NCBI GenBank assembly: GCA_028819845.1
Contig: JAPPKS010000002.1
Location: 78,605 to 142,604, forward strand
Direction: 5' to 3'
Origin: Candidatus Poribacteria bacterium
Lineage (GTDB): Bacteria; Poribacteria; WGA-4E; PCPOR2b
Length of the DNA stretch: 64,000 nt
The stretch's first letter is position 1. Every line of letters starts with the position of its first letter. The notes under the pieces were generated by a model. The model saw only the letters and a list, made by a program, of their open reading frames with translations, did no database searches and was not told where the DNA came from. The translations under genes and the position numbers were made by a program. Below are positions 1-64,000 of the stretch, in pieces.

Positions 1-51
1 ATACGCTGCGGCGCACATCGTTGAACGTTATTCTCGCGCGGGGTGGTCCCA

Positions 52-1179
52 ATGTCAGCAATTGACTGGATTACAGTAAAAGGGCTCAGGAGTATCAAAT
101 CAATTGAAAAATTAGAACTCCGCCCAATCAACGTACTAATCGGTCCGAACGGCGCAGGGAAGTCAAACCTCCTCCATGTCTTCTCCTTGCTGAATGCCAT
201 CAGCGATGGGCAGTTTCAAAACTACATCTCACGGTCTGGCGGAGCGAATCGGGTATTGTATTTCGGCGCGGGAACAACACAGCATCTGACAATTCACATA
301 TCATTCGAAAACGAAAAATACCGGTATGAGATTAAGTTTGACGCGGATGATTTCGATGGCATGTATCCTTCCGATGAAAATGCTGCCTATTGGGACAAGG
401 AAAGATGTCCCAATCAGCCCTACAAGGAGCCACTTATCGGACGGGCAGGCGAAGCCGGGATTCGCATTCCACATCGGCGATCTCAAGCAATATCGGGCGT
501 TCGTAGCCACCTTATGCGATGGCGAGTGTATCATTTTCACGACACAAGTTCCACATCACCCTTGAGGACTATAAGCTACCAAAGCGACAATCGCTGCTTG
601 CGTGCGGACGGCTCGAATCTCGCGTCTTTATTGTTTCGCCTGCGTGAAAAACACGAGAATTATTATGATTTGATACTCCGTACAGTGCGGCTGGTTGTAC
701 CGTTTTTTGTCCTTGAGTTATTTACACTCAAGAGAGATAAAATCCGGCTTGAGTGGCGGCATGATGGAAACGACAATTACTTTGACGCGCATTCCCTGTC
801 CGATGCAACGCTGCGGTTCATAGCATTGGCGACTTTGCTGCTGCAACCGAGAAGACTGCGACCTACCGTGATCCTATTGGACGAACCCGAACTGGGATTG
901 CATCCGTCCACAATCGCAATTCTCGCCTCTCTTATCAAACAGGCGTCCGTGGAAACCCAGATTGTCCTCGCGACACAGTCATCTCTATTGCTCGACCATT
1001 TCGACCCAGATGATGTACTTGTAACTAATCGAGTGGAAGGCGCAACACAATTCACAAGGCTGGAAGGCGAAAAACTGAAAAACTGGCTAAAGGATTACAG
1101 GCTCGGCGAACTTTGGGAGAAGAACCATTTCGGTGGCCGCCCGGCTCCTGAGTCCGAAAATCGGCGGGCACCACAATGA
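52..1179 (+). CDS. AAA family ATPase (OLD/RecF-like, COG4637-type)
   Basis: Stand-alone ABC/SMC-type ATPase of about 375 residues. The Walker A loop GPNGAGKS is at residues 31-38, Walker B with DEPE at about 277-280, and the following LATQSSLLLDHF corresponds to the H-loop region, where Q replaces the usual H. A WRVYHFHDTS stretch near residue 155 is typical of predicted ATPases of the COG4637 type. An upstream in-frame GTG at 43 is possible, but ATG 52 is preceded by a GGGGTGG Shine-Dalgarno-like run, so I prefer it. No partner gene follows directly: 265 bases with REP hairpins separate it from the next ATPase. Such solo ATPases are common in defence islands; the molecular activity cannot be told from sequence alone. 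Only 51 bases precede it in the window, so an upstream partner may lie outside. Confidence 0.85.
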   Translation: MSAIDWITVKGLRSIKSIEKLELRPINVLIGPNGAGKSNLLHVFSLLNAISDGQFQNYISRSGGANRVLYFGAGTTQHLTIHISFENEKYRYEIKFDADDFDGMYPSDENAAYWDKERCPNQPYKEPLIGRAGEAGIRIPHRRSQAISGVRSHLMRWRVYHFHDTSSTSPLRTISYQSDNRCLRADGSNLASLLFRLREKHENYYDLILRTVRLVVPFFVLELFTLKRDKIRLEWRHDGNDNYFDAHSLSDATLRFIALATLLLQPRRLRPTVILLDEPELGLHPSTIAILASLIKQASVETQIVLATQSSLLLDHFDPDDVLVTNRVEGATQFTRLEGEKLKNWLKDYRLGELWEKNHFGGRPAPESENRRAPQ

Positions 1180-1308
1180 CCAGATTACATGTTAATAATT
1201 ACGAATGGAATTCCTGAAGAGCTTGCTTGAAAAAACACTTTTTCTGATCTGTTGGCGGTTATAACCTTTTCGACAATTCACTTGTTACAGCTCAGTTGCC
1301 TTAAGCCA

Positions 1309-1383
1309 AAGCCCCGGAGGGGCGGCAGGTATATAGAATTCATAGTAACATATCAACATTTAGCCCCAGCGGGGCGACAGAAT
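1309..1383 (+). repeat. Two REP-like hairpins between ATPase genes
   Basis: Two copies of the window-wide palindromic repeat, about 55 bases apart. The first has stem GCCCC/GGGGC with loop GGA followed by GGCAGGTATATAGAA; the second has loop AGC followed by GACAG. They fill most of the gap between the ATPase ending at 1179 and pair A. The rest of this 265-base gap shows no gene. Confidence 0.8.
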
Positions 1384-1444
1384 ATTACTGGCATCAATTG
1401 AACGTGTTACAACTGAGATTTTGCCCGAAAATTGGAGACTCGCT

Positions 1445-2944
1445 ATGAATAAACAGACCGGCCCCGATGCCGCGGATAATCAGATTTCGACACGCCCTAA
1501 CGTCCAGATTTCGGTAAGTAATTTCGGGCCGATCGCAAGTGGCACCGTCGATCTCCGGCCGTTGACCGTATTCGTCGGCCCGAGCAACACTGGAAAAACC
1601 TATTTCGCCACGCTGATTTACGCGTTGTCTCGCCAGCTCGTGTTTGGATTCGCAAGGCTTCCTATCATAAATTGGCGAATCCACAGCGATAGGGACGGCT
1701 TCCAAGATGTTCTCAAAAAATTACAAACCGACGCACGAGCCTTGAGGTTATCGGATTTGCCGGAAGGAGTCCGTAACGTGTGGCAGGCTTGCCTCATGGA
1801 GCCCGACGGTTTGAGCGGACTTCTCAAGACCGAACTCAAACGTTGCTTCGATCTCGAGTCTGTTTCCGGCCTGGTTCGTTTGGCTGGGGGCACCGATGAC
1901 ATGAAACTTTCGCTGCATGTCCGTGAGGAAGGTCAAAATCTCTGGCATTTCAACATGGGAATCTCAAAATCGGGTATCACCGTAGATGGACGAATCCAGG
2001 ACATGGTGCTTTTTCCGCCGGAATCTGCGGCGAATGAACGTTTACAAGAGGTAATCACAAGACGATGGAGCCCCTACTCCCCACGCGAGCACGAATCAAT
2101 GGCTGTGGAGTTTTATGATGCGCTCTTGTACGCCGCCGCTGGCAAACGGACAGAAGCGTATTACCTGCCGGCAGCCCGAAGCGGCATAATGCAAAGCCAC
2201 GCCGTCATCTCCAGCTCCCTCCTAGATCGCGCCACCCGTGCCGGGTTGGAGCGTTTTCCGGAACTCCCGACGTTTTCAGGAGGAATGGCAGATTTCATGC
2301 AGCGACTCATCCTTTACAAAGAGAACGAACGGCGCGGCGATATCATGAAAAATCTTGCTGATGCTCTTGAACGGGACGTACTTGCCGGTGAAATACTAGT
2401 TAGGAGAGCATTTCCAGGCGGATATCCGGAATTCGTGTACCAGCCGCGGAAAACTGAGGAAATCATTCCATTGTCCCGCGCTTCTTCCATGGTCTCAGAA
2501 CTTGCGCCCGTTGTGCTATTTCTCCGCAGCACCGTTGATCGCGGCGATACGCTCATTATAGAGGAGCCAGAGGCTCACCTACACCCTGAAATGCAGGTCA
2601 CACTCACGCGCATTCTGGCGGCTGCCGTCCGGGCTGGCGTCCGCATCATCATGACCACGCATAGCGAATGGGTGCTAGAAGAACTCGCCAATCTGGTACA
2701 AGCCTCCAATCTTACCGAATCTGACAGACGGACAATCACTGGCAGCGGCATTGCCCTTCGTGCAGACGAGGTCGGTGCATGGCTGTTTCAACCCAAGAAA
2801 CGCCCAAAGGGGTCGGTTGTGCAGGAAATCCCGCTCAATTGTGAATCGGGAACCTTCAGTGCTGGTTATGAAAAGGTTGCTGTTGATGTCTATAACCGGT
2901 GGGCTGATATATCCGGTCGGACGAATAAGGGCGGGGACAAATGA
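1445..2944 (+). CDS. AAA family ATPase of pair A (NTGKT-type Walker A)
   Basis: SMC/OLD-like ATPase of 499 residues, predicted cytosolic. Walker A is GPSNTGKT (residues 45-52), Walker B runs into IIEEPEAHLHPE (EEPE about 373-376) and the H-loop is TTHSE (404-408), so all ATPase elements are intact. A TTG-initiated extension to 1421 exists, but ATG 1445 has a GGAGA ribosome site six bases upstream. Its last four bases overlap the start of the next gene (ATGA), indicating translational coupling. The NTGKTY loop and the overall layout match the ATPase at 36307-37737, which also overlaps a small D...ELK protein. I infer a two-gene defence-type module in which the ATPase senses and controls the nuclease-like partner. 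Family membership is firm, the biological role is inferred. Confidence 0.88.
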   Translation: MNKQTGPDAADNQISTRPNVQISVSNFGPIASGTVDLRPLTVFVGPSNTGKTYFATLIYALSRQLVFGFARLPIINWRIHSDRDGFQDVLKKLQTDARALRLSDLPEGVRNVWQACLMEPDGLSGLLKTELKRCFDLESVSGLVRLAGGTDDMKLSLHVREEGQNLWHFNMGISKSGITVDGRIQDMVLFPPESAANERLQEVITRRWSPYSPREHESMAVEFYDALLYAAAGKRTEAYYLPAARSGIMQSHAVISSSLLDRATRAGLERFPELPTFSGGMADFMQRLILYKENERRGDIMKNLADALERDVLAGEILVRRAFPGGYPEFVYQPRKTEEIIPLSRASSMVSELAPVVLFLRSTVDRGDTLIIEEPEAHLHPEMQVTLTRILAAAVRAGVRIIMTTHSEWVLEELANLVQASNLTESDRRTITGSGIALRADEVGAWLFQPKKRPKGSVVQEIPLNCESGTFSAGYEKVAVDVYNRWADISGRTNKGGDK

Positions 2945-3408
2945 GCAATCTCTCAGAAGCTGTCCGCGCGAAGGTATCGGAGGAATGTCTAACGACGAAG
3001 TGCCGAAAGAAGGGGTGTAGCGTACATCTTCCTAACAGCAATCGTCAGTTCATCGTAATTGATATGGACCACTCCAAATCTCCGGCGCCGCAAGACGGGA
3101 CACGTTGCGACTTTCTTTTCATTGGTGAGTGCAACAGCGAAAACTGGGTTGTGCCATTAGAATTGAAGAAAGGCAATGCTAACGCAAGCGAGATTTTACC
3201 ACAACTCAAAGCGGGGGCAATCATCGCGGAACGAATCATTCCTAAGAATGAAAACCTTGCGTTTCGACCCGTGGCTGCCTACGGCGGAGAACTCAAACGG
3301 GCAGAACGAGATGCTTTCAGGGACAAAAGACATAGAGTTAAATTCCGACAACAACGCGAACTTGTGCGCTTAATCAGATGTGGAGTGAGTTTGGAAAAGG
3401 CTCTTTAG
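2941..3408 (+). CDS. Small PD-(D/E)XK-like protein, partner of ATPase (pair A)
   Basis: 155-residue soluble protein with no family name that I recognise. It shows the motif CDFLF (D57), then 17 residues later ELKK (E74-L-K76-K77), then QL at 88-89. This is the usual D...ExK...Q order of PD-(D/E)XK nuclease folds. The N-terminal part contains three cysteines (16, 21, 26) that could bind metal, but the spacing is not a classic zinc finger. The start ATG overlaps the ATPase stop by four bases. The same D-17-ELKK-QL layout occurs in the protein at 35763-36323, also coupled to an NTGKT ATPase. A nuclease role is inferred from motif geometry; DNA or RNA substrate is unknown. After it, 195 bases without a gene precede the convergent radical SAM gene. 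Confidence 0.75.
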   Translation: MSNLSEAVRAKVSEECLTTKCRKKGCSVHLPNSNRQFIVIDMDHSKSPAPQDGTRCDFLFIGECNSENWVVPLELKKGNANASEILPQLKAGAIIAERIIPKNENLAFRPVAAYGGELKRAERDAFRDKRHRVKFRQQRELVRLIRCGVSLEKAL

Positions 3409-3603
3409 CTCCATTAAGCCCACGGCTTCCCAAATCACCCACACCTGCCCCAACACCCTTGCCCGGTTTCCCGACCACCCACGCCCGCGTGTCGGCTAAA
3501 AACGTCGAGGTTGATTCACAGATGTATCTCGTTTGAGCCCCTTGAAAAAATGGGCTGAACGGTATTCGCCTCGTCGTGTACTACTCTTCGCTGTGACAAT
3601 CTT

Positions 3604-4365
3604 TCAGAAACCAACCGCCGCCAAACATCGGTTCATCTCTTCAATCAGTTCCTCGTACTCGGCGCTGCCAAAGTACGCTTTGGCGCGGTCCATCTGCTGT
3701 ATGCCTGTTTTGTCTAGGTAACGGATTGACCCGGTATAGACGCCGTCTGCGGCTTCTTTGAGGAGTTGGGCGAAGTGGGTCGGGCTGCTGCAGTGCAGCA
3801 GCGGTGTCAAGGACGCCATGACGTAAATTCCTGCAGCTCTGAGGCGGCGCATTGTTCTCAAGCGCACCCCAATTTGCGGCGCGTGCGGCTCAAGTTTGCG
3901 CCGCACCCTGTCGTCATCGGTAGGAACAGAAAAGCCCACACGCAAGCGGGTGCCAAATTCCTGCAGTAGCTCAAGATCGTCCAAGATGAGCGGACTGCGC
4001 GTGTGCACGACCACGCTTTTCGGGTTGCTTTCCAACAATATCTTCAAACAACGCCGCGTGAGCCGGTATTGCCGTTCAATGTATTGGTACGGATCCGTGG
4101 CTGACCCCACGAATATCCGTCGCCCCCAAATTTTCGCGCGCGCCTTCCCAATCAGAAACGGTGCGTTCACCTTCGGCTTGACCCAAGTCCCCCATGGCAG
4201 AGGATGCTCCCGCGCATAGTGGTACTTCATCACATAGCAATAGGCGCACCCCATGCCGCAGCCGATGTACGGATTGAGGGTGTATCCTTTAACCGGTATA
4301 CCGTCTTGCGGCATCAACACCGAACGCGCCGTGTGCTCTTCTATGTTTAAGTGGGCGTGTGGCAT
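3604..4365 (-). CDS. Radical SAM protein, SPL-family-like (Rv2578c type)
   Basis: 253-residue radical SAM enzyme. The Fe4S4-binding cysteines are C36-x3-C40-x2-C43 in the segment CGMGCAYCYV, preceded by NPYIG. After it come FVGSATDPYQ and VVHTRSPLILDD, both typical of the spore-photoproduct-lyase-like radical SAM group (COG1533). The protein would cleave SAM to start radical chemistry, but the substrate is not known for most members; a DNA-repair role is only one possibility. It is transcribed alone and converges on pair A. A strong promoter lies so close upstream that the mRNA may start at the ATG. If so this gene is translated leaderless; otherwise the Met at residue 18 could be the real start, though it would still leave the cysteine motif intact. 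Confidence 0.88.
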   Translation of the reverse strand: MPHAHLNIEEHTARSVLMPQDGIPVKGYTLNPYIGCGMGCAYCYVMKYHYAREHPLPWGTWVKPKVNAPFLIGKARAKIWGRRIFVGSATDPYQYIERQYRLTRRCLKILLESNPKSVVVHTRSPLILDDLELLQEFGTRLRVGFSVPTDDDRVRRKLEPHAPQIGVRLRTMRRLRAAGIYVMASLTPLLHCSSPTHFAQLLKEAADGVYTGSIRYLDKTGIQQMDRAKAYFGSAEYEELIEEMNRCLAAVGF

Positions 4366-4372
4366 ACCCTAA

Positions 4373-4401
4373 AATATACTATACGCACACTTAGTTGTCA
4401 A
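4373..4401 (-). promoter_or_regulatory. Sigma-70-type promoter, possibly leaderless, for radical SAM gene
   Basis: Read on the minus strand: TTGACA (4401-4396), a 17-base spacer, then TATATT (4378-4373). The -10 box ends eight bases before the ATG at 4365, so the expected transcription start falls at or within a base or two of the start codon. Confidence 0.6.
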
Positions 4402-4513
4402 GTGAAAAGTATCCACCGGCGGGAATTTACATCAAAAATCCCGCAGCTGCATCTCGGTATTACCTCATGCCAATCGTTAATAATAGACATCATTCCAAAT
4501 TAATTCCGCAGCC

Positions 4514-4669
4514 CGATAGCCCCAGAGGGGCGACAGGTATATAGAAATCAACGTTAAAAATCAACATCTAGCCCCAGAGGGGATCTTCGATCATCAAATC
4601 GAAGATAGTTTTTTCAGACATATAGTATTCCTAGTAACACACCAAAATCTAGCCCCGGAGGGTTTTCTT
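4514..4669 (+). repeat. REP-like hairpins, three copies
   Basis: Two full REP hairpins with AGA loops (about 4518 and 4570) and a degenerate third with a GGA loop (about 4654). The block including flanking unique bases resembles the block at 10098-10240 (shared 'cacattgagttaat' and 'ggaaagatgtc' flanks), so the two gaps carry copies of one longer dispersed repeat. No gene is seen in 4402-4741. Confidence 0.75.
4583..4614 (+). terminator. Hairpin plus T-tract, possible intrinsic terminator
   Basis: ATCTTCGAT and ATCGAAGAT form a perfect 9-bp stem with a six-base loop, followed by a run of six T on the plus strand. No plus-strand gene ends just upstream, so it may be part of the repeat rather than a used terminator. 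Confidence 0.3.
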
Positions 4670-4741
4670 TTATTAAATCGAGGATAGTATTGTCAACCAC
4701 ATTGAGTTAATAGGGAAAGATGTCCAATGATTCCCCGCTGC

Positions 4742-5860
4742 TTATGCCGTGGCACCGCTAGCTTCCAAGAAGCTTATCGCCTTCTTGTGCTTCTTCTCAT
4801 GCGCGCGCGCAAGCGGTGTACGTCCCTGTTTGTCCTTCTGGTCAATCTTCGCGCCGTAATCCAGCAGCAACTGCAGCATCTTGTCGCTGGCGCCGAAATG
4901 CACCGCCACATGCAAACAGTTTTCACCATCCTTGCTCTTGATGTTGTTCGGATCCTGCCCCTTCTCCAAAAACCATCGCGCGCCCTGGATGCTGCGGCAC
5001 GACACCGTACATCCCAGCGGCGTGTAACCGCCGTGATGATCTGTGCCGCGGGTGCCGTCGAGTGCTGCCCCGTGCTTCAGCAGCAGTTCAAGCGCGTCGA
5101 AATGCCCGTCGCAAGCCGCGTGGTTGAGCGTGTCGTCGTCGGCGCATCGTCCCCCGGCTTTGAGCAGCAACTCGAAAACCTCCGAATTATCTCTGTAGAT
5201 GGCTTGATCGACGCAGCCGGTCAGGTCGGCGCCGTGTTCAATCAAACTCCCCGCAATCTGCGCCAGTGCCTTCCGCTTCTTCTCGCTGTCGTTTCCCACG
5301 CGGGAACTGACGCAGTAAGTCAGCGGCGTCCAGCCCTTGTCGCTCGTCCAAATTTTACTTCCCTCATGATGCGCCTTTGCCAAGGCTGGGTCATCCTTCA
5401 ATAGTGCGTTGACGCGGGAGGCGTCGCCGAGCACAGCCGCGTGGAAGATGTCGTACCGCCGCGGTGCGCTGTCCAGCAGCGCCGGCAAAAATTCGGTCGA
5501 TTCTCCCGTAGCACAAACCGCGATCGCGCTAATAAACGTATAACTGCCCTGCATCAATGGGTCGGCGCCCGCTTCAAGTAACAACTTAACCACCTGATGA
5601 TGGCCGTCGTGCTTGGGTGCCGTCTTCTTGTACTCCACCGTGCGGTGCAGCGGGCGGTAGTGGTGGGCGGACCTGGATTTCACGTTCGGATCCGCCCCAT
5701 GCTCAAGCAAAAGGGCGACTGCGTCTGCCTGTCCGGCGTAACACGCATCCATTATCGGCTTCCAGTTAGCGGCAAGCGTGCAATCTTCATCGAGCATAGC
5801 GTGCATAGCGTTGAGGTCGCCCGCCGCGGCTGCGGTGGCAAGTGCTTTATCGGGTTTCAT
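4742..5860 (-). CDS. Ankyrin repeat protein
   Basis: About 372 residues made of ankyrin repeats: recurring blocks such as AVALLLEHGADPN, VVKLLLEAGADPL, ALELLLKHGAALD and MLQLLLDYGAKID. No signal peptide or membrane segment is visible, so a cytosolic protein-interaction scaffold is likely; partner unknown. The open frame extends to 5929, but the upstream residues are an arginine-rich low-complexity run and the internal ATG at 5860 has GGAG nine bases before it. A second ankyrin gene lies at 42985-43965. The VOC gene at 5977-6360 lies 117 bases upstream on the same strand. Confidence 0.88.
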   Translation of the reverse strand: MKPDKALATAAAAGDLNAMHAMLDEDCTLAANWKPIMDACYAGQADAVALLLEHGADPNVKSRSAHHYRPLHRTVEYKKTAPKHDGHHQVVKLLLEAGADPLMQGSYTFISAIAVCATGESTEFLPALLDSAPRRYDIFHAAVLGDASRVNALLKDDPALAKAHHEGSKIWTSDKGWTPLTYCVSSRVGNDSEKKRKALAQIAGSLIEHGADLTGCVDQAIYRDNSEVFELLLKAGGRCADDDTLNHAACDGHFDALELLLKHGAALDGTRGTDHHGGYTPLGCTVSCRSIQGARWFLEKGQDPNNIKSKDGENCLHVAVHFGASDKMLQLLLDYGAKIDQKDKQGRTPLARAHEKKHKKAISFLEASGATA

Positions 5861-5976
5861 CCTAATTCGCTCCAGTTCTTCCTCACGGCGCCGTCGCCTC
5901 ACCGAACGCTCACGGACGCCGGAGGTCAATTGTTGAAATTATCAAAAAATTGACCGATTGTAAAAAAAATAACCGG

Positions 5977-6360
5977 TTAGACCTGATGGATCTGTATGAG
6001 ATTGCCGCAGGTGTCATCAAATATGGCCGTAATCACCGCTCCCGTTTCCGTCGGCGCCACCTTAAATTCGACGCCTAGTGCGGTCAATCGTTCGTACTCT
6101 TTGTGAATATCGTCAACCGCAAATGACGTGTACGGAATTCCCTGCTCGTAGATCGACTTTTGGAAAGTCTTGGACGCCGGGTTTGCGTTAGGTTCAAGCA
6201 CCAATTCGACATCATCGTGTCCTTCCGGTGAAATAACTGTAATCCACCTAAATTGACCCACCGGAAAATCCTGTTTCTTAACAAACCCCAGTACGTCGGT
6301 ATAGAATTTAAGCGCTTTGTCTTGGTCGTCAACAACTACACCCGTCAGTTGAATCTTCAT
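5977..6360 (-). CDS. VOC family protein (glyoxalase/bleomycin-resistance fold)
   Basis: 127-residue vicinal-oxygen-chelate protein. It starts MKIQLTGVVVDDQDKALKFY, the usual first beta-alpha of the fold, with DVLGFVKK following and a C-terminal DDTCGNLIQI segment that normally supplies the metal-binding E/H from the second module. A good AAGGAG site sits seven bases upstream of ATG 6360. The substrate cannot be read from sequence. It is one of seven VOC genes in the window. Confidence 0.9.
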   Translation of the reverse strand: MKIQLTGVVVDDQDKALKFYTDVLGFVKKQDFPVGQFRWITVISPEGHDDVELVLEPNANPASKTFQKSIYEQGIPYTSFAVDDIHKEYERLTALGVEFKVAPTETGAVITAIFDDTCGNLIQIHQV

Positions 6361-6471
6361 TATTCGCTCCTTTGTTGGTTGTTAATTTCAATCATCTCAA
6401 CGCAGAAATTCGTCCGGCGGATTCACGAGAAGTTGGACGCGCAGCGCCGGGTTCGCCGAAGGTACAGTGTA

Positions 6472-9400
6472 TTAATCCAACGCCGTTATCTCTGTAGCCA
6501 ACTCCCGGTAGCGGCAGAATGCGTTGGCGAGCTTCATTTGGCGCGGCGTGTGGCACCCCGGTTCGAACAGTTTCGGAGATGCAACCAACACGCAGACGCA
6601 GCGCGCCCGCGAAGTGGCGACGTTGAGCCGGTTGAGGCTATACAGAAATTCCATTCCCCGCGGTGCATCCTCCTGGGTCGATGTCGCCATCGAGTAAATC
6701 ACCACCGGGGCTTCTTGCCCCTGGAACTTGTCAACTGTCCCAATCCTGGCATCCGGCAGCCGATTCATCAACTCCGACACCTGCGCGTTGTAGGGCGTGA
6801 TTATCAGCACGTCGCGCGTCGCCACCGGCAGCGTTTCACCCTTGTCATTTGTCCACACGGACGTACCGTCAGTCAACCGCCGGAACAGCTCGGCGACTCG
6901 CTCCGCCTCTTCAACCGACGAATTTCGATTCCCTTCGTGCTGCACCGGCATCAAGCGCAGCCCCGTGCCCGATACGGGACTGCCAGCGTTGACCTTTTGA
7001 ATTTCCATACCTTGCCGTGATTGCAGCCTACCTTGGTAAAAGGCATCGGACGTGAATTCGCAAACTGCAGGATGCAACCGCCAGGTCTCCTCCAAAAACA
7101 ACCCCTGATGCTCCTCAATAGTCTGTCGGCCGCCCAACAAATGTGCCAGCGCCGATACGCCGGTGCCGTCGGGGTGCGTACCCTTAGTCGGCTGGTCCAA
7201 CTGCTGCGGATCGCCCAGCAAAACCAGGCTGTCCGCCGCATGCGACACCGCTAGCACGTTAGCGAGAGACATCTGCGCCGCCTCGTCGATGAAAAGCACG
7301 TCTAATACGCCCGCAGCCTCCGGACGGCTCCATAACCAAGCTGAGCCGCCGGCAACCTCTGTCCCAAAAGCCAGCGCCGAGAACAAGCCGGCATTGCTCG
7401 TTGCCCGCGCAATCCCGTACGCGCTTGCCTCAAAGTCCTCCTCCGAACATTTCTGCATCGCCTCGACCGGGATGTCCTGTCCTTGAGCCGCGCGCATCAC
7501 CTCGTCCAAAAGATTTCGTATAACCTTGTGGCTGTTGGCGGTGATACCGACCTGTTTGCCGCATTTGATAAGCTCCACAATCATCCGCGCGCCGGTGTAG
7601 GTCTTGCCCGCGCCCGGCGGCCCTTGGACCGGCAACACGCCCGCGTCTAGCAAGGGCGCGATACGGGTAGCCGCCTGCAAAGCGGTTTCTCCTGCCCGGC
7701 GGATAGGATTTCCTTCCAAGCGAGGCGGCTGCCGCAACAAGAGATCCTGGGCAGCGTTATTGTCGCCGCCGACCGTAATGCCGTTCTCGGCAACGTGTTC
7801 GCCGATGCGCAAGAGGGCGTCTGCCAGCACTTCGGTCGGTACCCGGTCGTGAGCGTAAACAGCAGTCGGGTGAAACAGAGCAGTATCTCGCCGTTTCTTG
7901 ATGTCAGCGGTGCGTGTCTGAGGATTAATTCTTACTAAAGTCCCAAACCTTTCCGCGCCATAGGTATACAGAGGCTCGCCGCCCTCCAGTTCGGTCTCTT
8001 GAGGTTCATACCGGTAGCGGTGCACTGGCGCTGCGGTTGTGCCGCCTACCGATTCTATGCACGAGAGTCCGGAGAGTGCCGACCGCTCCTCGCTCAAGTC
8101 TTCTGCAGACAATTCCGCCAACCTGAAGAACTCCCACCACGTCGCCTTCTCCTCCCGTCGGTGCCAGTCCAACAAGTTAGCCAACACCCACCTCGCTTGT
8201 TGCTCCGCTGTCCGTTCCTCCGAATCCACTGGTACATCCCTCGCAATGGCTTTAGATAACGCCGCGGTCCGTTCTTGGCGTTCGCTAATCTTCTCCGACG
8301 CCTCGCCGTCTCCCGCTTCAGGTCTTTCAATCTCCTCGCCCGATTCGATGAGCTTTTCCCGTTCCTGCTCAAGCCAATCGCGCAACCGTGATGCGGAGAC
8401 GCAGCGGTCCCGGTTACCGCGCGCCGCCGTTGCCTTGTCTAAATCGCTGATACTAGGTGCATCGCCTAACGACAAAGCCGACTGGATGCTGAAGTTGGAC
8501 AGGTGTGCTTCCCTAGTCGGCACGCTGCGCTGGAAGCCGTAGAACGCCTCCATATTCCTGAGCGAATAACTCTCGACGCTGGCACGAATCCCCTCGCGCA
8601 TTACGCGGTAGAGATCGACAAAAAGATCTGCACGCAGCATCCGGTCAACCTCGTCCTCGCGGGTGGCGTAACGCCCCATCAACCGCTTCATCGCCCCCGG
8701 CGCGTAGCCGCCGAAGTGGTAGATGTGCATGCCTGGATATTCCGCCCAGCGCGCCACCACGATGTCGACGAAGCGCTCAAAACTGTCTTTCTCGTCCGCA
8801 CGGGTGAACGCCCAAAGTGCGGAATGCCGGTGCGCCCCGTCGGCGTCGGTGACAATATGGCCAATCAGATAATTCAAACCGCCCTCACCGACGAACGGGT
8901 CGCCCTCGAAATCGAAGAACATGTCTCCCGGCGACGGATCGTGTAGCATGGTAAGGCCGCGTTCCGGCGATATTTCTAGCGTCTCGAAGATTAGCCTATT
9001 CTGAGTCCGTCCCGCTACCTGCACGCGCGCCTGCTCTCGTACCCGTTCGTAACTCCACTTAGCGCCGCGTTTCGGTTGCCAAGCCAGCGGAAGCGGCTCT
9101 TCCGCCAGAGTTGCGGTCGTGCTAACGCCGCGCGACTGAAGTTCTCGAATCTGCGAATTCGAAATTCCCGCCACCAAACAGAGATGATCGTCATTACGCC
9201 GGCGCTGTTCGCACGGGTGCTGCCATCGGCAGATATCGCAATGAGATTTTGGATCCGGGTAGGTATCGGCAGGTATCTCTTGGTCCAACGCCTGCTCGAG
9301 GCTGCGCCGAACCAGCCGGTAGTAGGCTGCGTAGTCGTCGGTACGGTACGGTTCTTCCTGAAATTCCGTCCAAGGGACGACCACGTACATCTGCTCCGGG

Positions 9401-9885
9401 GGTTCACCCTGAATCTGCTCAACCAGGTCAGAATACAGGGACAACTGCAGAATGGTTGCGGCTTTAGTTTCGCGGGAGAGCTTGGTGTCGTAAACCTCGT
9501 AAGACCATCTACCGAGCCGGCTGGGCGCCTCTACGCGCCGCAGGATATCGGCGCGTCCGCACCACCGTCCGTGCGCGAGCGCGCCCTGAACGATGACGTC
9601 CGCCCCGCGGCGCATGGCTGCCTCCGTCTGTTTTACGTTCATGTCCTGAACGGACTCGCCGCCAATGCGCACGATTTCCAACCCGCGGTCCTTTAGGTGC
9701 CGGATGTATGCCTCCTCGTGTTCTGCACCCCGCTGCTGCAGCAACTCCAAGAACGGATCGTGGCGCGATGGCGCCGCCATTTCCCCCAGCACCGCTGCCG
9801 TATTCAACCGCGTCAGATGCCGGCAACTCAGATGATTAACCAGATCAGAAGCACTAAGCCGAATCCCACCATCATACCTATGCAT
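6472..9885 (-). CDS. TM0106-family RecB-like nuclease fused to SF1 helicase
   Basis: Large protein of about 1137 residues. The N-terminal third is a RecB/Cas4-like nuclease: a lone Cys near residue 21 (HLSCRHL) and a CDICRWQHPC cluster near residue 220 that together can ligate a 4Fe-4S cluster, with VYDTKLS as the D/E...K part of the active site. A middle RNase H-like segment begins MFFDFEGDPFV. The C-terminal part is a superfamily 1 DNA2/UPF1-like helicase with Walker A QGPPGAGKTY, FIDEAAQM, and the late motifs TVDKFQGQEAPVV and NVATSRAR. This is the known domain order of the TM0106 group, implied in DNA repair or defence. ATG 9885 follows GGGAG by five bases; the TTG at 9897 is less likely. 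Confidence 0.92.
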   Translation of the reverse strand: MHRYDGGIRLSASDLVNHLSCRHLTRLNTAAVLGEMAAPSRHDPFLELLQQRGAEHEEAYIRHLKDRGLEIVRIGGESVQDMNVKQTEAAMRRGADVIVQGALAHGRWCGRADILRRVEAPSRLGRWSYEVYDTKLSRETKAATILQLSLYSDLVEQIQGEPPEQMYVVVPWTEFQEEPYRTDDYAAYYRLVRRSLEQALDQEIPADTYPDPKSHCDICRWQHPCEQRRRNDDHLCLVAGISNSQIRELQSRGVSTTATLAEEPLPLAWQPKRGAKWSYERVREQARVQVAGRTQNRLIFETLEISPERGLTMLHDPSPGDMFFDFEGDPFVGEGGLNYLIGHIVTDADGAHRHSALWAFTRADEKDSFERFVDIVVARWAEYPGMHIYHFGGYAPGAMKRLMGRYATREDEVDRMLRADLFVDLYRVMREGIRASVESYSLRNMEAFYGFQRSVPTREAHLSNFSIQSALSLGDAPSISDLDKATAARGNRDRCVSASRLRDWLEQEREKLIESGEEIERPEAGDGEASEKISERQERTAALSKAIARDVPVDSEERTAEQQARWVLANLLDWHRREEKATWWEFFRLAELSAEDLSEERSALSGLSCIESVGGTTAAPVHRYRYEPQETELEGGEPLYTYGAERFGTLVRINPQTRTADIKKRRDTALFHPTAVYAHDRVPTEVLADALLRIGEHVAENGITVGGDNNAAQDLLLRQPPRLEGNPIRRAGETALQAATRIAPLLDAGVLPVQGPPGAGKTYTGARMIVELIKCGKQVGITANSHKVIRNLLDEVMRAAQGQDIPVEAMQKCSEEDFEASAYGIARATSNAGLFSALAFGTEVAGGSAWLWSRPEAAGVLDVLFIDEAAQMSLANVLAVSHAADSLVLLGDPQQLDQPTKGTHPDGTGVSALAHLLGGRQTIEEHQGLFLEETWRLHPAVCEFTSDAFYQGRLQSRQGMEIQKVNAGSPVSGTGLRLMPVQHEGNRNSSVEEAERVAELFRRLTDGTSVWTNDKGETLPVATRDVLIITPYNAQVSELMNRLPDARIGTVDKFQGQEAPVVIYSMATSTQEDAPRGMEFLYSLNRLNVATSRARCVCVLVASPKLFEPGCHTPRQMKLANAFCRYRELATEITALD

Positions 9886-10004
9886 CACTTCTCCCAATTG
9901 GTGAAATTTTACGTGCCCAAAATTTCAGTGCCGCGGGAAAACCGGATGTGGACAACGAATGGATTCTACTATAGTCAATTCCATTCATATTTACACATGT
10001 TTCG

Positions 10005-10031
10005 GTAAGTGCGGCTTTCAACCGCACTTAC
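10005..10031. other. Perfect 10-bp hairpin
   Basis: GTAAGTGCGG (10005-10014) and CCGCACTTAC (10022-10031) form a perfect stem with a 7-base loop, in the gap 9886-10385. No T-tract follows on either strand. The outer bases CCATTC/GAATGG extend the symmetry. It could be a mini-repeat or an operator; nothing else coding is seen in this 500-base gap apart from REPs. Confidence 0.5.
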
Positions 10032-10121
10032 GGAATGGATTAATACCGGTAAGGTTGGCAAATCGAACCTACCGCGGTGTATGAATGATTAAACACCCTT
10101 CCAAAATAATTCCACCCCCCG

Positions 10122-10199
10122 ATAGCCCCAGAGGGGCGGCAGGTATATAGAAATCACTGTTACACATCAACATCTAGCCCCAGCGGGGCGGCAGGTGTA
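10122..10199 (+). repeat. REP-like hairpins, two copies
   Basis: Two REP stems (GCCCC/GGGGC), loops AGA and AGC, about 55 bases apart and each followed by GGCAGGT. Flanks match the block at 4494-4740. Confidence 0.75.
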
Positions 10200-10385
10200 A
10201 AACGACTACCCTCACATTGAGTTAATTAGGAAAGATGTCTACTATAATTTCCGTTCTTCCGTTGCATAGCAATTGAGAAACATGCCATCCGGTTTGGTAA
10301 GTGCAACCACTCAAAGACTATCTCATTCGCTCCTTTGATCTCTTGTCAAAGGGGTAATTATAGTAGGCACAACAAGTAACTCATA

Positions 10386-13300
10386 TCACTCCAATTTCAT
10401 GTCCTCGGACACCTCGGCGAGTAACGCGTTGATTTTTTCCACCGCCTCTGGATCGGGAGGCGTTTCGCCCCCAAACTCGACGCGGATGTTAAATTTTAAA
10501 TCCTCCCCAATTGCCGCGTCTGTAATATCCGGAATCTGATCCGCTAAGTCTTGGATGCCGTGGGCTTCTAAATCCGCTGTGGCTACAAGGAGGCCCGCGG
10601 GTTTTGGGGGAATCGGCGGAATGGGATCCCGAGTCTGTGGGACTTGAAGCACCACGTGTTGAGCGCCCGTCAAGTCGCACGGCCAGTACGCGCTGTCGTT
10701 ACGTAGTGCCAGCCATTTTGCACGAATAGCGTCATCTATCGCCGAACGCACCGTCTGCCACGGCAGCGTCGCACCCCGCTTTTGCGAGAGCGCAGTAACT
10801 AGGGCAAGCGCCGTAGTTTTGCCATCCTCCCACGCCTGGGGGGTTGCCTCCTCCATCAACTCATTCACAGGAATCGGGGCAGGCGGCGGTCGTAGGGTCG
10901 CCTCGGCGTTAAGCACTCCTGCAGGCACGGGTTCATTAAGAATTGAAGCCGGTCCGCTGGTCAACCAGACCGTCCCCAGTTCGACGGCTTCCAATACCGC
11001 GGTATCAACGACCGCCGGATCGCATTTGGGGATGGTGAGCGGCTCTTCATAACCGTCCTTGGGGATGTTCACGACATAACCTCCTGCGAAGTAGTCGTAC
11101 AGGCATTGAACCGTAATCTCGTCGGACTGCCATAACCCCGGCAGCTCCTGATGCTTGAGCAGATTGGATGGCAGTTCGCTCAACGTTGCCGATTCCGGCA
11201 GCAGCACTTCAAGGCCCGACTCATCAAGCGCGTGTTCATCAATTGCCGTGTGCCAAAAGGTCTTCGTCGTCTTATCTGGACGCGTGTATTGCGCCGCCCA
11301 GATGCCCTGCTGAACGCCGCCCACAACAGTGTCCATAATTCCCTTAGACCGCAGCATCTTGGGCAGTTTCGGGAATTGAGCGAATGCGCCGACCAAGTCC
11401 TTGACGCGGCGTGATTGCTCGTCATCCCGCCACAGGTCGTAAGGCCCGCCCGGCATCATGGCTTCAGCGCTGATAGCTGTCTCTTGGACTCGGGCTCGCT
11501 TGTCCGCCTTGATGGTCGTAAACAGCGGTTGGTCGGTCACAACCACTTTGAAAGCGTGAATCTCATTGCTCTCATTGACCGTCACCACGATAGAATACGC
11601 CTGCTTGATAGCATCAGGAATGCGTCTGCGCGCCTTGTCCATCTCCGTAACAAGCATCTGGTCGCGGATAGTATCAGTCTGTTGGTCTTTGAGTTGATCT
11701 CGAACCTCTTCCCAACCGAGATACTCGCGGACTCGCACCCGCGCCATTTCAATCCCGTCCTTAGAGGGCACCGCCAATACGACCGCATTGCGATTCACAC
11801 GTGGACGGTCGGGCGCGGTCGTCGCATTGATGAACCGCTTGGCTTCTGTGCTCGGTTTTCCGGATTCCGAGACTGCACTCGGACGAAGAATGGCATAGTG
11901 GAATTCACCGTCATCCGCGATATGGCGGGGTTGCTCAGGCAGCTTGTGCACCTTGGCGCCAGCAGCGGATGCGCCTGAAACCAGATCCTTCTGTTTCTCA
12001 ATCGCCTCGATAATCTTTGAATCGATTAGACTTGGCGGAACACGAGTCGTACATGCCGCGTGATGCATCTGCCGCAGGTTGGGGCGGTTGCCCAGCCGCC
12101 AAGCCTTAGGTAATGCCGCGGCGCCGCCCGCATCGGATTCTCCGGAGCCAATCTCCTGTTCGTCCAAAAACCAAGACAGTTCCGTCCAGCGGCGTAGCGC
12201 TTTTTCCAACCCAATTTTGTCCGGGTTGGCAGTGCCAATCAATACCATCAACTCCGGCGTCAACGCTTTGTGAGCGGCTGGTTGGGAACTCAAGAACACC
12301 GTTATGACCGCCTGCTCTATCTCTCTTCCGTTTAAACCGGTGGTTTCAGACTGGATGGTAGCCGCTTTTTTTAACTCGCCCTCAAGAATAGGCCCCCATT
12401 CTTGGTGTTGGCCCGACGTCGCATCCACGCTGGCAAAGGAGGTGAGTTCGCTCGCGGCTTCAGTTAAACCGGTCTTTCCCGGCTCCGCCAGAAAAACATT
12501 TGGCCCAATTAACGGTCCGGTGTCCCACTTTTCGGCGTCTCGCAATGCCGTAGCGAAGGTGCGCAAGATACCGCGGGTGCGTTGAAATCTTTCAAGCTGC
12601 GTCCAGCGGCTGTAGAAGGTTTCGGTGAGGTCCGGGTGGAACGGATAACTGTTCAAATATCGTTCCTCCTCTGCTTTCTGCGCCTTCTTCGTCTCTTCAT
12701 CAAGCGCGGAGATGCTGCGGACGACAGCGGTCACTTGAGGTCGAAATGTGTCCTTGTCTTGTATGGACTCCGGTTTGAAGAAACGCCGCCGGAGCACCTC
12801 CGCCACGTCCTCTTTGCTAATGGGACTGGAAGTCTCTTCCATCTGTCTGCCAAAGACATCTGACACCTCGGCGAGGAGCTCTTTTCCGAGGTCATCGTGC
12901 TTGTTCTGATCGGAAGCGCGCAGTGAAGCCACCATGGCGCAGCGGTCAACCTTTACCACGGAACTCGTGAGGTGTTGGAAGAAACTGAGCAGTCGCCCGC
13001 GCCAACTCCCGTCAGTTTCAACCATGTCACGCAGGTACATCAGCACCTCGTCCAAGAGCACTAACGTCGAGAGATTGTCTCTCTGCGGCTTTGACAGCAA
13101 TTCCGATAAAACGGGTTCTGCGGGCGGCGTGTCGCGCTCAATATCTTTGCCGTCGGCGTGAAGCAGTCGTAGACCGTCCGAACCAGCAATCTGATAAGCG
13201 AGCACACTCCACGGACGTTTGAGTTGGGCGACGGCCCCGTCGGGACCGATGGTTTGGACGCCCTTCTCCAGATCAATTTTGTCGAAACACAACGCAGCGC

Positions 13301-13688
13301 AACGAGTCGATGGAGGTTTCTGTCCAATATGGGCTTCAAACTCATCGATCGCGGGAAGTTCCGGCAGCGCCGTAGGATCTTCCACCAGATGCTTGAGCGT
13401 GATGAGCGTGTGCGTCTTGCCGCCTCCGTAGTTGACTGAGAGTGTCCGATACGCCTTGTCGCTCCGCCGCGCCAACCTCAGGGCAACGTCCTTGACCAGT
13501 TCGCGCAGGTTGTAGGACGGATAGGTGAGCGCAAAAAACTCGTCAGGATTCTCGTAAGCCGGGCGCTTACCCTTTTGCATCACCACATCGTAAAGGTCAG
13601 CGGCAAACACCGCGAGCGATAGTTCGCGGGTCCTGACATCGTCGCGCAACTGAACAATTTCGTGCCACGGTTTCGGTGTCAATTTCAT
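10386..13688 (-). CDS. DUF499 family ATPase (COG1483)
   Basis: 1100-residue predicted AAA+-like ATPase. The start MKLTPKPWHEIV and the segment VNYGGGKTHTL (Walker A about residues 86-93) are characteristic of the DUF499/COG1483 family; Walker B is LLDEVLMYL (about 211-220). The family is regularly found next to DUF1156 methylases (COG1743) and SNF2 helicases with DUF3883, a predicted antiviral system. Those two partners are both in this window (20648-23836 and 31810-35409) on the same strand but separated from this gene by other modules and two REP arrays, so the set is dispersed rather than a compact operon. ATG 13688 is well placed. The 217 bases upstream (13689-13905) hold no clear gene. 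Confidence 0.92.
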   Translation of the reverse strand: MKLTPKPWHEIVQLRDDVRTRELSLAVFAADLYDVVMQKGKRPAYENPDEFFALTYPSYNLRELVKDVALRLARRSDKAYRTLSVNYGGGKTHTLITLKHLVEDPTALPELPAIDEFEAHIGQKPPSTRCAALCFDKIDLEKGVQTIGPDGAVAQLKRPWSVLAYQIAGSDGLRLLHADGKDIERDTPPAEPVLSELLSKPQRDNLSTLVLLDEVLMYLRDMVETDGSWRGRLLSFFQHLTSSVVKVDRCAMVASLRASDQNKHDDLGKELLAEVSDVFGRQMEETSSPISKEDVAEVLRRRFFKPESIQDKDTFRPQVTAVVRSISALDEETKKAQKAEEERYLNSYPFHPDLTETFYSRWTQLERFQRTRGILRTFATALRDAEKWDTGPLIGPNVFLAEPGKTGLTEAASELTSFASVDATSGQHQEWGPILEGELKKAATIQSETTGLNGREIEQAVITVFLSSQPAAHKALTPELMVLIGTANPDKIGLEKALRRWTELSWFLDEQEIGSGESDAGGAAALPKAWRLGNRPNLRQMHHAACTTRVPPSLIDSKIIEAIEKQKDLVSGASAAGAKVHKLPEQPRHIADDGEFHYAILRPSAVSESGKPSTEAKRFINATTAPDRPRVNRNAVVLAVPSKDGIEMARVRVREYLGWEEVRDQLKDQQTDTIRDQMLVTEMDKARRRIPDAIKQAYSIVVTVNESNEIHAFKVVVTDQPLFTTIKADKRARVQETAISAEAMMPGGPYDLWRDDEQSRRVKDLVGAFAQFPKLPKMLRSKGIMDTVVGGVQQGIWAAQYTRPDKTTKTFWHTAIDEHALDESGLEVLLPESATLSELPSNLLKHQELPGLWQSDEITVQCLYDYFAGGYVVNIPKDGYEEPLTIPKCDPAVVDTAVLEAVELGTVWLTSGPASILNEPVPAGVLNAEATLRPPPAPIPVNELMEEATPQAWEDGKTTALALVTALSQKRGATLPWQTVRSAIDDAIRAKWLALRNDSAYWPCDLTGAQHVVLQVPQTRDPIPPIPPKPAGLLVATADLEAHGIQDLADQIPDITDAAIGEDLKFNIRVEFGGETPPDPEAVEKINALLAEVSEDMKLE

Positions 13689-13904
13689 TTTCGTGTCATC
13701 CTCGTTTGGTGAAGGATTTCTTCGCGTGTCGGCGTGTTGAGGTTTTCACAATTATCTGAATCCATGAATTTTCGCAAATAAACAGCTTTCGCGGACTAAA
13801 ACCTGTCTGGAAATCTTTTCTTAATCGCGCAATTTTCCTCAAACCCAATCTTCAATCCTCACTCGAAGATGGAATTTTAAGCGTGTATTGAAACGCCGAA
13901 TCGC

Positions 13905-14184
13905 CATGTTTCTAAGCGCCAGCGTGCGATCAAGCGAGTGATTAGCGAGTGCGATAGAACTTCTCAAGTATATAGCAACGTTGATTCACCCGACATCTAA
14001 GCCCCAGCGGGGCGGAAGGTATATAGAAACACCGAATTCCTGAACATGCAAGCGCCAGCGTGCGATCAAGCGAGTGATTAGCGAGTGCGATAGAACTTCT
14101 CAAGTATATAGCAACGTCGATTCACCCAACATCTAAGCCCCAGCGGGGCGAAAGATGTATAGAAACATCAAGCCACTATATTCT
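13905..14184 (+). repeat. REP array upstream of RAYT element
   Basis: Alternating units: a degenerate REP ('gcgccagcgtgcg' followed by 'atcaagcgagtgattagcg') and full GCCCC-AGC-GGGGC REPs linked by 'caacgtcgattcaccc' spacers. A roughly 115-base block is present twice (about 13917-14030 and 14049-14160). No coding sequence is supported here. Confidence 0.8.
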
Positions 14185-14732
14185 AAAGCCCCAGCGGGGT
14201 GACAGGTGAATCATTTTTCGGATGCGTCATCCAGATCAAAAACATATTTCGGATTATAGGGAATATCAAATCGCTTCAAAAACGAAAGATATTCCTCTCT
14301 AAAAGTGTGACGTGTATGATGCTCCTCTTGATTCTTGATATAATTGACAACATCATTCAGTTGTGAATGAGAATACGAAAACGCTCCAAATCCCGTTTGC
14401 CATTCAAACCGGCCGGCTACCCAACGCATTGAGTTGATAAATTTTGACGAATTTGCTTTGATGTCTCTCACCAAATCGGAGAGCGCAATGTTTGGAGTCA
14501 TGCCGACAAGAATATGAATGTGGTCCGGCATTGAATTAATGCGTATCACCGTTTGCCTTTTGTTGGTGATAATGCGGGTAATGTATTGGTGTAATGCTTC
14601 TTTGTGTTGTTTTGGAATAAGGCATTGCCTGCTTTTAACGGTAAAGACAATGTGTAGGTAAATTTGAGAATACGTGTCAGCCATTGTAGCTTCCTTCGCG
14701 CCACCGTCCACCTGTCGCCCCGCTGGGGCTTT
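14185..14732. mobile_element. RAYT element: transposase flanked by inverted REPs
   Basis: A 548-base unit bounded by an AAAGCCCC-AGC-GGGG TGACAGGT end on the left and its inverted counterpart ACCTGTCG...GGGGCTTT on the right. The transposase gene (14211-14684) fills the interior. The same inverted ends bound the ~175-base composite repeats listed below, which implies that this transposase could mobilise them. Confidence 0.75.
14211..14684 (-). CDS. REP-associated tyrosine transposase (RAYT, Y1_Tnp)
   Basis: 157-residue single-strand HUH transposase of the Y1/TnpA_REP group. The HUH pair is H55-I-H57 in MPDHIHILVG and the catalytic tyrosine is Y115 in VVNYIKNQEEHH. The N-terminus AdTYSQIYLHIVF is typical of this family. 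No TnpB-like gene is present. It starts at ATG 14684, 8 bases after GAAGGA; the longer frame to 14711 runs back towards the REP end and is rejected. It is known that RAYTs act on REP ends by cutting near the hairpin foot. Here it sits inside a dense REP region with matching inverted ends, so it is the probable source of the window's REPs. Confidence 0.92.
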   Translation of the reverse strand: MADTYSQIYLHIVFTVKSRQCLIPKQHKEALHQYITRIITNKRQTVIRINSMPDHIHILVGMTPNIALSDLVRDIKANSSKFINSMRWVAGRFEWQTGFGAFSYSHSQLNDVVNYIKNQEEHHTRHTFREEYLSFLKRFDIPYNPKYVFDLDDASEK

Positions 14733-15025
14733 GACGTGTGGTGGTTCTATCTCTACTATATGCCTGTCGCCCTCGCTGGGGGCTTTGAGATGTTAATTTC
14801 GACGTTCATTCACAACCGTTGACTTGAATTAGGAACTTCCCCTCCGTGTGGTAGAGAATCGGCCGGCCTGCGCAAGCTCTAGCGGCGCGAAATGTATATA
14901 GCAACTTTGATTCACCCAACATCTTAGCGCCAGCGGCGCGACAGATATATAGCAACGTCGATTCACCCAACATCTTAGCCCCAGCGGGGCGAAAGGTGTA
15001 TAGAAACATCAAGCCACTCTATTCT

Positions 15026-15197
15026 AAAGCCCCAGCGGGGCGACAGGTAATGGAAACCCAAGATTTTAATAATCGATTTTGTGACGTAATTGTGTAAACA
15101 AGCTCTAAAAACTCCTTAATCGGTTAGTTAATTCCCTGCTGTGGTTTTGGTTTATGGTATACCTCGATCCTATTCACCTTTCGCCCCGCTGGGGCTT
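15026..15197. mobile_element. Composite REP element, class A1
   Basis: 172 bases bounded by inverted REPs; interior starts AATGGAAACCC and ends GATCCTATTCACC. Nearly the same unit occurs at 19380-19552 and 20146-20318. Confidence 0.65.
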
Positions 15198-15408
15198 CCA
15201 GACACGGCAAAACTCCACGCACCAAAACTCCTGTGACGATTAAGTGAGTGATTAGCGAGTGCTGTAGAACCGCTCGGGTTTAAAGCACAAGGATTGTCCA
15301 CGCACCTAAGCGCCAGCAGCGCGAAAGGTATATAGCAACGTCGATTCACCCAACATCAAAGCCCCAGCGGGGCGAAAGGTGTATAGAAACATCGAGCCAC
15401 TCTATTCT

Positions 15409-15581
15409 AAAGCCCCAGAGGGGCGACAGGTAATGGCACCCCAAATGTCCAAAAATCGTTTCTGTCACGCTATTATTCAAACAACCTCTTAAAACTCCAT
15501 AATCGGTTTCTTGATTCGACGCTGTGGTTTTGGCGTGGGCCGCACCTCAATATTATTCACCTTTCGCCCCTCTGGGGCTTT
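15409..15581. mobile_element. Composite REP element, class A2
   Basis: 173 bases with inverted REP ends (loops AGA); interior starts AATGGCACCCC and contains GACGCTGTGGTTTTGG. Close relatives at 18730-18888 and 19766-19937. Confidence 0.65.
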
Positions 15582-15768
15582 AATGGGTAGGACCCGCGAA
15601 TTTCTATATACCTGTCGCCCCGCTGGGGCTTTGGTATATGGCGAATTCAATTTTTTATACTCCTAACGCCCGGCCGGGGCTTCCAGAAACGCTAAAACTC
15701 CAAGAGACCAAGCGCCAGTGTGCGATAGAATTTCTCAAGAATATAGCAACGTCGATTCACCCAACATC

Positions 15769-15942
15769 AAAGCCCCAGCGGGGCGACAGGTAATGGCGCT
15801 CCAAATGTTTAAAAATAAAATTTTTTCACCTTATTGTGGAAACAACCTCTTAAAACTCCTTAGTCGGTTATTCAATCCCCTGCTGTGGTTTTGGCATATG
15901 GTGGAACTCGATCCTATTCACCTTTCGCCCCGCTGGGGCTTT
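15769..15942. mobile_element. Composite REP element, A2/A1 hybrid
   Basis: 174 bases; the left interior resembles class A2 and the right interior (GATCCTATTCACC) class A1, as if made by recombination between classes. Confidence 0.6.
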
Positions 15943-16120
15943 GGCATATGACGCCTCCGATATTTTATACTCCAAACGCCCGGCCGAGACATCTAGAAAC
16001 GCTAACCCTCCACGCACCTAAGCGCCAGTGTGCGATCAAGCGAGTGATTAGCGAGTGCGATAGAACTTCTCAAGTGTATAGCAACGTCGATTCACCCAAC
16101 ACCATATCCCCAGCGGCGCG
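15880..16120 (+). repeat. 241-bp direct repeat, copy 1
   Basis: Matches 19490-19730 over 241 bases without any indel; I count 10 mismatches (about 96% identity). Together the copies bracket the ATPase/TOPRIM-like pair B in direct orientation, 3.6 kb apart. Confidence 0.85.
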
Positions 16121-16155
16121 AAACGTATATAGCAAGGTCGTTTCACCCAACATCT

Positions 16156-16332
16156 TAGCCCCAGCGGGGCGACAGGTCGTGCTTTTTCTCCCATTATTCA
16201 ATCAGGGTGGAAAGAATTATTTCACTCGTGTTTTTCGAACCCGTTTTTGATTTAAGAACTGAAATCTCACGCTGAGGCTTTTGATTGTTGTGTCATATGC
16301 CTTCTGTGCACCTATCGCCCCGCTGGGGCTTT
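16156..16332. mobile_element. Composite REP element, class B
   Basis: 177 bases with inverted REP ends and an interior unlike class A (contains GGAAAGAATTATTTCACTCG). Related to 16461-16636 and 19066-19243. Confidence 0.65.
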
Positions 16333-16460
16333 AATTCTTAGCATCGCCGCTTTTCTATATACCTATCGCCCCTCTGGGGCTTCCAGACACGGTAAATCTC
16401 CACGCAACTAAGCGCCAGCGGCGCGAAAGGTATATAGCAACGTCGATTCACCCGACATCT

Positions 16461-16636
16461 GAGCCCCAGCGGGGCGACAGGTAGTGCTTTTTCTCCTCTT
16501 ATGCAATCAGGGTGGAAAGAATTATTTCACTCGTGTCTTTCGAACCCGTTTTTGATTTTAAAACTGAAATCTCACCCTGAGGTTTAACATTGTTGGTTCA
16601 TGCCCCTTCTGTACACCTATCATTCCGCTGGGGCTT
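16461..16636. mobile_element. Composite REP element, class B
   Basis: 176 bases, nearly the same interior as the previous element; the right REP is worn (ATTCCGCTGGGGC). Confidence 0.6.
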
Positions 16637-16687
16637 TTCGAGCAACTCTTGGCGATGAACGAAATTGACAAAGATGCGCCGCGAGAA

Positions 16688-17338
16688 TCAGATTAAGTCT
16701 CGTATCTTATCCCGAAAATATCGGAAACTGGGCGATGCGTTGGCATCTACATCCATGTGCGGGGCGATATTCTCTGCCCATGCCGATTTTTGCATACCCA
16801 CCGCCTGCCACCCCCGCCTTTTAAGTGCACGCGACCCATTGATAACCACGGCGTCTGCCAGAAGTTCCCAAGTTCCACAAATTGAGTCGTTTTCGTAACC
16901 ATTGAGGACGTTGTCCTTCGCCTTTGGGTAAGCTATTTTGATAGCGGAGATGTCCCCGAGCAGCCAAGCTTCACCCTCTTCAATAGCGATGCAAAACCGA
17001 GTCTCCGGTTTTGGGTGCCACGCATTCAAAACGTCAAATAGTTCCTGGCGAAATGTCTTCAAACACTTGTCATCCAAATCGCAAACCAGAATCACTGCTG
17101 CGGGATAGGTGGAGTGGTACCCAGCAAAGGTTTTTCCGTACCCCCGGAGTAGCCTAGGAAGCTGACTTAGCAAAAACCGTTTACTGGCATCGGTGCTATT
17201 CGTGAAGTTTTTAGGAATACGTCCAATTCCTCGGTAATTTTTTACATTGAATGTATGCTGCTCGCCGAGAATTTTCGGCATCAAAATATCAAGTGCCCTC
17301 TTACCGGACAGGTCTTCGACGAGAATCTCAAAGTGCAT
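16688..17338 (-). CDS. DUF4276-like TOPRIM-type protein, partner of ATPase (pair B)
   Basis: 216-residue protein resembling the DUF4276 group. It shows the acidic positions of a TOPRIM-like fold: E8 in ILVED near the N-terminus, the D87-L-D89-D90 motif in VCDLDDK, and E120-E-G-E123 in AIEEGEAWLLGD. No signal or membrane segment is present. It begins four bases after the ATPase stop, with the GAGG at the end of the ATPase gene acting as ribosome site, so the two are co-translated. OLD-type nucleases carry ATPase and TOPRIM in one chain; here they are split. Nuclease activity is inferred. Most of the gene lies in normal coding DNA but it is surrounded by REP arrays on both sides. Confidence 0.8.
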   Translation of the reverse strand: MHFEILVEDLSGKRALDILMPKILGEQHTFNVKNYRGIGRIPKNFTNSTDASKRFLLSQLPRLLRGYGKTFAGYHSTYPAAVILVCDLDDKCLKTFRQELFDVLNAWHPKPETRFCIAIEEGEAWLLGDISAIKIAYPKAKDNVLNGYENDSICGTWELLADAVVINGSRALKRRGWQAVGMQKSAWAENIAPHMDVDANASPSFRYFRDKIRDLI

Positions 17339-17342
17339 CGAG

Positions 17343-18614
17343 TTACCTCGCGTCCAGATAGTCGCTGTACCATAGACCGCCCAACGGCAAGCCCTCGGCG
17401 ACCATGTTGCTCACGATTGGATCGTCGCTTGCCCGTCGAATTGTCGAAAACCCGTCCTCACCCTTCTCTAGAATCCAGACCTCCGCTGGATCGAGCGCAT
17501 CAACGAAGTACGGTTGATGTGTAGTGACAAAGACCTGCGACCTATTTTTGCCCCGACTGGCGTGGTCTCGGAATTCGTTCGCCAAAGTCTCCAAGAGTTT
17601 GTGGTATAATCCGTTTTCCGGTTCTTCAATACACAGAAACGGCGGCGGATTCGGGTCTTCAAGCAACAATAGGTAGGCAAAGACCTTGAGCGTACCGTCA
17701 GACACCTGCTGGGCGTAAAAGGGATCGGTAAAACCTTTGTCGTTGAATCGGAGCACCAGCCTGCCGTCAGTGGTTTTTTCCGTGTCAATCCGGTCAATGC
17801 CGGGAATTTTTTCGGCGATTTCGTTTAAGATTGACTTGAAACGCTGCGGATGTTCACGCTCCATGAATTGCACGACATTGCCGAGATTGTCTCCACGCGT
17901 ATTGAGATGTTGCTGTGGGCCTGCGAGCGGCAGGCTGCGCGCCGCGTCCGGGGTGAAGTAGCTGAGATACCATCCCGCAATAAATTGGCGAAAATCGGAA
18001 ATTCTCGGATGCTGCTTCAGGGCGCCGAGCGACATAATGCCGAGTTGACGCCCGTCTCTCAATTCGACCGTTTCAGTCTCACTAGATTCATCTGCCTTAA
18101 TTGAATTCGCGCAACTTGCACGATCAATTTGTTCTATTTTTTCGTCAATTTGGTAGCCTGTTTGTGTGCCCTTCAATGCCATTCCTCTGCCATACTTGAG
18201 ATACAAAAAATGAAATGATCTACGGCCTTTTGGTCCCTGTCTGAGGCGTTCTTCCCAGACGTATGGGCGTCCGGAATGGTCTTCGCCAATGGCGATCTCG
18301 TAGGTTATGGGCTGAGTTTTGCTGCTTTCTCTGTAATACACCTCAAACTCAATGGGGCCGGTTTCGCCTTGCGACCTCAACGTCTGAAATCCGCCGCGCC
18401 CCCTTTGGTTGCAAGCGTCCTCAACTCCCGATTTAAGGGCGTCGGCAAGAAACCCGAATGCATCAATCAGCGCGCTTTTGCCGACGCCATTTTTCCCGAT
18501 AACCGCCGTCATAACGGTGAGGGGTTTACGATCCCGCTTGCTCCAGACCCGCCCAAGCGTCACATCCTTGAACACCTTGAAATTTCTTACTCTGAATCCT
18601 TCAATCTTAGCCAT
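17343..18614 (-). CDS. AAA family ATPase of pair B
   Basis: 423-residue SMC/OLD-like ATPase. Walker A is GKNGVGKS (40-47), the signature region is around residue 295 (QVSDGTLKVFAYLLLL), Walker B ends CIEEPE (EEPE 330-333) and the H-loop is TTHQPYF (364-370). All ATPase motifs look intact. The ATG at 18614 follows a weak ribosome site. It lies directly upstream of the DUF4276-like gene. The best reading is the regulator half of a two-gene defence or toxin module carried as a cassette between two REP arrays. Confidence 0.88.
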   Translation of the reverse strand: MAKIEGFRVRNFKVFKDVTLGRVWSKRDRKPLTVMTAVIGKNGVGKSALIDAFGFLADALKSGVEDACNQRGRGGFQTLRSQGETGPIEFEVYYRESSKTQPITYEIAIGEDHSGRPYVWEERLRQGPKGRRSFHFLYLKYGRGMALKGTQTGYQIDEKIEQIDRASCANSIKADESSETETVELRDGRQLGIMSLGALKQHPRISDFRQFIAGWYLSYFTPDAARSLPLAGPQQHLNTRGDNLGNVVQFMEREHPQRFKSILNEIAEKIPGIDRIDTEKTTDGRLVLRFNDKGFTDPFYAQQVSDGTLKVFAYLLLLEDPNPPPFLCIEEPENGLYHKLLETLANEFRDHASRGKNRSQVFVTTHQPYFVDALDPAEVWILEKGEDGFSTIRRASDDPIVSNMVAEGLPLGGLWYSDYLDAR

Positions 18615-18668
18615 ATTCTAGTCTGCGTTCGATATAGATAGCACTTACGCAGTTGAACCATAGTAGTA

Positions 18669-18685
18669 GGCACACTCCGTGTGCC
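18669..18685. other. Short hairpin repeat GGCACAC/GTGTGCC
   Basis: Perfect 7-bp stem with a TCC loop, between the ATPase start and REP array 2. No T-tract; probably a dispersed mini-repeat. Confidence 0.4.
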
Positions 18686-18729
18686 GTAATCTGCATTTAT
18701 TGCCTAGGAACCCGATAACAGCATTGGGA

Positions 18730-18888
18730 CGACTGGTAATGGCATTCCAAGTGTCCAACAATCGTTTCTGTCACGCTATTGTGCAAACAATCTCTTAGAA
18801 CTCTTTAATCGGTTTCTTGATTCGACGCTGTGGTTTTGGCGTGGGCCGCACCTCAATATTATACACCTGTCGCCCCGCTGGGGCTTTG
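18730..18888. mobile_element. Composite REP element, class A2, left REP lost
   Basis: Interior and right REP of a class A2 element; the left hairpin is missing and only GACTGGTAATGG remains at the boundary. Confidence 0.55.
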
Positions 18889-19065
18889 ACGTGTGGTGCA
18901 TTCGCATTTCTATACACCTATCGCCCCTCTGGGGCTTTGGTATGTGGCGCATGCGATTTTTTATACTCCTAACGCCAGGCTGGGACCTCCAGAAACACTA
19001 AAACTCCACGCACCTAAGCGCCAGCAGCGCGAAAGGTATATAGCAACGTCAATTCACCCAACATC

Positions 19066-19243
19066 AAAGCCCCAGCGGGGCGACAGGTGGTGCTTTGTCT
19101 CACATTATTTAATGAGAGTGGAATGAATTATTTCACACGTGTTTTTCAAACCTGTTATTGATTTAAAAACTGAATTCTCACGCTGAAGCTTAAGATTGTT
19201 GGGTCATATGCCTTCTGGGCACCTGTCGCCCCTCTGGGGCTTT
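19066..19243. mobile_element. Composite REP element, class B
   Basis: 178 bases with inverted REP ends; interior as in 16156-16332 with several substitutions. Confidence 0.6.
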
Positions 19244-19379
19244 GAGATGTAAATTTCGACGTTCGTTCACAACCGTTGATTTGAATTTGGAATTTCCCTC
19301 CGTGTGGTAGAGGATCTACCGGCCTGTGCAAGCCCCAGCGGGGCGAAAGGTGTATAGAAACATAAAGCCACTCTATTCT

Positions 19380-19552
19380 AAAGCCCCAGCGGGGCGACAG
19401 GTAATGGAAACCCAAGATTTTAATAATCGATTTTGTGACCTAATTGTGTAAACAAGCTCTAAAAACTCCTTAATCGGTTAGTTAATTTCCTGCTGTGGTT
19501 TTGGCTTATGGTGTACCTCGATCCTATTCACCTGTCGCCCCGCTGGGGCTTT
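19380..19552. mobile_element. Composite REP element, class A1
   Basis: 173 bases; interior almost equal to 15026-15197. Confidence 0.65.
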
Positions 19553-19730
19553 GGCATATGACGCCTTCGATATTTTAAACTCCAAACGCCCGGCCGGGGC
19601 ATCTAGAAACGCTAACCCTCCACGCACCTAAGCGCCAGTGTGCGATCAAGCGAGTGATTAGCGAGTGCGATAGAACTTCTCAAGTGTATAGCAACGTCGA
19701 TTCACCCAACACCATATCCCCAGCCGGGCG
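19490..19730 (+). repeat. 241-bp direct repeat, copy 2
   Basis: See copy 1 at 15880-16120. A third, more diverged partial copy lies at about 20300-20480. Confidence 0.85.
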
Positions 19731-19765
19731 GAAGGTATATAGAAACACCGAATTCCTGAACATGC

Positions 19766-19937
19766 AAGCCCCAGCGGGGCGACAGGTAATGGCACCCCAA
19801 TTGTCCAAAAATCGTTTCTGTCACGCTATTATTCAAACAACCTCTTAAAACTCCATAATCGGTTTCTTGATTCGACGCTGTGGTTTTGGCGTGGGCCGCA
19901 CCTCAATATTATTCACCTTTCGCCCCGCTGGGGCTTT
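19766..19937. mobile_element. Composite REP element, class A2
   Basis: 172 bases; nearly the same as 15409-15581. Confidence 0.65.
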
Positions 19938-20145
19938 AATGCGTAGCACCTCCGAATTTCTATATACCTATCGCCCCGATGGGGCTTGAATATATGGCGC
20001 CTTCGATTTTTATACTCCTAACGCCCGGCCGGCTTCCAGACACGCTAAAACTCCACGAAACTAAGCGCCAGTGTGCGATCAAGCGAGTGGTTTGCGAGTG
20101 CGATAGAACCGCTCAGGTTTATAGCACACGGATTGTCCACGCAAC

Positions 20146-20318
20146 TAAGCCCCAGCGGGGCGACAGGTAATGGAAACCCAAAATTTTAATGATCGATTTT
20201 GTGACCTAATTGTGTAAACAAGCTCTAAAAACACCTTAATCGGTTAGTTAATTCCCTGCTGTGGTTTTGGCTTATGGTGTACCTCGATCCTATTCACCTT
20301 TCGCCCCGCTGGGGCTTT
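20146..20318. mobile_element. Composite REP element, class A1
   Basis: 173 bases; nearly the same as 15026-15197. Confidence 0.65.
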
Positions 20319-20581
20319 GGCATTTGGCGCCTCCGATATTTTATACTTCAAACGCCCGGTCGGGGCATCTAGAAACACGAACCCTCCACGCACCTAAGCG
20401 CCAGTGCGCGATCAAGCGAGTGATTAGCGAGTGCGATAGAATTTCTCAAGTATATAGCACCGTCGATTCACCCAACATCTAAGCCCCAGTGGGGCGGAAG
20501 GTATATAGAAACACCGAATTCCTGAACATGCAAGCCCCAGCGGGGCGAAAGGTGTATAGAAACATCAAGCCACTCTATTCT

Positions 20582-20645
20582 AAAGCCCCAGCGGGGCGAC
20601 AGGTAATAGCAACCAAAATGTTCGAAAATCGTTTTTGTCGCCTCA
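20582..20645. mobile_element. Composite REP element, truncated at methylase end
   Basis: Left REP and the first part of an A2-like interior, then diverging into the 3' end of the DUF1156 methylase gene. Suggests an element inserted or truncated right at the gene end. Confidence 0.45.
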
Positions 20646-20647
20646 TC

Positions 20648-23600
20648 CTAAAACAACAACCGTTGCCCCGACTCCTGGACTTGACCCTGCGCGGCGACGT
20701 GGTTGCTCAGCGCCTCAAGAATCGATCGCTCGTCCGAACCCTCGTCTGCCAACTCGATGAGCGCCTGAAGAATCTGGTTGAATAGCGTGTTGCGCTGCAA
20801 TCCCTGATCGCTAAGATAATTGTCCACCTTGACCTGATCGCCGGCGCGCCAAAGGTGCATCAGTTTGTGCACCTGGTCGATGAGCGGCACCGGTTGCCCG
20901 CTCGGTGCTTCAAGACCGAGGTTGCGCCGTCCCCGCCGATGCCACGGTTTGAGTTTGACCTTGGCGCCGCTCCCGCTTTCCGCTTCCTCATCATCCTCTG
21001 ATTCAGGCGTCTCATCCGCATTTCTTGCTCCCGATTGGGTTAGGAGATCGTGCTGGTTGACTAGCGCGGTGTCGGAGAGATTGCACGACAAGGCGTAGAG
21101 GATGCAAGCACCGACGGGGGCGTCCTTCATCTTGAAGTCGTTACGATGCAGTAGATAGTACGTCGTCACATCATCCAGTTCAGTCGTAGCTTCTGCCTCG
21201 CCGTCATGGGGCAGGACGCGATGGACAACAAAATCCACGACCATGCGACGCACCTCGCGCAGGAACTCGGAGACGGACATCAGGTCGCCATCAGCGGTTG
21301 CCTTCTTAACGACCGGGTACTTGCTGTAGGCTTCCAGTGCTGGACCTGTCGCCGCCCACACAAAGTCGGGTCCCCGAATACCGGCGTCCCAAAAGTCGTG
21401 CAGTTGTTGGGTAATATTACTCCGCATCTCGTCGAGGACGGTGTGATCCCAGCCCGGGCGCGCAGGAGGTCGTTTCTTGCATACAATCCAGATTGAGGAT
21501 GCAAGGGCTGCCGATGTCTGAGCGCGCATTCGCGCAGATTGTTCCGTTTGAACGGGCCAACTTCCATCAACGACAAAGCCAGAACGAATGACCGCACCAA
21601 CCAGTGTTTCCCACGCCTGAGGTCTTTTGTTGGCGAATACGATAACCAAACGACCGGTCTCGCTTAAATGTTCCCAACAGCGCCGAAATGACTCCGCCAT
21701 ACCCCGTTCGTAGTTCTCCTTCGAAACGGCGCAATCTCCGTTGAATCGACCTGCATCATCAATTAGTTCCCCGTCAGAAACGTCATGATTCCACTTTGGT
21801 CCGGTGCTCTTGGAAAAAACGTCGGCGAAACCGTTGTTCGTGTTTCCAATAGTCCTCCTGTTCCAAACATAGAAATAATCCATTAAATCGGAGTATGGAA
21901 TTGCGTCATAGTAAGGAGGGTCAGTTATTATTATGTCAAAGGTATCAGAGTGCTTTGCAGATGACGCGCTCCCGACTTTAACTCTTGGAACCGGAGCGTG
22001 GTCGTTTGTAGCATTCGCGGCTGTTTCTAAAGCCTTACAAACTGCAGCAATACACATCATCCACCCGCCGCGAACATCATTATACGGGACAGCCTCGGAA
22101 TAGTCCCAAGTCATCGGCAACGCGTATCGCACGAAAACGTGTCCGATTGCCTCGACGCTCGTGATCCAAGATAGTATCGTCGAGTTGAAGTCGAGCATTC
22201 GGTCAAAGCCACATGAAAGAATTCCTAATATTGCTTGGCGCCAGTATTGATTGTCACAGTGTTGGTGAACAGCAAAATCCGCTTCGCGAATTTTGCTAAC
22301 GAACTGTCCAAGGCACACAAGTTGTCGATTTGTGAACAACTTCCGCCACGAATCAAATCCGTACCCGTCTACCGAAAATGCCCGTGACGCGCCGATTCCG
22401 GCTTTAGGCGTCGGTTCTTCCGGCAATCCGAAAGGAATATCTGCGTAAAGGGCACCAAGTTGCTCCTCCGTCACTTCCGCGACGGCGCGTTCGTGGTCGG
22501 TTGGCAGGCGGTATTCCTTTCCGTTCTGCCCTTCGACGACGACAACCGTCATCATGGCGCCCAATCGCCCGGCACGTCCTTCAAGGCGGATATCTTCCAT
22601 CGTCATAATCGCCTTGCAGCGAGGGCGAGGGCAGGTTGCGCCGGTGCGGGACATGGTACCTGCTCCGATTCGCTTGTCGTGCTCCCGCCGTTGTGCGCTG
22701 TTCCCGCCGTTCTGGGGCACGTCGGTCAGTACGCCAAAAACAACACCTGTCTCGTCAGCGTTCGGTTCCATAATCAGGAGTATTCGCTTCCGTTCTTTCT
22801 TGCACAGCCAGCGCGTTTTGAGCAGAGGCAGCGTGGCGCGGCAGCCCTTGCAGGTGACAGTGCGCGCCCAGAGGTAAGCGACCGTCGGCTTGGCAATCCA
22901 GCGCGGGTTGCGCACGTCATTGAGGTAGTCGTCATCAAACGCGGCGTTGAGCAGATCGATTTGTGGCACACCGTTCTTATCAACCGCTAAGAGTTGCGGA
23001 GGTGCTGGTTCAAAGTCGGCATCGGGGTCGATCGGCTCAAATTCGGCGTAGGTGGGATAGTACGCCGCCAACTCCGCTCGCGCCTTATCCAGCACCCATT
23101 TACCCCAGGCGCGGACGTGCCACGCCAGGTTTGCTTTAAGCAGCGAATCGTCGTGGGGGAGATGTTCTAACTGGGTTTCATTGCCGTCGCCGTGGCCGAG
23201 GCGTTGAAGCGCAGTACGCAGCCTACCGCTCTTGTACCCCTTGGCTTTCAGGTAGGATGTCATGAATTCGCGGTCAGCTACGGCGAATTCGGGCAGCGCT
23301 CGCGTCTGGCCTGCGAGTTTCTGGGGGTATTCGAGCGTGCATTTTAGGATGAACCACGCCACCGGGTTGATGTCCATAGCCGTGACCTCGCAGCCGAGGC
23401 GCATGGCTTCCAGCGGAATGGCGCCGCCGCCGGCAAACGGGTCTAGCACTTTGGGCGCCCGCCCGCCGTAAGCCTTGCGAATCTCGTCGCGAAACCACTG
23501 CAGCGCCTCGCCGTTCTCTCTACCCCAATGAAGGATGCCGCCCTCCGTCACCTCTTTGGTCTTTTCAACGATGCGTCCGTTTAGCCGTTTGCGTTCCGTC

Positions 23601-23836
23601 TTCTCGACAACCTTACCCGCCATGCGTTTCAAGATGGTTTTTCGTTCGTCGGCATTGCCGGGATCGGGAAGCAGCGTGGCGATGAGCGCGGCGCGCGCCG
23701 CCGCCAGCGGTCTCCGTGCGGGCCAAATGTGCAGCGTCGAGATATGCCCATGCCGCACATTCTTCTCATGCACCGAATCCAGCGAAACCTCCTTCAACGG
23801 AAAAGCAACTTCTATAAGGCGTTTGTCGTTGGTCAT
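20648..23836 (-). CDS. DUF1156 Zn-ribbon DNA methylase (COG1743)
   Basis: 1062-residue predicted DNA methyltransferase. The N-terminal DUF1156 segment (PLKEVSLDSVHEKNVRHG) is followed by the SAM-binding loop DPFAGGG (132-138). A central zinc-ribbon has Cys at 329, 332 and 345 and a CPRPRC pair at 402-407. The catalytic DPPY is at 639-642 in TDPPYYDAIPY. DPPY indicates exocyclic-amine methylation (N6-adenine or N4-cytosine). ATG 23836 has GGAG seven bases upstream. It is a core member of the DUF499/DUF1156/SNF2 set, where it probably marks host DNA. The gene follows the HSP90-like gene by 44 bases on the same strand, so it is probably in that operon. Confidence 0.93.
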   Translation of the reverse strand: MTNDKRLIEVAFPLKEVSLDSVHEKNVRHGHISTLHIWPARRPLAAARAALIATLLPDPGNADERKTILKRMAGKVVEKTERKRLNGRIVEKTKEVTEGGILHWGRENGEALQWFRDEIRKAYGGRAPKVLDPFAGGGAIPLEAMRLGCEVTAMDINPVAWFILKCTLEYPQKLAGQTRALPEFAVADREFMTSYLKAKGYKSGRLRTALQRLGHGDGNETQLEHLPHDDSLLKANLAWHVRAWGKWVLDKARAELAAYYPTYAEFEPIDPDADFEPAPPQLLAVDKNGVPQIDLLNAAFDDDYLNDVRNPRWIAKPTVAYLWARTVTCKGCRATLPLLKTRWLCKKERKRILLIMEPNADETGVVFGVLTDVPQNGGNSAQRREHDKRIGAGTMSRTGATCPRPRCKAIMTMEDIRLEGRAGRLGAMMTVVVVEGQNGKEYRLPTDHERAVAEVTEEQLGALYADIPFGLPEEPTPKAGIGASRAFSVDGYGFDSWRKLFTNRQLVCLGQFVSKIREADFAVHQHCDNQYWRQAILGILSCGFDRMLDFNSTILSWITSVEAIGHVFVRYALPMTWDYSEAVPYNDVRGGWMMCIAAVCKALETAANATNDHAPVPRVKVGSASSAKHSDTFDIIITDPPYYDAIPYSDLMDYFYVWNRRTIGNTNNGFADVFSKSTGPKWNHDVSDGELIDDAGRFNGDCAVSKENYERGMAESFRRCWEHLSETGRLVIVFANKRPQAWETLVGAVIRSGFVVDGSWPVQTEQSARMRAQTSAALASSIWIVCKKRPPARPGWDHTVLDEMRSNITQQLHDFWDAGIRGPDFVWAATGPALEAYSKYPVVKKATADGDLMSVSEFLREVRRMVVDFVVHRVLPHDGEAEATTELDDVTTYYLLHRNDFKMKDAPVGACILYALSCNLSDTALVNQHDLLTQSGARNADETPESEDDEEAESGSGAKVKLKPWHRRGRRNLGLEAPSGQPVPLIDQVHKLMHLWRAGDQVKVDNYLSDQGLQRNTLFNQILQALIELADEGSDERSILEALSNHVAAQGQVQESGQRLLF

Positions 23837-23850
23837 TTCTTTCTCCAGTC

Positions 23851-23875
23851 TGACATATCACATATCTGATGTAAT
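23851..23875. promoter_or_regulatory. A/T-rich imperfect palindrome before the methylase
   Basis: ACATATCACATATCTGATGT (23853-23872) lies in the 44-base gap ahead of the methylase ribosome site. It shares ATATCACAT with the stretch upstream of the helicase gene (about 35482-35498). Possible shared operator; very tentative. Confidence 0.25.
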
Positions 23876-23880
23876 TCGAC

Positions 23881-26124
23881 CTATGAGGCTGCTTCTCTCG
23901 GTAACCAGAGTTTTGCAGATAGCAGGTCTATCCATTCGCAATATAGGTGCAACTGTATTGCTTGATCACCAGTAGGCACGAGGAAGGGCTCCAAAAGTGC
24001 AGGAATTGGAAAGTAAATACCTGCAAACATTTCCTGCACTGGTCGTTGAAGTTCAATGGCACCCTCAGTCTGTCCGGGTCTATTAGAATTGGCAATAACG
24101 AGTTTATCAAGGCGGATTTCATACTGAAATGCCGCGCTTACTGCATCTGATGCCACGTAGGTAATCTTGTTTCCCGCCCAGACGACACCGCGGTTGTCAC
24201 AAGCTGGAAGCAGGTCTCCGTACGCCTTAAATGCAGTATCCAGTATGCGAATATAGAAACCATCAATACCTGTAGTTCCTGCTTCATCAACAATGTGAAG
24301 TAGACGCTTTACTTTAGACAGTTTTGGTTCGCTTTGTTCTCCTACCTTAACTTCCTGTACATCGTCACTGGTTACAACGTCGTGCTGTCCGCCCTTGAGC
24401 ACAACACCAATATCATCCTTTACTAATGTCCAAAGTTCTGACCGTCGTTTTGATAACAGTTCGAAATTTAACGCCCCATCACCAAAGAATCTAGGGCTCC
24501 ATTTTTTTAGTGAAGGACCAAGAAACTCCCGACAAAACGTGGATATTAAAGAATAAAGGATGCCCGTGTAACCGAGAACTTCCAACTTGGCAATTTCTGG
24601 GTGTCGAACATCTACGAAAATATCCAATGTTTCACCAAGACCATGCTCCTTCAAGAATACGGGAATGTCTTCAGTAAGCTTGCCAGGAATAAGATGGAAG
24701 TTTTCGACTTCAAAAGATCTTGAAATTGTGAATTCCAATTCACTGAGGAAAATCTTTTCAAACCGCGTTAGGTCTTGATACCGCTCCGAACAATCTATGA
24801 TTCCATCGAATGGTTTTGCCGCACAATACTGTTCGAGGTACTGTCGCTCAGCATCTCGCCGGTATCGGTCAGCCGAAAGTAATACAACCACATGGCCGCG
24901 AGCTTGCATGATTTGATTCAGGGCACGCTTCTGTGTTGTGCCGAAAAATACGACGACACCTTGTTGAGCCTTCCTGCGAATGTCTCCAAGAGAAATTTCT
25001 GATGCATCTGCGAGACGAACCACCGCGTTATCAAGTTTGTTTAACAAACCATTCCTCACCACATATTGAAATATACGAGCATTCTGAACGATACGCTCAG
25101 AACTTCCTAAAACCGTATCAATCGCAATTTTCTCCAACATTAGTACGATGCGGCTGAGCAAACTGGTGGTTTCAGCGTCGGGGGAATCGCGTCCGGCAGT
25201 CGGAACAAAACGATCGCAATCCAAACGCCCTGACACACCTATGGTGCAGCCGATCTGGGTTGCACACAGTTTGAAGCCCCGTTTGAATACATCAATTGAG
25301 CCATTTTGGAATCTAAGACGGCCTTCGAGATTCACAAATTCACCGGCGATACACAGATTCTCTATTGCAGCTACTAGTGTATACCCTCTGTCTTCGAACA
25401 TCCTTCCCGTTATAACAAAATCCCCATCATGCCATTTCTGTGTATTGACTCCGATTGGCGTGAGATTATCTTGGTCATCGACCTGCAAAAACCGCTTTTG
25501 CGAAATTTTCTCGCCATTAAAATGAATCGCTATTGGTACAAAGCGCACAAAATCTGACAAATAGGTTTTAAGCTCATTCACATTTGCGGTTTTGCGCAGG
25601 TTGCCAATCACGACCGTACCCCGAGGTGCAGCAACATTAGACTCTTCCTGACTCACTGACGGAATAGTGTTCGCAGCTGCTCGAATATCTTCCTCTGACA
25701 ATCGTGTGAGTGTTCCTTGCTCGCAATCTTCTGTTTGGGAGATTACCTCTAGCTTCGTGCAAACGCCGAAGTTGGCGAAGCCGCCAATTCCAAACGTGCC
25801 GACACACCCCGCGGACAAGGCTTCTTGGGTCCGCTTTCCGCTGGCGCCAATTGTCCAAAAAAGGTTCTTCAAGTCACTGTCTGACATCCCTATACCGTTA
25901 TCGCGCACGACAATCTTCTTGTCTTTTACAGTGATGTCAATTCTATAACTGTTTGCATTGGGGTTTGCACCCTCACGGTGCGCCTGAATCCGAATCGCAT
26001 CAACCGCATTCTGGACGTTTTCCCGGATGAAAGCGAGCGGTGTTTCGTAAACCTGCTTGGAGATAATCTGAAGTACGCTCTCGAAATCAATTCCTGCCTG
26101 AAACGATGTGTTTTCTTGGTTCAT
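23881..26124 (-). CDS. HSP90-like GHKL ATPase
   Basis: 747-residue GHKL ATPase whose N-terminal ~200 residues resemble HtpG/HSP90: N-box RENVQNAVDA (E35, N39), DNGIGM (75-80) and GTFGIGGF (109-116). The middle carries a HSP90-like module (PRGTVVIGNLRKTANVNELK). The C-terminal half (from about 360) does not look like the dimerisation domain of a housekeeping HtpG and I do not recognise it. It starts three bases after the phosphoesterase stop (ATGAGAGGATAAACAATG), so the two are co-translated. HSP90-like ATPases with non-standard C-termini occur in defence islands. Role here is inferred: a conformational ATPase sensor or chaperone working with the phosphoesterase. Confidence 0.85.
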   Translation of the reverse strand: MNQENTSFQAGIDFESVLQIISKQVYETPLAFIRENVQNAVDAIRIQAHREGANPNANSYRIDITVKDKKIVVRDNGIGMSDSDLKNLFWTIGASGKRTQEALSAGCVGTFGIGGFANFGVCTKLEVISQTEDCEQGTLTRLSEEDIRAAANTIPSVSQEESNVAAPRGTVVIGNLRKTANVNELKTYLSDFVRFVPIAIHFNGEKISQKRFLQVDDQDNLTPIGVNTQKWHDGDFVITGRMFEDRGYTLVAAIENLCIAGEFVNLEGRLRFQNGSIDVFKRGFKLCATQIGCTIGVSGRLDCDRFVPTAGRDSPDAETTSLLSRIVLMLEKIAIDTVLGSSERIVQNARIFQYVVRNGLLNKLDNAVVRLADASEISLGDIRRKAQQGVVVFFGTTQKRALNQIMQARGHVVVLLSADRYRRDAERQYLEQYCAAKPFDGIIDCSERYQDLTRFEKIFLSELEFTISRSFEVENFHLIPGKLTEDIPVFLKEHGLGETLDIFVDVRHPEIAKLEVLGYTGILYSLISTFCREFLGPSLKKWSPRFFGDGALNFELLSKRRSELWTLVKDDIGVVLKGGQHDVVTSDDVQEVKVGEQSEPKLSKVKRLLHIVDEAGTTGIDGFYIRILDTAFKAYGDLLPACDNRGVVWAGNKITYVASDAVSAAFQYEIRLDKLVIANSNRPGQTEGAIELQRPVQEMFAGIYFPIPALLEPFLVPTGDQAIQLHLYCEWIDLLSAKLWLPREAAS

Positions 26125-26127
26125 TGT

Positions 26128-27903
26128 TTATCCTCTCATAGCGTTTTCAATTTGCAGTCGTAGATCCCTGTTACCGGTAGCCTCAACGATTCGTTGGCCG
26201 ATCGCTCCAAAGTAATTCGACTTTTCTGGAAACGTTTTGATACCTTCAAGAATTGTGGAACTAGCATCGTCCATGCGTCCAACATCCATAAGCAGTGTTG
26301 CCAGATTTCCGATGTCGGTGAAGATAACCGAATCGGATTCAATCAGTGACTGGTAGTGTTCAATAGCACTTACTTTGTCCTGCGGTGTGTCCAAATTACC
26401 GAGCGCCAACGCCAACATTCGTTTTGCTTCGTTGACAACCATTACATCACCAAAACTTAAAAGGCGCTCAGCTTTCTCTCGTAGACTGACCCATTCCCCA
26501 GCGTTCGCAAGTTCGTTCAACAGGTCCAGAGTGTGTGAAAACGCCATTTGTGGTATTTCGCCGGCAAGTAACCGGCAATCTCTGTTGTAATTCTGTAAAC
26601 GTTCTTGAAGAATTGAATCTTTGTCACACGCTTCGGTCAAAGCTTCGCCATACTTCCTAATTGATTCGCCGTGCCGCACAAGAATCTCGGATAACAATTC
26701 GCGATTGTATAGGACATCAAGAACGTTCTTGAACGTCATGAATTTGGTTGTCTTTTGTTTCAAATTGGTATTCGGGAGGGTCGTAAAGATGTCAAGTGAT
26801 CCGAATGTGTAACCATTCAGCAATGGAATAAGAAACTCAGCTTTTTGCCCTAGTATTAATGCGGACAGATAATGAACCCAGGGGGCGAGGGAAGGACAGT
26901 ATGCTTTCTTCGCCATGGCGAGTGACTGTATGTCGTACGTCGCAGTGCCTTTGAGTTCAATTTGGAAGTCGTTGACTGTTTCCAGCCAAAATTCTCCGCT
27001 AATTGGGTTGTACTGATAACTCTCTACACTCCTAGTAGCGTGCAGTAAGTCAAGCTTTACGACGTAGTAGGCGTTGCGAGCCTGGCGCGTTTCGAACGAC
27101 GCTCCAGCAACCAACGTCAAGCAACCAGACCGTCCGGCACCATTGACATGTGCCTCTGGTTCATGGAGATGTCCACAATGAAAAAAATGGAATTCCTGTT
27201 CAATTCGGTTCTGAACCGGCTGGCGGTCAAAATCTTGAAGAAAATGGAGCGGGTGATGTGCCATACCTAAGATGAGAGTAGGAGGATTATTTCCTCTTTG
27301 CGCCAATTCAATTGCGCTTATTGCCTGTCGCTCACCAATGAGCAATTTGCCTTGATCATCCGCTCCTCCCTCAGACAGCCACGCGGAATCTAAGCCAACA
27401 ATCGCCAGTTGGATTTCATTGAATTCCAATCGCGATACATAACCGAGTCCGTCGTTGGTCGGGATTCTCTCCTGCCCTGCGAAATACGAATCTTGAAATT
27501 GTCGGTAGTTCTCTTGCCGCAAAAGCAGCGTGTCCAAGTTTTCGCCGCCCGCTAGAAAGCAATCGACCTTGCTAGGTTCACAGACTATGTTGCGGGTTCC
27601 TTGGAAACAATATTTTTGCCGGTCTCGGTCTATATCATGGTTCCCTGCAACGCAAAATATTCGTTCTTTTGGCACGCCTGACGAGGCCTGTAGGCCGTCG
27701 AAGAACTTTTCAGCGAGCGCGTATTCTTCTGACTTCCCCGAAAAAGCGATGTCGCCCGTCACGAGTATAAAATCAGCGACTGTTCCTGATTTGCGCTGTT
27801 CCTCAATATTTCTACACATGGATTTCAGAACAACGTCCTGCTGCCATTCAGTGGTAGCGCGTAAGTGAATATCAGAAATATGAAGCCAGCAGATCGGGCG
27901 CAT
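26128..27903 (-). CDS. Calcineurin-like metallophosphoesterase with helical C-terminus
   Basis: 591 residues. The N-terminal ~310 residues carry every metallophosphoesterase motif: D11-x-H13 (HISDIHL), GD at 50-51, GNHD at 87-90, HH at 216-217 and GHLH at 244-247, so a two-metal active site is complete. From about 320 onwards the protein is helical and TPR-like (for example IEHYQSLIESDSVIFTDIGN and the following helices), fit for protein binding. It is the first gene of a tight pair with the HSP90-like ATPase. Substrate could be a phosphoester in nucleic acid or nucleotide; the sequence does not decide. ATG 27903 is the start; 94 bases separate it from the gene upstream. Confidence 0.9.
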   Translation of the reverse strand: MRPICWLHISDIHLRATTEWQQDVVLKSMCRNIEEQRKSGTVADFILVTGDIAFSGKSEEYALAEKFFDGLQASSGVPKERIFCVAGNHDIDRDRQKYCFQGTRNIVCEPSKVDCFLAGGENLDTLLLRQENYRQFQDSYFAGQERIPTNDGLGYVSRLEFNEIQLAIVGLDSAWLSEGGADDQGKLLIGERQAISAIELAQRGNNPPTLILGMAHHPLHFLQDFDRQPVQNRIEQEFHFFHCGHLHEPEAHVNGAGRSGCLTLVAGASFETRQARNAYYVVKLDLLHATRSVESYQYNPISGEFWLETVNDFQIELKGTATYDIQSLAMAKKAYCPSLAPWVHYLSALILGQKAEFLIPLLNGYTFGSLDIFTTLPNTNLKQKTTKFMTFKNVLDVLYNRELLSEILVRHGESIRKYGEALTEACDKDSILQERLQNYNRDCRLLAGEIPQMAFSHTLDLLNELANAGEWVSLREKAERLLSFGDVMVVNEAKRMLALALGNLDTPQDKVSAIEHYQSLIESDSVIFTDIGNLATLLMDVGRMDDASSTILEGIKTFPEKSNYFGAIGQRIVEATGNRDLRLQIENAMRG

Positions 27904-27997
27904 CCTAACCTTTCAATTTCTTGTTTGCAAGCGTTTCAACAGTACAGGGGCAGTTCTTTCGTTTGGTATTTGAGCGTATCAACATCAATGTAGGTAT

Positions 27998-28915
27998 TCA
28001 AAGCGGCAAATGAGGCCCCATATACCCAATCTCGACTTCTCGTGTCGTGGCGTCGAAACGCAGGTGGATTCGGAATCCGCTGCCTATCCGTGCGTGCCAT
28101 TCATACAATTCCCGTGTCCCGCGTCTTGACCTAAATCGGCGCGCATTTAATAACGCCGGGTTGTTTCTAACGCTCTGGCTTTCGGGAGTGACTTTGCATG
28201 CCCAAGGAGGAGCCGGCCCTCCAACAACCCGCCATTCGGCAGCCGATTTGTCAAGCTCGATGAGTCTTCTAATGCCGCTTCCGAGAAATTGCCGCGGTGC
28301 TTTAACATCCGGACCAAAAACTAGATTTGGGAACGCTTCGTCCCGCTGCTCCCATGCTGCCGAAGGGGTTTGCTGTTCAAAGAATGACGTGTGACGGCGC
28401 TCACAAATAGAGTTGGCATGAGTCGATCGGGCGAGGTTATCTATCGTCTCGCTTGCTTCTTCAATACTCTCGTCAGAAAGCAACTCGTTGAACCTGACTG
28501 TGAGCTGGTCACTGTCCCATAAAGAGTCTGAGGGAAAACCAACGGTAATCCAATTCGCAATTGCACATAAGATGAGCGGTTCGCAGTCTTCCGGTGGAAG
28601 TTGTCTGCCTTCACACGCAAAGAATCGAGCCCTTACATTCGACTCAACGTCGCGCAGAAGCGGGTATTTTGAACTTAGACGCATGAGAAACACCGACTCC
28701 TCCCGTGCTCCGATTCTCTTTAAAGATCTAAATGCATCAAATAGTGAAAGGTTTGGTAGGATTACGATTTCGTGCACAGAAAGCCTCATTCGTAGGCTTG
28801 ATTGCGCAATTTTCCGAATCTGAATCATCCCGATAGCGAGGTCCTTCAGCCAGCAAAGCGCAGTATCGTAATCGGGCGCCGTAAGGCTCGCGTGATTCAA
28901 TACCATTTCTCGCAT
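27998..28915 (-). CDS. Unknown protein with RelE-like C-terminal segment
   Basis: About 305 residues, third gene of an operon. I do not recognise the N-terminal 200 residues, which look helical and include conserved-looking VHEIVILPNLSLFDAFR. The last ~40 residues (RELYEWHARIGSGFRIHLR then VEIGYMGPHLP) resemble the core of RelE/ParE/HigB-type RNA-cleaving or gyrase-binding toxins: a YEWH...RIHLRF strand followed by IGYMGPHL. This is a pattern likeness only. ATG 28915 is one base after the ATPase stop (TAATATG). A longer frame to 29008 overlaps the ATPase and is unlikely. It may be the effector of the DUF262/ATPase operon. Confidence 0.65.
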   Translation of the reverse strand: MREMVLNHASLTAPDYDTALCWLKDLAIGMIQIRKIAQSSLRMRLSVHEIVILPNLSLFDAFRSLKRIGAREESVFLMRLSSKYPLLRDVESNVRARFFACEGRQLPPEDCEPLILCAIANWITVGFPSDSLWDSDQLTVRFNELLSDESIEEASETIDNLARSTHANSICERRHTSFFEQQTPSAAWEQRDEAFPNLVFGPDVKAPRQFLGSGIRRLIELDKSAAEWRVVGGPAPPWACKVTPESQSVRNNPALLNARRFRSRRGTRELYEWHARIGSGFRIHLRFDATTREVEIGYMGPHLPL

Positions 28916-28916
28916 A

Positions 28917-30044
28917 TTAGTATTTGGGGGCAAGCAGTTTCTCCAAGTTTTCTTCGTGTTGGTCAAAGAAGCCAGCGGGCCATGTTGAAAGCCGTCCGTC
29001 CTCATCAATTTGCGGTGAAGTCACAACGGTCTCGCCTTCGGGGCGTTCAAAGTAATGGATTGCCGTTTTATCTGGGGAGATTAATCCGTCTCGCACAGCG
29101 ATACGAACCCCGTCCATGAAGTGGTCACTGTGAGTTTCCACAATAACCTGCACGTCAGACAACGATGCGCGCACCGCGAGTTCCGCCAACTTCGTCTGTC
29201 CGCGTGGGTGAAGGTGCGCCTCTGGATTTTCAATCAAACACAATGTACCGGAATCAGACAGCAACGCGATAATTACCGGCAACGTGTACGACAGACCAAA
29301 TCCAACGTTAGTCGCTCGAAAACGCCGCGAAGCAACGTCTCCCGGCCGGTCGAATGAGAAACCTGCGATAAGCGCATCCGCAGCGCGAACAGTCTCTAGC
29401 TGAAGATGAGCGCCGGGGGAAATCTCTTGCAGCCATTCGTCAACGACATCGATCATGCGACGGCTATGGGATTCTACGCAGCGCAAATCGTCTTCCGCCA
29501 GCAATTCATCCTTTTTCATATTTAAGTAGTTCAATGCGTATTCACTTCCCAAACCGAATTCGGCTCGCTGCGCCATGGTTTCGGACAACGGATAGGACTT
29601 TTGCGGGCCGACTCGCTCGGCATCAATATACAGGAGATTTTGTCCAAATGGACGGACATTCTGCCAATCTGGTGGCACTAGGGGAAAATATAGGTTCGAA
29701 TCACACCCTTCGACAGTCAATTGATCGCTCGTTTGTGAATACCCGAACGACAGTTTCCACGGTGAATTGGTTTCGTCAGACTCGATTTCGAAACCTACCA
29801 CATCATTTTCTGCACCTTCAAAAAGTACATCCCTGCCAGTACCGAGATCGGCAAGTTCGCCGCCCAGCACCAGCCTTCCGTCAAGCAAATCTTCTGACTC
29901 AAACGACTGCCGTAGGAGGAGCAGCGCCTGTATCACACTGCTTTTCCCCATGCCGTTCAAACCGCATAGCAGGGTGAGCGGCGCGCAGTTTAAATCCAGA
30001 TTTTCGAAGCACTTGAAATTCGATAACCTGATTTTCCTTATCAT
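28917..30044 (-). CDS. AAA family ATPase with DUF3696-like C-terminus
   Basis: About 375-residue ABC-type ATPase. Walker A GLNGMGKSS lies at about 29-37, the Walker B region reads LCLIENPEAHLHPRG, and the H-loop is ETHSDHFM. The C-terminal ENPEAHLHP form plus a late WPAGFFDQHEENL segment is typical of ATPases with DUF3696. ATG 30044 overlaps the DUF262 stop (TGATG) and follows GAGG by seven bases. It lies between a DUF262 protein and a RelE-like-tailed protein, an arrangement that suggests one functional unit. Confidence 0.88.
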   Translation of the reverse strand: MIRKIRLSNFKCFENLDLNCAPLTLLCGLNGMGKSSVIQALLLLRQSFESEDLLDGRLVLGGELADLGTGRDVLFEGAENDVVGFEIESDETNSPWKLSFGYSQTSDQLTVEGCDSNLYFPLVPPDWQNVRPFGQNLLYIDAERVGPQKSYPLSETMAQRAEFGLGSEYALNYLNMKKDELLAEDDLRCVESHSRRMIDVVDEWLQEISPGAHLQLETVRAADALIAGFSFDRPGDVASRRFRATNVGFGLSYTLPVIIALLSDSGTLCLIENPEAHLHPRGQTKLAELAVRASLSDVQVIVETHSDHFMDGVRIAVRDGLISPDKTAIHYFERPEGETVVTSPQIDEDGRLSTWPAGFFDQHEENLEKLLAPKY

Positions 30045-31519
30045 CACAGCACCTCTGTAACCAACAGTGAAATTGCCTCAAATCTTTTCTTCACTCGGTG
30101 CGGATCGCCCGTGGAATAAGAGATTGCCCTGTCGAATTCACTATCGTCATTCATCAACGCAATGAAGCGATTTATGACATCTTCTCGTTTTTCCACGAGT
30201 CTGTTTATTTCGTCGGAACTGCGGCGTGCCAGTTCGACGCTCCAAGCGTCAAACAGCGCTTTACTGACCGGACGGCGATGGGAATCGTCCAAGTCGTATC
30301 GCTTACGAAAAGATTCGCGGCCAAAAATGCGGTAAGCTGCTTCCATTGCTTTCTCGAAGTCTTCGGCAAGCAACTCAAGATCCTCTGGCGCCGTATTATT
30401 TATTTTGTTCATAACTCGACTAAGATAGCCGTTAAGGTCGTTGTCGTTATATTTTTCCCAAGCATTTGCATAAAAGGCTATGAAGCGCAAAACACATTCC
30501 CGGTCAGCCATTCGGTCTCGCCTAATTGAGTAGTCCGTTGCTTTGCGGAATGCCTCAGTGTCGGCGAGTTGTTTCAGATAGTCTCGCACGAGCCCTGGGT
30601 GTAAAGCATTGCGTATTTCCTGACCGTTCAGCGTCATACCGCCAGTGTTGATTCGGTGGAAAATATTGAACATTACGTCCTCAGGTGTCCCATGATCGAT
30701 GACATTCACCACAAGCTCGCTTTCGCCAATTCGTCGCTGCATTTGCCTCGGAAGGTCGCAATACTTCTTTTTATTGTATTTTTCGAGATATTCCAGATGG
30801 TTCAAGGGAAACTGGTCTGTAACATAGTTGAAAATAGTAAACATGCGTTGGACGCCGTCGACAACCAGCCAATTTTCGTTCTCATCCGCCGCCACATAAA
30901 ACACTGGGATAGGAATTCGTAGAAGCAGCGATTCAATCAGCCGGGATTGACGTTCGGCTTTCCACACAAACGATCGCTGGAAATCGGGCTCTAAATCAAC
31001 CTCGTTATACTTGATTCGAGATACAAGCAATTCGACCGTGATGTTGGTCGTCCGAACCCTTATTTTCTCAGGATTAAACGGACGTTCAATCGTTGGATCT
31101 TCAATTTCGACCTCCAAACCGGTGGCTGGGTCTTGCTTAGAGGCTGCGGCGGTTTTAGATTTATTGGCAGTATTTTCGATCTGTGGTTCGGCCCCCGAGT
31201 TAGAAACTTCTGATAGGGGCGTTTCTGAATTCATTATTGACGGATAGCTCAGGACTTTTTTCATCTCTTGCGGAAGCGACGCTTCATTGTGATGGCGCCG
31301 CCAGTAGTCTTCAAGTGCAGCCCGCCATTCGTCCGATTCGCGAACTCGGTTTGCCTGAGATAATACGTTATGGCTGATGCCGACTCTACCGTCAATGCGT
31401 GGTACCTGTTTGGCAACTTGCAACCACCGCAGCCCCTGAAGCCGTAACCGTATAAGGTCATCTGGATTGACGGGGATGGAATTTCGACGTCCAAGGTACC
31501 CATCATAATACTCAAACAT
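30044..31519 (-). CDS. DUF262 domain protein (ParB/Srx fold)
   Basis: About 491 residues. The DUF262 module starts around residue 150: LEPDFQRSFVWK, then VVDGVQRMFTIFNYV (the usual DGQQR motif as DGVQR), and INTGGMTLNGQEIRNA. The GmrSD and SspE defence proteins share this module, where it binds NTP and drives an effector. The first ~70 residues (LIRLRLQGLRWLQVAK) may be a helix-turn-helix. A 498-residue version could begin at GTG 31540; ATG 31519 is chosen because it has AGGGA upstream. It leads the operon with the DUF3696-type ATPase. Confidence 0.87.
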   Translation of the reverse strand: MFEYYDGYLGRRNSIPVNPDDLIRLRLQGLRWLQVAKQVPRIDGRVGISHNVLSQANRVRESDEWRAALEDYWRRHHNEASLPQEMKKVLSYPSIMNSETPLSEVSNSGAEPQIENTANKSKTAAASKQDPATGLEVEIEDPTIERPFNPEKIRVRTTNITVELLVSRIKYNEVDLEPDFQRSFVWKAERQSRLIESLLLRIPIPVFYVAADENENWLVVDGVQRMFTIFNYVTDQFPLNHLEYLEKYNKKKYCDLPRQMQRRIGESELVVNVIDHGTPEDVMFNIFHRINTGGMTLNGQEIRNALHPGLVRDYLKQLADTEAFRKATDYSIRRDRMADRECVLRFIAFYANAWEKYNDNDLNGYLSRVMNKINNTAPEDLELLAEDFEKAMEAAYRIFGRESFRKRYDLDDSHRRPVSKALFDAWSVELARRSSDEINRLVEKREDVINRFIALMNDDSEFDRAISYSTGDPHRVKKRFEAISLLVTEVL

Positions 31520-31691
31520 TGTCCCGTTGTCCCTTCCCACGCACCTGCGTAGTCATTTGAAAGATAGTCTTTGGTCTCGCGCGAATGGAATAATCTCCGA
31601 ATTTTTCAACTGTTAGTTTCACAAGATTAGAGCGTGTCGTTTCGGTTATTTCAAAAATTTCAACTATGTTGAATGCCAGTGGTTTGACCAT
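31512..31691 (-). CDS. Small hypothetical ORF upstream of DUF262 gene
   Basis: About 59 residues (MVKPLAFNIVEIFEI...), overlapping the DUF262 start by eight bases. Composition is protein-like with alternating hydrophobics, but the ribosome site is weak. Otherwise the 290-base gap between helicase and DUF262 would be empty. May be a leader peptide or spurious. Confidence 0.3.
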   Translation of the reverse strand: MVKPLAFNIVEIFEITETTRSNLVKLTVEKFGDYSIRARPKTIFQMTTQVRGKGQRDNV

Positions 31692-31809
31692 CGCCAATTC
31701 AAACCTAGAATTTAGTTTTCTTCATGTGTTCACTATACCCCACGACTCCATGGTTAGTCAATCGAAACCGATCTGGTTCGGTTTGAAGTTTTGAAGCCTT
31801 CAGAACCCG

Positions 31810-34800
31810 TCATCTCATTGTTTCCTCAACTGGCGCCGACGCCTCGTTCAACGCCCCCTCGGTTATTGTGAACGCCAGAGATTCGCGGCTGCGGACGAGC
31901 AATTTAGCGAACGGGTCCTGAACACGCACGAGCCGCGGCCGCGGCGTCGCGCAGTCGAAGACCACGTAAAGCCAATAATCTTCACGCAAGTTGCAAGCCC
32001 GCGCCCATTCGTTTTCGGACATCTGCACATCACCTGAACCGGCGCGTCCCTTAACCTCAATGGCACGTTCCTCAACAGAACCGTCGGCGCCTGCTGGGCG
32101 GCGGGACTTGAGATCGAAGCCGGGCCAATCCATCAGTCCGGCACGCCGCGCGAGTTCGGGCTTCGAGACATCCGTTACTACTGCCCCTTGGTGCTCCTCG
32201 TAAGCGGTTGCAACCTCCACGGCGACAGCTTCAACACCGGCGTCGTAACGCTCAACCGCCTCAGTGTCCTGAACGGGCACGACGAGGGCGTGCACCAAAA
32301 TCACGGCATCCCCGGACTGAATCAACTCCGGTTCGGCTCGCAGTTCAGCCATACGCCGATTTCGGGCGGCGGTTAAGCCGCGCTGTCGTTCCCTGACCAC
32401 CCCAAGTTCCTTCTCCGCGTCCCGATCTCCTTCGCGTGCCAGTTGGTTGAGGCGGGATCGGGCAGCCGCAAGTTCGGCCGCCTGAAAATCGAAGCCGCGG
32501 TTGACGGACTCCATACGTGAGGGAAGGTCGTCGAATCGTCGCTGTCGATGGTGCTGCGCCAGTCGCTCACTTATCTCTTCCCGCGCAAACTCCAAAGCAT
32601 CGGGCACCATACCGCGTGCCAAGGTTGCGAGCGGCACACGACTCGGCGCGAAGCCCCCCGCACCCCTGAGCAGCAGTAGGTGTTCGACTGGAAGTTCAGT
32701 GACGCTACCGTCGCTGGATTGGCGTAGCCCGACCAATCGTGATTCTAGCGGCTTACGCTCGTTTTCACGCTCAGAACGGTCATCAAACAGGTCGGTCATC
32801 TCGTCTTCTCTGCCGCGCTGTTCAACAGAAACCAGCGCAATGTGGAACAGATACGCCTCGGCGGCATAGGGATCGGTGTACACGGCGCCCTGTCGTCCGG
32901 CGCGTCCAAACCGCTCTAGGATGGCGTCTGAAAGGCAATCGAACACGGGCTCGCCGGGGTGCATCCAGACGGCATCTTCCCGGCTCACCGGTTTGTACAC
33001 CGTTAGTAGCTGGCGTGCACCCTCGGAATACCGCTCAAGCGACGTGAGCAAGGAATCAGACGCACGCGGTCGGTTCGGTATCAAGCTGAAGGCGGTGTCA
33101 GCGTCGCCTTCAATGCGTAAATCAAGAAGCGGCGCCGCACGCTCCACGAAACGGCGGACATAACCCGGCAGCAGGTGACGATAGATTTCCTGCTCCGTCT
33201 CCTCGTTGAGTTGCGGCAGTCTACGGCGCACGTCGCCGCCCCCGCCGTACAGCACCTGCTCTTTTCGCTCTAGTGCCCGAACTTGGTCTTCCGTTAAGTT
33301 GCCCTCCAACCACGCGGCGACTTCCTCAACATCGTCGGTAAGCGTTTGCCGCAGATAATCGGTCATGGACACGCTCTCAAACAGACGCCCAACCACATCG
33401 AACACTTTATCGGATTGAAGCTGCTCTCGGATAATCTCAAGTTTATCAAGCAGCGTTTTCAATACACGCCCTTCGCGTGTGCCGCCCGCAACGAGATTAA
33501 CAATCACCACGGGGTCGTGCTTTTGGCCGTAACGATGGATACGCCCCATGCGCTGCTCAAGCCGCGCCGGATTCCACGGGATATCGTAGTTGACCATTAA
33601 CCAACAGAATTGGAGGTTGATTCCCTCCCCAGCCGCGTCGGTCGCTACAAGGTAGTTTGCCCCGCCTTTCTCCGCAGAACGGCGGAAAAACTCGACCTGC
33701 TCCTCGCGTTCGCGGTAGTCTAGCCCACCATGGATAAGCGCAACCTGATCTGTGAACCCCAGACCTTCCAACCGGCGCACCAGAAACTCCGCGGTATCGC
33801 GGTGTTCGGTGAAGATGATGAATTTCTCGTCGTTGTATTTCGGATGACGCAGAACTTCTCGCAGTTTCTCAAATTTGGATTCCTCGCCCGCGTCCAACAA
33901 TTTTCGAGACTTATCCAACAACTCTTCGACCTTACCTTTCTCCACCATTAACTCCGTAAGGCTGAAAGCCGTCGTGCCGCCGAGCGCTTGATTTTCATGC
34001 GCTTCGTTCTGGTCGTCCTCGGTCTCATCTGCGGTCGATGCGTCGAATACGTCGTTAGGGACATCGAGACGCTGTTGCTGGCTGGCGAACTGTTTTTCAT
34101 TGACCCGTCCGCTCATGATGTCGTCAATCATCCCTTCCAACTTCTGTCTCCGGCGCTCGAATGATCGCATGAGTGCATAGGTGGAACTGGCGAGACGCCG
34201 TTGGAAGACGCTCATCGCCAATTGTGCGGCTGATCGGTTCAATTCTTTCGCGCGGTTGTAGTAGTCGCGGATGTATTCTGTCGTCTCGTCGTAGAGCTCC
34301 TGCTCGCCTTCAGGACCGTCCGAGAGATTGTAGCTCAACGTGTCGCAGTTACGCTGCGGATACAACGGTTTCTCGTTGTAGTGCAGCATCTCCTCCTTGG
34401 TGCGGCGGATGAAATGCCGATCTCGAAGTTCGCGGGGAAATCTATCGAAAGCGTCATAGGTGGAGAGCACCTCCGGCAGCAGCAGGCGCCACAGGAAATA
34501 GTAGGGAAAGTCCTTGCCCATGTGCGGTGTCGCAGTCAGCAGCAGCAGGTGCTGGGCGGGTTGCGGTAATTTCCAGTCGTCGCTGTCTACCTCAACCCCG
34601 GCGATAGCTTCCGCCAGCCTGTACCGATTCGTCTTGCGCACTCGTAAATCCGGCCGTCGATTCGCGGACAGCTTGTGCGCCTCGTCGAAGACGGCAAGGT
34701 CGTAGGGATCCGTTCGAGGGTCTCTAAGGCGGTCAAAAACCCGCGCTGTGACCAAGGTGTCCACGCTGACGATGACCTGATCGCTCTCGGCGCCGCTGAA

Positions 34801-35409
34801 AGGGTTGCCGTCTCGCGCGTCATCGCCCCTGATGATGCGGAACGACAACCGAAACAGCTTGCGCATCTCCTGTACCCAGTTTCCCACGAGACCGGCGGGC
34901 GGAATGATAAGCACGCGGCGGATGAGACGGCGGGACAGCATCTCGCGGATGTACAAGCCGGTCATGATGGTCTTGCCGGCGCCCGCGTCGTCCGCCAGCA
35001 AGAAACGCAGCGGGTTCTGTCCCAGCATTTTTTCGTAAACCGCGATGCGCTGGTGCGGGAGCGGGTCGATTAGCGAGGTTTCCGTGGCGAACGCCGGGTT
35101 AAATAGGTGGCCGTAAGCCAGGCGGTGCGCCTCTGCAACCGCTGAAACGGCGTTAGGATCGGCGGCGAAGTCCATGCTTGGCGCGTCGTCGGGAAGCGGT
35201 TGTGCCGCTTGGCCCCCGTCACTCGACGCCGCCAACTCAACGATGCGTTTCCAAGCCAAGTTGTTTGGGCGAGATTGCGCATTTTCCCACCGGTTAACGG
35301 TGGCGAAGGAGACGCCGACGAGCTCCGCAAATTGCGTCTGCGTTAAACCTTTTGTCTCGCGGAGGTCTCTAATTTTTTGGGGATAGTCTGCTGGTAAAAT
35401 GGTTGACAT
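31810..35409 (-). CDS. HTH-SNF2 helicase with C-terminal DUF3883
   Basis: About 1199 residues. An XRE-type helix-turn-helix lies near residues 9-63 (IRDLRETKGLTQTQFAELVG). The SNF2/DEAD helicase core follows, with Walker A LADDAGAGKT (about 140-147), FDEAHKLSA (DEAH) and, in the second lobe, ATDAAGEGINLQF and RMGRIHRYGQ. The C-terminus is DUF3883-like: FDLKSRR...ERAIEVKGR...WLYVVFD, with D...E-V-K nuclease-like spacing. SNF2 + DUF3883 + DUF1156 methylase + DUF499 is a recurrent predicted defence set. An N-terminal HTH is not usual for the helicase and suggests self-regulation. ATG 35409 is preferred over 35418; the ribosome site is weak. Confidence 0.92.
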   Translation of the reverse strand: MSTILPADYPQKIRDLRETKGLTQTQFAELVGVSFATVNRWENAQSRPNNLAWKRIVELAASSDGGQAAQPLPDDAPSMDFAADPNAVSAVAEAHRLAYGHLFNPAFATETSLIDPLPHQRIAVYEKMLGQNPLRFLLADDAGAGKTIMTGLYIREMLSRRLIRRVLIIPPAGLVGNWVQEMRKLFRLSFRIIRGDDARDGNPFSGAESDQVIVSVDTLVTARVFDRLRDPRTDPYDLAVFDEAHKLSANRRPDLRVRKTNRYRLAEAIAGVEVDSDDWKLPQPAQHLLLLTATPHMGKDFPYYFLWRLLLPEVLSTYDAFDRFPRELRDRHFIRRTKEEMLHYNEKPLYPQRNCDTLSYNLSDGPEGEQELYDETTEYIRDYYNRAKELNRSAAQLAMSVFQRRLASSTYALMRSFERRRQKLEGMIDDIMSGRVNEKQFASQQQRLDVPNDVFDASTADETEDDQNEAHENQALGGTTAFSLTELMVEKGKVEELLDKSRKLLDAGEESKFEKLREVLRHPKYNDEKFIIFTEHRDTAEFLVRRLEGLGFTDQVALIHGGLDYREREEQVEFFRRSAEKGGANYLVATDAAGEGINLQFCWLMVNYDIPWNPARLEQRMGRIHRYGQKHDPVVIVNLVAGGTREGRVLKTLLDKLEIIREQLQSDKVFDVVGRLFESVSMTDYLRQTLTDDVEEVAAWLEGNLTEDQVRALERKEQVLYGGGGDVRRRLPQLNEETEQEIYRHLLPGYVRRFVERAAPLLDLRIEGDADTAFSLIPNRPRASDSLLTSLERYSEGARQLLTVYKPVSREDAVWMHPGEPVFDCLSDAILERFGRAGRQGAVYTDPYAAEAYLFHIALVSVEQRGREDEMTDLFDDRSERENERKPLESRLVGLRQSSDGSVTELPVEHLLLLRGAGGFAPSRVPLATLARGMVPDALEFAREEISERLAQHHRQRRFDDLPSRMESVNRGFDFQAAELAAARSRLNQLAREGDRDAEKELGVVRERQRGLTAARNRRMAELRAEPELIQSGDAVILVHALVVPVQDTEAVERYDAGVEAVAVEVATAYEEHQGAVVTDVSKPELARRAGLMDWPGFDLKSRRPAGADGSVEERAIEVKGRAGSGDVQMSENEWARACNLREDYWLYVVFDCATPRPRLVRVQDPFAKLLVRSRESLAFTITEGALNEASAPVEETMR

Positions 35410-35446
35410 GTAGTTCACGATTCTTGTAAGTAAATAGTTGACGCCT

Positions 35447-35476
35447 ATTGTGCCATACGCATCGTGTGCATGTCAA
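35447..35476 (-). promoter_or_regulatory. Candidate promoter of helicase gene
   Basis: On the minus strand TTGACA (35476-35471), an 18-base spacer and CACAAT (35452-35447). A near-palindrome TATATCACATGTTATA lies immediately upstream (about 35483-35498), which could be an operator for the helicase's own HTH. Confidence 0.4.
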
Positions 35477-35650
35477 GTTGAAATATATCACATGTTATAT
35501 AGGTTGTTTCGGGTAGGTGCGCGGCGTGGGAATTTAGAAGGGATTAAGGTGTAGTCCGTAAGTCCGAAAAATCGCGTGGGTCAATGTTGTGGGAGGGAGA
35601 TTTTTCTCCCGATTATCGAGGTTGGGAAGCCTCTCCCACGGCAAAATACG

Positions 35651-35705
35651 TGTCGCCCCGCTGGCGCTTAGGTATGTGGTGCATCACGATTCTATACACC
35701 TGAGA
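35651..35705 (-). repeat. REP-like hairpin (single, minus strand)
   Basis: One REP in inverse orientation with a worn stem (CGCCCCGCTGGCGCTTAG), in the 353-base gap between the helicase and pair C. Nothing else is seen there. Confidence 0.55.
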
Positions 35706-35762
35706 ATCTCTACCGCATTCGCTAACTGCCCAGTTGATGGCATACCTGGCGGGATCTAGAAG

Positions 35763-36323
35763 TCACTCATCTATCAGACTGCGAAAACGAATTCTTTCTC
35801 CAAACAACATGTCTACCGATATGCCTTTGTGATTCTTCGACGGCAGTGCATAATCTGCCTTGACGTGTTGTTTGTCGAGCCTTTCACTAATCTGATTGCC
35901 GACAAGTGAATAGCGCACAATTATTCTCAGTTTGGTAGATTCACCGCTATGATGTATTTCGCACACGGAACGAAGGTATTCCAAGAACGGGAGCGATCGC
36001 CGTAGCTGCTCCATACCCTTCTCGTTTTCTTCATTTAAAGTCTTCTTCAATTCAACGAATACCGCGTAATCCTCGCCTTCCTCCTCAAAAAGAAAGAGAT
36101 AATCACAAACTTGCTTCCATTCGCCCTCTTTCACCCCCGATAAACTGCCAATGCGCCGCATATTTATTATGGTGATGTCGGAAGGAATATCGGCGACTTC
36201 GAGTTCCATCACGTTCTTTTCTCGTAAAACCGTGCTTCCATCCTTTCTCGGTGACACCAGAGCCTTATCCGCCAGCATATTTTTCAGATGTGTTGCCAAC
36301 ACGACTTTACGCCTCCGACTCAT
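35763..36323 (-). CDS. Small PD-(D/E)XK-like protein, partner of ATPase (pair C)
   Basis: 186-residue soluble protein. The motif CDYLFLF (D74), then exactly 17 residues later ELKK (E91-L-K93-K94), then QL at 106-107. The same order and spacing occur in the protein at 2941-3408 (D57, E74, K76, QL 88-89). Outside these motifs the two are only weakly alike. A basic N-terminus (MSRRRK) and a C-terminal FGERIRFRSLIDE follow. It overlaps the 3' end of the ATPase gene by 17 bases, so it is co-translated with it. Nuclease function is inferred. Confidence 0.75.
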   Translation of the reverse strand: MSRRRKVVLATHLKNMLADKALVSPRKDGSTVLREKNVMELEVADIPSDITIINMRRIGSLSGVKEGEWKQVCDYLFLFEEEGEDYAVFVELKKTLNEENEKGMEQLRRSLPFLEYLRSVCEIHHSGESTKLRIIVRYSLVGNQISERLDKQHVKADYALPSKNHKGISVDMLFGERIRFRSLIDE

Positions 36324-37737
36324 CTGACATTCGCGATGCTAAATCGTTTGCGACCCTGTTAATCCTGTCGATGGTTTCGTCGAAGACCGGCATGTCAATG
36401 CCGAATTTGTCCACCTCGCATCGGATTAGGCTGTTGTCTTGCGCTACGTAAGCACGGATAGAATCCGGGTTGAGGAAGTCTTCAGGGCTGTATTTGAGTT
36501 TCTTCACGACAGCCTCTTTGTTCTCGAATGGTCTACTTAGCATTACGAGGTTGTTAATCTCTTTGATGAGGTAATCGCTGTGCGTGGTTATCAAAACCTT
36601 CAGTCCAGCCCGCACGCACCGCGCCAGTAATCGCGCCAAGAGTATCTGGTTGGACGTGTCAAGATGACTCTCCGGTTCGTCAACGATTAGGAGATGGTTT
36701 TTCTGCGCCGCATGTCGTAAGAAGAAGTAGAGATCGGACAGTCCGCGCGCCGAAGACGAAGCCAGATGCAGCGGTAAGTTGAAACTGCGTCCCTTGCCGC
36801 GCGCCTTGGATATGAAACGAATGTCATCGCCCGAATTTCCGTAGTAGCCGTCCATCATGTCTTTAATGTCGTCAAACAGCTTACTCTCAAAAACCTCGCT
36901 TTTGCTCTCTTGGAGATTGGGAATGTCTCTGGTGTAATCAATATTATCTTTAATTGGAAGTGCGTACCGGCTTGTGGTCTTGTCTATCAATAGAAATGGA
37001 GAAATCCAATCTCTGCTCTTCGCATCGCCCATTTTCTGTAACAGATCGACCAATTGGTTCTTGGTAAAGTCTAATTCCTTGTAGAAAAGGGAGATGCCAA
37101 ACCGTTCAGCGGACAGAATGAGCGGGTCAGGAAACAGATTGTACAGGAGAAGCGAAAAGTAATAGCGCGCGATTTCGGATTCAAAATCTAAAATCTGCCG
37201 CTGGTCTTTTGTTGCATCCACAGCAACGCTAAAATTGCTGCCGTCGTAATCAATTGAAAATTGAACGCCCCCGTGGAGTTCTCCAATGACATTGAAGTAA
37301 CTGCTGGGTTCAGTTTCATTGAGTTCGACCTCAATGGAAGAATCTTTGAAATCGCTGTGGCGAGTGCTAAACGTTAAGCGTAGAGCATCTTTCGAGTAAA
37401 CGCGGGCGAGTTGCTGAATTACTAGCTGTTGCTGCTGGCGAATTTTTTCTCTATCCAAGGAAATGCTCGCTCGACCTTCTCTGCTTACCTCCTCAATAAT
37501 CCACCGTATGTCCGCAAAGTCAGTGTTATGATTCATCGCGTTTTCTAAGAAATAGTCTCCGCGATTCCTGCCTTGCAACATTTTCAGGAAGCCGTAGAGC
37601 GTGTATACTATGTAGGTCTTGCCGGTATTGTTGCGCCCAGCGATGATTGTGAGGTCCCCGATTTCCACTTCCGCGTCCTTGACAGGACCAATATTCTTAA
37701 ATCCAAACGTCGCGGGTTTAGGTCGCTGGCTATTCAT
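36307..37737 (-). CDS. AAA family ATPase of pair C (NTGKT-type Walker A)
   Basis: 476-residue OLD/SMC-like ATPase with Walker A GRNNTGKT (34-41), Walker B LLIVDEPESHLD (DEPE 353-356), and H-loop TTHSD (384-388). It shares with the ATPase at 1445-2944 the NTGKTY loop, a GPV/GPI start and the VRAGL/VRAGV-x-ITTHS run before the H-loop. ATG 37737 has AAGG about nine bases upstream. It sits at the left border of the cluster of small enzymes. Role inferred as the controlling half of a two-gene module. Confidence 0.88.
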   Translation of the reverse strand: MNSQRPKPATFGFKNIGPVKDAEVEIGDLTIIAGRNNTGKTYIVYTLYGFLKMLQGRNRGDYFLENAMNHNTDFADIRWIIEEVSREGRASISLDREKIRQQQQLVIQQLARVYSKDALRLTFSTRHSDFKDSSIEVELNETEPSSYFNVIGELHGGVQFSIDYDGSNFSVAVDATKDQRQILDFESEIARYYFSLLLYNLFPDPLILSAERFGISLFYKELDFTKNQLVDLLQKMGDAKSRDWISPFLLIDKTTSRYALPIKDNIDYTRDIPNLQESKSEVFESKLFDDIKDMMDGYYGNSGDDIRFISKARGKGRSFNLPLHLASSSARGLSDLYFFLRHAAQKNHLLIVDEPESHLDTSNQILLARLLARCVRAGLKVLITTHSDYLIKEINNLVMLSRPFENKEAVVKKLKYSPEDFLNPDSIRAYVAQDNSLIRCEVDKFGIDMPVFDETIDRINRVANDLASRMSDESEA

Positions 37738-37792
37738 AGTATATACCTTCGTTTGTCTTCACGTCTTAATATTCAGGCGGATCTTAAATCAA

Positions 37793-38278
37793 TCACGATT
37801 CTCTTTGCACCGTAAACCAATGCTCCTCCACAAGCCCAACAATCCGGTCTCGGTTTGTCTCTATCAATTCGCGCTGTTCGGGCCAGAAAATCGCCGTCAG
37901 TCTATCGATCGGACTCCATGCCAGTTCGTAGTGGTGGTCGACATCCGTTGGAATACCCGCCGCCTGCTCCGTGGCAAACAGGAAATAGTGCGCCGTAATC
38001 CACCAAACTCTGTCATACGATAGGCGTTCGCGTGTGCCGACTTTTCCAATCAGTTCCAGCGAGGATAAGCCCGCCTCTTCTTCGATTTCCCTGCGTGCCG
38101 CACCTTCCAGACTTTCGCCGGACTCCACGCCGCCCTTCGGCAAGACCCGCTCCGTAAGCCCGACCTCGCCGACAAGCGCGACATAAATCTGCCCATCTTC
38201 TATCCGTGCAACGACACCGCCCGCAGAAGTCCGATCCGGAACGCCGGGCGGACGCTCGTACCAACTCTCGTCTATCAT
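37793..38278 (-). CDS. Nudix hydrolase
   Basis: 161-residue Nudix enzyme. The Nudix box G-x5-E-x7-REUxEExGU is complete: GGVESGE...REIEEEAGL (around residues 50-72). These enzymes hydrolyse nucleoside diphosphates linked to another group; substrate is not known. ATG 38278 (a TTG precedes it) is the start. It is the first of the minus-strand group of small genes. Confidence 0.92.
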   Translation of the reverse strand: MIDESWYERPPGVPDRTSAGGVVARIEDGQIYVALVGEVGLTERVLPKGGVESGESLEGAARREIEEEAGLSSLELIGKVGTRERLSYDRVWWITAHYFLFATEQAAGIPTDVDHHYELAWSPIDRLTAIFWPEQRELIETNRDRIVGLVEEHWFTVQRES

Positions 38279-38417
38279 CAACCCGCCCTTGCTCTATGTG
38301 TCTCGCCGCATTTAGGTTTGGTTGCAAGCGTTCAAAGAATCGGATAGCGATTGCGGTAATTTCCCAAGGCCATTCTCTCCCCCGCTAACCACTCGCCGAA
38401 TCGCGCCCTACCGCACG

Positions 38418-38795
38418 TTACGCTCTACAATGCAACGCCAATCGATTCCCTTCGGTATCCTCGAAGTGGGCGATGAAACCGTATTCGCCGATGCTAGTCT
38501 TGGGCAGCAGCGTCTCGCCGCCGTTGGCGCCGACTCGCTCCAATGTTCCCTCAATGTCGGGCGCGGTAAAGTATATCAACGTGCCGGCATGCGACGGCGT
38601 CAAACCCTCCGCTTTGATAAGCGTACCGGCGGCGCCAATGGCGTCTTCGACAACGGGAAACCATGCCATCTCCGCGGCTCCCAGTGTCATGGGCGTAAGC
38701 TCCACATCCATCACGGCTTCGTAGAATTGTTTTGCTCTGTCCAAATCTATCACGGGAATCTCGAACCAGCCGACGGGGTTGTATTGTTGTGACAT
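38418..38795 (-). CDS. VOC family protein
   Basis: 125-residue VOC protein: GWFEIPVIDLDRAKQFYE, then AMD-like turn, and C-terminal YGFIAHFEDTEGNRLAL with the EG-N segment that closes the fold. Ribosome site GGGA nine bases upstream. Probably a small-molecule-binding or detoxifying enzyme; substrate unknown. Confidence 0.9.
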   Translation of the reverse strand: MSQQYNPVGWFEIPVIDLDRAKQFYEAVMDVELTPMTLGAAEMAWFPVVEDAIGAAGTLIKAEGLTPSHAGTLIYFTAPDIEGTLERVGANGGETLLPKTSIGEYGFIAHFEDTEGNRLALHCRA

Positions 38796-38901
38796 GTTAT
38801 TTTTCCCTTTCGGCGCGGGGCGGCGTTTTCGACGCTAAATCGTTGCCGTGAACCGGACGTTGTTTTCAGCCCCGCGCGGTATGTATGTTGATATCCGCAA
38901 A

Positions 38902-39300
38902 TTACTCGTCACCTTGGCTCATGTGGAACACTTCCCATATGTGTCCATTCGGGTCTTCGAACGTCCTGCAATACATCCAGCCTTGGTTCACGACCGGTAT
39001 CGGTTCCGCGCCGCCCGCGTTGAGTGCCCTGCTCATCATCTCGTCAACCTCGTCTCGGCTGTCGGCGGAAAGTGCAGTGACCACCTCGGTTGTCTTCGAT
39101 GCGTCGGCAATCTCTTTCTTGGTAAACTGTTGGAAAAACGACTCAGCCACCAGCATCGCAAAACTCCCGTCCGCGATGACCATACACACGCATTCTTCGC
39201 CGCTAAAGTCTTCATCAAAATCAAAACCCACCTGCGAGAAGAACTCCCTAGTTTCATTCAAATCCTTAACCGGTAGATTAATATACGTATTTCGAATCAT
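38902..39300 (-). CDS. VOC family protein
   Basis: 132 residues: MIRNTYINLPVKDLNETREF and a C-terminal RTFEDPNGHIWEVFHM, the glyoxalase-type second metal site (H and E). Its start overlaps the stop of the SRPBCC gene upstream by four bases (ATGA), so the two are co-translated. Confidence 0.92.
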   Translation of the reverse strand: MIRNTYINLPVKDLNETREFFSQVGFDFDEDFSGEECVCMVIADGSFAMLVAESFFQQFTKKEIADASKTTEVVTALSADSRDEVDEMMSRALNAGGAEPIPVVNQGWMYCRTFEDPNGHIWEVFHMSQGDE

Positions 39301-39764
39301 GATTCCTCCGATGTTTCAGCTAATTTTTTAATAATCTTCAGCGCCTTGGGCATCACGTCTTCGAAATAGCCCTCCTCCGCCGAAGTTATTTCCATTTCAA
39401 CCACTAACTCGGTGCCACCGTCAACTTCGTTCAGCGTGTAATTTTCATAAGCGGGCGCCCAAGCCTTTACCGCGTCACTTTCCGTATCATCAACACCTTT
39501 GTGTACATAGCCGAGGTGCTTTATCGACACAAATTCGTGCTCCCGGTTTTCCGCAATCACCCCGAACATGCCGTCCTTTTCTGGCGTGAGGAAACGGATG
39601 GTACTGCCTTCGCTCCAGTCGCCCTCAAAATATGAACCTCCAGCAAATACTGCCGTCCACTCTCTATACGTCGCCTCCTCAAACAGTACTCGCCACACGG
39701 CAGCGCGCGGCGCTGAAATCCTGATTGAATGGCGAGTTTTTTTCATTTGCGATTCACCGCTCAC
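39297..39764 (-). CDS. SRPBCC (START/Bet v1-like) protein 1
   Basis: 155 residues. The start TRHSIRISAPRAAVWRVLFE is the family's usual first strand and helix. Fold binds hydrophobic ligands; the ligand is unknown. GTG 39764 has AGGTGA four bases before; the internal ATG at 39749 is the alternative. It lies eight bases after the stop of a paralogue (39773-40213), a tandem duplication with identical motifs (GSYFEGDWS, GSTIRFLTPEK). Confidence 0.9.
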   Translation of the reverse strand: MSGESQMKKTRHSIRISAPRAAVWRVLFEEATYREWTAVFAGGSYFEGDWSEGSTIRFLTPEKDGMFGVIAENREHEFVSIKHLGYVHKGVDDTESDAVKAWAPAYENYTLNEVDGGTELVVEMEITSAEEGYFEDVMPKALKIIKKLAETSEES

Positions 39765-39772
39765 ACTGTCAC

Positions 39773-40213
39773 CTACTTTTTTTCAGCGAGTTCCTTAACT
39801 GCCGCCAGCGCCTTGGGCCATACGTCTTCCAAGTAAGCCTTATACGCCGACGGAACTTCGGCACTGAGCGTTAATTCGGTGCCGCTGTCAACTGCCGTGA
39901 GTGTGTAATTTTCATAAGCTTGCGACCATGCCTTCGCGTCGTCACTCTCGAAGTTGTCGACGCCGTCAATAATACACCCCCGGTGCTCGATCGACAAAAA
40001 CTCGTGCTTTCGATTTTCCGCGATTTCCCCCACTAACCCTCTCTTCTCTGGTGTGAGGAAGCGGATGGTGCTGCCCGCACTCCAGTCACCTTCAAAATAC
40101 GAACCCTCACTAAAAACGCTGTTCCACTGCCTGAACGTCTCATCGTCCACCAGCACGTGCCAAACGGTGGATCGCGGCGCGGAAATCGTGACTGAATAAT
40201 GAAATTTTGTCAT
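39773..40213 (-). CDS. SRPBCC (START/Bet v1-like) protein 2
   Basis: About 146 residues starting MTKFHYSVTISAPRSTVW. The frame runs to 40339, but the ATG at 40213 follows AAGGGA and matches the start of the paralogue. High sequence likeness to the neighbour suggests recent tandem duplication. Ligand unknown. Confidence 0.88.
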   Translation of the reverse strand: MTKFHYSVTISAPRSTVWHVLVDDETFRQWNSVFSEGSYFEGDWSAGSTIRFLTPEKRGLVGEIAENRKHEFLSIEHRGCIIDGVDNFESDDAKAWSQAYENYTLTAVDSGTELTLSAEVPSAYKAYLEDVWPKALAAVKELAEKK

Positions 40214-40322
40214 ATTTGGTATTCCCTTTTTCAATAATTCGGCAGAACGCCGAAAAAGAACCCCGGCTCCGGCTGAGATTGAGCAAATCATTCGTCCTTC
40301 TCGCCCGAATCCCGATAACCCG

Positions 40323-41087
40323 TTAGGGTACGGCGTCAATGCGGCCCGACCGGATGAGCAGGCGCACCGCTTGCTTTTTGCTGAATGGGCTCAACCGATC
40401 CGCGTTCTCCCTGATATATGCGATGACGGCGTCCGGTTCGGTCTTGGCGTATTCGCGCAGCGCCCACGCAATCGCTTTGCGCAGGAAAAATTCGCGGTGG
40501 TCAATCGAGGGCTCGATACACGCTTGAATCAAATCGAAATCTGTGGCGTCCTTGAATTTTAGTTGACAAATGATGGACGAGCGGCGTTTCCAGATGTCGG
40601 GCGAGTGCGCCCACTCCAGCATCACCCCTCTCATATCGTCAGGGTAGCGCATGAGCAGTCGCCCGACCAGCCGCGGCGCGACAGCGTCAATATAGTCCCA
40701 CCACGCACCGTCCACAATCATCTCCTCGTAACAGGGAAGCGCTTCAAGCGTCTGAAAGTCGTCGTAAGCGTCGTAATCCGCTAGGTTGATGGCGACGTAA
40801 CGTTCTTCACGGTGTTCCGCGCCGCGCCAGACCGCAAGAACCGTGTCGATCCAACGCTTCCGGGTTTCGATCAGGTGAGCGCTAAAGACCTGCCGGCACA
40901 CCGCTTTCAACGTGGGCGCCCGCAAGCCGAGATAGGGCATCTCCGATTTCATGTACGCCTGCATCCCGGGCGCCAATTCGGGGTCGGCTCTTTCCCGCAA
41001 ACCTGCCCGCAACGCCCGGCAGAGTGCGGTTGACGAGTGGAGTCGGGACCGGCCCTCTCGCGTAGATTCTGAGTTTAAGCGCTTCAC
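40323..41087 (-). CDS. AlkD-like DNA alkylation repair protein
   Basis: About 254 residues made of HEAT-like helices, typical of AlkD/DNA alkylation repair proteins: WWDYIDAVAPRLVG, WKRRSSIICQL and REFFLRKAIAWALREYAK. Such proteins flip out and remove bulky alkylated bases. GTG 41087 follows GGGAG, so I start there; an upstream ATG at 41129 has no ribosome site. It overlaps nothing downstream, the next start being at 40213. Confidence 0.88.
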   Translation of the reverse strand: MKRLNSESTREGRSRLHSSTALCRALRAGLRERADPELAPGMQAYMKSEMPYLGLRAPTLKAVCRQVFSAHLIETRKRWIDTVLAVWRGAEHREERYVAINLADYDAYDDFQTLEALPCYEEMIVDGAWWDYIDAVAPRLVGRLLMRYPDDMRGVMLEWAHSPDIWKRRSSIICQLKFKDATDFDLIQACIEPSIDHREFFLRKAIAWALREYAKTEPDAVIAYIRENADRLSPFSKKQAVRLLIRSGRIDAVP

Positions 41088-41246
41088 AAATACACTCCCG
41101 CGCTGTCGCTCTTGATGAGACGATGGCAATTCACGTGGCGCTTCGGGTACCCAATCGTTCCAATCCTACTATGCCTACAGTACGCAACTCCGAGAAGAAC
41201 ACTTCGGGTAGGTCGAATGTCGCTGCGTCCGCGCCTGGACAGTTCT

Positions 41247-41681
41247 CTAGTGTTCTAATTCTGCCCACGGATCATAAGAACCAAAATTCCATACATGCCG
41301 CTCAATATCTCGGCAGCTATAAAGGCGTCCGCCGTAATCCTGGTCAGCCGGCTCCATAATAATCTCGGCGCCCGCGGCGCGTGCGCGGTCGCAATGCGCA
41401 TCCACATCATCCACTATCACATACGGCGCCTGCGTCACAGCGCCGGCATCTTTCGGATGGATTAGCAACTCATCGTAATCCCCGTCGTGCCCCGATCCCA
41501 GCATAATCATGCTGTTTCGATACGTGAGCTGCGCATGCGCAATCTTCCCATTTTCACCCGGCACCACAAGATGCCGCTCGAAGCCAAATGCTGCGCACAG
41601 CCACTCTATCGCACCCGGCGCATCTGCGTAACGCAAGCCCGGAATAATCGCAGCGCCGCGGAGTCCTGTCTCGTCCGTCAT
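41247..41681 (-). CDS. VOC family protein
   Basis: About 144 residues: GLRYADAPGAIEWLCAAFG and a C-terminal ADQDYGGRLYSCRDIERHVW, where the H and E residues of the second module sit. ATG 41681 follows GAGGGTG by nine bases. Ligand unknown. Confidence 0.9.
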   Translation of the reverse strand: MTDETGLRGAAIIPGLRYADAPGAIEWLCAAFGFERHLVVPGENGKIAHAQLTYRNSMIMLGSGHDGDYDELLIHPKDAGAVTQAPYVIVDDVDAHCDRARAAGAEIIMEPADQDYGGRLYSCRDIERHVWNFGSYDPWAELEH

Positions 41682-41728
41682 ATTTATTTTCACCCTCTTC
41701 CTAACTAACGCGGTTTAATCGAGAATGC

Positions 41729-42079
41729 TTACCGGTAATCTTCCGGTTCGAAAACCGGGCGCAACTCAACCGTCCCTTCCCCGAAAGGAGAACGCCGAAT
41801 CCACTCGATCGCCTCATCTAACGATTCTACCTGCCAGAGCCAATAGCCGGAAATCAACTCCTTCGTTTCCGGAAACGGCCCCTCAATGACAACTCGCTCG
41901 CCGCCCGTACAATCCACGCGGACGCCCTTTGAAGAAGGTTTCAATCCGTCGCCGCCCAACATTACACCCGCCTGGACTATCTCCTGGTTGAACTTACCCA
42001 TGGCGGCAATCTGCGCTTTCGACGGCATGGCGCCCCCTTCATACTCTTCGTTTGCCTTGATCAGCACCATGACCCTCAT
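41729..42079 (-). CDS. YciI family protein (DGPF domain)
   Basis: 116 residues: MRVMVLIKANEEYEGG, then VIEGPFPETKELISGYWLW, which is the DGPF-like signature of YCII-related proteins. Strong GGAGGA site six bases upstream of ATG 42079. In other bacteria these are often next to sigma factors of the ECF41-like type, but no sigma factor is visible here. Confidence 0.9.
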   Translation of the reverse strand: MRVMVLIKANEEYEGGAMPSKAQIAAMGKFNQEIVQAGVMLGGDGLKPSSKGVRVDCTGGERVVIEGPFPETKELISGYWLWQVESLDEAIEWIRRSPFGEGTVELRPVFEPEDYR

Positions 42080-42303
42080 CGTACTTCCTCCAATCCTCTT
42101 TCCGCGTCCATCTCAATATGCGTCATTAAACCGGGCAATTACATTAGCCCGACTTAGCCCAGATGACGATTAGCCAAGTGGAATAGTGCGGAGTGAAAAT
42201 GCGTTCGGATCCAGTCTTACTCTGGCACAGCGATGTTTTTACATTGGCTAAAGCAGCAGGTTTTTCCTGTATCCGGCTAATTTCAACATTTCGGCATTAT
42301 CCG

Positions 42304-42786
42304 TCATTTGCCGTCGAAAGCAGACGCTAGTGCAGCAATGTCTATCTTACCCATCTTCATCATGGCGTCGTGCGCTCTTTGCGCCGCTGCTGTATCGTCG
42401 GAACTCAGAAGCCGCGGCAATGCCTCCGGTATAATCTGCCACGACAATCCGTATTTGTCGATAAGCCATCCACAACGGCTGGGGCTTCCACCGTCGGCGG
42501 TTAACGCCGCCCACAGTTCGTCGGTTTCTTCCTGATCCTTCGTCAATACGGAAATCGACACCGCTGGGTTAAGTTCGTAGTGAGGCCCTCCGTTTAGCAC
42601 CATATAAGGCGCACCGGCAAGTGTGAACTCAACCACCAGCGCAGGGCCATCCGGATCCGGCCGGTAAACCCTTTCAATACGGCTGTCCGGCAATAGCGAT
42701 ACGTAAAAATTCGCAGCCTCTTCACCCTGATGGTCAAACCACAGACATGTGCGCAACTTAGCTTTATGGTTCATTTCCACCGTCAT
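42304..42786 (-). CDS. PhnB-like VOC protein (3-demethylubiquinone-type)
   Basis: About 160 residues: CLWFDHQGEEAANFYVSLLP, LNGGPHYELNPAVSISV, and C-terminal CGWLIDKYGLSWQIIPEAL. This is the PhnB / 3-demethylubiquinone-methyltransferase-like branch of VOC. ATG 42786 with GAGGA nine bases before it is preferred; other starts (42807, 42774) are in frame. The family annotation as a methyltransferase is historical and not supported by motifs. Confidence 0.9.
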   Translation of the reverse strand: MTVEMNHKAKLRTCLWFDHQGEEAANFYVSLLPDSRIERVYRPDPDGPALVVEFTLAGAPYMVLNGGPHYELNPAVSISVLTKDQEETDELWAALTADGGSPSRCGWLIDKYGLSWQIIPEALPRLLSSDDTAAAQRAHDAMMKMGKIDIAALASAFDGK

Positions 42787-42984
42787 TTGGGAAAATCCTC
42801 GACTCAAACACCTCGCGGCGGTTGTCCGCGAAGTTTAAATACCTGTTGAGCGGCATGGTCTCCTCCGCCAAAACAATCACAAAATTTTCTGAAGCACGGG
42901 ATTATAACATAAAATCCGCGTATGGGTCAACACACGCACTGCCGTTGCGTGAGCAATGCGTTCTGCAAGATGTGGACTAGCACA

Positions 42985-43965
42985 TTATCCGGCTCGCCGG
43001 CTCAATATCGCAGCAGCTTCCGCTGAACCCTGAAATTCAGCCCACTCCTTCGGTGTGCTGTTGTGGGCGCCGTCAACGATGCTCGGATCTGCGCCGTGGT
43101 CGAGCAGCAGGTTCAAGCAGTCTAAACAGTTGTATTGCGCCGCAAGGTGCATGGCGGTGGCATCATCGCCGTGTCCTTCGCCGCCCCAATCGTGCCGGAA
43201 ATCCGGGTCCGCGCCGTGTTCCAGCAACCAAGCCGCAGCTTCGGTCCGGTCGCTGTAACACGCCCACAGCAGCGGTGTGCCCCGGAATGCGTTCGCATTG
43301 ACATCCGCGCCTAACGCTACCAGCGCCGCCATCGAATCGCACTGGTCGTTTCGCGCCGCCCAAGTCAGCGCTTCGTCCAACACCTCCTGCCGGCTATGCG
43401 TACGGTCCCAGGTTGGAAAAAATTCGGGTGCGTAAAAGTCAAGCCCGCGATAGGCATCCGGTGTCAACGCCGTATCGTCGACGAACCGGTCTAGGTCGTT
43501 CCCCAGCGCAGCAGCCGTGCGTAGATTGTCGGGATAGACGGGCACCAGCACCTCTCCCATGTAGGCTTTCGCGTAAAACAGCGCGTAGGAAAGCGGAGAG
43601 GCGCCTTCCTTGCCGTGCGCTTCCAACTTCGCGGACGCACCCGCGCCAATGAGACGTTTGGCAAGGTCCGCGTGGCCTGCCATCGCCGCGGCGTGCAACG
43701 GCGTCCAGTTATCTTTGTCGGCGGCTGACGGGTCGGCTCCCGCTTCCAGGATTAGGTCAACGGCGGCATGTTGTTCGGGCGTGCCCGGTTTCAGCGGTAT
43801 GGCGATGTCTTCCGTCGCAGCACGGCAGGCGAAATCGAGCAGCGTGCGCCCTTCTAAATCTCTTGCCGTGAGAACTGCAGGGGAGGAGGTGAGTAAATCT
43901 CTGAGTGCCGCAAGGTCGCCGTCACTCGCAGCCGCGGCGGCCTGCGTCAATAGGTCTTGCGTCAT
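42985..43965 (-). CDS. Ankyrin repeat protein
   Basis: 326 residues of ankyrin repeats, e.g. AVDLILEAGADPSAADKDN, WTPLHAAAMAGHADL and AAAWLLEHGADP. Cytosolic, no signal peptide. Similar in style to the protein at 4742-5860 but not closely alike. Interaction partner unknown. Confidence 0.9.
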   Translation of the reverse strand: MTQDLLTQAAAAASDGDLAALRDLLTSSPAVLTARDLEGRTLLDFACRAATEDIAIPLKPGTPEQHAAVDLILEAGADPSAADKDNWTPLHAAAMAGHADLAKRLIGAGASAKLEAHGKEGASPLSYALFYAKAYMGEVLVPVYPDNLRTAAALGNDLDRFVDDTALTPDAYRGLDFYAPEFFPTWDRTHSRQEVLDEALTWAARNDQCDSMAALVALGADVNANAFRGTPLLWACYSDRTEAAAWLLEHGADPDFRHDWGGEGHGDDATAMHLAAQYNCLDCLNLLLDHGADPSIVDGAHNSTPKEWAEFQGSAEAAAILSRRAG

Positions 43966-43998
43966 TTCAGTTGTCGTCGCAGCGGTGCTTTGCCGCGT

Positions 43999-44601
43999 TC
44001 AGTCTAACACGTTCGCGCCGCCGTCATCCAACTCGGATGGACGCTGCCAATAGGTGTATTGCGGCGTCCAGTCCTCGTCGTCCAGTCCCGCCAGTCCAAG
44101 CAGGCTCCACATCGAACAATAAAGGTCGCCAGGCCCAAACACGCACGAATTCTTGCGCAGGATGCCGTCCCCGTCCCGTTCGTAGACCACGGCGCCCGGG
44201 AAATTGTCGTCGCCGGTGTACACCGACTGCTCGCGAATGTACGCCCCGCCGCCGTGCGACGCGGTGCGAAATCGCCAGCCGCGGGCGTTTGCAAACCGGC
44301 GCTGAACTTCCGGCGAATCCTTCGATAGCAGCACAACAGACATGGCGGTCTCTAAATGGTGGAGCAAGCCGTTAAATCCGTCCGCCCACAACGTGCAATA
44401 GCGGCAGCCCTGCCCCATGTTGTGAATCGCCAGCAGCTTGTCCTTTTCGCCGAACAGTTCGAGTAGCGTGGCCTCACCGGTCAGCGTGGCAAAGGAGTAG
44501 TTGGGCACAGGTGTCCCTAGGTTGTTCTTGCGCAGTGTGTTGAGCTCGGCAATTAGCTCGCCGACATTTTGTTCGAGTTCGATAATTCTTTCACTAGACA
44601 T
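43999..44601 (-). CDS. DUF899 (thioredoxin-like) protein
   Basis: 200 residues. LLAIHNMGQGCRYCTLWADG carries the CxxC-type thioredoxin-like site (C-R-Y-C), and YCSMWSLLGLAGLDDEDW closes the family signature. Likely redox-related; substrate not known. ATG 44601 has GAGAT upstream. Confidence 0.88.
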   Translation of the reverse strand: MSSERIIELEQNVGELIAELNTLRKNNLGTPVPNYSFATLTGEATLLELFGEKDKLLAIHNMGQGCRYCTLWADGFNGLLHHLETAMSVVLLSKDSPEVQRRFANARGWRFRTASHGGGAYIREQSVYTGDDNFPGAVVYERDGDGILRKNSCVFGPGDLYCSMWSLLGLAGLDDEDWTPQYTYWQRPSELDDGGANVLD

Positions 44602-44660
44602 AGTTATCTCGCAACCTCTTGAAAATGAACGTGTGTAAATGGCGTGAAGTACGGAGAAAA

Positions 44661-45269
44661 TTACAGAGATTCTCCCGCTATCGGCATCCGCACGATTGTC
44701 TTGAGCTTTTCTGGCGCCGTACGGCGTGGATCGCTGAGATAAATCTCATGCCCCGGCGCCTGCAGCGCCATGTTTTCGGCGACCGCACTACGATGAAGCT
44801 CTTCGTAGATAGCTCCGAAGGAATCCTGATCGTACGGTCCAATGTGCAAGATCTGGAGGCTGTCGCCCTCCTCCCATCTTACCAACCGCACATCGGAGGT
44901 GTCAGTCCCCTTCTTGTCCAAGATAGAATCCTGCGCCGCTTGCAAGTTCTCGCTGCTCACGCACTCCGGGACACGAATCATCGTCCGCCAACGCCACTGT
45001 GACATGTCGGGAACGTCGATCGGATTGTCGTACCACAGCGCCTCCAGAGGGGGAACAACAAAGTCGATCGTTCCCGCATTTTTCAGGGCAAATTTCACGG
45101 TGTAAGCCACCGGATAGAGGTTCTGAATCGCCTTCTCAAACGCTTCCCCGCCCGGCGTGCCACGCCCATCAACAGCAAAGAAAGTGCCCATACCCGGGTT
45201 AACGCGCTCCACCTTACTGGTCGCGCGGTATAGCGTTTTCATCGTCTTTTTGAAATCAATCTTATCCAT
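44661..45269 (-). CDS. GyrI-like small-molecule-binding protein
   Basis: About 202 residues with the SHS2/GyrI-like fold: FFAVDGRGTPGGEAFEKA, then LQILHIGPYDQDSFGAIYE, and HEIYLSDPRRTAPEKLKT at the end. The domain binds drugs or small ligands in regulators such as BmrR, but here it is without an HTH. ATG 45269 is preferred to the frame start at 45314. Confidence 0.9.
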   Translation of the reverse strand: MDKIDFKKTMKTLYRATSKVERVNPGMGTFFAVDGRGTPGGEAFEKAIQNLYPVAYTVKFALKNAGTIDFVVPPLEALWYDNPIDVPDMSQWRWRTMIRVPECVSSENLQAAQDSILDKKGTDTSDVRLVRWEEGDSLQILHIGPYDQDSFGAIYEELHRSAVAENMALQAPGHEIYLSDPRRTAPEKLKTIVRMPIAGESL

Positions 45270-45282
45270 GAGATTCTTTCCG

Positions 45283-45726
45283 TTAATGTTTCGCTGTTTG
45301 TATCGGAGAAGCACCCAGCAACGGTAGATGCTTCACGCGATGATACGTCAGAGCGAGCGAGATACAGTGCTTCAATTCGGGAATCGGCAATTCGTCGGTC
45401 TCGCCGAAGACAATGGCTCTGTTCCCTTCAAATGTGAACACATCTCCGTAAACTTCCTCAAATGCAGCGATTAACGGCGTGTTACAGTTAAAGTACATCG
45501 CGTATTGGTCGGGGGCCTTCGCTTTCCAGTCCATTCTGATTGTGCTGCCGCCCTTGGTGAGGTAGCTGGGCTCTCCCCACTTCAGCGTTTCTTCTAGCGC
45601 GTCGACTCCTTCGGTCTCCGATGCCGTGTCTAGGACGATTTGCCGGAGGCGCAGCATCTTTTCACGCATAGCCTCCGGGTAGCCCGCAAATACGCGTGCA
45701 ACGTCGGGGTTATCAATCTTCGACAT
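45283..45726 (-). CDS. DUF1801 domain protein
   Basis: About 147 residues: VARVFAGYPEAMREKMLRLR followed by LKWGEPSYLTKGG, the DUF1801 (YdhG-like) signature. It usually lies beside VOC/PhnB and GyrI-like genes, as here. Function unknown. Confidence 0.88.
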   Translation of the reverse strand: MSKIDNPDVARVFAGYPEAMREKMLRLRQIVLDTASETEGVDALEETLKWGEPSYLTKGGSTIRMDWKAKAPDQYAMYFNCNTPLIAAFEEVYGDVFTFEGNRAIVFGETDELPIPELKHCISLALTYHRVKHLPLLGASPIQTAKH

Positions 45727-45785
45727 GCCGGTCTCGCCGCCCATGAAAGTTGGAGAATATTACGAGCCGATGGATGCGTGCCCGC

Positions 45786-46220
45786 TCATTCATGCGGTGG
45801 ATTCTCGGCGATAACCTGCCAGTTGATGCCGAATTTGTCCGTACACGAGCCAAAGTATGCGCCCCAGAAGGCGTCCGCCATCGGCCACATCACCGAGCCG
45901 CCGTCTGACAGTTTGGCGAAGACTTCGTCAGCATGGTCTCTGCTGTCTGCCTCGAACGATATTGAGAAGTTGTTGCCGGCGACCAGCGGCGCGCAAAACG
46001 CCGAAGTCGTGTCACTGCCCATGAGCACACTGTCACCAATCGGCAGAGAAACGTGCATGATGCGGTCCAGGTGTTCCTCCGGTATATGCATCTCTTCCAT
46101 CTCTTCCGGTCCTTCGCGGAACGTCGAAATAAATGCGAACTCCCCGCCAAAGATAGACCGGTAAAACTCAAACGCCTCGCGACAGTTATCTTCAAAATTA
46201 ATGTATATGTTGAGAGCCAT
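45786..46220 (-). CDS. PhnB-like VOC protein
   Basis: 144 residues: LNIYINFEDNCREAFEFYRS, ISFEADSRDHADEVFAKL, then WGAYFGSCTDKFGINWQVIA. PhnB-like VOC branch. Strong AGGAGG five bases before ATG 46220. Confidence 0.92.
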   Translation of the reverse strand: MALNIYINFEDNCREAFEFYRSIFGGEFAFISTFREGPEEMEEMHIPEEHLDRIMHVSLPIGDSVLMGSDTTSAFCAPLVAGNNFSISFEADSRDHADEVFAKLSDGGSVMWPMADAFWGAYFGSCTDKFGINWQVIAENPPHE

Positions 46221-46340
46221 CAATTCCTCCTAATAAATCAAATTTAATTGCGAACCCATATATTACCCGATGACGGCGGCACAACGCAAGTTGTATTTCT
46301 CGCTGCGCACCGGTTAGGCGCCATTGTGATGCCGTTATAT

Positions 46341-47075
46341 TCAATACCGCCACTCTTCATGAGCAAGCGGCGCACGGTTGAGTTCATCCCGATAGCTGCG
46401 CCATTGTGGTAGGAACTTGTCCATCAACTCGTGAAACCGGTCGTTATGCTGACGCTCGTGCAGATGCACCATTTCGTGTACGAGGATGTACACCAGACAT
46501 GACTTTGGTTTCTTTGCCAATTCGAGGTTGAGCCAAATCCGTTTCGCTTCAACGTTACAGGAGCCCCAAAGCGTTTTCATCTTTTTAATCCGCGCGTCTT
46601 CGACGGTCACGTCCAGTTTCGATTCCCATTTGCCGATGAGTGGCGGCAACTGGTTACGCAGGTGACGGCGATACCAACGGTGAAGCACCGCTTCCCGCGC
46701 CTTGCGGTCAGAATTCGGACGAACCGTGAGTGTGATATTTTTACTATTGAGCAGCCAGACTTTCGGCGGACGGTCTCGTTCCAGGACTTCGATCCGGTAA
46801 CGTCGACCCTGAAAATAGTGGCTCTCGCCTGTCACAAAAAAGCGTTCCGACTGTCGTTCCTGTTGTTCAAAAGATGTTTTTTGCCGCCGGATCCAGCGCA
46901 ACCGTGTGATGACCGCCATGCGTATAGTGTTATCGTCAAGATTTAAGGGAGTGGCAACTCGGACACGACCGTTCGGAGGGTAGACCCCGATATGTAGATT
47001 TTTTATGTCTTTCCGGACGACCTCTACTGAAATCCCGCGGACATCAATGTGATAACAATCGGGTTTAGTATTCAC
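46341..47075 (-). CDS. DUF45 (YgjP-like) metalloprotease
   Basis: 244 residues. HEMVHLHERQH gives the zinc motif HExxH with a third ligand expected in the downstream helix. Other conserved parts of the family are VATPLNLDDNTIR and WGSCNVEAKRIWLN. DUF45 proteins are very often the last gene of type I R-M loci. GTG 47075 lies inside the end of hsdR (11-base overlap), so it is co-translated. Confidence 0.92.
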   Translation of the reverse strand: MNTKPDCYHIDVRGISVEVVRKDIKNLHIGVYPPNGRVRVATPLNLDDNTIRMAVITRLRWIRRQKTSFEQQERQSERFFVTGESHYFQGRRYRIEVLERDRPPKVWLLNSKNITLTVRPNSDRKAREAVLHRWYRRHLRNQLPPLIGKWESKLDVTVEDARIKKMKTLWGSCNVEAKRIWLNLELAKKPKSCLVYILVHEMVHLHERQHNDRFHELMDKFLPQWRSYRDELNRAPLAHEEWRY

Positions 47076-50000
47076 TCTGATTCACAGCCAGCTTAAGAAG
47101 CGCGTTGACATCCAGGTTAAACTCACTAAATTCTTGCCTAATCACGCGTGTGATAACGTTCTGCACCTGTATCTTCTTGAATCGATTGCTTCTCCAGTCG
47201 TCTTGTTTCGTTTCGCGGATGGCGGCATCAATTGCAAGCGCCGCTGCTGCCCTGCGGTTTTCAGGAAGCTCTTCTAAGTTGTCAAAGAATGCGCGTAATG
47301 GATTGGAATTGATATCGGAAGGATAGCGGTACTGTTTTTCGTGTTCTGCTATTCGCCCGCTGAGGCCTTCGATTTCGAAAAGATATTGACGATAATTTAC
47401 AGCCTTCTGTCGACGTTGGCGAATAATTTCATCCAGCAGATGTGAAATCTCCTCGTAATACCGCGGATTGATATCAGACTTGTCAACGATGAGCCGCCGG
47501 ACGTTGTTTTCGATAGTTGCTGCAATCGCCGCTTCATTGGCGCGAATGGCTTTCGGGAGGAGATTAAGCGCTTCAACGCCATTTTCAACAATTAGCTCCA
47601 CTAAGGGGATGTCGCCAAGTGTTGAGAGTGTCTCGCTCTTATCAGCCCGAATGTATGTATCAATAAGATGCCGCATATCGGGTTCATACGCCTTCAAGTC
47701 AACGTAATCGCCGCTGGCCAGTTTAATTTCTTGACTGACATTATGGTAATGGTTCACTTCGCGCTTAATTTCCTGTGCCTGTGCTTCCGTATAGCCAACA
47801 TCGGTCATATCATTCGCTAGATTGGCATAGGCACGGACGAATGCCGCTGTGAATTTATAGAGATTCTGGCGTTTCGGTGCATTTTCTTTGAGCTGTTCGA
47901 GATTCCCGGCTTCTTGGCCACAAAAATAATGGATATACGCGGCTGAATCGTGTGGCGGTGCCACAGGTTCACACAACGCCTTAACCACTTCGCGCGTCTC
48001 TTCTAATCGTTCTTTTCCTTTTTGGAGTCTGTCCTTAAATAATCCTTGAACATCTTCCGCGTCAAAGTTTTCAAAAGCATCACCGGTGTAATCGGTGACT
48101 GCCTGTTTCAGCGACCGGAAGAGATCCTTATAGTCGACGATATAGCCGAATTCCTTGTCTTCACCGTCGATACGATTGACACGGCAAATCGCTTGAAATA
48201 AACCATGGTCCTGCATATTCTTGTCGATATAAAGGAAGGTTGCTGGTGGTGCATCAAAACCTGTGAGGAGCTTGTCGACAACAATTAGGAGTTTCATCTC
48301 CGCCGGCGCGTCAATGAAGAGTTTTTTAACTTCATGCTCGAATCTATCTGCTTTATTCATCGCAGTGTTTGGTGGTTCCTCAAAGTATTCGGCGAGCATC
48401 TCGCGATAAACATAATACTCCGTCTGTCTATCGGTAAGCCCTTCACCGGTTTCCTCTCTTGCGATGGCATCTACGGAGGGTCTATAGGAGGTTATAATGG
48501 CGCATTTCCCTTTTAACGGTGTTGCTTGGAACAGCTGATAAAAACGGCAGGCGGAAAAGATACTATCTGCAATGAGCATGGCGTTACCTCGTCCGCTCTT
48601 TAGCCTGTCGCGGTCCGCCATGTCAAGGACAATATCGGCGACGATTTTACCTAACCGTTCCCTTGAACTGAGCAAATTTTGCATCGAGCTCCAGCGCTGG
48701 CGGAGTTGTGCTTTCGCCACGTTGGTGAGCCCTTTGGTTCTACTCTCAAACCACGTATCAACGCTTTCCTGAGAGGAGAGAACTTGGTCAATGTCACGCG
48801 CTTCATAACGCAAATCTAAGACGACGTTGTCTACAACGGCTTCATCATACTTGTAAGTGTGGATATAGGGACCGAAGGTTTCAATGCTGCGTTGTTTATC
48901 GCCTTTCAATAGGGGTGTGCCTGTGAAACCCAACAGCATCGAATCGGGTAGCAGCGTTTTCATCGCCCTGTGGAGTTTGCCGGACTGGGTGCGGTGGCAT
49001 TCGTCGACAAAGACGAAGAATTCACCCTTCGGTTGGAAACCGTCCGGCAAATGTTTCTCAATGTCTTCAACGTAGACATCGAAGTCGACAATATCATCAT
49101 CTTCATCTTCTATCTCACCCGATCTACGGAATTTTTGAACGAGTGAACAGACTAGCCGCGCCATGGAATTCATGAGGACCCGCAGAAGATGTGCGCCGCT
49201 CTGTGTCCGCTTAATGTCCTCGTTGACACCCATGAAAACTTTCTCGATTTGTTCGTCGAGTTCGGATCGGTCAGTTATGATGAGTATTCGCGAGTTCGGT
49301 ATTGTTTCGAGGATTGACTTTGCCAGCCAGACCATTGTGAGGCTTTTGCCGCTCCCTTGCGTATGCCAGATAATGCCACCCTCTCTGCGTTTTACATGTT
49401 CCTGTGCGGCTTTCACGCCGAAGAATTGATTATGTCGGCAAATCTTCTTGGTATTTGCGTCGAATACGATGAAGTTGCGCAGAAGTTCAAGGAGTCGGAC
49501 TTTGTTGCAGACTTGGCTGAGTTCTCTGAGCAAAGAATTATCACCTGCATCGGGATGGGCACTCGTCTCTTTCCAACGTAACGAGTGTTTCTCTGGCGTT
49601 TGGATTACGCCGTAGTGTAGGCCTTGCGTTTCGTTTCCTGCCATGACGAGCTGCACAGTGGCGAAAAACCATCCGATGAAATCCTCGCGTTGGTTGGTAA
49701 GATTTTGTCGAAGACCTTCAGATACAGACACAGTTGAACGTTTTAGTTCCAATACACCTATTGCGATTCCGTTAACGTAGAAGACTAAATCGGGACGTTT
49801 GGGGTTTTCGCCTTTCAAGGATACCTCTTCAGCGATGCCGAAATCGTTATTGAACGGGTTCCGCCAGTCAATTAACTTGACGGTGACACGGTGTTTACCG
49901 GTACTGGGTTCAACGTTCACGCCGTAGCGCAACAATCCATAAACCTCGCGGTTTGCATCATAAAGTTTTTTGCTTCCTCCAACTGCGGCACTCTTTTTTA

Positions 50001-50202
50001 GTTCATGGATGCCTTTGGTGATGATGTGTCTCTCGTGTCCTTGCTTTCGAAGCCAGTACGCCAAGTACTCTGAGATTATGTTACTATTATCGTCCATGCT
50101 CTCTGTCCAATTGCCAAGGTATGTATACCCTAACACATCTCTAATAAATGCAATGACGCGTTGTTGCGTGCGTATTTCTCGTTCGCCAACGGTATTCATC
50201 AT
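47065..50202 (-). CDS. hsdR: Type I restriction enzyme R subunit
   Basis: 1045 residues. The N-terminal nuclease has D138 (RPDLVFY) and E152-L-K154 (LELKR), so the PD-(D/E)XK site is complete. Helicase motifs: Walker A TQGSGKS (281-287), VDECHRTQSG as the DECH box, GFTGTPLL and, near the end of the second lobe, QAICRVNRI. The C-terminal region is the usual helical part. It forms the restriction complex with HsdM and HsdS and translocates DNA before cutting. Intact reading frame from ATG 50202, preceded by 232 bases of non-coding DNA after hsdS. Confidence 0.96.
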   Translation of the reverse strand: MMNTVGEREIRTQQRVIAFIRDVLGYTYLGNWTESMDDNSNIISEYLAYWLRKQGHERHIITKGIHELKKSAAVGGSKKLYDANREVYGLLRYGVNVEPSTGKHRVTVKLIDWRNPFNNDFGIAEEVSLKGENPKRPDLVFYVNGIAIGVLELKRSTVSVSEGLRQNLTNQREDFIGWFFATVQLVMAGNETQGLHYGVIQTPEKHSLRWKETSAHPDAGDNSLLRELSQVCNKVRLLELLRNFIVFDANTKKICRHNQFFGVKAAQEHVKRREGGIIWHTQGSGKSLTMVWLAKSILETIPNSRILIITDRSELDEQIEKVFMGVNEDIKRTQSGAHLLRVLMNSMARLVCSLVQKFRRSGEIEDEDDDIVDFDVYVEDIEKHLPDGFQPKGEFFVFVDECHRTQSGKLHRAMKTLLPDSMLLGFTGTPLLKGDKQRSIETFGPYIHTYKYDEAVVDNVVLDLRYEARDIDQVLSSQESVDTWFESRTKGLTNVAKAQLRQRWSSMQNLLSSRERLGKIVADIVLDMADRDRLKSGRGNAMLIADSIFSACRFYQLFQATPLKGKCAIITSYRPSVDAIAREETGEGLTDRQTEYYVYREMLAEYFEEPPNTAMNKADRFEHEVKKLFIDAPAEMKLLIVVDKLLTGFDAPPATFLYIDKNMQDHGLFQAICRVNRIDGEDKEFGYIVDYKDLFRSLKQAVTDYTGDAFENFDAEDVQGLFKDRLQKGKERLEETREVVKALCEPVAPPHDSAAYIHYFCGQEAGNLEQLKENAPKRQNLYKFTAAFVRAYANLANDMTDVGYTEAQAQEIKREVNHYHNVSQEIKLASGDYVDLKAYEPDMRHLIDTYIRADKSETLSTLGDIPLVELIVENGVEALNLLPKAIRANEAAIAATIENNVRRLIVDKSDINPRYYEEISHLLDEIIRQRRQKAVNYRQYLFEIEGLSGRIAEHEKQYRYPSDINSNPLRAFFDNLEELPENRRAAAALAIDAAIRETKQDDWRSNRFKKIQVQNVITRVIRQEFSEFNLDVNALLKLAVNQSEY

Positions 50203-50434
50203 GATAGTTGTCGGTAAGGGGATGCGTCCCTTTCCGATATCAGTTTGCTGTTATGGTTGTCATTTTTTCGGATTTTTTTTGGTAAAGCATCGGGAATCGG
50301 AGTTCACCGCAACAAAGAAGTGTCAGCCGTCAGTTGATGCCTAAGGGTGATAGGTATAAAGCAGCACACTGCCCACATACAACATTTTCTCACAGGAACG
50401 CAGGGAGAATAATATTATTGAATAAAGGTCTTTG
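50203..50434. other. hsdR-hsdS gap without a gene
   Basis: 232 bases between two genes of the same operon. No plausible coding sequence or REP is visible. A T-rich run and a GGGTGATAG stretch are present but nothing clear. Confidence 0.5.
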
Positions 50435-51691
50435 TTAATCTTCAACCTCCGTTTTGATTAGCCGTGTTCGCCCCGTAAGGAGTTGCTGCAACATCCCGAG
50501 CTTAATGGCACGAGTCTTGTGCAAACGTAGCTCCAACGCAGCAATCTCGGTATCCATATCCGAGAGCACAGACGCAATTGCATATTGTTCATTGCAAGAC
50601 GGAATTGATAGTTCAAGTGTGAGAAATTGACTTTTTGACAAATTGTATCGTGTAGCACCCTGTGCGAGTGCATTCATAATCGCACGTCCTGGAAATCCTC
50701 TGAAATAATATGCTAAGAACAATGGAACGTGTCTATTCTCACCGCTAATTCGGAACCCAAAACAAAAACTGTTTAGATATAGATTGTCTAATTGTTCACC
50801 CATGACCGCACCTAATGCTAGATCTCCCGGTGTTTCGGAAGAAGCGTTGAACAGTATATCGCCTTTCATTACAGAATTCTGTGACTCACCACGATCAACG
50901 TAAACGCGCTCAGTATGGCGGACATCTAGAATTATGTTCTCCAAAACACCAAGAAATGTTACATATCGTGAGTAACCGCGTGCAAAATCAACCTTGCTCT
51001 TGCCAGACAAGCCTCCATAGATTGCTCCAATACGTCTCATTTGCATCGTTTCCCACTCACCGTTAAAACCCGGCAGGCGCGTCCTACCCGTCAGCAGTTG
51101 CAGCATAACGGCTTGCTTAATCGCCTGTTTTTTTGCAATTAGCGATTCCAACGCGTTTAGCAACCCGTCCACATCCGACAATATCTTAGCGATGGCGTTC
51201 TGTTCTGTGATTGGCGGAAGTTCTATCTTCACCTCAGCCAAATTATTGATATAGATATGAACAACTGCGTCACCTTGCGCCAAACGAGCCTTCTGTGTAG
51301 ACACTATTGGAGAATTCATTAAATGACCAAGATAAATGGAGTTTTGACCTGATGGTGTCAAGACGATGACATCCCCGCCTGCGTATGCCTGTTCTTCCCC
51401 AAGATATGCCGCACAACGACCAATTTCCTCCGCTGTTTCACCTGAACCCGCAAATAAAAGATCGCCATTTTTAATTGGCAGTGCTGTTGCAGCGACCTCC
51501 GGCGGTATCCGCGATGCTATCTTCGATATGTAGTTTTTGTAACGTGTATATAGCTCTCCGTATCTAACACATGGCACTCCTTCGTCAGTTACATGGTCGC
51601 GCTTAATCCCGCGACCCTTAGAAAACGGACCAAGTTCCTTCAACTGTTTCGTTTCCCACGCGCCACTAAACCTCTGGAGATTTGTGTTCAT
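50435..51691 (-). CDS. hsdS: Type I restriction enzyme S (specificity) subunit
   Basis: 418 residues with two target-recognition domains, each followed by a helical spacer. The repeated motifs are ITEQNAIAKILSDVDGLLNA and NEQYAIASVLSDMDTEIAAL, followed by QAVMLQLLTGRTRL and KLGMLQQLLTGRTRL. Specificity sequence cannot be told. ATG 51691 is one base after the hsdM stop (TAAAATG), so translation is coupled. Confidence 0.95.
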   Translation of the reverse strand: MNTNLQRFSGAWETKQLKELGPFSKGRGIKRDHVTDEGVPCVRYGELYTRYKNYISKIASRIPPEVAATALPIKNGDLLFAGSGETAEEIGRCAAYLGEEQAYAGGDVIVLTPSGQNSIYLGHLMNSPIVSTQKARLAQGDAVVHIYINNLAEVKIELPPITEQNAIAKILSDVDGLLNALESLIAKKQAIKQAVMLQLLTGRTRLPGFNGEWETMQMRRIGAIYGGLSGKSKVDFARGYSRYVTFLGVLENIILDVRHTERVYVDRGESQNSVMKGDILFNASSETPGDLALGAVMGEQLDNLYLNSFCFGFRISGENRHVPLFLAYYFRGFPGRAIMNALAQGATRYNLSKSQFLTLELSIPSCNEQYAIASVLSDMDTEIAALELRLHKTRAIKLGMLQQLLTGRTRLIKTEVED

Positions 51692-51692
51692 T

Positions 51693-54272
51693 TTACTCGA
51701 TTGACATCATTCTCAAATGTTTCTCAACCCTCGCACTATATGCCATCACCTCATGCGTCAACTCCGGCAACGGAGTTGCGTAACGTTCTTCTAGTTCTTT
51801 CACGCGCCCCGCAAATTCCTGTGCAATTCGTTCCGTTTCGGATTCTACGGCGGCTTGAATACTTGAAAACCATTTGTCTTTAACTACCAGTGTCTTAATT
51901 TCAGTTTCGGTAAGTTTAGTGTACTTTGCAATTACGGATGTATATAGGCGATCTAATGTCTGTTTGTAGGTCATCTTTTGTCTTGCCTCATTTCTTATAA
52001 GTTCAAGATAGCCGTAAAGCACATCTAATTCCAAAATTATGCCTTCAACTTCATCAGCATAAGAAGAGTCTAGTTTCTCAAATAAGTTGTTTTCTCTTCT
52101 GATGTTCTCAATCCATTCTCTATTACTCAAATCTTTCTTCTTTACAGACTTTACTCGCGCATACTCAGGTGTTTCTTCTGGATATACCTTCAAGAGATTT
52201 TTTTGATGTTCCTTCACGCGCTGCTCCACATTACCAATAGTAATGCTTCCTTTACTACCTTCAAGACCGACGAGTGCCCCTTCATCTTCTCCATGTTCCT
52301 CTTCAAATTCCTCCTTAATATGTTCTAATACCTCAAGATCGGCCTTAAGATGCTCGAGTTTTCGCTTTTCATTATCAAAAAAAGTGGAAATCACTAAAGA
52401 TGCTGGAATTAATTCGCCAACGAATTTGAAAGTTTTTTGTCCTTTCTTAATTGTGAAATCTAGAGTTTCCTTGTCATTGGCAAGTCTAAGGATTCTTCCT
52501 GCTAGCCAACCTTCTGACGCAATCAGGTAAACATCATCCTGCATAACCTCATCCCAATAGTCCATCAGCCTCTGATAAACATCGTAAGAATCGAGCAACG
52601 GTAGATTGGCGAACCGCATTAACAGATCCTCGGAAAGTGTATGAATAATTTTTCTCGGAACCGAGTCAATCCCAATACTCAGCATGAAATCCTCGTGTTC
52701 CTCACGCCATGCCTGAAAGACAGCATCAACGCGCTGATGGTAAGAGGTAAATTCGGCGTGGGCGATGATAGTCGTTTTGATCTGCTGATTTTCCACTAGC
52801 GAATCGTTATATCCGGGTCTTTCGTTGTTTTTAAACAAGGCGTTGCGGAGCGTGGGAAAGACGGTCCAATATTTATTGAGTGCGTCGATGTCGGCATCTG
52901 GAATGCCGCCGTTCAGATGAGCGTCAAGGTTGTGCAAATCTACCGGTACGCTGGCGTCAATGTAGCGCGGAATGTTGAGGTTGTAATCGTTGGCAGGGTT
53001 GGCAATTTCGGATATTGACACTATGCGGGAGTAGCCCGGTAATTCTGTCTGTTCGTTAAAAATTGAGACAATTTTATGCATGTCTTGCGCGCGGAGTCGG
53101 TTTTTATTGCCGTCTTTGAGGAACCCGCTACTGGCGTCAATCATGAAGATTCCTGTGCGGACGCGGGCGTTCTCTTTGGCAATAACGAGGATGCAAGCAG
53201 GAATACCGGTGCCGTAGAAAAGGTTGGCGGGTAAGCCTATGATGCCCTTGATATAACCGCGGCGGACAATCTCTGTGCGGATGACCGCCTCTCTGTTGCC
53301 GCGGAACAGCACACCATGCGGCAGAATGATTGCACCTTTGCCTCGGCTTTTGAGCGACGCGATAAAGTGTAACAGAAATGCGTAATCGCCGTTCTTGGCA
53401 GGTGGAACCCCGTACTCAAAGCGGCGAAACTCGTCGTGTGCCGGATTGAGACCATTGGTCCATGCTTTGTCAGAGAAAGGCGGATTGGCGACGGCAAAGT
53501 CAAAGGTTCTGAGTCTTCCCTCCGCCGTAAATTCCGGTGCAGATAGCGTGTTTCCATGCCGCAGGTCAGCGGTGGCGTTGTCGTGGAGAATCATGTTCAT
53601 CCGAGCAAGCGCGTGGGTGGCATTGTCCTTTTCCTGACCATAAATACTCAACCCGCGGGGTGCCTCGTCAGACGCTCGGAGCAAGAGCGAACCGGAACCG
53701 CAAGCAGGGTCATAAATCGTTTCGTCCTGCTTTGTATCGCGACCGATCCCGATTACCTTTGCCATGATGCGGGAGACCTCGGCAGGTGTGTAGAACTGTC
53801 CCTTACTTTTCCCCGATTCGGTGGCGAAGTGCCGCATGAGATATTCATACGCATCTCCCAATAGGTCGTCTCCCTCCGCTCGGTTCGCAGTTAAGTTGAG
53901 GTCGTTGAAGATAGCGACGAGTGCTGAAAGCCTATCTTGTTTCTCTTTGCCGCGGCCAAGTTTACTACTGTCGTCAAAATCGGCGAGATCAATAACTCCG
54001 TTGAGATCGTTTGCCTCGGCAAAATTACCGATTATCACGTTAATCTCTTCACCGATATTTGGGTTCCCTATGAGTCCTATCATGTCCGAGAAACTTCCAT
54101 TTTCAGGGACTCTAATGAGCGCGTAGGGATCACGTTCAGCTTTGTCGGAGACATATTTCATGAAGAGCAGCGTCAGGATGTATTCTTTATATTGTGACGA
54201 ATCCATCCCGCCGCGGAGCTCGTCGCAGCTTTGCCACAGTGAGGCATAAAGTTGTGATTTCTTTATGGCCAT
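51693..54272 (-). CDS. hsdM: Type I restriction enzyme M subunit
   Basis: About 859 residues; the family's typical size is near 500. The first 480 residues are an N6-adenine methylase: N-terminal helical HsdM_N, SAM loop DPACGSGSLLL, and catalytic NPPF in VANPPFSDKA. The remaining ~380 residues form a long helical, partly coiled-coil extension (LEHIKEEFEEEHGEDE and others) which occurs in one branch of HsdM. ATG 54272 is preferred; GTG 54284 also possible. It modifies host DNA at the site chosen by HsdS. Confidence 0.94.
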   Translation of the reverse strand: MAIKKSQLYASLWQSCDELRGGMDSSQYKEYILTLLFMKYVSDKAERDPYALIRVPENGSFSDMIGLIGNPNIGEEINVIIGNFAEANDLNGVIDLADFDDSSKLGRGKEKQDRLSALVAIFNDLNLTANRAEGDDLLGDAYEYLMRHFATESGKSKGQFYTPAEVSRIMAKVIGIGRDTKQDETIYDPACGSGSLLLRASDEAPRGLSIYGQEKDNATHALARMNMILHDNATADLRHGNTLSAPEFTAEGRLRTFDFAVANPPFSDKAWTNGLNPAHDEFRRFEYGVPPAKNGDYAFLLHFIASLKSRGKGAIILPHGVLFRGNREAVIRTEIVRRGYIKGIIGLPANLFYGTGIPACILVIAKENARVRTGIFMIDASSGFLKDGNKNRLRAQDMHKIVSIFNEQTELPGYSRIVSISEIANPANDYNLNIPRYIDASVPVDLHNLDAHLNGGIPDADIDALNKYWTVFPTLRNALFKNNERPGYNDSLVENQQIKTTIIAHAEFTSYHQRVDAVFQAWREEHEDFMLSIGIDSVPRKIIHTLSEDLLMRFANLPLLDSYDVYQRLMDYWDEVMQDDVYLIASEGWLAGRILRLANDKETLDFTIKKGQKTFKFVGELIPASLVISTFFDNEKRKLEHLKADLEVLEHIKEEFEEEHGEDEGALVGLEGSKGSITIGNVEQRVKEHQKNLLKVYPEETPEYARVKSVKKKDLSNREWIENIRRENNLFEKLDSSYADEVEGIILELDVLYGYLELIRNEARQKMTYKQTLDRLYTSVIAKYTKLTETEIKTLVVKDKWFSSIQAAVESETERIAQEFAGRVKELEERYATPLPELTHEVMAYSARVEKHLRMMSIE

Positions 54273-54333
54273 AGTTGGATGCACCGTGATTAATGGGATT
54301 TTGGGATTTCCTAGTTTTTTTCTTGAACATCAT

Positions 54334-54405
54334 TTAGGGGCTGCTTCTGGCGCGGTTTAACCACTCTCGCGGATCATTGGGCGCAAATCGTTCAGGCGGC
54401 TTCAT
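54334..54405 (-). pseudogene. HEPN partner remnant
   Basis: ATG 54405 overlaps the end of the nucleotidyltransferase gene, as in intact MNT-HEPN pairs. It encodes 23 residues, KPPERFAPNDPREWLNRARS and three more, resembling the N-terminus of HEPN proteins (NDPREWLNRAR), then hits a stop. The rest of the HEPN domain is not found downstream. Confidence 0.55.
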
Positions 54406-54718
54406 ACACGACCCTACCTTCCTGCCAGGCAGGCTTGATGACCAAGGCGTGGCTGTCCTTGTATCGTTCAAGATCCGCGGGTGAAACCAATATCGCATCG
54501 ACGGCAACGCGCACGCCATAAAGGTTCTCGTAAATCCCCGCCCGGAGATTCTTAGCGTCACCGCCTTCTTTGACGATGAGCAAATCGACATCACTGTTCC
54601 GGGTCATTGTGCCTCGAACGGCGGAACCAAATAGTATGATTCGCTCCGGTTGGGCGACCTCTACTACGCGCCGGATGATTTCGTCCAACGTGCTCTGGTC
54701 AAATCCTCGATTCTTCAT
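54392..54718 (-). CDS. Minimal nucleotidyltransferase (MNT/MntA-like), copy 1
   Basis: 108 residues with the pol-beta-type motif GSAVRGTMTRNSDVDLLIV: GS, ten residues, then D-V-D. In intact systems this protein AMPylates or otherwise neutralises its HEPN toxin partner. The HEPN gene here is truncated (54334-54405). A second, truncated copy lies at 55005-55235. Confidence 0.88.
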   Translation of the reverse strand: MKNRGFDQSTLDEIIRRVVEVAQPERIILFGSAVRGTMTRNSDVDLLIVKEGGDAKNLRAGIYENLYGVRVAVDAILVSPADLERYKDSHALVIKPAWQEGRVVYEAA

Positions 54719-54808
54719 AAACTGACATTACTCCAGCCTTGCCATCTATTTTAATCACACCCCACCATTCAATCCCACGCATCACAGTTCAGACAATCTC
54801 CCTGCGCG
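54719..54808. repeat. Duplicated 5' flank of nucleotidyltransferase copy 1
   Basis: The bases upstream of copy 1 (CCATTCAATCCCACGC.ATCACAGTTCAGACAATC) recur upstream of copy 2 at about 55318-55358, showing that gene and flank were duplicated together. Confidence 0.6.
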
Positions 54809-54816
54809 TCTGCAGT

Positions 54817-55058
54817 TTTTGTAGGTTGGGTAGAGCGGATAATTCCGGAACCGTTCCGATTGAATTAACCGTTCAGGACGCTAATTATTGCTCATTGCTA
54901 ATAGCGTGTAGCGAAACCCAACGCTTTTCTGCAGTCTAGAGATTTCAAAAGCGTTGGGTTTCGCTACACACATACAAATCTTGAACCGAATCGACGCGCC
55001 AACCTCATGCCTCGTAATTCATCCGTTTCATCAATTCCGCTCTACCCAACCTACAAAA
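54817..55058. mobile_element. 242-bp MITE-like element
   Basis: Perfect 23-bp terminal inverted repeats: TTTTGTAGGTTGGGTAGAGC... at 54817-54839 and its complement at 55036-55058. Inside is a second inverted repeat of 22 bp (54907-54928 and 54947-54968; core GCGAAACCCAACGC). No transposase gene. Its right end cuts into the second nucleotidyltransferase gene. Confidence 0.75.
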
Positions 55059-55235
55059 GCTGAGATTCTTCGCGTCGCCGCCTTCTTTGACGATGAGCAA
55101 ATCGACATCACTGTTCGGGGTCATTGTGCTTCTAACGGCGGAGCCAAATAGTATGATTCGCTCCGGTTGGGCGACCTCTACTACGCGCCGGATGATTTCG
55201 TCCAACGTACGCTGGTCCAGTTCTCGAATCGTCAT
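55005..55235 (-). pseudogene. Minimal nucleotidyltransferase, copy 2, truncated by MITE
   Basis: First 58 residues are almost the same as copy 1 (including GSAVRSTMTPNSDVDLLIV and KEGGDAKNL), after which the frame reads into the terminal repeat of the MITE-like element (SFCRLGRAELMKR). The rest of the gene is missing. Clear insertion-truncation. Confidence 0.85.
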
Positions 55236-55367
55236 AAACTAACCTTAGTCAAGCTTTACCGTCTATTTTAATCTATCGCTGTCCCGCCGTGGGTGCTTAT
55301 GTTCCTCTTCAATCACACCCCATCATTCAATCCCGCAAATCACAGTTCAGACAATCCCGCGGCAAAC

Positions 55368-55805
55368 CTAACGCCACACCGCAATAATCACCGCCTGCCC
55401 AATGAGCGCCACTGCATTATAACCTAAGTTAAGCCAGAAAAGGCCCGCCTTCCGCTTTTCAAATGCGACCGACTGGCAGCCCACCGGTAGGATAAAAGCA
55501 ATCAGCGCCAAAAGCGCCAAGTAGACACCCGCCGCCGCGTCCCCGCTCTTTCCGGCGGCTGAAACGACGCGCGCAGCGTCTCCCAACCCCGCAAATAACT
55601 GCGCCAAGATAAATGCGGTAATCAGCGCTAACAGAAAGCTTCCACCGTAAGTCTTCAACGGGTTGAAACCCTCTTGAATTTCCTCCGCAGTGGTTTCCAT
55701 CAGTGCAAGCCACCGCTTGCCGAATAGCGGGCCATACCAAAGCGCGCCGACAATCATCGGGAAGATTCCCGCGGCTAACACCGCCAGATAATTGAAATCT
55801 TGCAT
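55368..55805 (-). CDS. DUF1761 membrane protein
   Basis: 145 residues with about four hydrophobic helices (LAVLAAGIFPMIVGALWYG, FLLALITAFILAQLFAGLG, YLALLALIAFILPVG, NLGYNAVALIGQAVIIA). The start MQDFNYLAVLAAG with WYGPLFGKRW is the DUF1761 signature. ATG 55805 has AAGGAG nine bases before; the longer frame to 56009 is rejected. Inner-membrane protein of unknown function. Confidence 0.88.
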   Translation of the reverse strand: MQDFNYLAVLAAGIFPMIVGALWYGPLFGKRWLALMETTAEEIQEGFNPLKTYGGSFLLALITAFILAQLFAGLGDAARVVSAAGKSGDAAAGVYLALLALIAFILPVGCQSVAFEKRKAGLFWLNLGYNAVALIGQAVIIAVWR

Positions 55806-55944
55806 AATACATTTCTCCTTGTGCTTAGTGGCATGGTAAGGATTAGTGGACGGCGTAAGGACCATCGGACACACGCCTTCGTCTCCTAACCGATTTACCG
55901 AAATTCGGTTAGGACCGCAACTTGTCTTCATCGCCCGCAACGCT

Positions 55945-56316
55945 TCAGCCGGAATTCTTCTCGTAATGCGGCTGGTAGAGCTGCACTCGCACCCCTCCCG
56001 GCATTTCAAAGTGTACTACCAGCCCGAATCCGGCGTCAACGACGTCCCCGTCAAAGACCAGGCCGCGGTTTCCCAACTCTGCAACCGTGGCACGGATGTC
56101 GTCGCAGTAGAAAGAGATGTCGTGGGTGCCTGCAGGCGAACCGTGTTTTCCGCGCGGATCGGCATCATGCACCCCCATATCCGCCTCCGGCAGGTTGAAA
56201 ATAAGCCAACCGCCGCCAACATCCGTATAGGAATCGAAGCCGAGTTTGTCGCGAATGAACTCCCGCAACGTCTCCGGCTCCGACGAGTAAAACATCGTGT
56301 GCACACCCTTAATCAT
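55945..56316 (-). CDS. VOC family protein
   Basis: About 123 residues: MIKGVHTMFYSSEPETLREF, then GTHDISFYCDDI, and C-terminal VHFEMPGGVRVQLYQPHY with the second-module E. GGGAG nine bases before ATG 56316. Confidence 0.9.
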   Translation of the reverse strand: MIKGVHTMFYSSEPETLREFIRDKLGFDSYTDVGGGWLIFNLPEADMGVHDADPRGKHGSPAGTHDISFYCDDIRATVAELGNRGLVFDGDVVDAGFGLVVHFEMPGGVRVQLYQPHYEKNSG

Positions 56317-56388
56317 GATTATGTCTCCCGGCGTCACGGGCTGGGAAGAACGCGCGAATCCAACACGCACAATTTCCTTATGACGCTT

Positions 56389-57630
56389 TCATTTGTTAAG
56401 ATTGTGTGTCTTGGGTTCCTTCCACAACCGTACGGTAAAACGGGCTTCATCTTCAATCAGGTCGGGCTCTGTGCCGTTGTGAGCGAGCATGCCCGGAATA
56501 ATCTTGTTACGTACGCCCATACCTCGTGCGTCGGCGTAACCATAGTCACGCATAATATTTACCAGCGTCTGGTTGCGAGCGTAACGTGCCCCTGCTTTCA
56601 TGCCGTCCGTGGTAATTGTATTGGGCAATCGTCCGGGGCTGGTAATCTCCAAGCGATCAGAAAAGATTGCCAGCATTATGTCTGTGCCCGCGATGCTGTA
56701 ATCGCGATGTACCAGGGCGTTCACAACAGCCTCACGAATGACGCTCTCCGGATATTCCCAGCTTTGAATTTTCCGTGCGCTCTCAAGATGAGCTGTCGGT
56801 GTCGTATTACGGCGAACGAAGTCCCACGCCTGTTCGACGAGGCCGTGTTCGACGATATCGCCGTGAGCGGTTCGCAGGGGTACCATTGGACCTCGCAAGT
56901 CTTCGTCGGCGCGGACCGCATAATCGGGTTCAGTGCCCGGAAAACAGACCGCGCGAATACCGGATTGCGGCAAGAATTTGTTAGGGGTTCTTCCAAAAAG
57001 AAGGATTCCGTCAATGGTAGCGACCGGTAAACCTGCGGACACCGTCATCAGATCGATATTGCGTAGCAAGGTCTTCCAATCTTCGGCATCATCGTCAGCG
57101 GGCGCCTGCCCTCCAGGAGCACTAATTAGATGGTCTTTTAATCGGCGGCGATCCAAACTGTCGAATCCGGCGCCCGGTACGGGTTTCACACCGTAGTGCA
57201 AGTTTCCAGACGCTTGAAATAGCTGTTGGAGTTCACCGCGGCTTGCCTCGCGTGAAGTGCTACCGACGCGGATGAAATAGTTCTTACGGGCATTGTGTAC
57301 CCGTGCATACGGTTTGTCTGGCCCTATAGGCACTCTAACAGCGAGAACATCTCTACAGGGTTCCGCGTTTTTGACCCAAGAAAGAAACGGATTTATCGGT
57401 GGGTCGACCTTGACTCTGCAAAGTTCTGTGACCCATTCCTCCAAGTTTTCGCGCGTGGTGCCCATGATTGTGCCATCGTCCTCGACTCCTAACAATACGG
57501 TGCCGCCCTCATGGTTGAGCAGTGCGACGAGTTCTTTAGCAACATCATGATTTGTCACTGTGTCGCGCTTAAACTCGACGCCTGAATCTTCTGAATTGTT
57601 AATAAGGTCTTGTAGTTCGCTCTTGTTCAT
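56389..57630 (-). CDS. AlbA_2 (Schlafen) / HATPase_c_4 protein
   Basis: 413 residues. The N-terminal AlbA_2 (Schlafen-like) domain runs over SGVEFKRD...HEGGTVLLGVEDDGTIMG. A central part follows, then a C-terminal HATPase_c_4-like segment with NALVHRDYSIAG, FSDRLEITSPGRLP and DARGMGVRNK. Such proteins are usually predicted DNA-binding transcriptional regulators or defence proteins. The gene is followed at ten bases by the stop side of the TrlF-type gene, on the same strand. Confidence 0.9.
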   Translation of the reverse strand: MNKSELQDLINNSEDSGVEFKRDTVTNHDVAKELVALLNHEGGTVLLGVEDDGTIMGTTRENLEEWVTELCRVKVDPPINPFLSWVKNAEPCRDVLAVRVPIGPDKPYARVHNARKNYFIRVGSTSREASRGELQQLFQASGNLHYGVKPVPGAGFDSLDRRRLKDHLISAPGGQAPADDDAEDWKTLLRNIDLMTVSAGLPVATIDGILLFGRTPNKFLPQSGIRAVCFPGTEPDYAVRADEDLRGPMVPLRTAHGDIVEHGLVEQAWDFVRRNTTPTAHLESARKIQSWEYPESVIREAVVNALVHRDYSIAGTDIMLAIFSDRLEITSPGRLPNTITTDGMKAGARYARNQTLVNIMRDYGYADARGMGVRNKIIPGMLAHNGTEPDLIEDEARFTVRLWKEPKTHNLNK

Positions 57631-57639
57631 TCTGCACCT

Positions 57640-60381
57640 TTAGAAGCCGTATTTCAACCGTCTCGTCTCAAAGGCATCCTTACCGCCTTCTAAAAGGTCT
57701 TTGACTAATCCCTGTACGGTTTGCGAGTCAATCGATCCCATATGTCCAGGCTCGATTTGTGCGATTCCCTCGCGAGATTCGTCCTCACCAGCTTCCCCCA
57801 TCGCCGTAAGTCCGAGAATTAGTTCGGCATCGCCGAGCACGGGGATATTGGCGTTGTGCGTCGAGAACAAGAACTGCCTGCGGCGTTTCTCTTCGCGCAT
57901 CTTGGGGACAATGTCCTCGCTGATGAAGCGATTGTCGAGATCGTCCTCCGGTTGGTCTACAATCAATGGTGCATCTGACTCTAGTAGCAGAAGTAGGAGA
58001 ACCGCGGTGGCTTTCTGGCCTTTTGACAGTTCTCTAAGCGCCTGCCATTTGGGTGGTTTCCCGGCGGGCGCGGTGTTGAGTTGGATTTCCGTCGTTGGAA
58101 ACAAGTCCAACTCCTCAATCTTCATAAAAACGTCGTCCGAGGCTTTCGTTATACGTTCTGCCTGGGCAGATGAGATTCTGTAGACTTCCCGAATCGTTTC
58201 TGCACCTGTTCGAAAGGCACCAACCAGTTGCGGCAGGGAGAGGTGCCGTGTTTGCTCAAGGGTTTGAATTGCCTCGGACAGGCGCCCGCCAATTTCATCA
58301 CGGAGTAGGTTGAAAAGCGGTTCTCGATTGCCGGCCGCTGTCACTTCCACTTGAACGCGATCCCGAAGTTTCTCACCAACCTCTACGGCGGCCTTGTTAA
58401 GAAACCGGAATTCTTCCGCTTTCAAATCCTCCCATTCAGCAAGTAGGGCGCGGCGACGGGCCATGTGCTCATTTTCCGAACGCTGCAACTGAGATTGGCG
58501 TTGCCGCAACGGTTGAAGTCTCTCAATTTCGCGTCGTAAACGAATAAATTCTTCACCGTCAACTGCCGACTTCTGGAGTTCGCGAAGGATGTGCTCGTAT
58601 GCCTCCTGAACTTCTCGTTTGCGCACATTCCAACGTGATTTGATGCTATCAATCCCTGCATTGGCGCGTCTCAACGAATCTTCAAGGACGTTTGCGATTT
58701 GCTCGATTTCGTTATTGAGGTTTTCTAAGACCTCATTGGCATCGGCGAGTATTTCCCCGCCGGGCAGATCGCTCAGCGCACGTTGTGAAAGGAATGCGCG
58801 ATCTATCGGAATCTCCTGTCGCAGAAGACCAAGGCATTCGTCGAATGTCCGCATCCGTTCCGGGATTGAGTCCAGTACGCCCTCTTCACGGACCAAAAGG
58901 CTCTGCTCGTGGAGACGTGCTTCCAGCCCGGCTTGCCTATAGCGTTCAAGGGTTTCTTCGAGCGCAGGAAGAGTTGCAAGCCGATCGTCAATTTGTCCGA
59001 GTTCATCCCGCACATCTACAATCGAACGCCTATTTTTCTCTAAATCACGGCGAATCTCAGCCTTGCGCTCATCGAGCGAAGCATCACCCTCCACGAAGCG
59101 ATTTAAGAGCTGAGTCAGTTTCTCGGGACTGTTGGTGAGTTCCGAAATTTCGTGCTGCCCATAGACTTCGACTCGAGGAATGACCTCCTCTGGAGGTAGG
59201 TTTGACAATTGACCGTTCTCGTCTCGAACTACCGGTGGGTTGGGAACCGTGCGCTCAATCGTATATTTTTGCAATCGCGGACGAATGCACTTTGCGAGAA
59301 GAGAGATTTTTGTGCCACTGCAAAGCACTTGACGAACGATTCCTTGGTGTGCTTTGCGCGCGTCTTCTCCAATAGCCTCCAGACCTAGCACATAACGCAC
59401 ACTCTCAATGACAGTGGACTTACCGGCGCCGCGCCCGCCCAAGAGTACGTTGAGATTCTGGTTGAAATGCACCCCAGTGCCATCAAGAAATCCTCCCTCC
59501 CACGCCATTGCCACCAGCTCAGCGTGATTTTCCGATTCCAGCTCGCCTTCTTGAGGATTGAGGCGGATACGCGAACCCGGGTCTAAAAATGCTTGTCTCA
59601 ATCCCTCAATGCTGATTTCGGACATCTTGATCCAACAAGTTGCAGAAGGGGCGTCCAAATCCTCGGATTTCATAATGTCGTTGGCGTTGACAACAGCTAT
59701 CGCCAATTCCTCGCTTACGGGAAGATCGCGACAATAATCAGGGTTTTTGTTCTGGACAATCATACGGTCACGCTGATGCAAGTCCTTCACCTGCTTTGGA
59801 ATCTGTATCGCTAGAAGATCGGAAGTACGCCAAGCCTTGATCTGCGCCTGTCCGTCGAGGACTCTGAAAAGCCCTTTATCGCTTGTTACGTGTGCCGCAA
59901 TAGTGATGCCCCCTTGGTCTCGGACGCTTCTTAGAATCACCGGGAAGGATTGGCTTGATAACTTTGAGGAAGGTACTGTTTTGCGAATTCCGAACTCGCC
60001 TAGAAACCTTCCTAGTTCAGATTCGGTCGAGGTCAATGGGTAGATGCAAAGAATGTGTATGCCTTCGGAGGAGGTAAGCTCGAAACCGGGAAACACTTTG
60101 ATACCACGTCTGGCGGCGGCATCTCGAAACACCGGCACCCCACTGACATCGTTGTGGTTGGTTATGGCGAGGACAGAAACATCCATATCCGCCGCCTTGT
60201 CGACGACTGCCCTTGCATGCGTTTCGGCATCGGTGGCGTTACTCTGCCCGCGAAATTTTGAACCATAGCCAACGGGGTTAACCTGCAGTGCGCAGCGGCG
60301 GAATTCGGCGCCGCTCGGTAATTGGCGCGCCTTAGTAATGGCTGCATTTTTTTTGGCAATTGGGTTGTTGCCGCTCTCCAT
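57640..60381 (-). CDS. TrlF-like PHP-AAA ATPase
   Basis: About 913 residues. The N-terminal PHP-like domain keeps H76 (ITNHND), E101 (GFELT), H109 (GIHIL) and H164 (IAAHV), but the first HxH motif is not recognisable (GYGSKFRGQSNATD in its place). An SMC-like ATPase follows with Walker A GGRGAGKS (315-322), a long coiled-coil middle, Walker B IVDQPEDDLD, and FLFSTHNANIPVLGD. This is the layout of TrlF-family ATPases. The start at ATG 60381 has a GGAG seven bases before it. The open frame further upstream reads through the tRNA gene and is not coding. Role: predicted nucleic-acid nuclease or defence ATPase. Confidence 0.88.
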   Translation of the reverse strand: MESGNNPIAKKNAAITKARQLPSGAEFRRCALQVNPVGYGSKFRGQSNATDAETHARAVVDKAADMDVSVLAITNHNDVSGVPVFRDAAARRGIKVFPGFELTSSEGIHILCIYPLTSTESELGRFLGEFGIRKTVPSSKLSSQSFPVILRSVRDQGGITIAAHVTSDKGLFRVLDGQAQIKAWRTSDLLAIQIPKQVKDLHQRDRMIVQNKNPDYCRDLPVSEELAIAVVNANDIMKSEDLDAPSATCWIKMSEISIEGLRQAFLDPGSRIRLNPQEGELESENHAELVAMAWEGGFLDGTGVHFNQNLNVLLGGRGAGKSTVIESVRYVLGLEAIGEDARKAHQGIVRQVLCSGTKISLLAKCIRPRLQKYTIERTVPNPPVVRDENGQLSNLPPEEVIPRVEVYGQHEISELTNSPEKLTQLLNRFVEGDASLDERKAEIRRDLEKNRRSIVDVRDELGQIDDRLATLPALEETLERYRQAGLEARLHEQSLLVREEGVLDSIPERMRTFDECLGLLRQEIPIDRAFLSQRALSDLPGGEILADANEVLENLNNEIEQIANVLEDSLRRANAGIDSIKSRWNVRKREVQEAYEHILRELQKSAVDGEEFIRLRREIERLQPLRQRQSQLQRSENEHMARRRALLAEWEDLKAEEFRFLNKAAVEVGEKLRDRVQVEVTAAGNREPLFNLLRDEIGGRLSEAIQTLEQTRHLSLPQLVGAFRTGAETIREVYRISSAQAERITKASDDVFMKIEELDLFPTTEIQLNTAPAGKPPKWQALRELSKGQKATAVLLLLLLESDAPLIVDQPEDDLDNRFISEDIVPKMREEKRRRQFLFSTHNANIPVLGDAELILGLTAMGEAGEDESREGIAQIEPGHMGSIDSQTVQGLVKDLLEGGKDAFETRRLKYGF

Positions 60382-60396
60382 GGCAATACTCCAGAC

Positions 60397-60418
60397 ACAA
60401 CAAAACCCCAATGGGGTT
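60397..60418 (-). terminator. Intrinsic terminator after tRNA-Asn
   Basis: On the minus strand AACCCC-ATT-GGGGTT followed by TTGTTG. It lies just downstream of the tRNA and before the TrlF-type start. Confidence 0.55.
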
Positions 60419-60474
60419 GCCCACTGGGGTCTTGGTATTAACTCGTAGACCGCCGAATTGGCGGCAATTATAAT

Positions 60475-60550
60475 TGGCTCCCCCGGACGGACTCGAACCG
60501 CCGACAAGGTGGTTAACAGCCACCCGCTCTACCAGCTGAGCTACAGGGGA
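60475..60550 (-). tRNA. tRNA-Asn (GTT)
   Basis: 76 nt with encoded CCA. Acceptor TCCCCTG pairs with CGGGGGA (one G-U), the anticodon stem GGTGG/CCACC holds the loop CTGTTAA with anticodon GTT, and the T-arm reads GGTTCGAGTC. It separates the accessory region from the mutL-rmlB side. No integrase or 3' tRNA duplicate is visible. Confidence 0.95.
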
Positions 60551-60701
60551 TTAATGACTCGCAGGTGAAACCCCGAGCAACGTCAGAAAACAAGGCATAA
60601 TTATACATAATGCAACGTCCGAATGCAAGTAAAAATTCACGGTTTATCGGTACCGTATTCTCCCTGCACGCCGCACGTTGGTACTGCGAAAAAAATAGCC
60701 A

Positions 60702-60730
60702 TTGTTGAATCGGAAACTTTGTGGTACAAT
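60702..60730 (+). promoter_or_regulatory. Candidate promoter of mutL
   Basis: TTGTTG (60702-60707), 17-base spacer, TACAAT (60725-60730), 33 bases before ATG 60764, which has AGGA upstream. Confidence 0.5.
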
Positions 60731-60763
60731 TTGGGGTGCCATCCACTATCTTAGGAACCCATA

Positions 60764-62620
60764 ATGCCAATCAAAATTCTTCCGCCCGAAATTGCCAACA
60801 AAATCGCAGCCGGTGAAGTTGTCGAGCGGCCCGCGTCCGTAGTCAAGGAACTCATCGAAAATGCCATTGACGCCGAGAGCACCAAGATAAACGTTGAAAT
60901 CCGCGCCGGCGGCAAACGGCTCATCCGCGTTTCCGACAATGGCACGGGAATGTCCCGCGAGGACGCCCTGACCGCCCTAAAACGCCACGCCACAAGCAAA
61001 GTCGGAACCATTGAAGATTTGCAGCACATTCACACGTTTGGATTCCGCGGCGAGGCGCTGCCGAGTATCGCCTCCGTATCGCAGCTTGAGTTGCTGACGC
61101 GCAAATCTGATGACCTTGCGGGCACAAAAATCGCCGTCGAAGGCGGCGACGTAAAATCCGTGCAGGAAAGCGGATGTTCGCCCGGCACGCACATCACTAT
61201 CAATAACCTGTTCTATAATGTCCCCGCGCGCCTGAAATTCCTGAAAACCGACACCACCGAGTTAAACCACCTTACCAACCAAGTGACTTGGGCGGCGCTC
61301 GCGCACCCGAAAGTTCAATTTTCCCTATCCCACGACCGCCGTTCCCTGATTGATGTCCGTACTTGTGATTCCTATATTGAGCGGATTCGCCTGCTCTACG
61401 GGAAGGAGTTCGCCGAAAACTTAATCGAATTTGACGCTGAATTGCCCAACCTTCATCTGCACACCTTCATCGGCAAACCCGAGCTCACTAAATCGAATCG
61501 CAGCTATCAACTGTTTTTTCTGAACGCCAGGCCTATCCGCAGCAAGATTATCGGCGCTGCCCTCGGCGAAGCCATGCGCGCCATGGTGCCCAAGGATCGG
61601 TACGCCGTGGCTTTCCTGTTCCTGACGATGGACGCGCAAGAGGTTGATGTGAACGTGCATCCTGCCAAGGTCGAGGTACGATTTAGAAATGAACGCGCAA
61701 TCTTCAGCGCCGTTTCGCGCATGATAAACAGCGGTGTCCATAGGCACAAGTATATCCCGCGGCTTGACAAGGCGGCGCAACCGGCATCTTCGACCGGTTC
61801 TCCATTCGAAAATGAAGGCGGGTTCGGTGTTGAAGAAAACCCCCGAATCTTCTCCCAAACTGCGGAAACCGGGATGGAAATCGGAACCGGCGTCCGGATT
61901 AACCCCGCGTCTCAACCGCCGTGGCAGGCGGAGCAAGCCGTTGGTAATGCGGTTGAGCCGCTCCCTTCTGGTACGCCAGCGGAAATCCAACCGCCTGAAC
62001 GCACCATCCCTGATGGCACGGCCCTCGAACTCTTCGATTTTGAAGATGTACAATTGAAGGCAAATCTGTTTAATACTTACATCGTGGCGGAAGCGAAAGA
62101 CCGTGTGTTTTTCATCGACCAGCATGTCGCAGCCGAGCGGGTGCTCTACGAGCAATTTGTCCATCAACTGAAAGCGGACGGGATTCCGGTGCAGGGATTA
62201 TTACTCCCCGCAACAATTGAGGTCACCTCACAGCAATTAACCACACTCAATGCGCACACCGCCCTTTTCGAGAAACTCGGTTTCGAGATCGAGCAATTCG
62301 GAGGCAACACCATCCTCGTCCGTACCATTCCCGCCATGTTGGCGACATCGTCAATCGCAATGACAGTGACAGACCTATTGGATAGGCTGCCCCAAAATGA
62401 AATCCCTCCCGACGAACTGCTCGGCGTGCAGGATGATGCGCTGGTTATGCTCGCCTGCAAATCCGCGGTCAAAGCGGGCGACTCGCTGACGATGGATGAA
62501 ATGGTCGCGTTGGTCAAGGATCTATCCCAAGCAAAATTGCCGTTCAATTGCCCGCACGCACGCCCAATCGTTGTCGAGATGGGCAAAATCGAACTGGAAA
62601 GCCGGTTTAAACGGCGGTAG
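60764..62620 (+). CDS. mutL: DNA mismatch repair protein MutL
   Basis: 618 residues. GHKL ATPase start: IANKIAAGEVVERPASVVKE, N-box ELIENAIDA, DNGTGM, and GFRGEALPSI. The C-terminal endonuclease motif is DQHVAAERVLYE (from residue 452), i.e. DQHA(x)2E(x)4E with A changed to V; ACKSAVKAGD and the C597-P-H599 metal motif are kept. So it is the endonuclease type found in bacteria without MutH. It couples MutS mismatch recognition to strand removal. Runs away from the tRNA. Intact. Confidence 0.97.
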   Translation: MPIKILPPEIANKIAAGEVVERPASVVKELIENAIDAESTKINVEIRAGGKRLIRVSDNGTGMSREDALTALKRHATSKVGTIEDLQHIHTFGFRGEALPSIASVSQLELLTRKSDDLAGTKIAVEGGDVKSVQESGCSPGTHITINNLFYNVPARLKFLKTDTTELNHLTNQVTWAALAHPKVQFSLSHDRRSLIDVRTCDSYIERIRLLYGKEFAENLIEFDAELPNLHLHTFIGKPELTKSNRSYQLFFLNARPIRSKIIGAALGEAMRAMVPKDRYAVAFLFLTMDAQEVDVNVHPAKVEVRFRNERAIFSAVSRMINSGVHRHKYIPRLDKAAQPASSTGSPFENEGGFGVEENPRIFSQTAETGMEIGTGVRINPASQPPWQAEQAVGNAVEPLPSGTPAEIQPPERTIPDGTALELFDFEDVQLKANLFNTYIVAEAKDRVFFIDQHVAAERVLYEQFVHQLKADGIPVQGLLLPATIEVTSQQLTTLNAHTALFEKLGFEIEQFGGNTILVRTIPAMLATSSIAMTVTDLLDRLPQNEIPPDELLGVQDDALVMLACKSAVKAGDSLTMDEMVALVKDLSQAKLPFNCPHARPIVVEMGKIELESRFKRR

Positions 62621-62732
62621 GGAATATCCTGATTGGCTTTCCTGCGCATCATTGCACTGAATCAAACCGCTGCTGCGGCGCAACTAAATCTCCGAACATG
62701 CCGTGAAACAACCCGCGGTTGAGGATGGTTTC

Positions 62733-63752
62733 ATGAGACTATGGGTTACTGGCGGAGCGGGATTCATAGGATGCAATTTCAGCCGATACTGGCTTGAACG
62801 CTACCCGAGCGATTCGGTTGTCAACATCGATTCCTTAACCTACGCGGGCGATCCGTCAAACTTCTCAAATGACGCCGATAGCCACCCCGATAGATACCGC
62901 TTTGTTCATGCCGGCATTGGAGATTATCGCTGCATCGATCGCCTCATGGCGGAACTCCATCCCGATGTGATTGTAAATTTCGCCGCAGAATCCCACAACA
63001 GCCGCGCTGTTCTGCATCCGCGCCGATTCTTCGACACCAACGTCATGGGCACACAGACGCTGCTTGACCTCGCCCGCAAACATCAGGTTGCCCGGTTTCA
63101 CCACATCTCCACTTGCGAGGTCTACGGCGACCTTCCCCTCGACTCGTGCGAAGAGTTCACGGAGAACCATCCCTATCGTCCTCGCACGCCGTATAACGCA
63201 TCCAAAGCCGCCGCAGACCATGCAGTCCGCGCCTATTTCGAAACCTATCGGCTTCCAGTCACCATTTCGAACTGTTCAAACAACTACGGCCCGTATCAGC
63301 ACACCGAAAAAGTCATACCGCTTTTTACAACGCACGCCATCGACGACAAACCGCTGCCGCTCTACCGCAACAGCCAAAACCGGCGGGAATGGCTCGCCGT
63401 TTTGGATCACTGCCGTGCCATCGATCTAATTATTCGGAATGGGAGAATCGGCGAAACTTATAACATCGGCAGCGGCGTCGAACAGAGCATCGAGGAAATT
63501 GCCGACGCAATCTTAGCCGCGTTGGACAAACCTGAATCCTTAAAAACTTACGTTCCCGACCGCCCCGGTCACGATCGCCGATACCTGTTGGATTCGTCGA
63601 AGATTCGGCGCGAACTCGGTTGGGAACCGCAAGTCAATTTTGAATCCGGACTCCGAGACACAGTCCGTTGGTACGCCGAAAATCGAGAGTGGTGGACCGC
63701 CATCCGAAACAAGACTGATTCCCATGCCGTCCAAGAAGACGCCTGGAAATAG
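62733..63752 (+). CDS. dTDP-glucose 4,6-dehydratase-like (RmlB-like) SDR
   Basis: About 339 residues, extended short-chain dehydrogenase. NAD site TGGAGFIG (6-13), YNASK (Y154...K158), CSNNYGPYQHTEKVIP and a late PDRPGHDRRYLLDSSKI, all typical of RmlB. However the catalytic triplet usually TDE reads T127-C128-E129 (HISTCEVYGD) and the HVDRS motif reads HNSRA. So the substrate or the exact chemistry may differ. ATG 62733 follows GAGGA. It may start a sugar-nucleotide operon that continues beyond the window. Confidence 0.88.
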   Translation: MRLWVTGGAGFIGCNFSRYWLERYPSDSVVNIDSLTYAGDPSNFSNDADSHPDRYRFVHAGIGDYRCIDRLMAELHPDVIVNFAAESHNSRAVLHPRRFFDTNVMGTQTLLDLARKHQVARFHHISTCEVYGDLPLDSCEEFTENHPYRPRTPYNASKAAADHAVRAYFETYRLPVTISNCSNNYGPYQHTEKVIPLFTTHAIDDKPLPLYRNSQNRREWLAVLDHCRAIDLIIRNGRIGETYNIGSGVEQSIEEIADAILAALDKPESLKTYVPDRPGHDRRYLLDSSKIRRELGWEPQVNFESGLRDTVRWYAENREWWTAIRNKTDSHAVQEDAWK

Positions 63753-63763
63753 ACCGCCGTGCG

Positions 63764-63883
63764 TTGTAGGCTGGGCATCTTGCCCCGCGTCCGCCACCAT
63801 GGCTTGTAGGCTGGGCATTTTGCCGCGTGTCCGCCGCCGTGCCTTGTAGGCGCGGCATCTTGCCGCGCCCGCTGCCGAAGTAT
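63764..63883 (+). repeat. Three tandem 40-bp hairpin units
   Basis: Units begin at 63764, 63804 and 63844, each TTGTAGG...GGCATCTTGCC. The third forms a perfect GGCGCGGCA-TCT-TGCCGCGCC stem; the first two keep a shorter GGGCA/TGCCC stem. A dispersed-repeat type different from the REPs. Confidence 0.75.
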
Positions 63884-63939
63884 GGTACTCGGCGCAACCC
63901 TTGCGGTTGCCCATATCAATGCACCAATTGCCTTAGGAA

Positions 63940-64000
63940 ATAGCCCCAGCGGGGCGAAAGGTATATAGAAACTCAAATACATCCTACACCAAAGCCCCAG
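63940..64000 (+). repeat. REP-like hairpins at window edge
   Basis: One full REP (GCCCC-AGC-GGGGC then GAAAGGTATATAG) and the beginning of a second at the last bases of the window, with the same ~55-base spacing as elsewhere. Confidence 0.75.

Follow-up and report, generated by a model that had tools for sequence, protein, structure and literature searches.

An ATPase-nuclease gene pair in a poribacterial defence island, a probable anti-phage operon of the PD-T4-4/WonAB family

Introduction

A 64,000-nucleotide stretch of contig JAPPKS010000002.1 (hereafter the window), from the sponge-symbiont-like bacterium Candidatus Poribacteria bacterium, carries two gene pairs in which an ATPase gene is followed by a gene for a small protein with PD-(D/E)XK-like residues. 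The preliminary description regarded the second of these, pair C, as a diverged copy of the first, pair A, and took the presence of two copies, both with overlapping gene ends, as an argument for a real functional module. This raises the questions of whether the two pairs are related beyond a few shared residues, whether such pairs are conserved elsewhere, and whether pair C is a new kind of module or belongs to a kind already described.

Two experimentally studied systems are relevant here. PD-T4-4 was isolated from E. coli via selection against T4 and protects against phage (Vassallo et al. 2022, PMC9519451), and its domains are given as PD-(D/E)XK and AAA (PMC10952713). WonAB, from the WASA-1 prophage of Vibrio cholerae, consists of an OLD-ABC ATPase and a variant PD-(D/E)xK nuclease and blocks ICP1 (Adams et al. 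2025, PMC12137116). Neither of its genes is dispensable, nor are the ATPase motifs and the ExK lysine; residues K34, R182, E300 and H333 of WonA (Walker A Lys, OLD Arg, Walker B Glu and His, respectively) are essential, and WonB is toxic only with active WonA (PMC12137116). WonAB aborts infection, translation being stopped and genomic DNA left intact (PMC12137116). The same paper groups WonAB, PD-T4-4 and the in silico class 'OLD-ABC ATPase + novel REase' (Krishnan et al.) into a single larger family, in which ATPase sensors are combined with nuclease effectors.

Results

The genes of both pairs and their neighbours are listed in Table 1. All residues that had been pointed out in the two small proteins are present: D74, E91-L-K93-K94 and Q106-L107 in that of pair C, when it is read from the ATG (35763-36323, minus strand; this numbering is used throughout), and D57, E74-L-K76-K77 and Q88-L89 in that of pair A. 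The motif NTGKTY is common to both ATPases (residues 37-42 and 56-61), and so is the VRAG-x-ITTHS-like run, in which VRAGLKVLITTHS is matched by VRAGVRIIMTTHS. The overlap of the gene ends is found in pair A, whereas pair C has it only if translation starts from the ATG at 36323, a codon lacking a Shine-Dalgarno sequence. The alternative GTG start is preceded by a GGAGG, and in the closest relative (L004/L033) the GTG, the GGAGG and their spacing are all kept and the ATG is absent. The pair C nuclease is therefore probably translated from the GTG rather than the ATG, which leaves a 4-nt gap, and the two genes probably do not overlap.

Table 1 Features of the window, with positions counted from its first nucleotide
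Feature	Position	Strand	Remarks
HEC-01-like ATPase	43-1179		PADLOC
ATPase of distant paralogous pair A	1421..2944	+	BLASTP 3e-19 vs pair C ATPase; PD-T4-4_A 2.3e-35
Nuclease of pair A	2941..3408	+	4-nt overlap (ATGA) with its ATPase; PDC-M47B 7.7e-6
HmaC	10386-13688		PADLOC; Hma components interleaved with other genes
HEC-01A/B	16688-18614		PADLOC
HmaB	20648-23836		PADLOC
GHKL/Hsp90-like ATPase	23881-26124		Between Hma and Nsn genes
Metallophosphatase-like protein	26128-27903		PDC-S60 1e-42
NsnA/NsnB/NsnC	27998-31540		PADLOC
HmaA	31810-35418		PADLOC
Nuclease gene of pair C	35763..36302	-	PD-(D/E)XK-like (predicted); 179 aa from GTG start; 186 aa if ATG at 36323
GGAGG ribosome-binding site of pair C nuclease	36312..36316	-	Inside ATPase gene end; 9 nt upstream of GTG 36302
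ATPase gene of pair C	36307..37737	-	476 aa; OLD/PtuA-like ABC ATPase, PD-T4-4_A/PDC-M47A type
Complete type I R-M system	47065-54284		PADLOC
Ppl-like PHP/SMC protein	57640-60507		PADLOC

Pairs A and C lie about 33 kb apart in one defence island, and their ATPases are homologous (BLASTP E = 3e-19). With the small proteins BLASTP gave only a marginal alignment of 22 residues (3e-5), too weak to decide, and profiles were used instead, built from 29 sequences for the pair C family and 25 for the pair A family. The two nuclease families aligned in hhalign with E about 3e-9 to 6e-9 and a probability of about 96%, compared with 0.06-0.65% for 20 column-shuffled versions of A and 0.97% for a reversed alignment. 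When the 4.6 Mb genome was searched with the pair C nuclease profile, the sole other match was the pair A nuclease (E 7.9e-5). The shortness of the direct alignment could be taken to mean that pairs A and C are alike by chance or convergence only, which is hardly conceivable given homologous ATPases, a profile-profile similarity beside shuffled controls of at most 0.65% probability, and the recovery of the one nuclease by the profile of the other; the earlier argument against chance is thus borne out, together with the profile-level similarity on which it depended. Motif conservation was scored by alignment columns, as a regular-expression count missed many pair A members. By columns, the triad D74-E91-x-K93 is invariant in 29/29 relatives of pair C, and among those of pair A E and K are invariant (25/25) and D is found in 23/25. 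The spacing of 17 residues between D and E, noted earlier in both proteins, is the usual one, but it is not fixed, since 18-19 also occur in relatives.

The pair C ATPase matches Pfam AAA_15 (7.3e-22), the PADLOC profiles PD-T4-4_A (PDLC04033; 6.1e-107, residues 11-468 of 476) and PDC-M47A (5.7e-90), and AriA (4.6e-25); the Pfam search found no Toprim domain in it. The Walker A lysine K40, R212, S327/S328, E354 and H386 are invariant or nearly so, and across 101 ATPases drawn from both types of pair K40, R212, E354 and H386 are kept in 98-100%. Judged from these motifs the protein is an ATPase of the OLD-like ABC class, with the ABC motifs and the OLD-type deviations, including the conserved Arg and His. 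An AlphaFold2 model (pLDDT 79.7) gave PtuA, of Septu and retrons, and Rad50 as the best Foldseek matches (E about 1e-8).

The small protein was modelled with pLDDT 88.8 and pTM 0.88. In the model D74 opens a strand (75-81), E91 and K93 lie in the strand 84-95 and Q106 in the helix 98-109, a predicted placement of D, ExK and Q as in PD-(D/E)XK enzymes. The match of the protein to PDC-M47B (2.9e-9) extends over about 60% of that profile, and its direct match to PD-T4-4_B is weak (8.4e-4 over 64 residues). The profile of its family aligns at E about 1e-14 (hhalign) with the group that holds a bona fide PD-T4-4_B, a protein of an E. albertii plasmid (L097; 5e-107). It matched no Pfam model, HNH included, and no NCBIfam model above the cut-off, and it passed no curated family cut-off; HSDR_N was weakly matched by 3/30 nuclease members. 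Sequence searches of solved structures gave no significant match, and Foldseek with the model gave none at E <= 0.001 among PDB and viral structures, the weaker PDB list including the PD-(D/E)XK proteins FokI, BamHI, AddAB and a hantavirus endonuclease. As no PDB fold was matched at this level, the assignment as a predicted PD-(D/E)XK-like nuclease is based on the motif, the predicted topology and profile homology. In the pair-C-type F group from other genomes of the phylum (L006-L032), 17/25 predicted nucleases have E-x-Q in place of E-x-K, D, E and the downstream Q being kept. The restriction enzyme BglII has a similar ExQ site.

Loci of this type were collected from 85 genomes of the phylum, a GTDB-wide scan, and plasmid and phage records. 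The GTDB-wide scan gave 33 loci, in Poribacteria, Acidobacteria, Latescibacteria, Chloroflexi, Nitrospirota, Gemmatimonadota, Gammaproteobacteria, an archaeon and others, and a scan of viral_contigs gave one distant locus. Pairs were also found on small plasmids of E. coli and Klebsiella, on an Enterococcus plasmid and, beside CI, in a P2-like Vibrio phage. A nuclease is present adjacent to the ATPase in 101 of the 104 fetched loci, a few of which are the window's own pairs; in the three exceptions (L017, L074 and L089) the first nuclease codons are kept and then break off, leaving stubs. Starting from the nuclease, 59/62 matches in the 85 genomes lie downstream of an ATPase match, on the same strand and within about 0.5 kb. 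One of the remaining three is a weak fragment and two are near contig starts, their ATPase probably being on another contig. This neighbourhood survey places the pair in many phyla, on plasmids and in a phage, contrary to the refuting result named in the preliminary description, a lack of conservation of the pairs elsewhere. The divergence of the two partners is correlated (Mantel r = 0.89 over 84 pairs; 0.62, 0.76 and 0.73 within groups), which supports co-inheritance and is no proof of interaction.

The pair C ATPase shares 60-61% identity with copies from Acidobacteria, Chloroflexi and Latescibacteria, as against only about 35% with the majority of those from its own phylum, and has therefore probably moved horizontally. 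Several carriers with isolate names of the types RHO, CAR and STY look, from these names, like the sponge metagenome-assembled genomes of PMC8163846, in which sponge symbionts were described as enriched in defence genes.

Some further features of the collected loci may be mentioned. In the Vibrio phage 1.202.O (Peduoviridae; L099) the pair has the CI repressor on one side and a DNA breaking-rejoining enzyme on the other, and on very small enterobacterial Col-type plasmids of 4.3-4.8 kb (L096/L098) it accounts for a large share of the coding sequence. The pair A type of ATPase is strongly amplified in the phylum, notably in genomes of family f4 (e.g. G026, G027), with matches in 75/85 genomes and as many as 19 among the matches listed for one genome. 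L042, L044, L068, L086, L017, L074 and L089 show a frameshift or truncation in the nuclease beside an open ATPase frame, which suggests that the cost of the pair lies in the nuclease, assembly errors being another possible cause. A candidate fusion of the ATPase with the nuclease (L025), located at a contig end, was left out as a probable frameshift.

According to PADLOC, defence genes are densely packed in the window, which makes it a defence island (43-3408, 6472-35418 and 46341-60507; Table 1). The genes of the GHKL/Hsp90-like ATPase and the metallophosphatase-like protein in it are 3 nt apart and in the same direction, and they may form another two-gene unit.

Discussion

Pair C belongs, as far as can be judged by homology, to an already described defence family, the 'OLD-ABC ATPase + novel REase' class, and is not a new kind of system. 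The preliminary description was right that an ATPase with a PD-(D/E)XK-like partner forms a real module related to pair A; it missed that the kind was known (PD-T4-4, WonAB, PDC-M47), and it read too much into the overlap. With PD-T4-4 the pair shares an ATPase of the AAA_15 type and, after it, a small PD-(D/E)XK-like protein, adjacent and on the same strand in the window as in 101/104 loci, the full-length ATPase match (6.1e-107) and the alignment of the nuclease families (E about 1e-14). It differs in that the nuclease itself matches PD-T4-4_B only weakly (8.4e-4), and enterobacterial PD-T4-4_B proteins often have D-x-K in place of E-L-K and are about 20 residues longer. The likeness to WonAB, judged from its published description, lies in the gene order, in the roles of K40, R212, E354 and H386, which correspond to K34, R182, E300 and H333 of WonA, and in a separate small protein with a variant PD-(D/E)xK site, the lysine of which is essential in WonB; WonB is smaller (16.1 kDa). 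Pair C thus fits the description of an ATPase sensor and nuclease effector given by the authors of WonAB. Both subunits match PDC-M47 (A 5.7e-90, B 2.9e-9), the B match being partial, about 60% of PDC-M47B, and PDC-M47 being a PADLOC candidate system only.

In PARIS (AriA/AriB), Septu (PtuA/PtuB) and Gabija/OLD a related OLD-like ABC ATPase also controls a nuclease, and PtuA is the nearest solved structure to the ATPase model. The effector of PARIS, OLD and Gabija is, however, of the Toprim type (AriB, OLD, GajA), whereas pair C has a PD-(D/E)XK motif and, by Pfam, no Toprim domain, neither the DUF4435 nor the OLD C-terminal nuclease, and it was not assigned to these systems. Nor was it assigned to Septu, in which the partner is the HNH protein PtuB, as the small protein of pair C has no HNH match.

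We consider it very likely that pair C is a two-gene anti-phage operon of the PD-T4-4/WonAB family, in which the ATPase gates a nuclease effector and the outcome is abortive infection. The OLD-like ABC ATPase would dimerise on ATP and would act as sensor and gatekeeper, holding the small PD-(D/E)XK nuclease as effector. Upon infection the ATPase would license the nuclease, which would then halt the cell, most likely through cleavage of host RNA on which translation depends, and the phage would be unable to finish. That the ATPase activates the nuclease and that translation arrest is the outcome is inferred from WonAB (PMC12137116), and RNA rather than DNA is the substrate that we infer for the nuclease. 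In favour of a defence operon we counted the homology, the invariant triad, the strict pairing, the mobile copies, the correlated divergence, the defence-island context and the published results on PD-T4-4 and WonAB; against it we counted the weak PD-T4-4_B score (8e-4), the curated cut-offs, none of which was passed, and the fold search without a PDB match.

The pair could instead target DNA directly, the ATPase recognising phage DNA ends or replication intermediates and the nuclease cutting phage DNA so that the host survives, as with the Gabija and OLD nucleases. PD-(D/E)XK folds mostly cut DNA, the weak fold matches include FokI, BamHI and AddAB, 3/30 members weakly match HSDR_N, and 7/11 PD systems with DNA-cleaving-like domains gave direct immunity (PMC9519451). 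However, WonAB, the one relative studied mechanistically, arrests translation without damage to genomic DNA (PMC12137116), and Septu, to which the nearest solved structure PtuA belongs, is reported to cleave tRNA-Tyr (PMC13096335). Direct DNA targeting is thus possible but on balance rather unlikely.

A simple toxin-antitoxin system, with the nuclease bound and neutralised by the ATPase, is improbable. The tight two-gene operon with a small putative toxin would suit it, as would the three loci that have lost the nuclease and kept the ATPase, and by our count in the genomes of the phylum the nuclease was never seen without the ATPase. The WonAB nuclease, however, is toxic only with the ATPase present and active (PMC12137116), which rules out simple sequestration in that system. 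A DNA-repair pair of a Rad50/RecF-like ATPase and a nuclease, with no defence role, could be read from the Rad50 match in Foldseek, but it is very improbable considering the patchy distribution with relatives in other phyla closer than most in the same phylum, the plasmid and phage copies, the defence-island neighbours and the PADLOC match to PD-T4-4_A (6e-107).

Within the defence family pair C may, as a tentative reading, represent a separate clade that has passed by horizontal transfer between environmental and sponge-associated phyla (Poribacteria, Latescibacteria, Chloroflexi, Nitrospirota, Gemmatimonadota and Acidobacteria). It would have a trigger or RNA target of its own, and it would coexist with pair A because each answers different phages. 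An uncharacterised and widely shared pair is here placed in a defence family the mechanism of which has only begun to be worked out. It is an ordinary but solid addition to this family and opens no new kind of system. Two modules about 33 kb apart, alike only at the profile level, provide a natural comparison for testing which signal the ATPase senses and which substrate the nuclease cuts, and the alignment points to K40, R212, E354 and H386 of the ATPase and D74, E91, K93, Q106 and K151 of the nuclease as the candidates for mutation.
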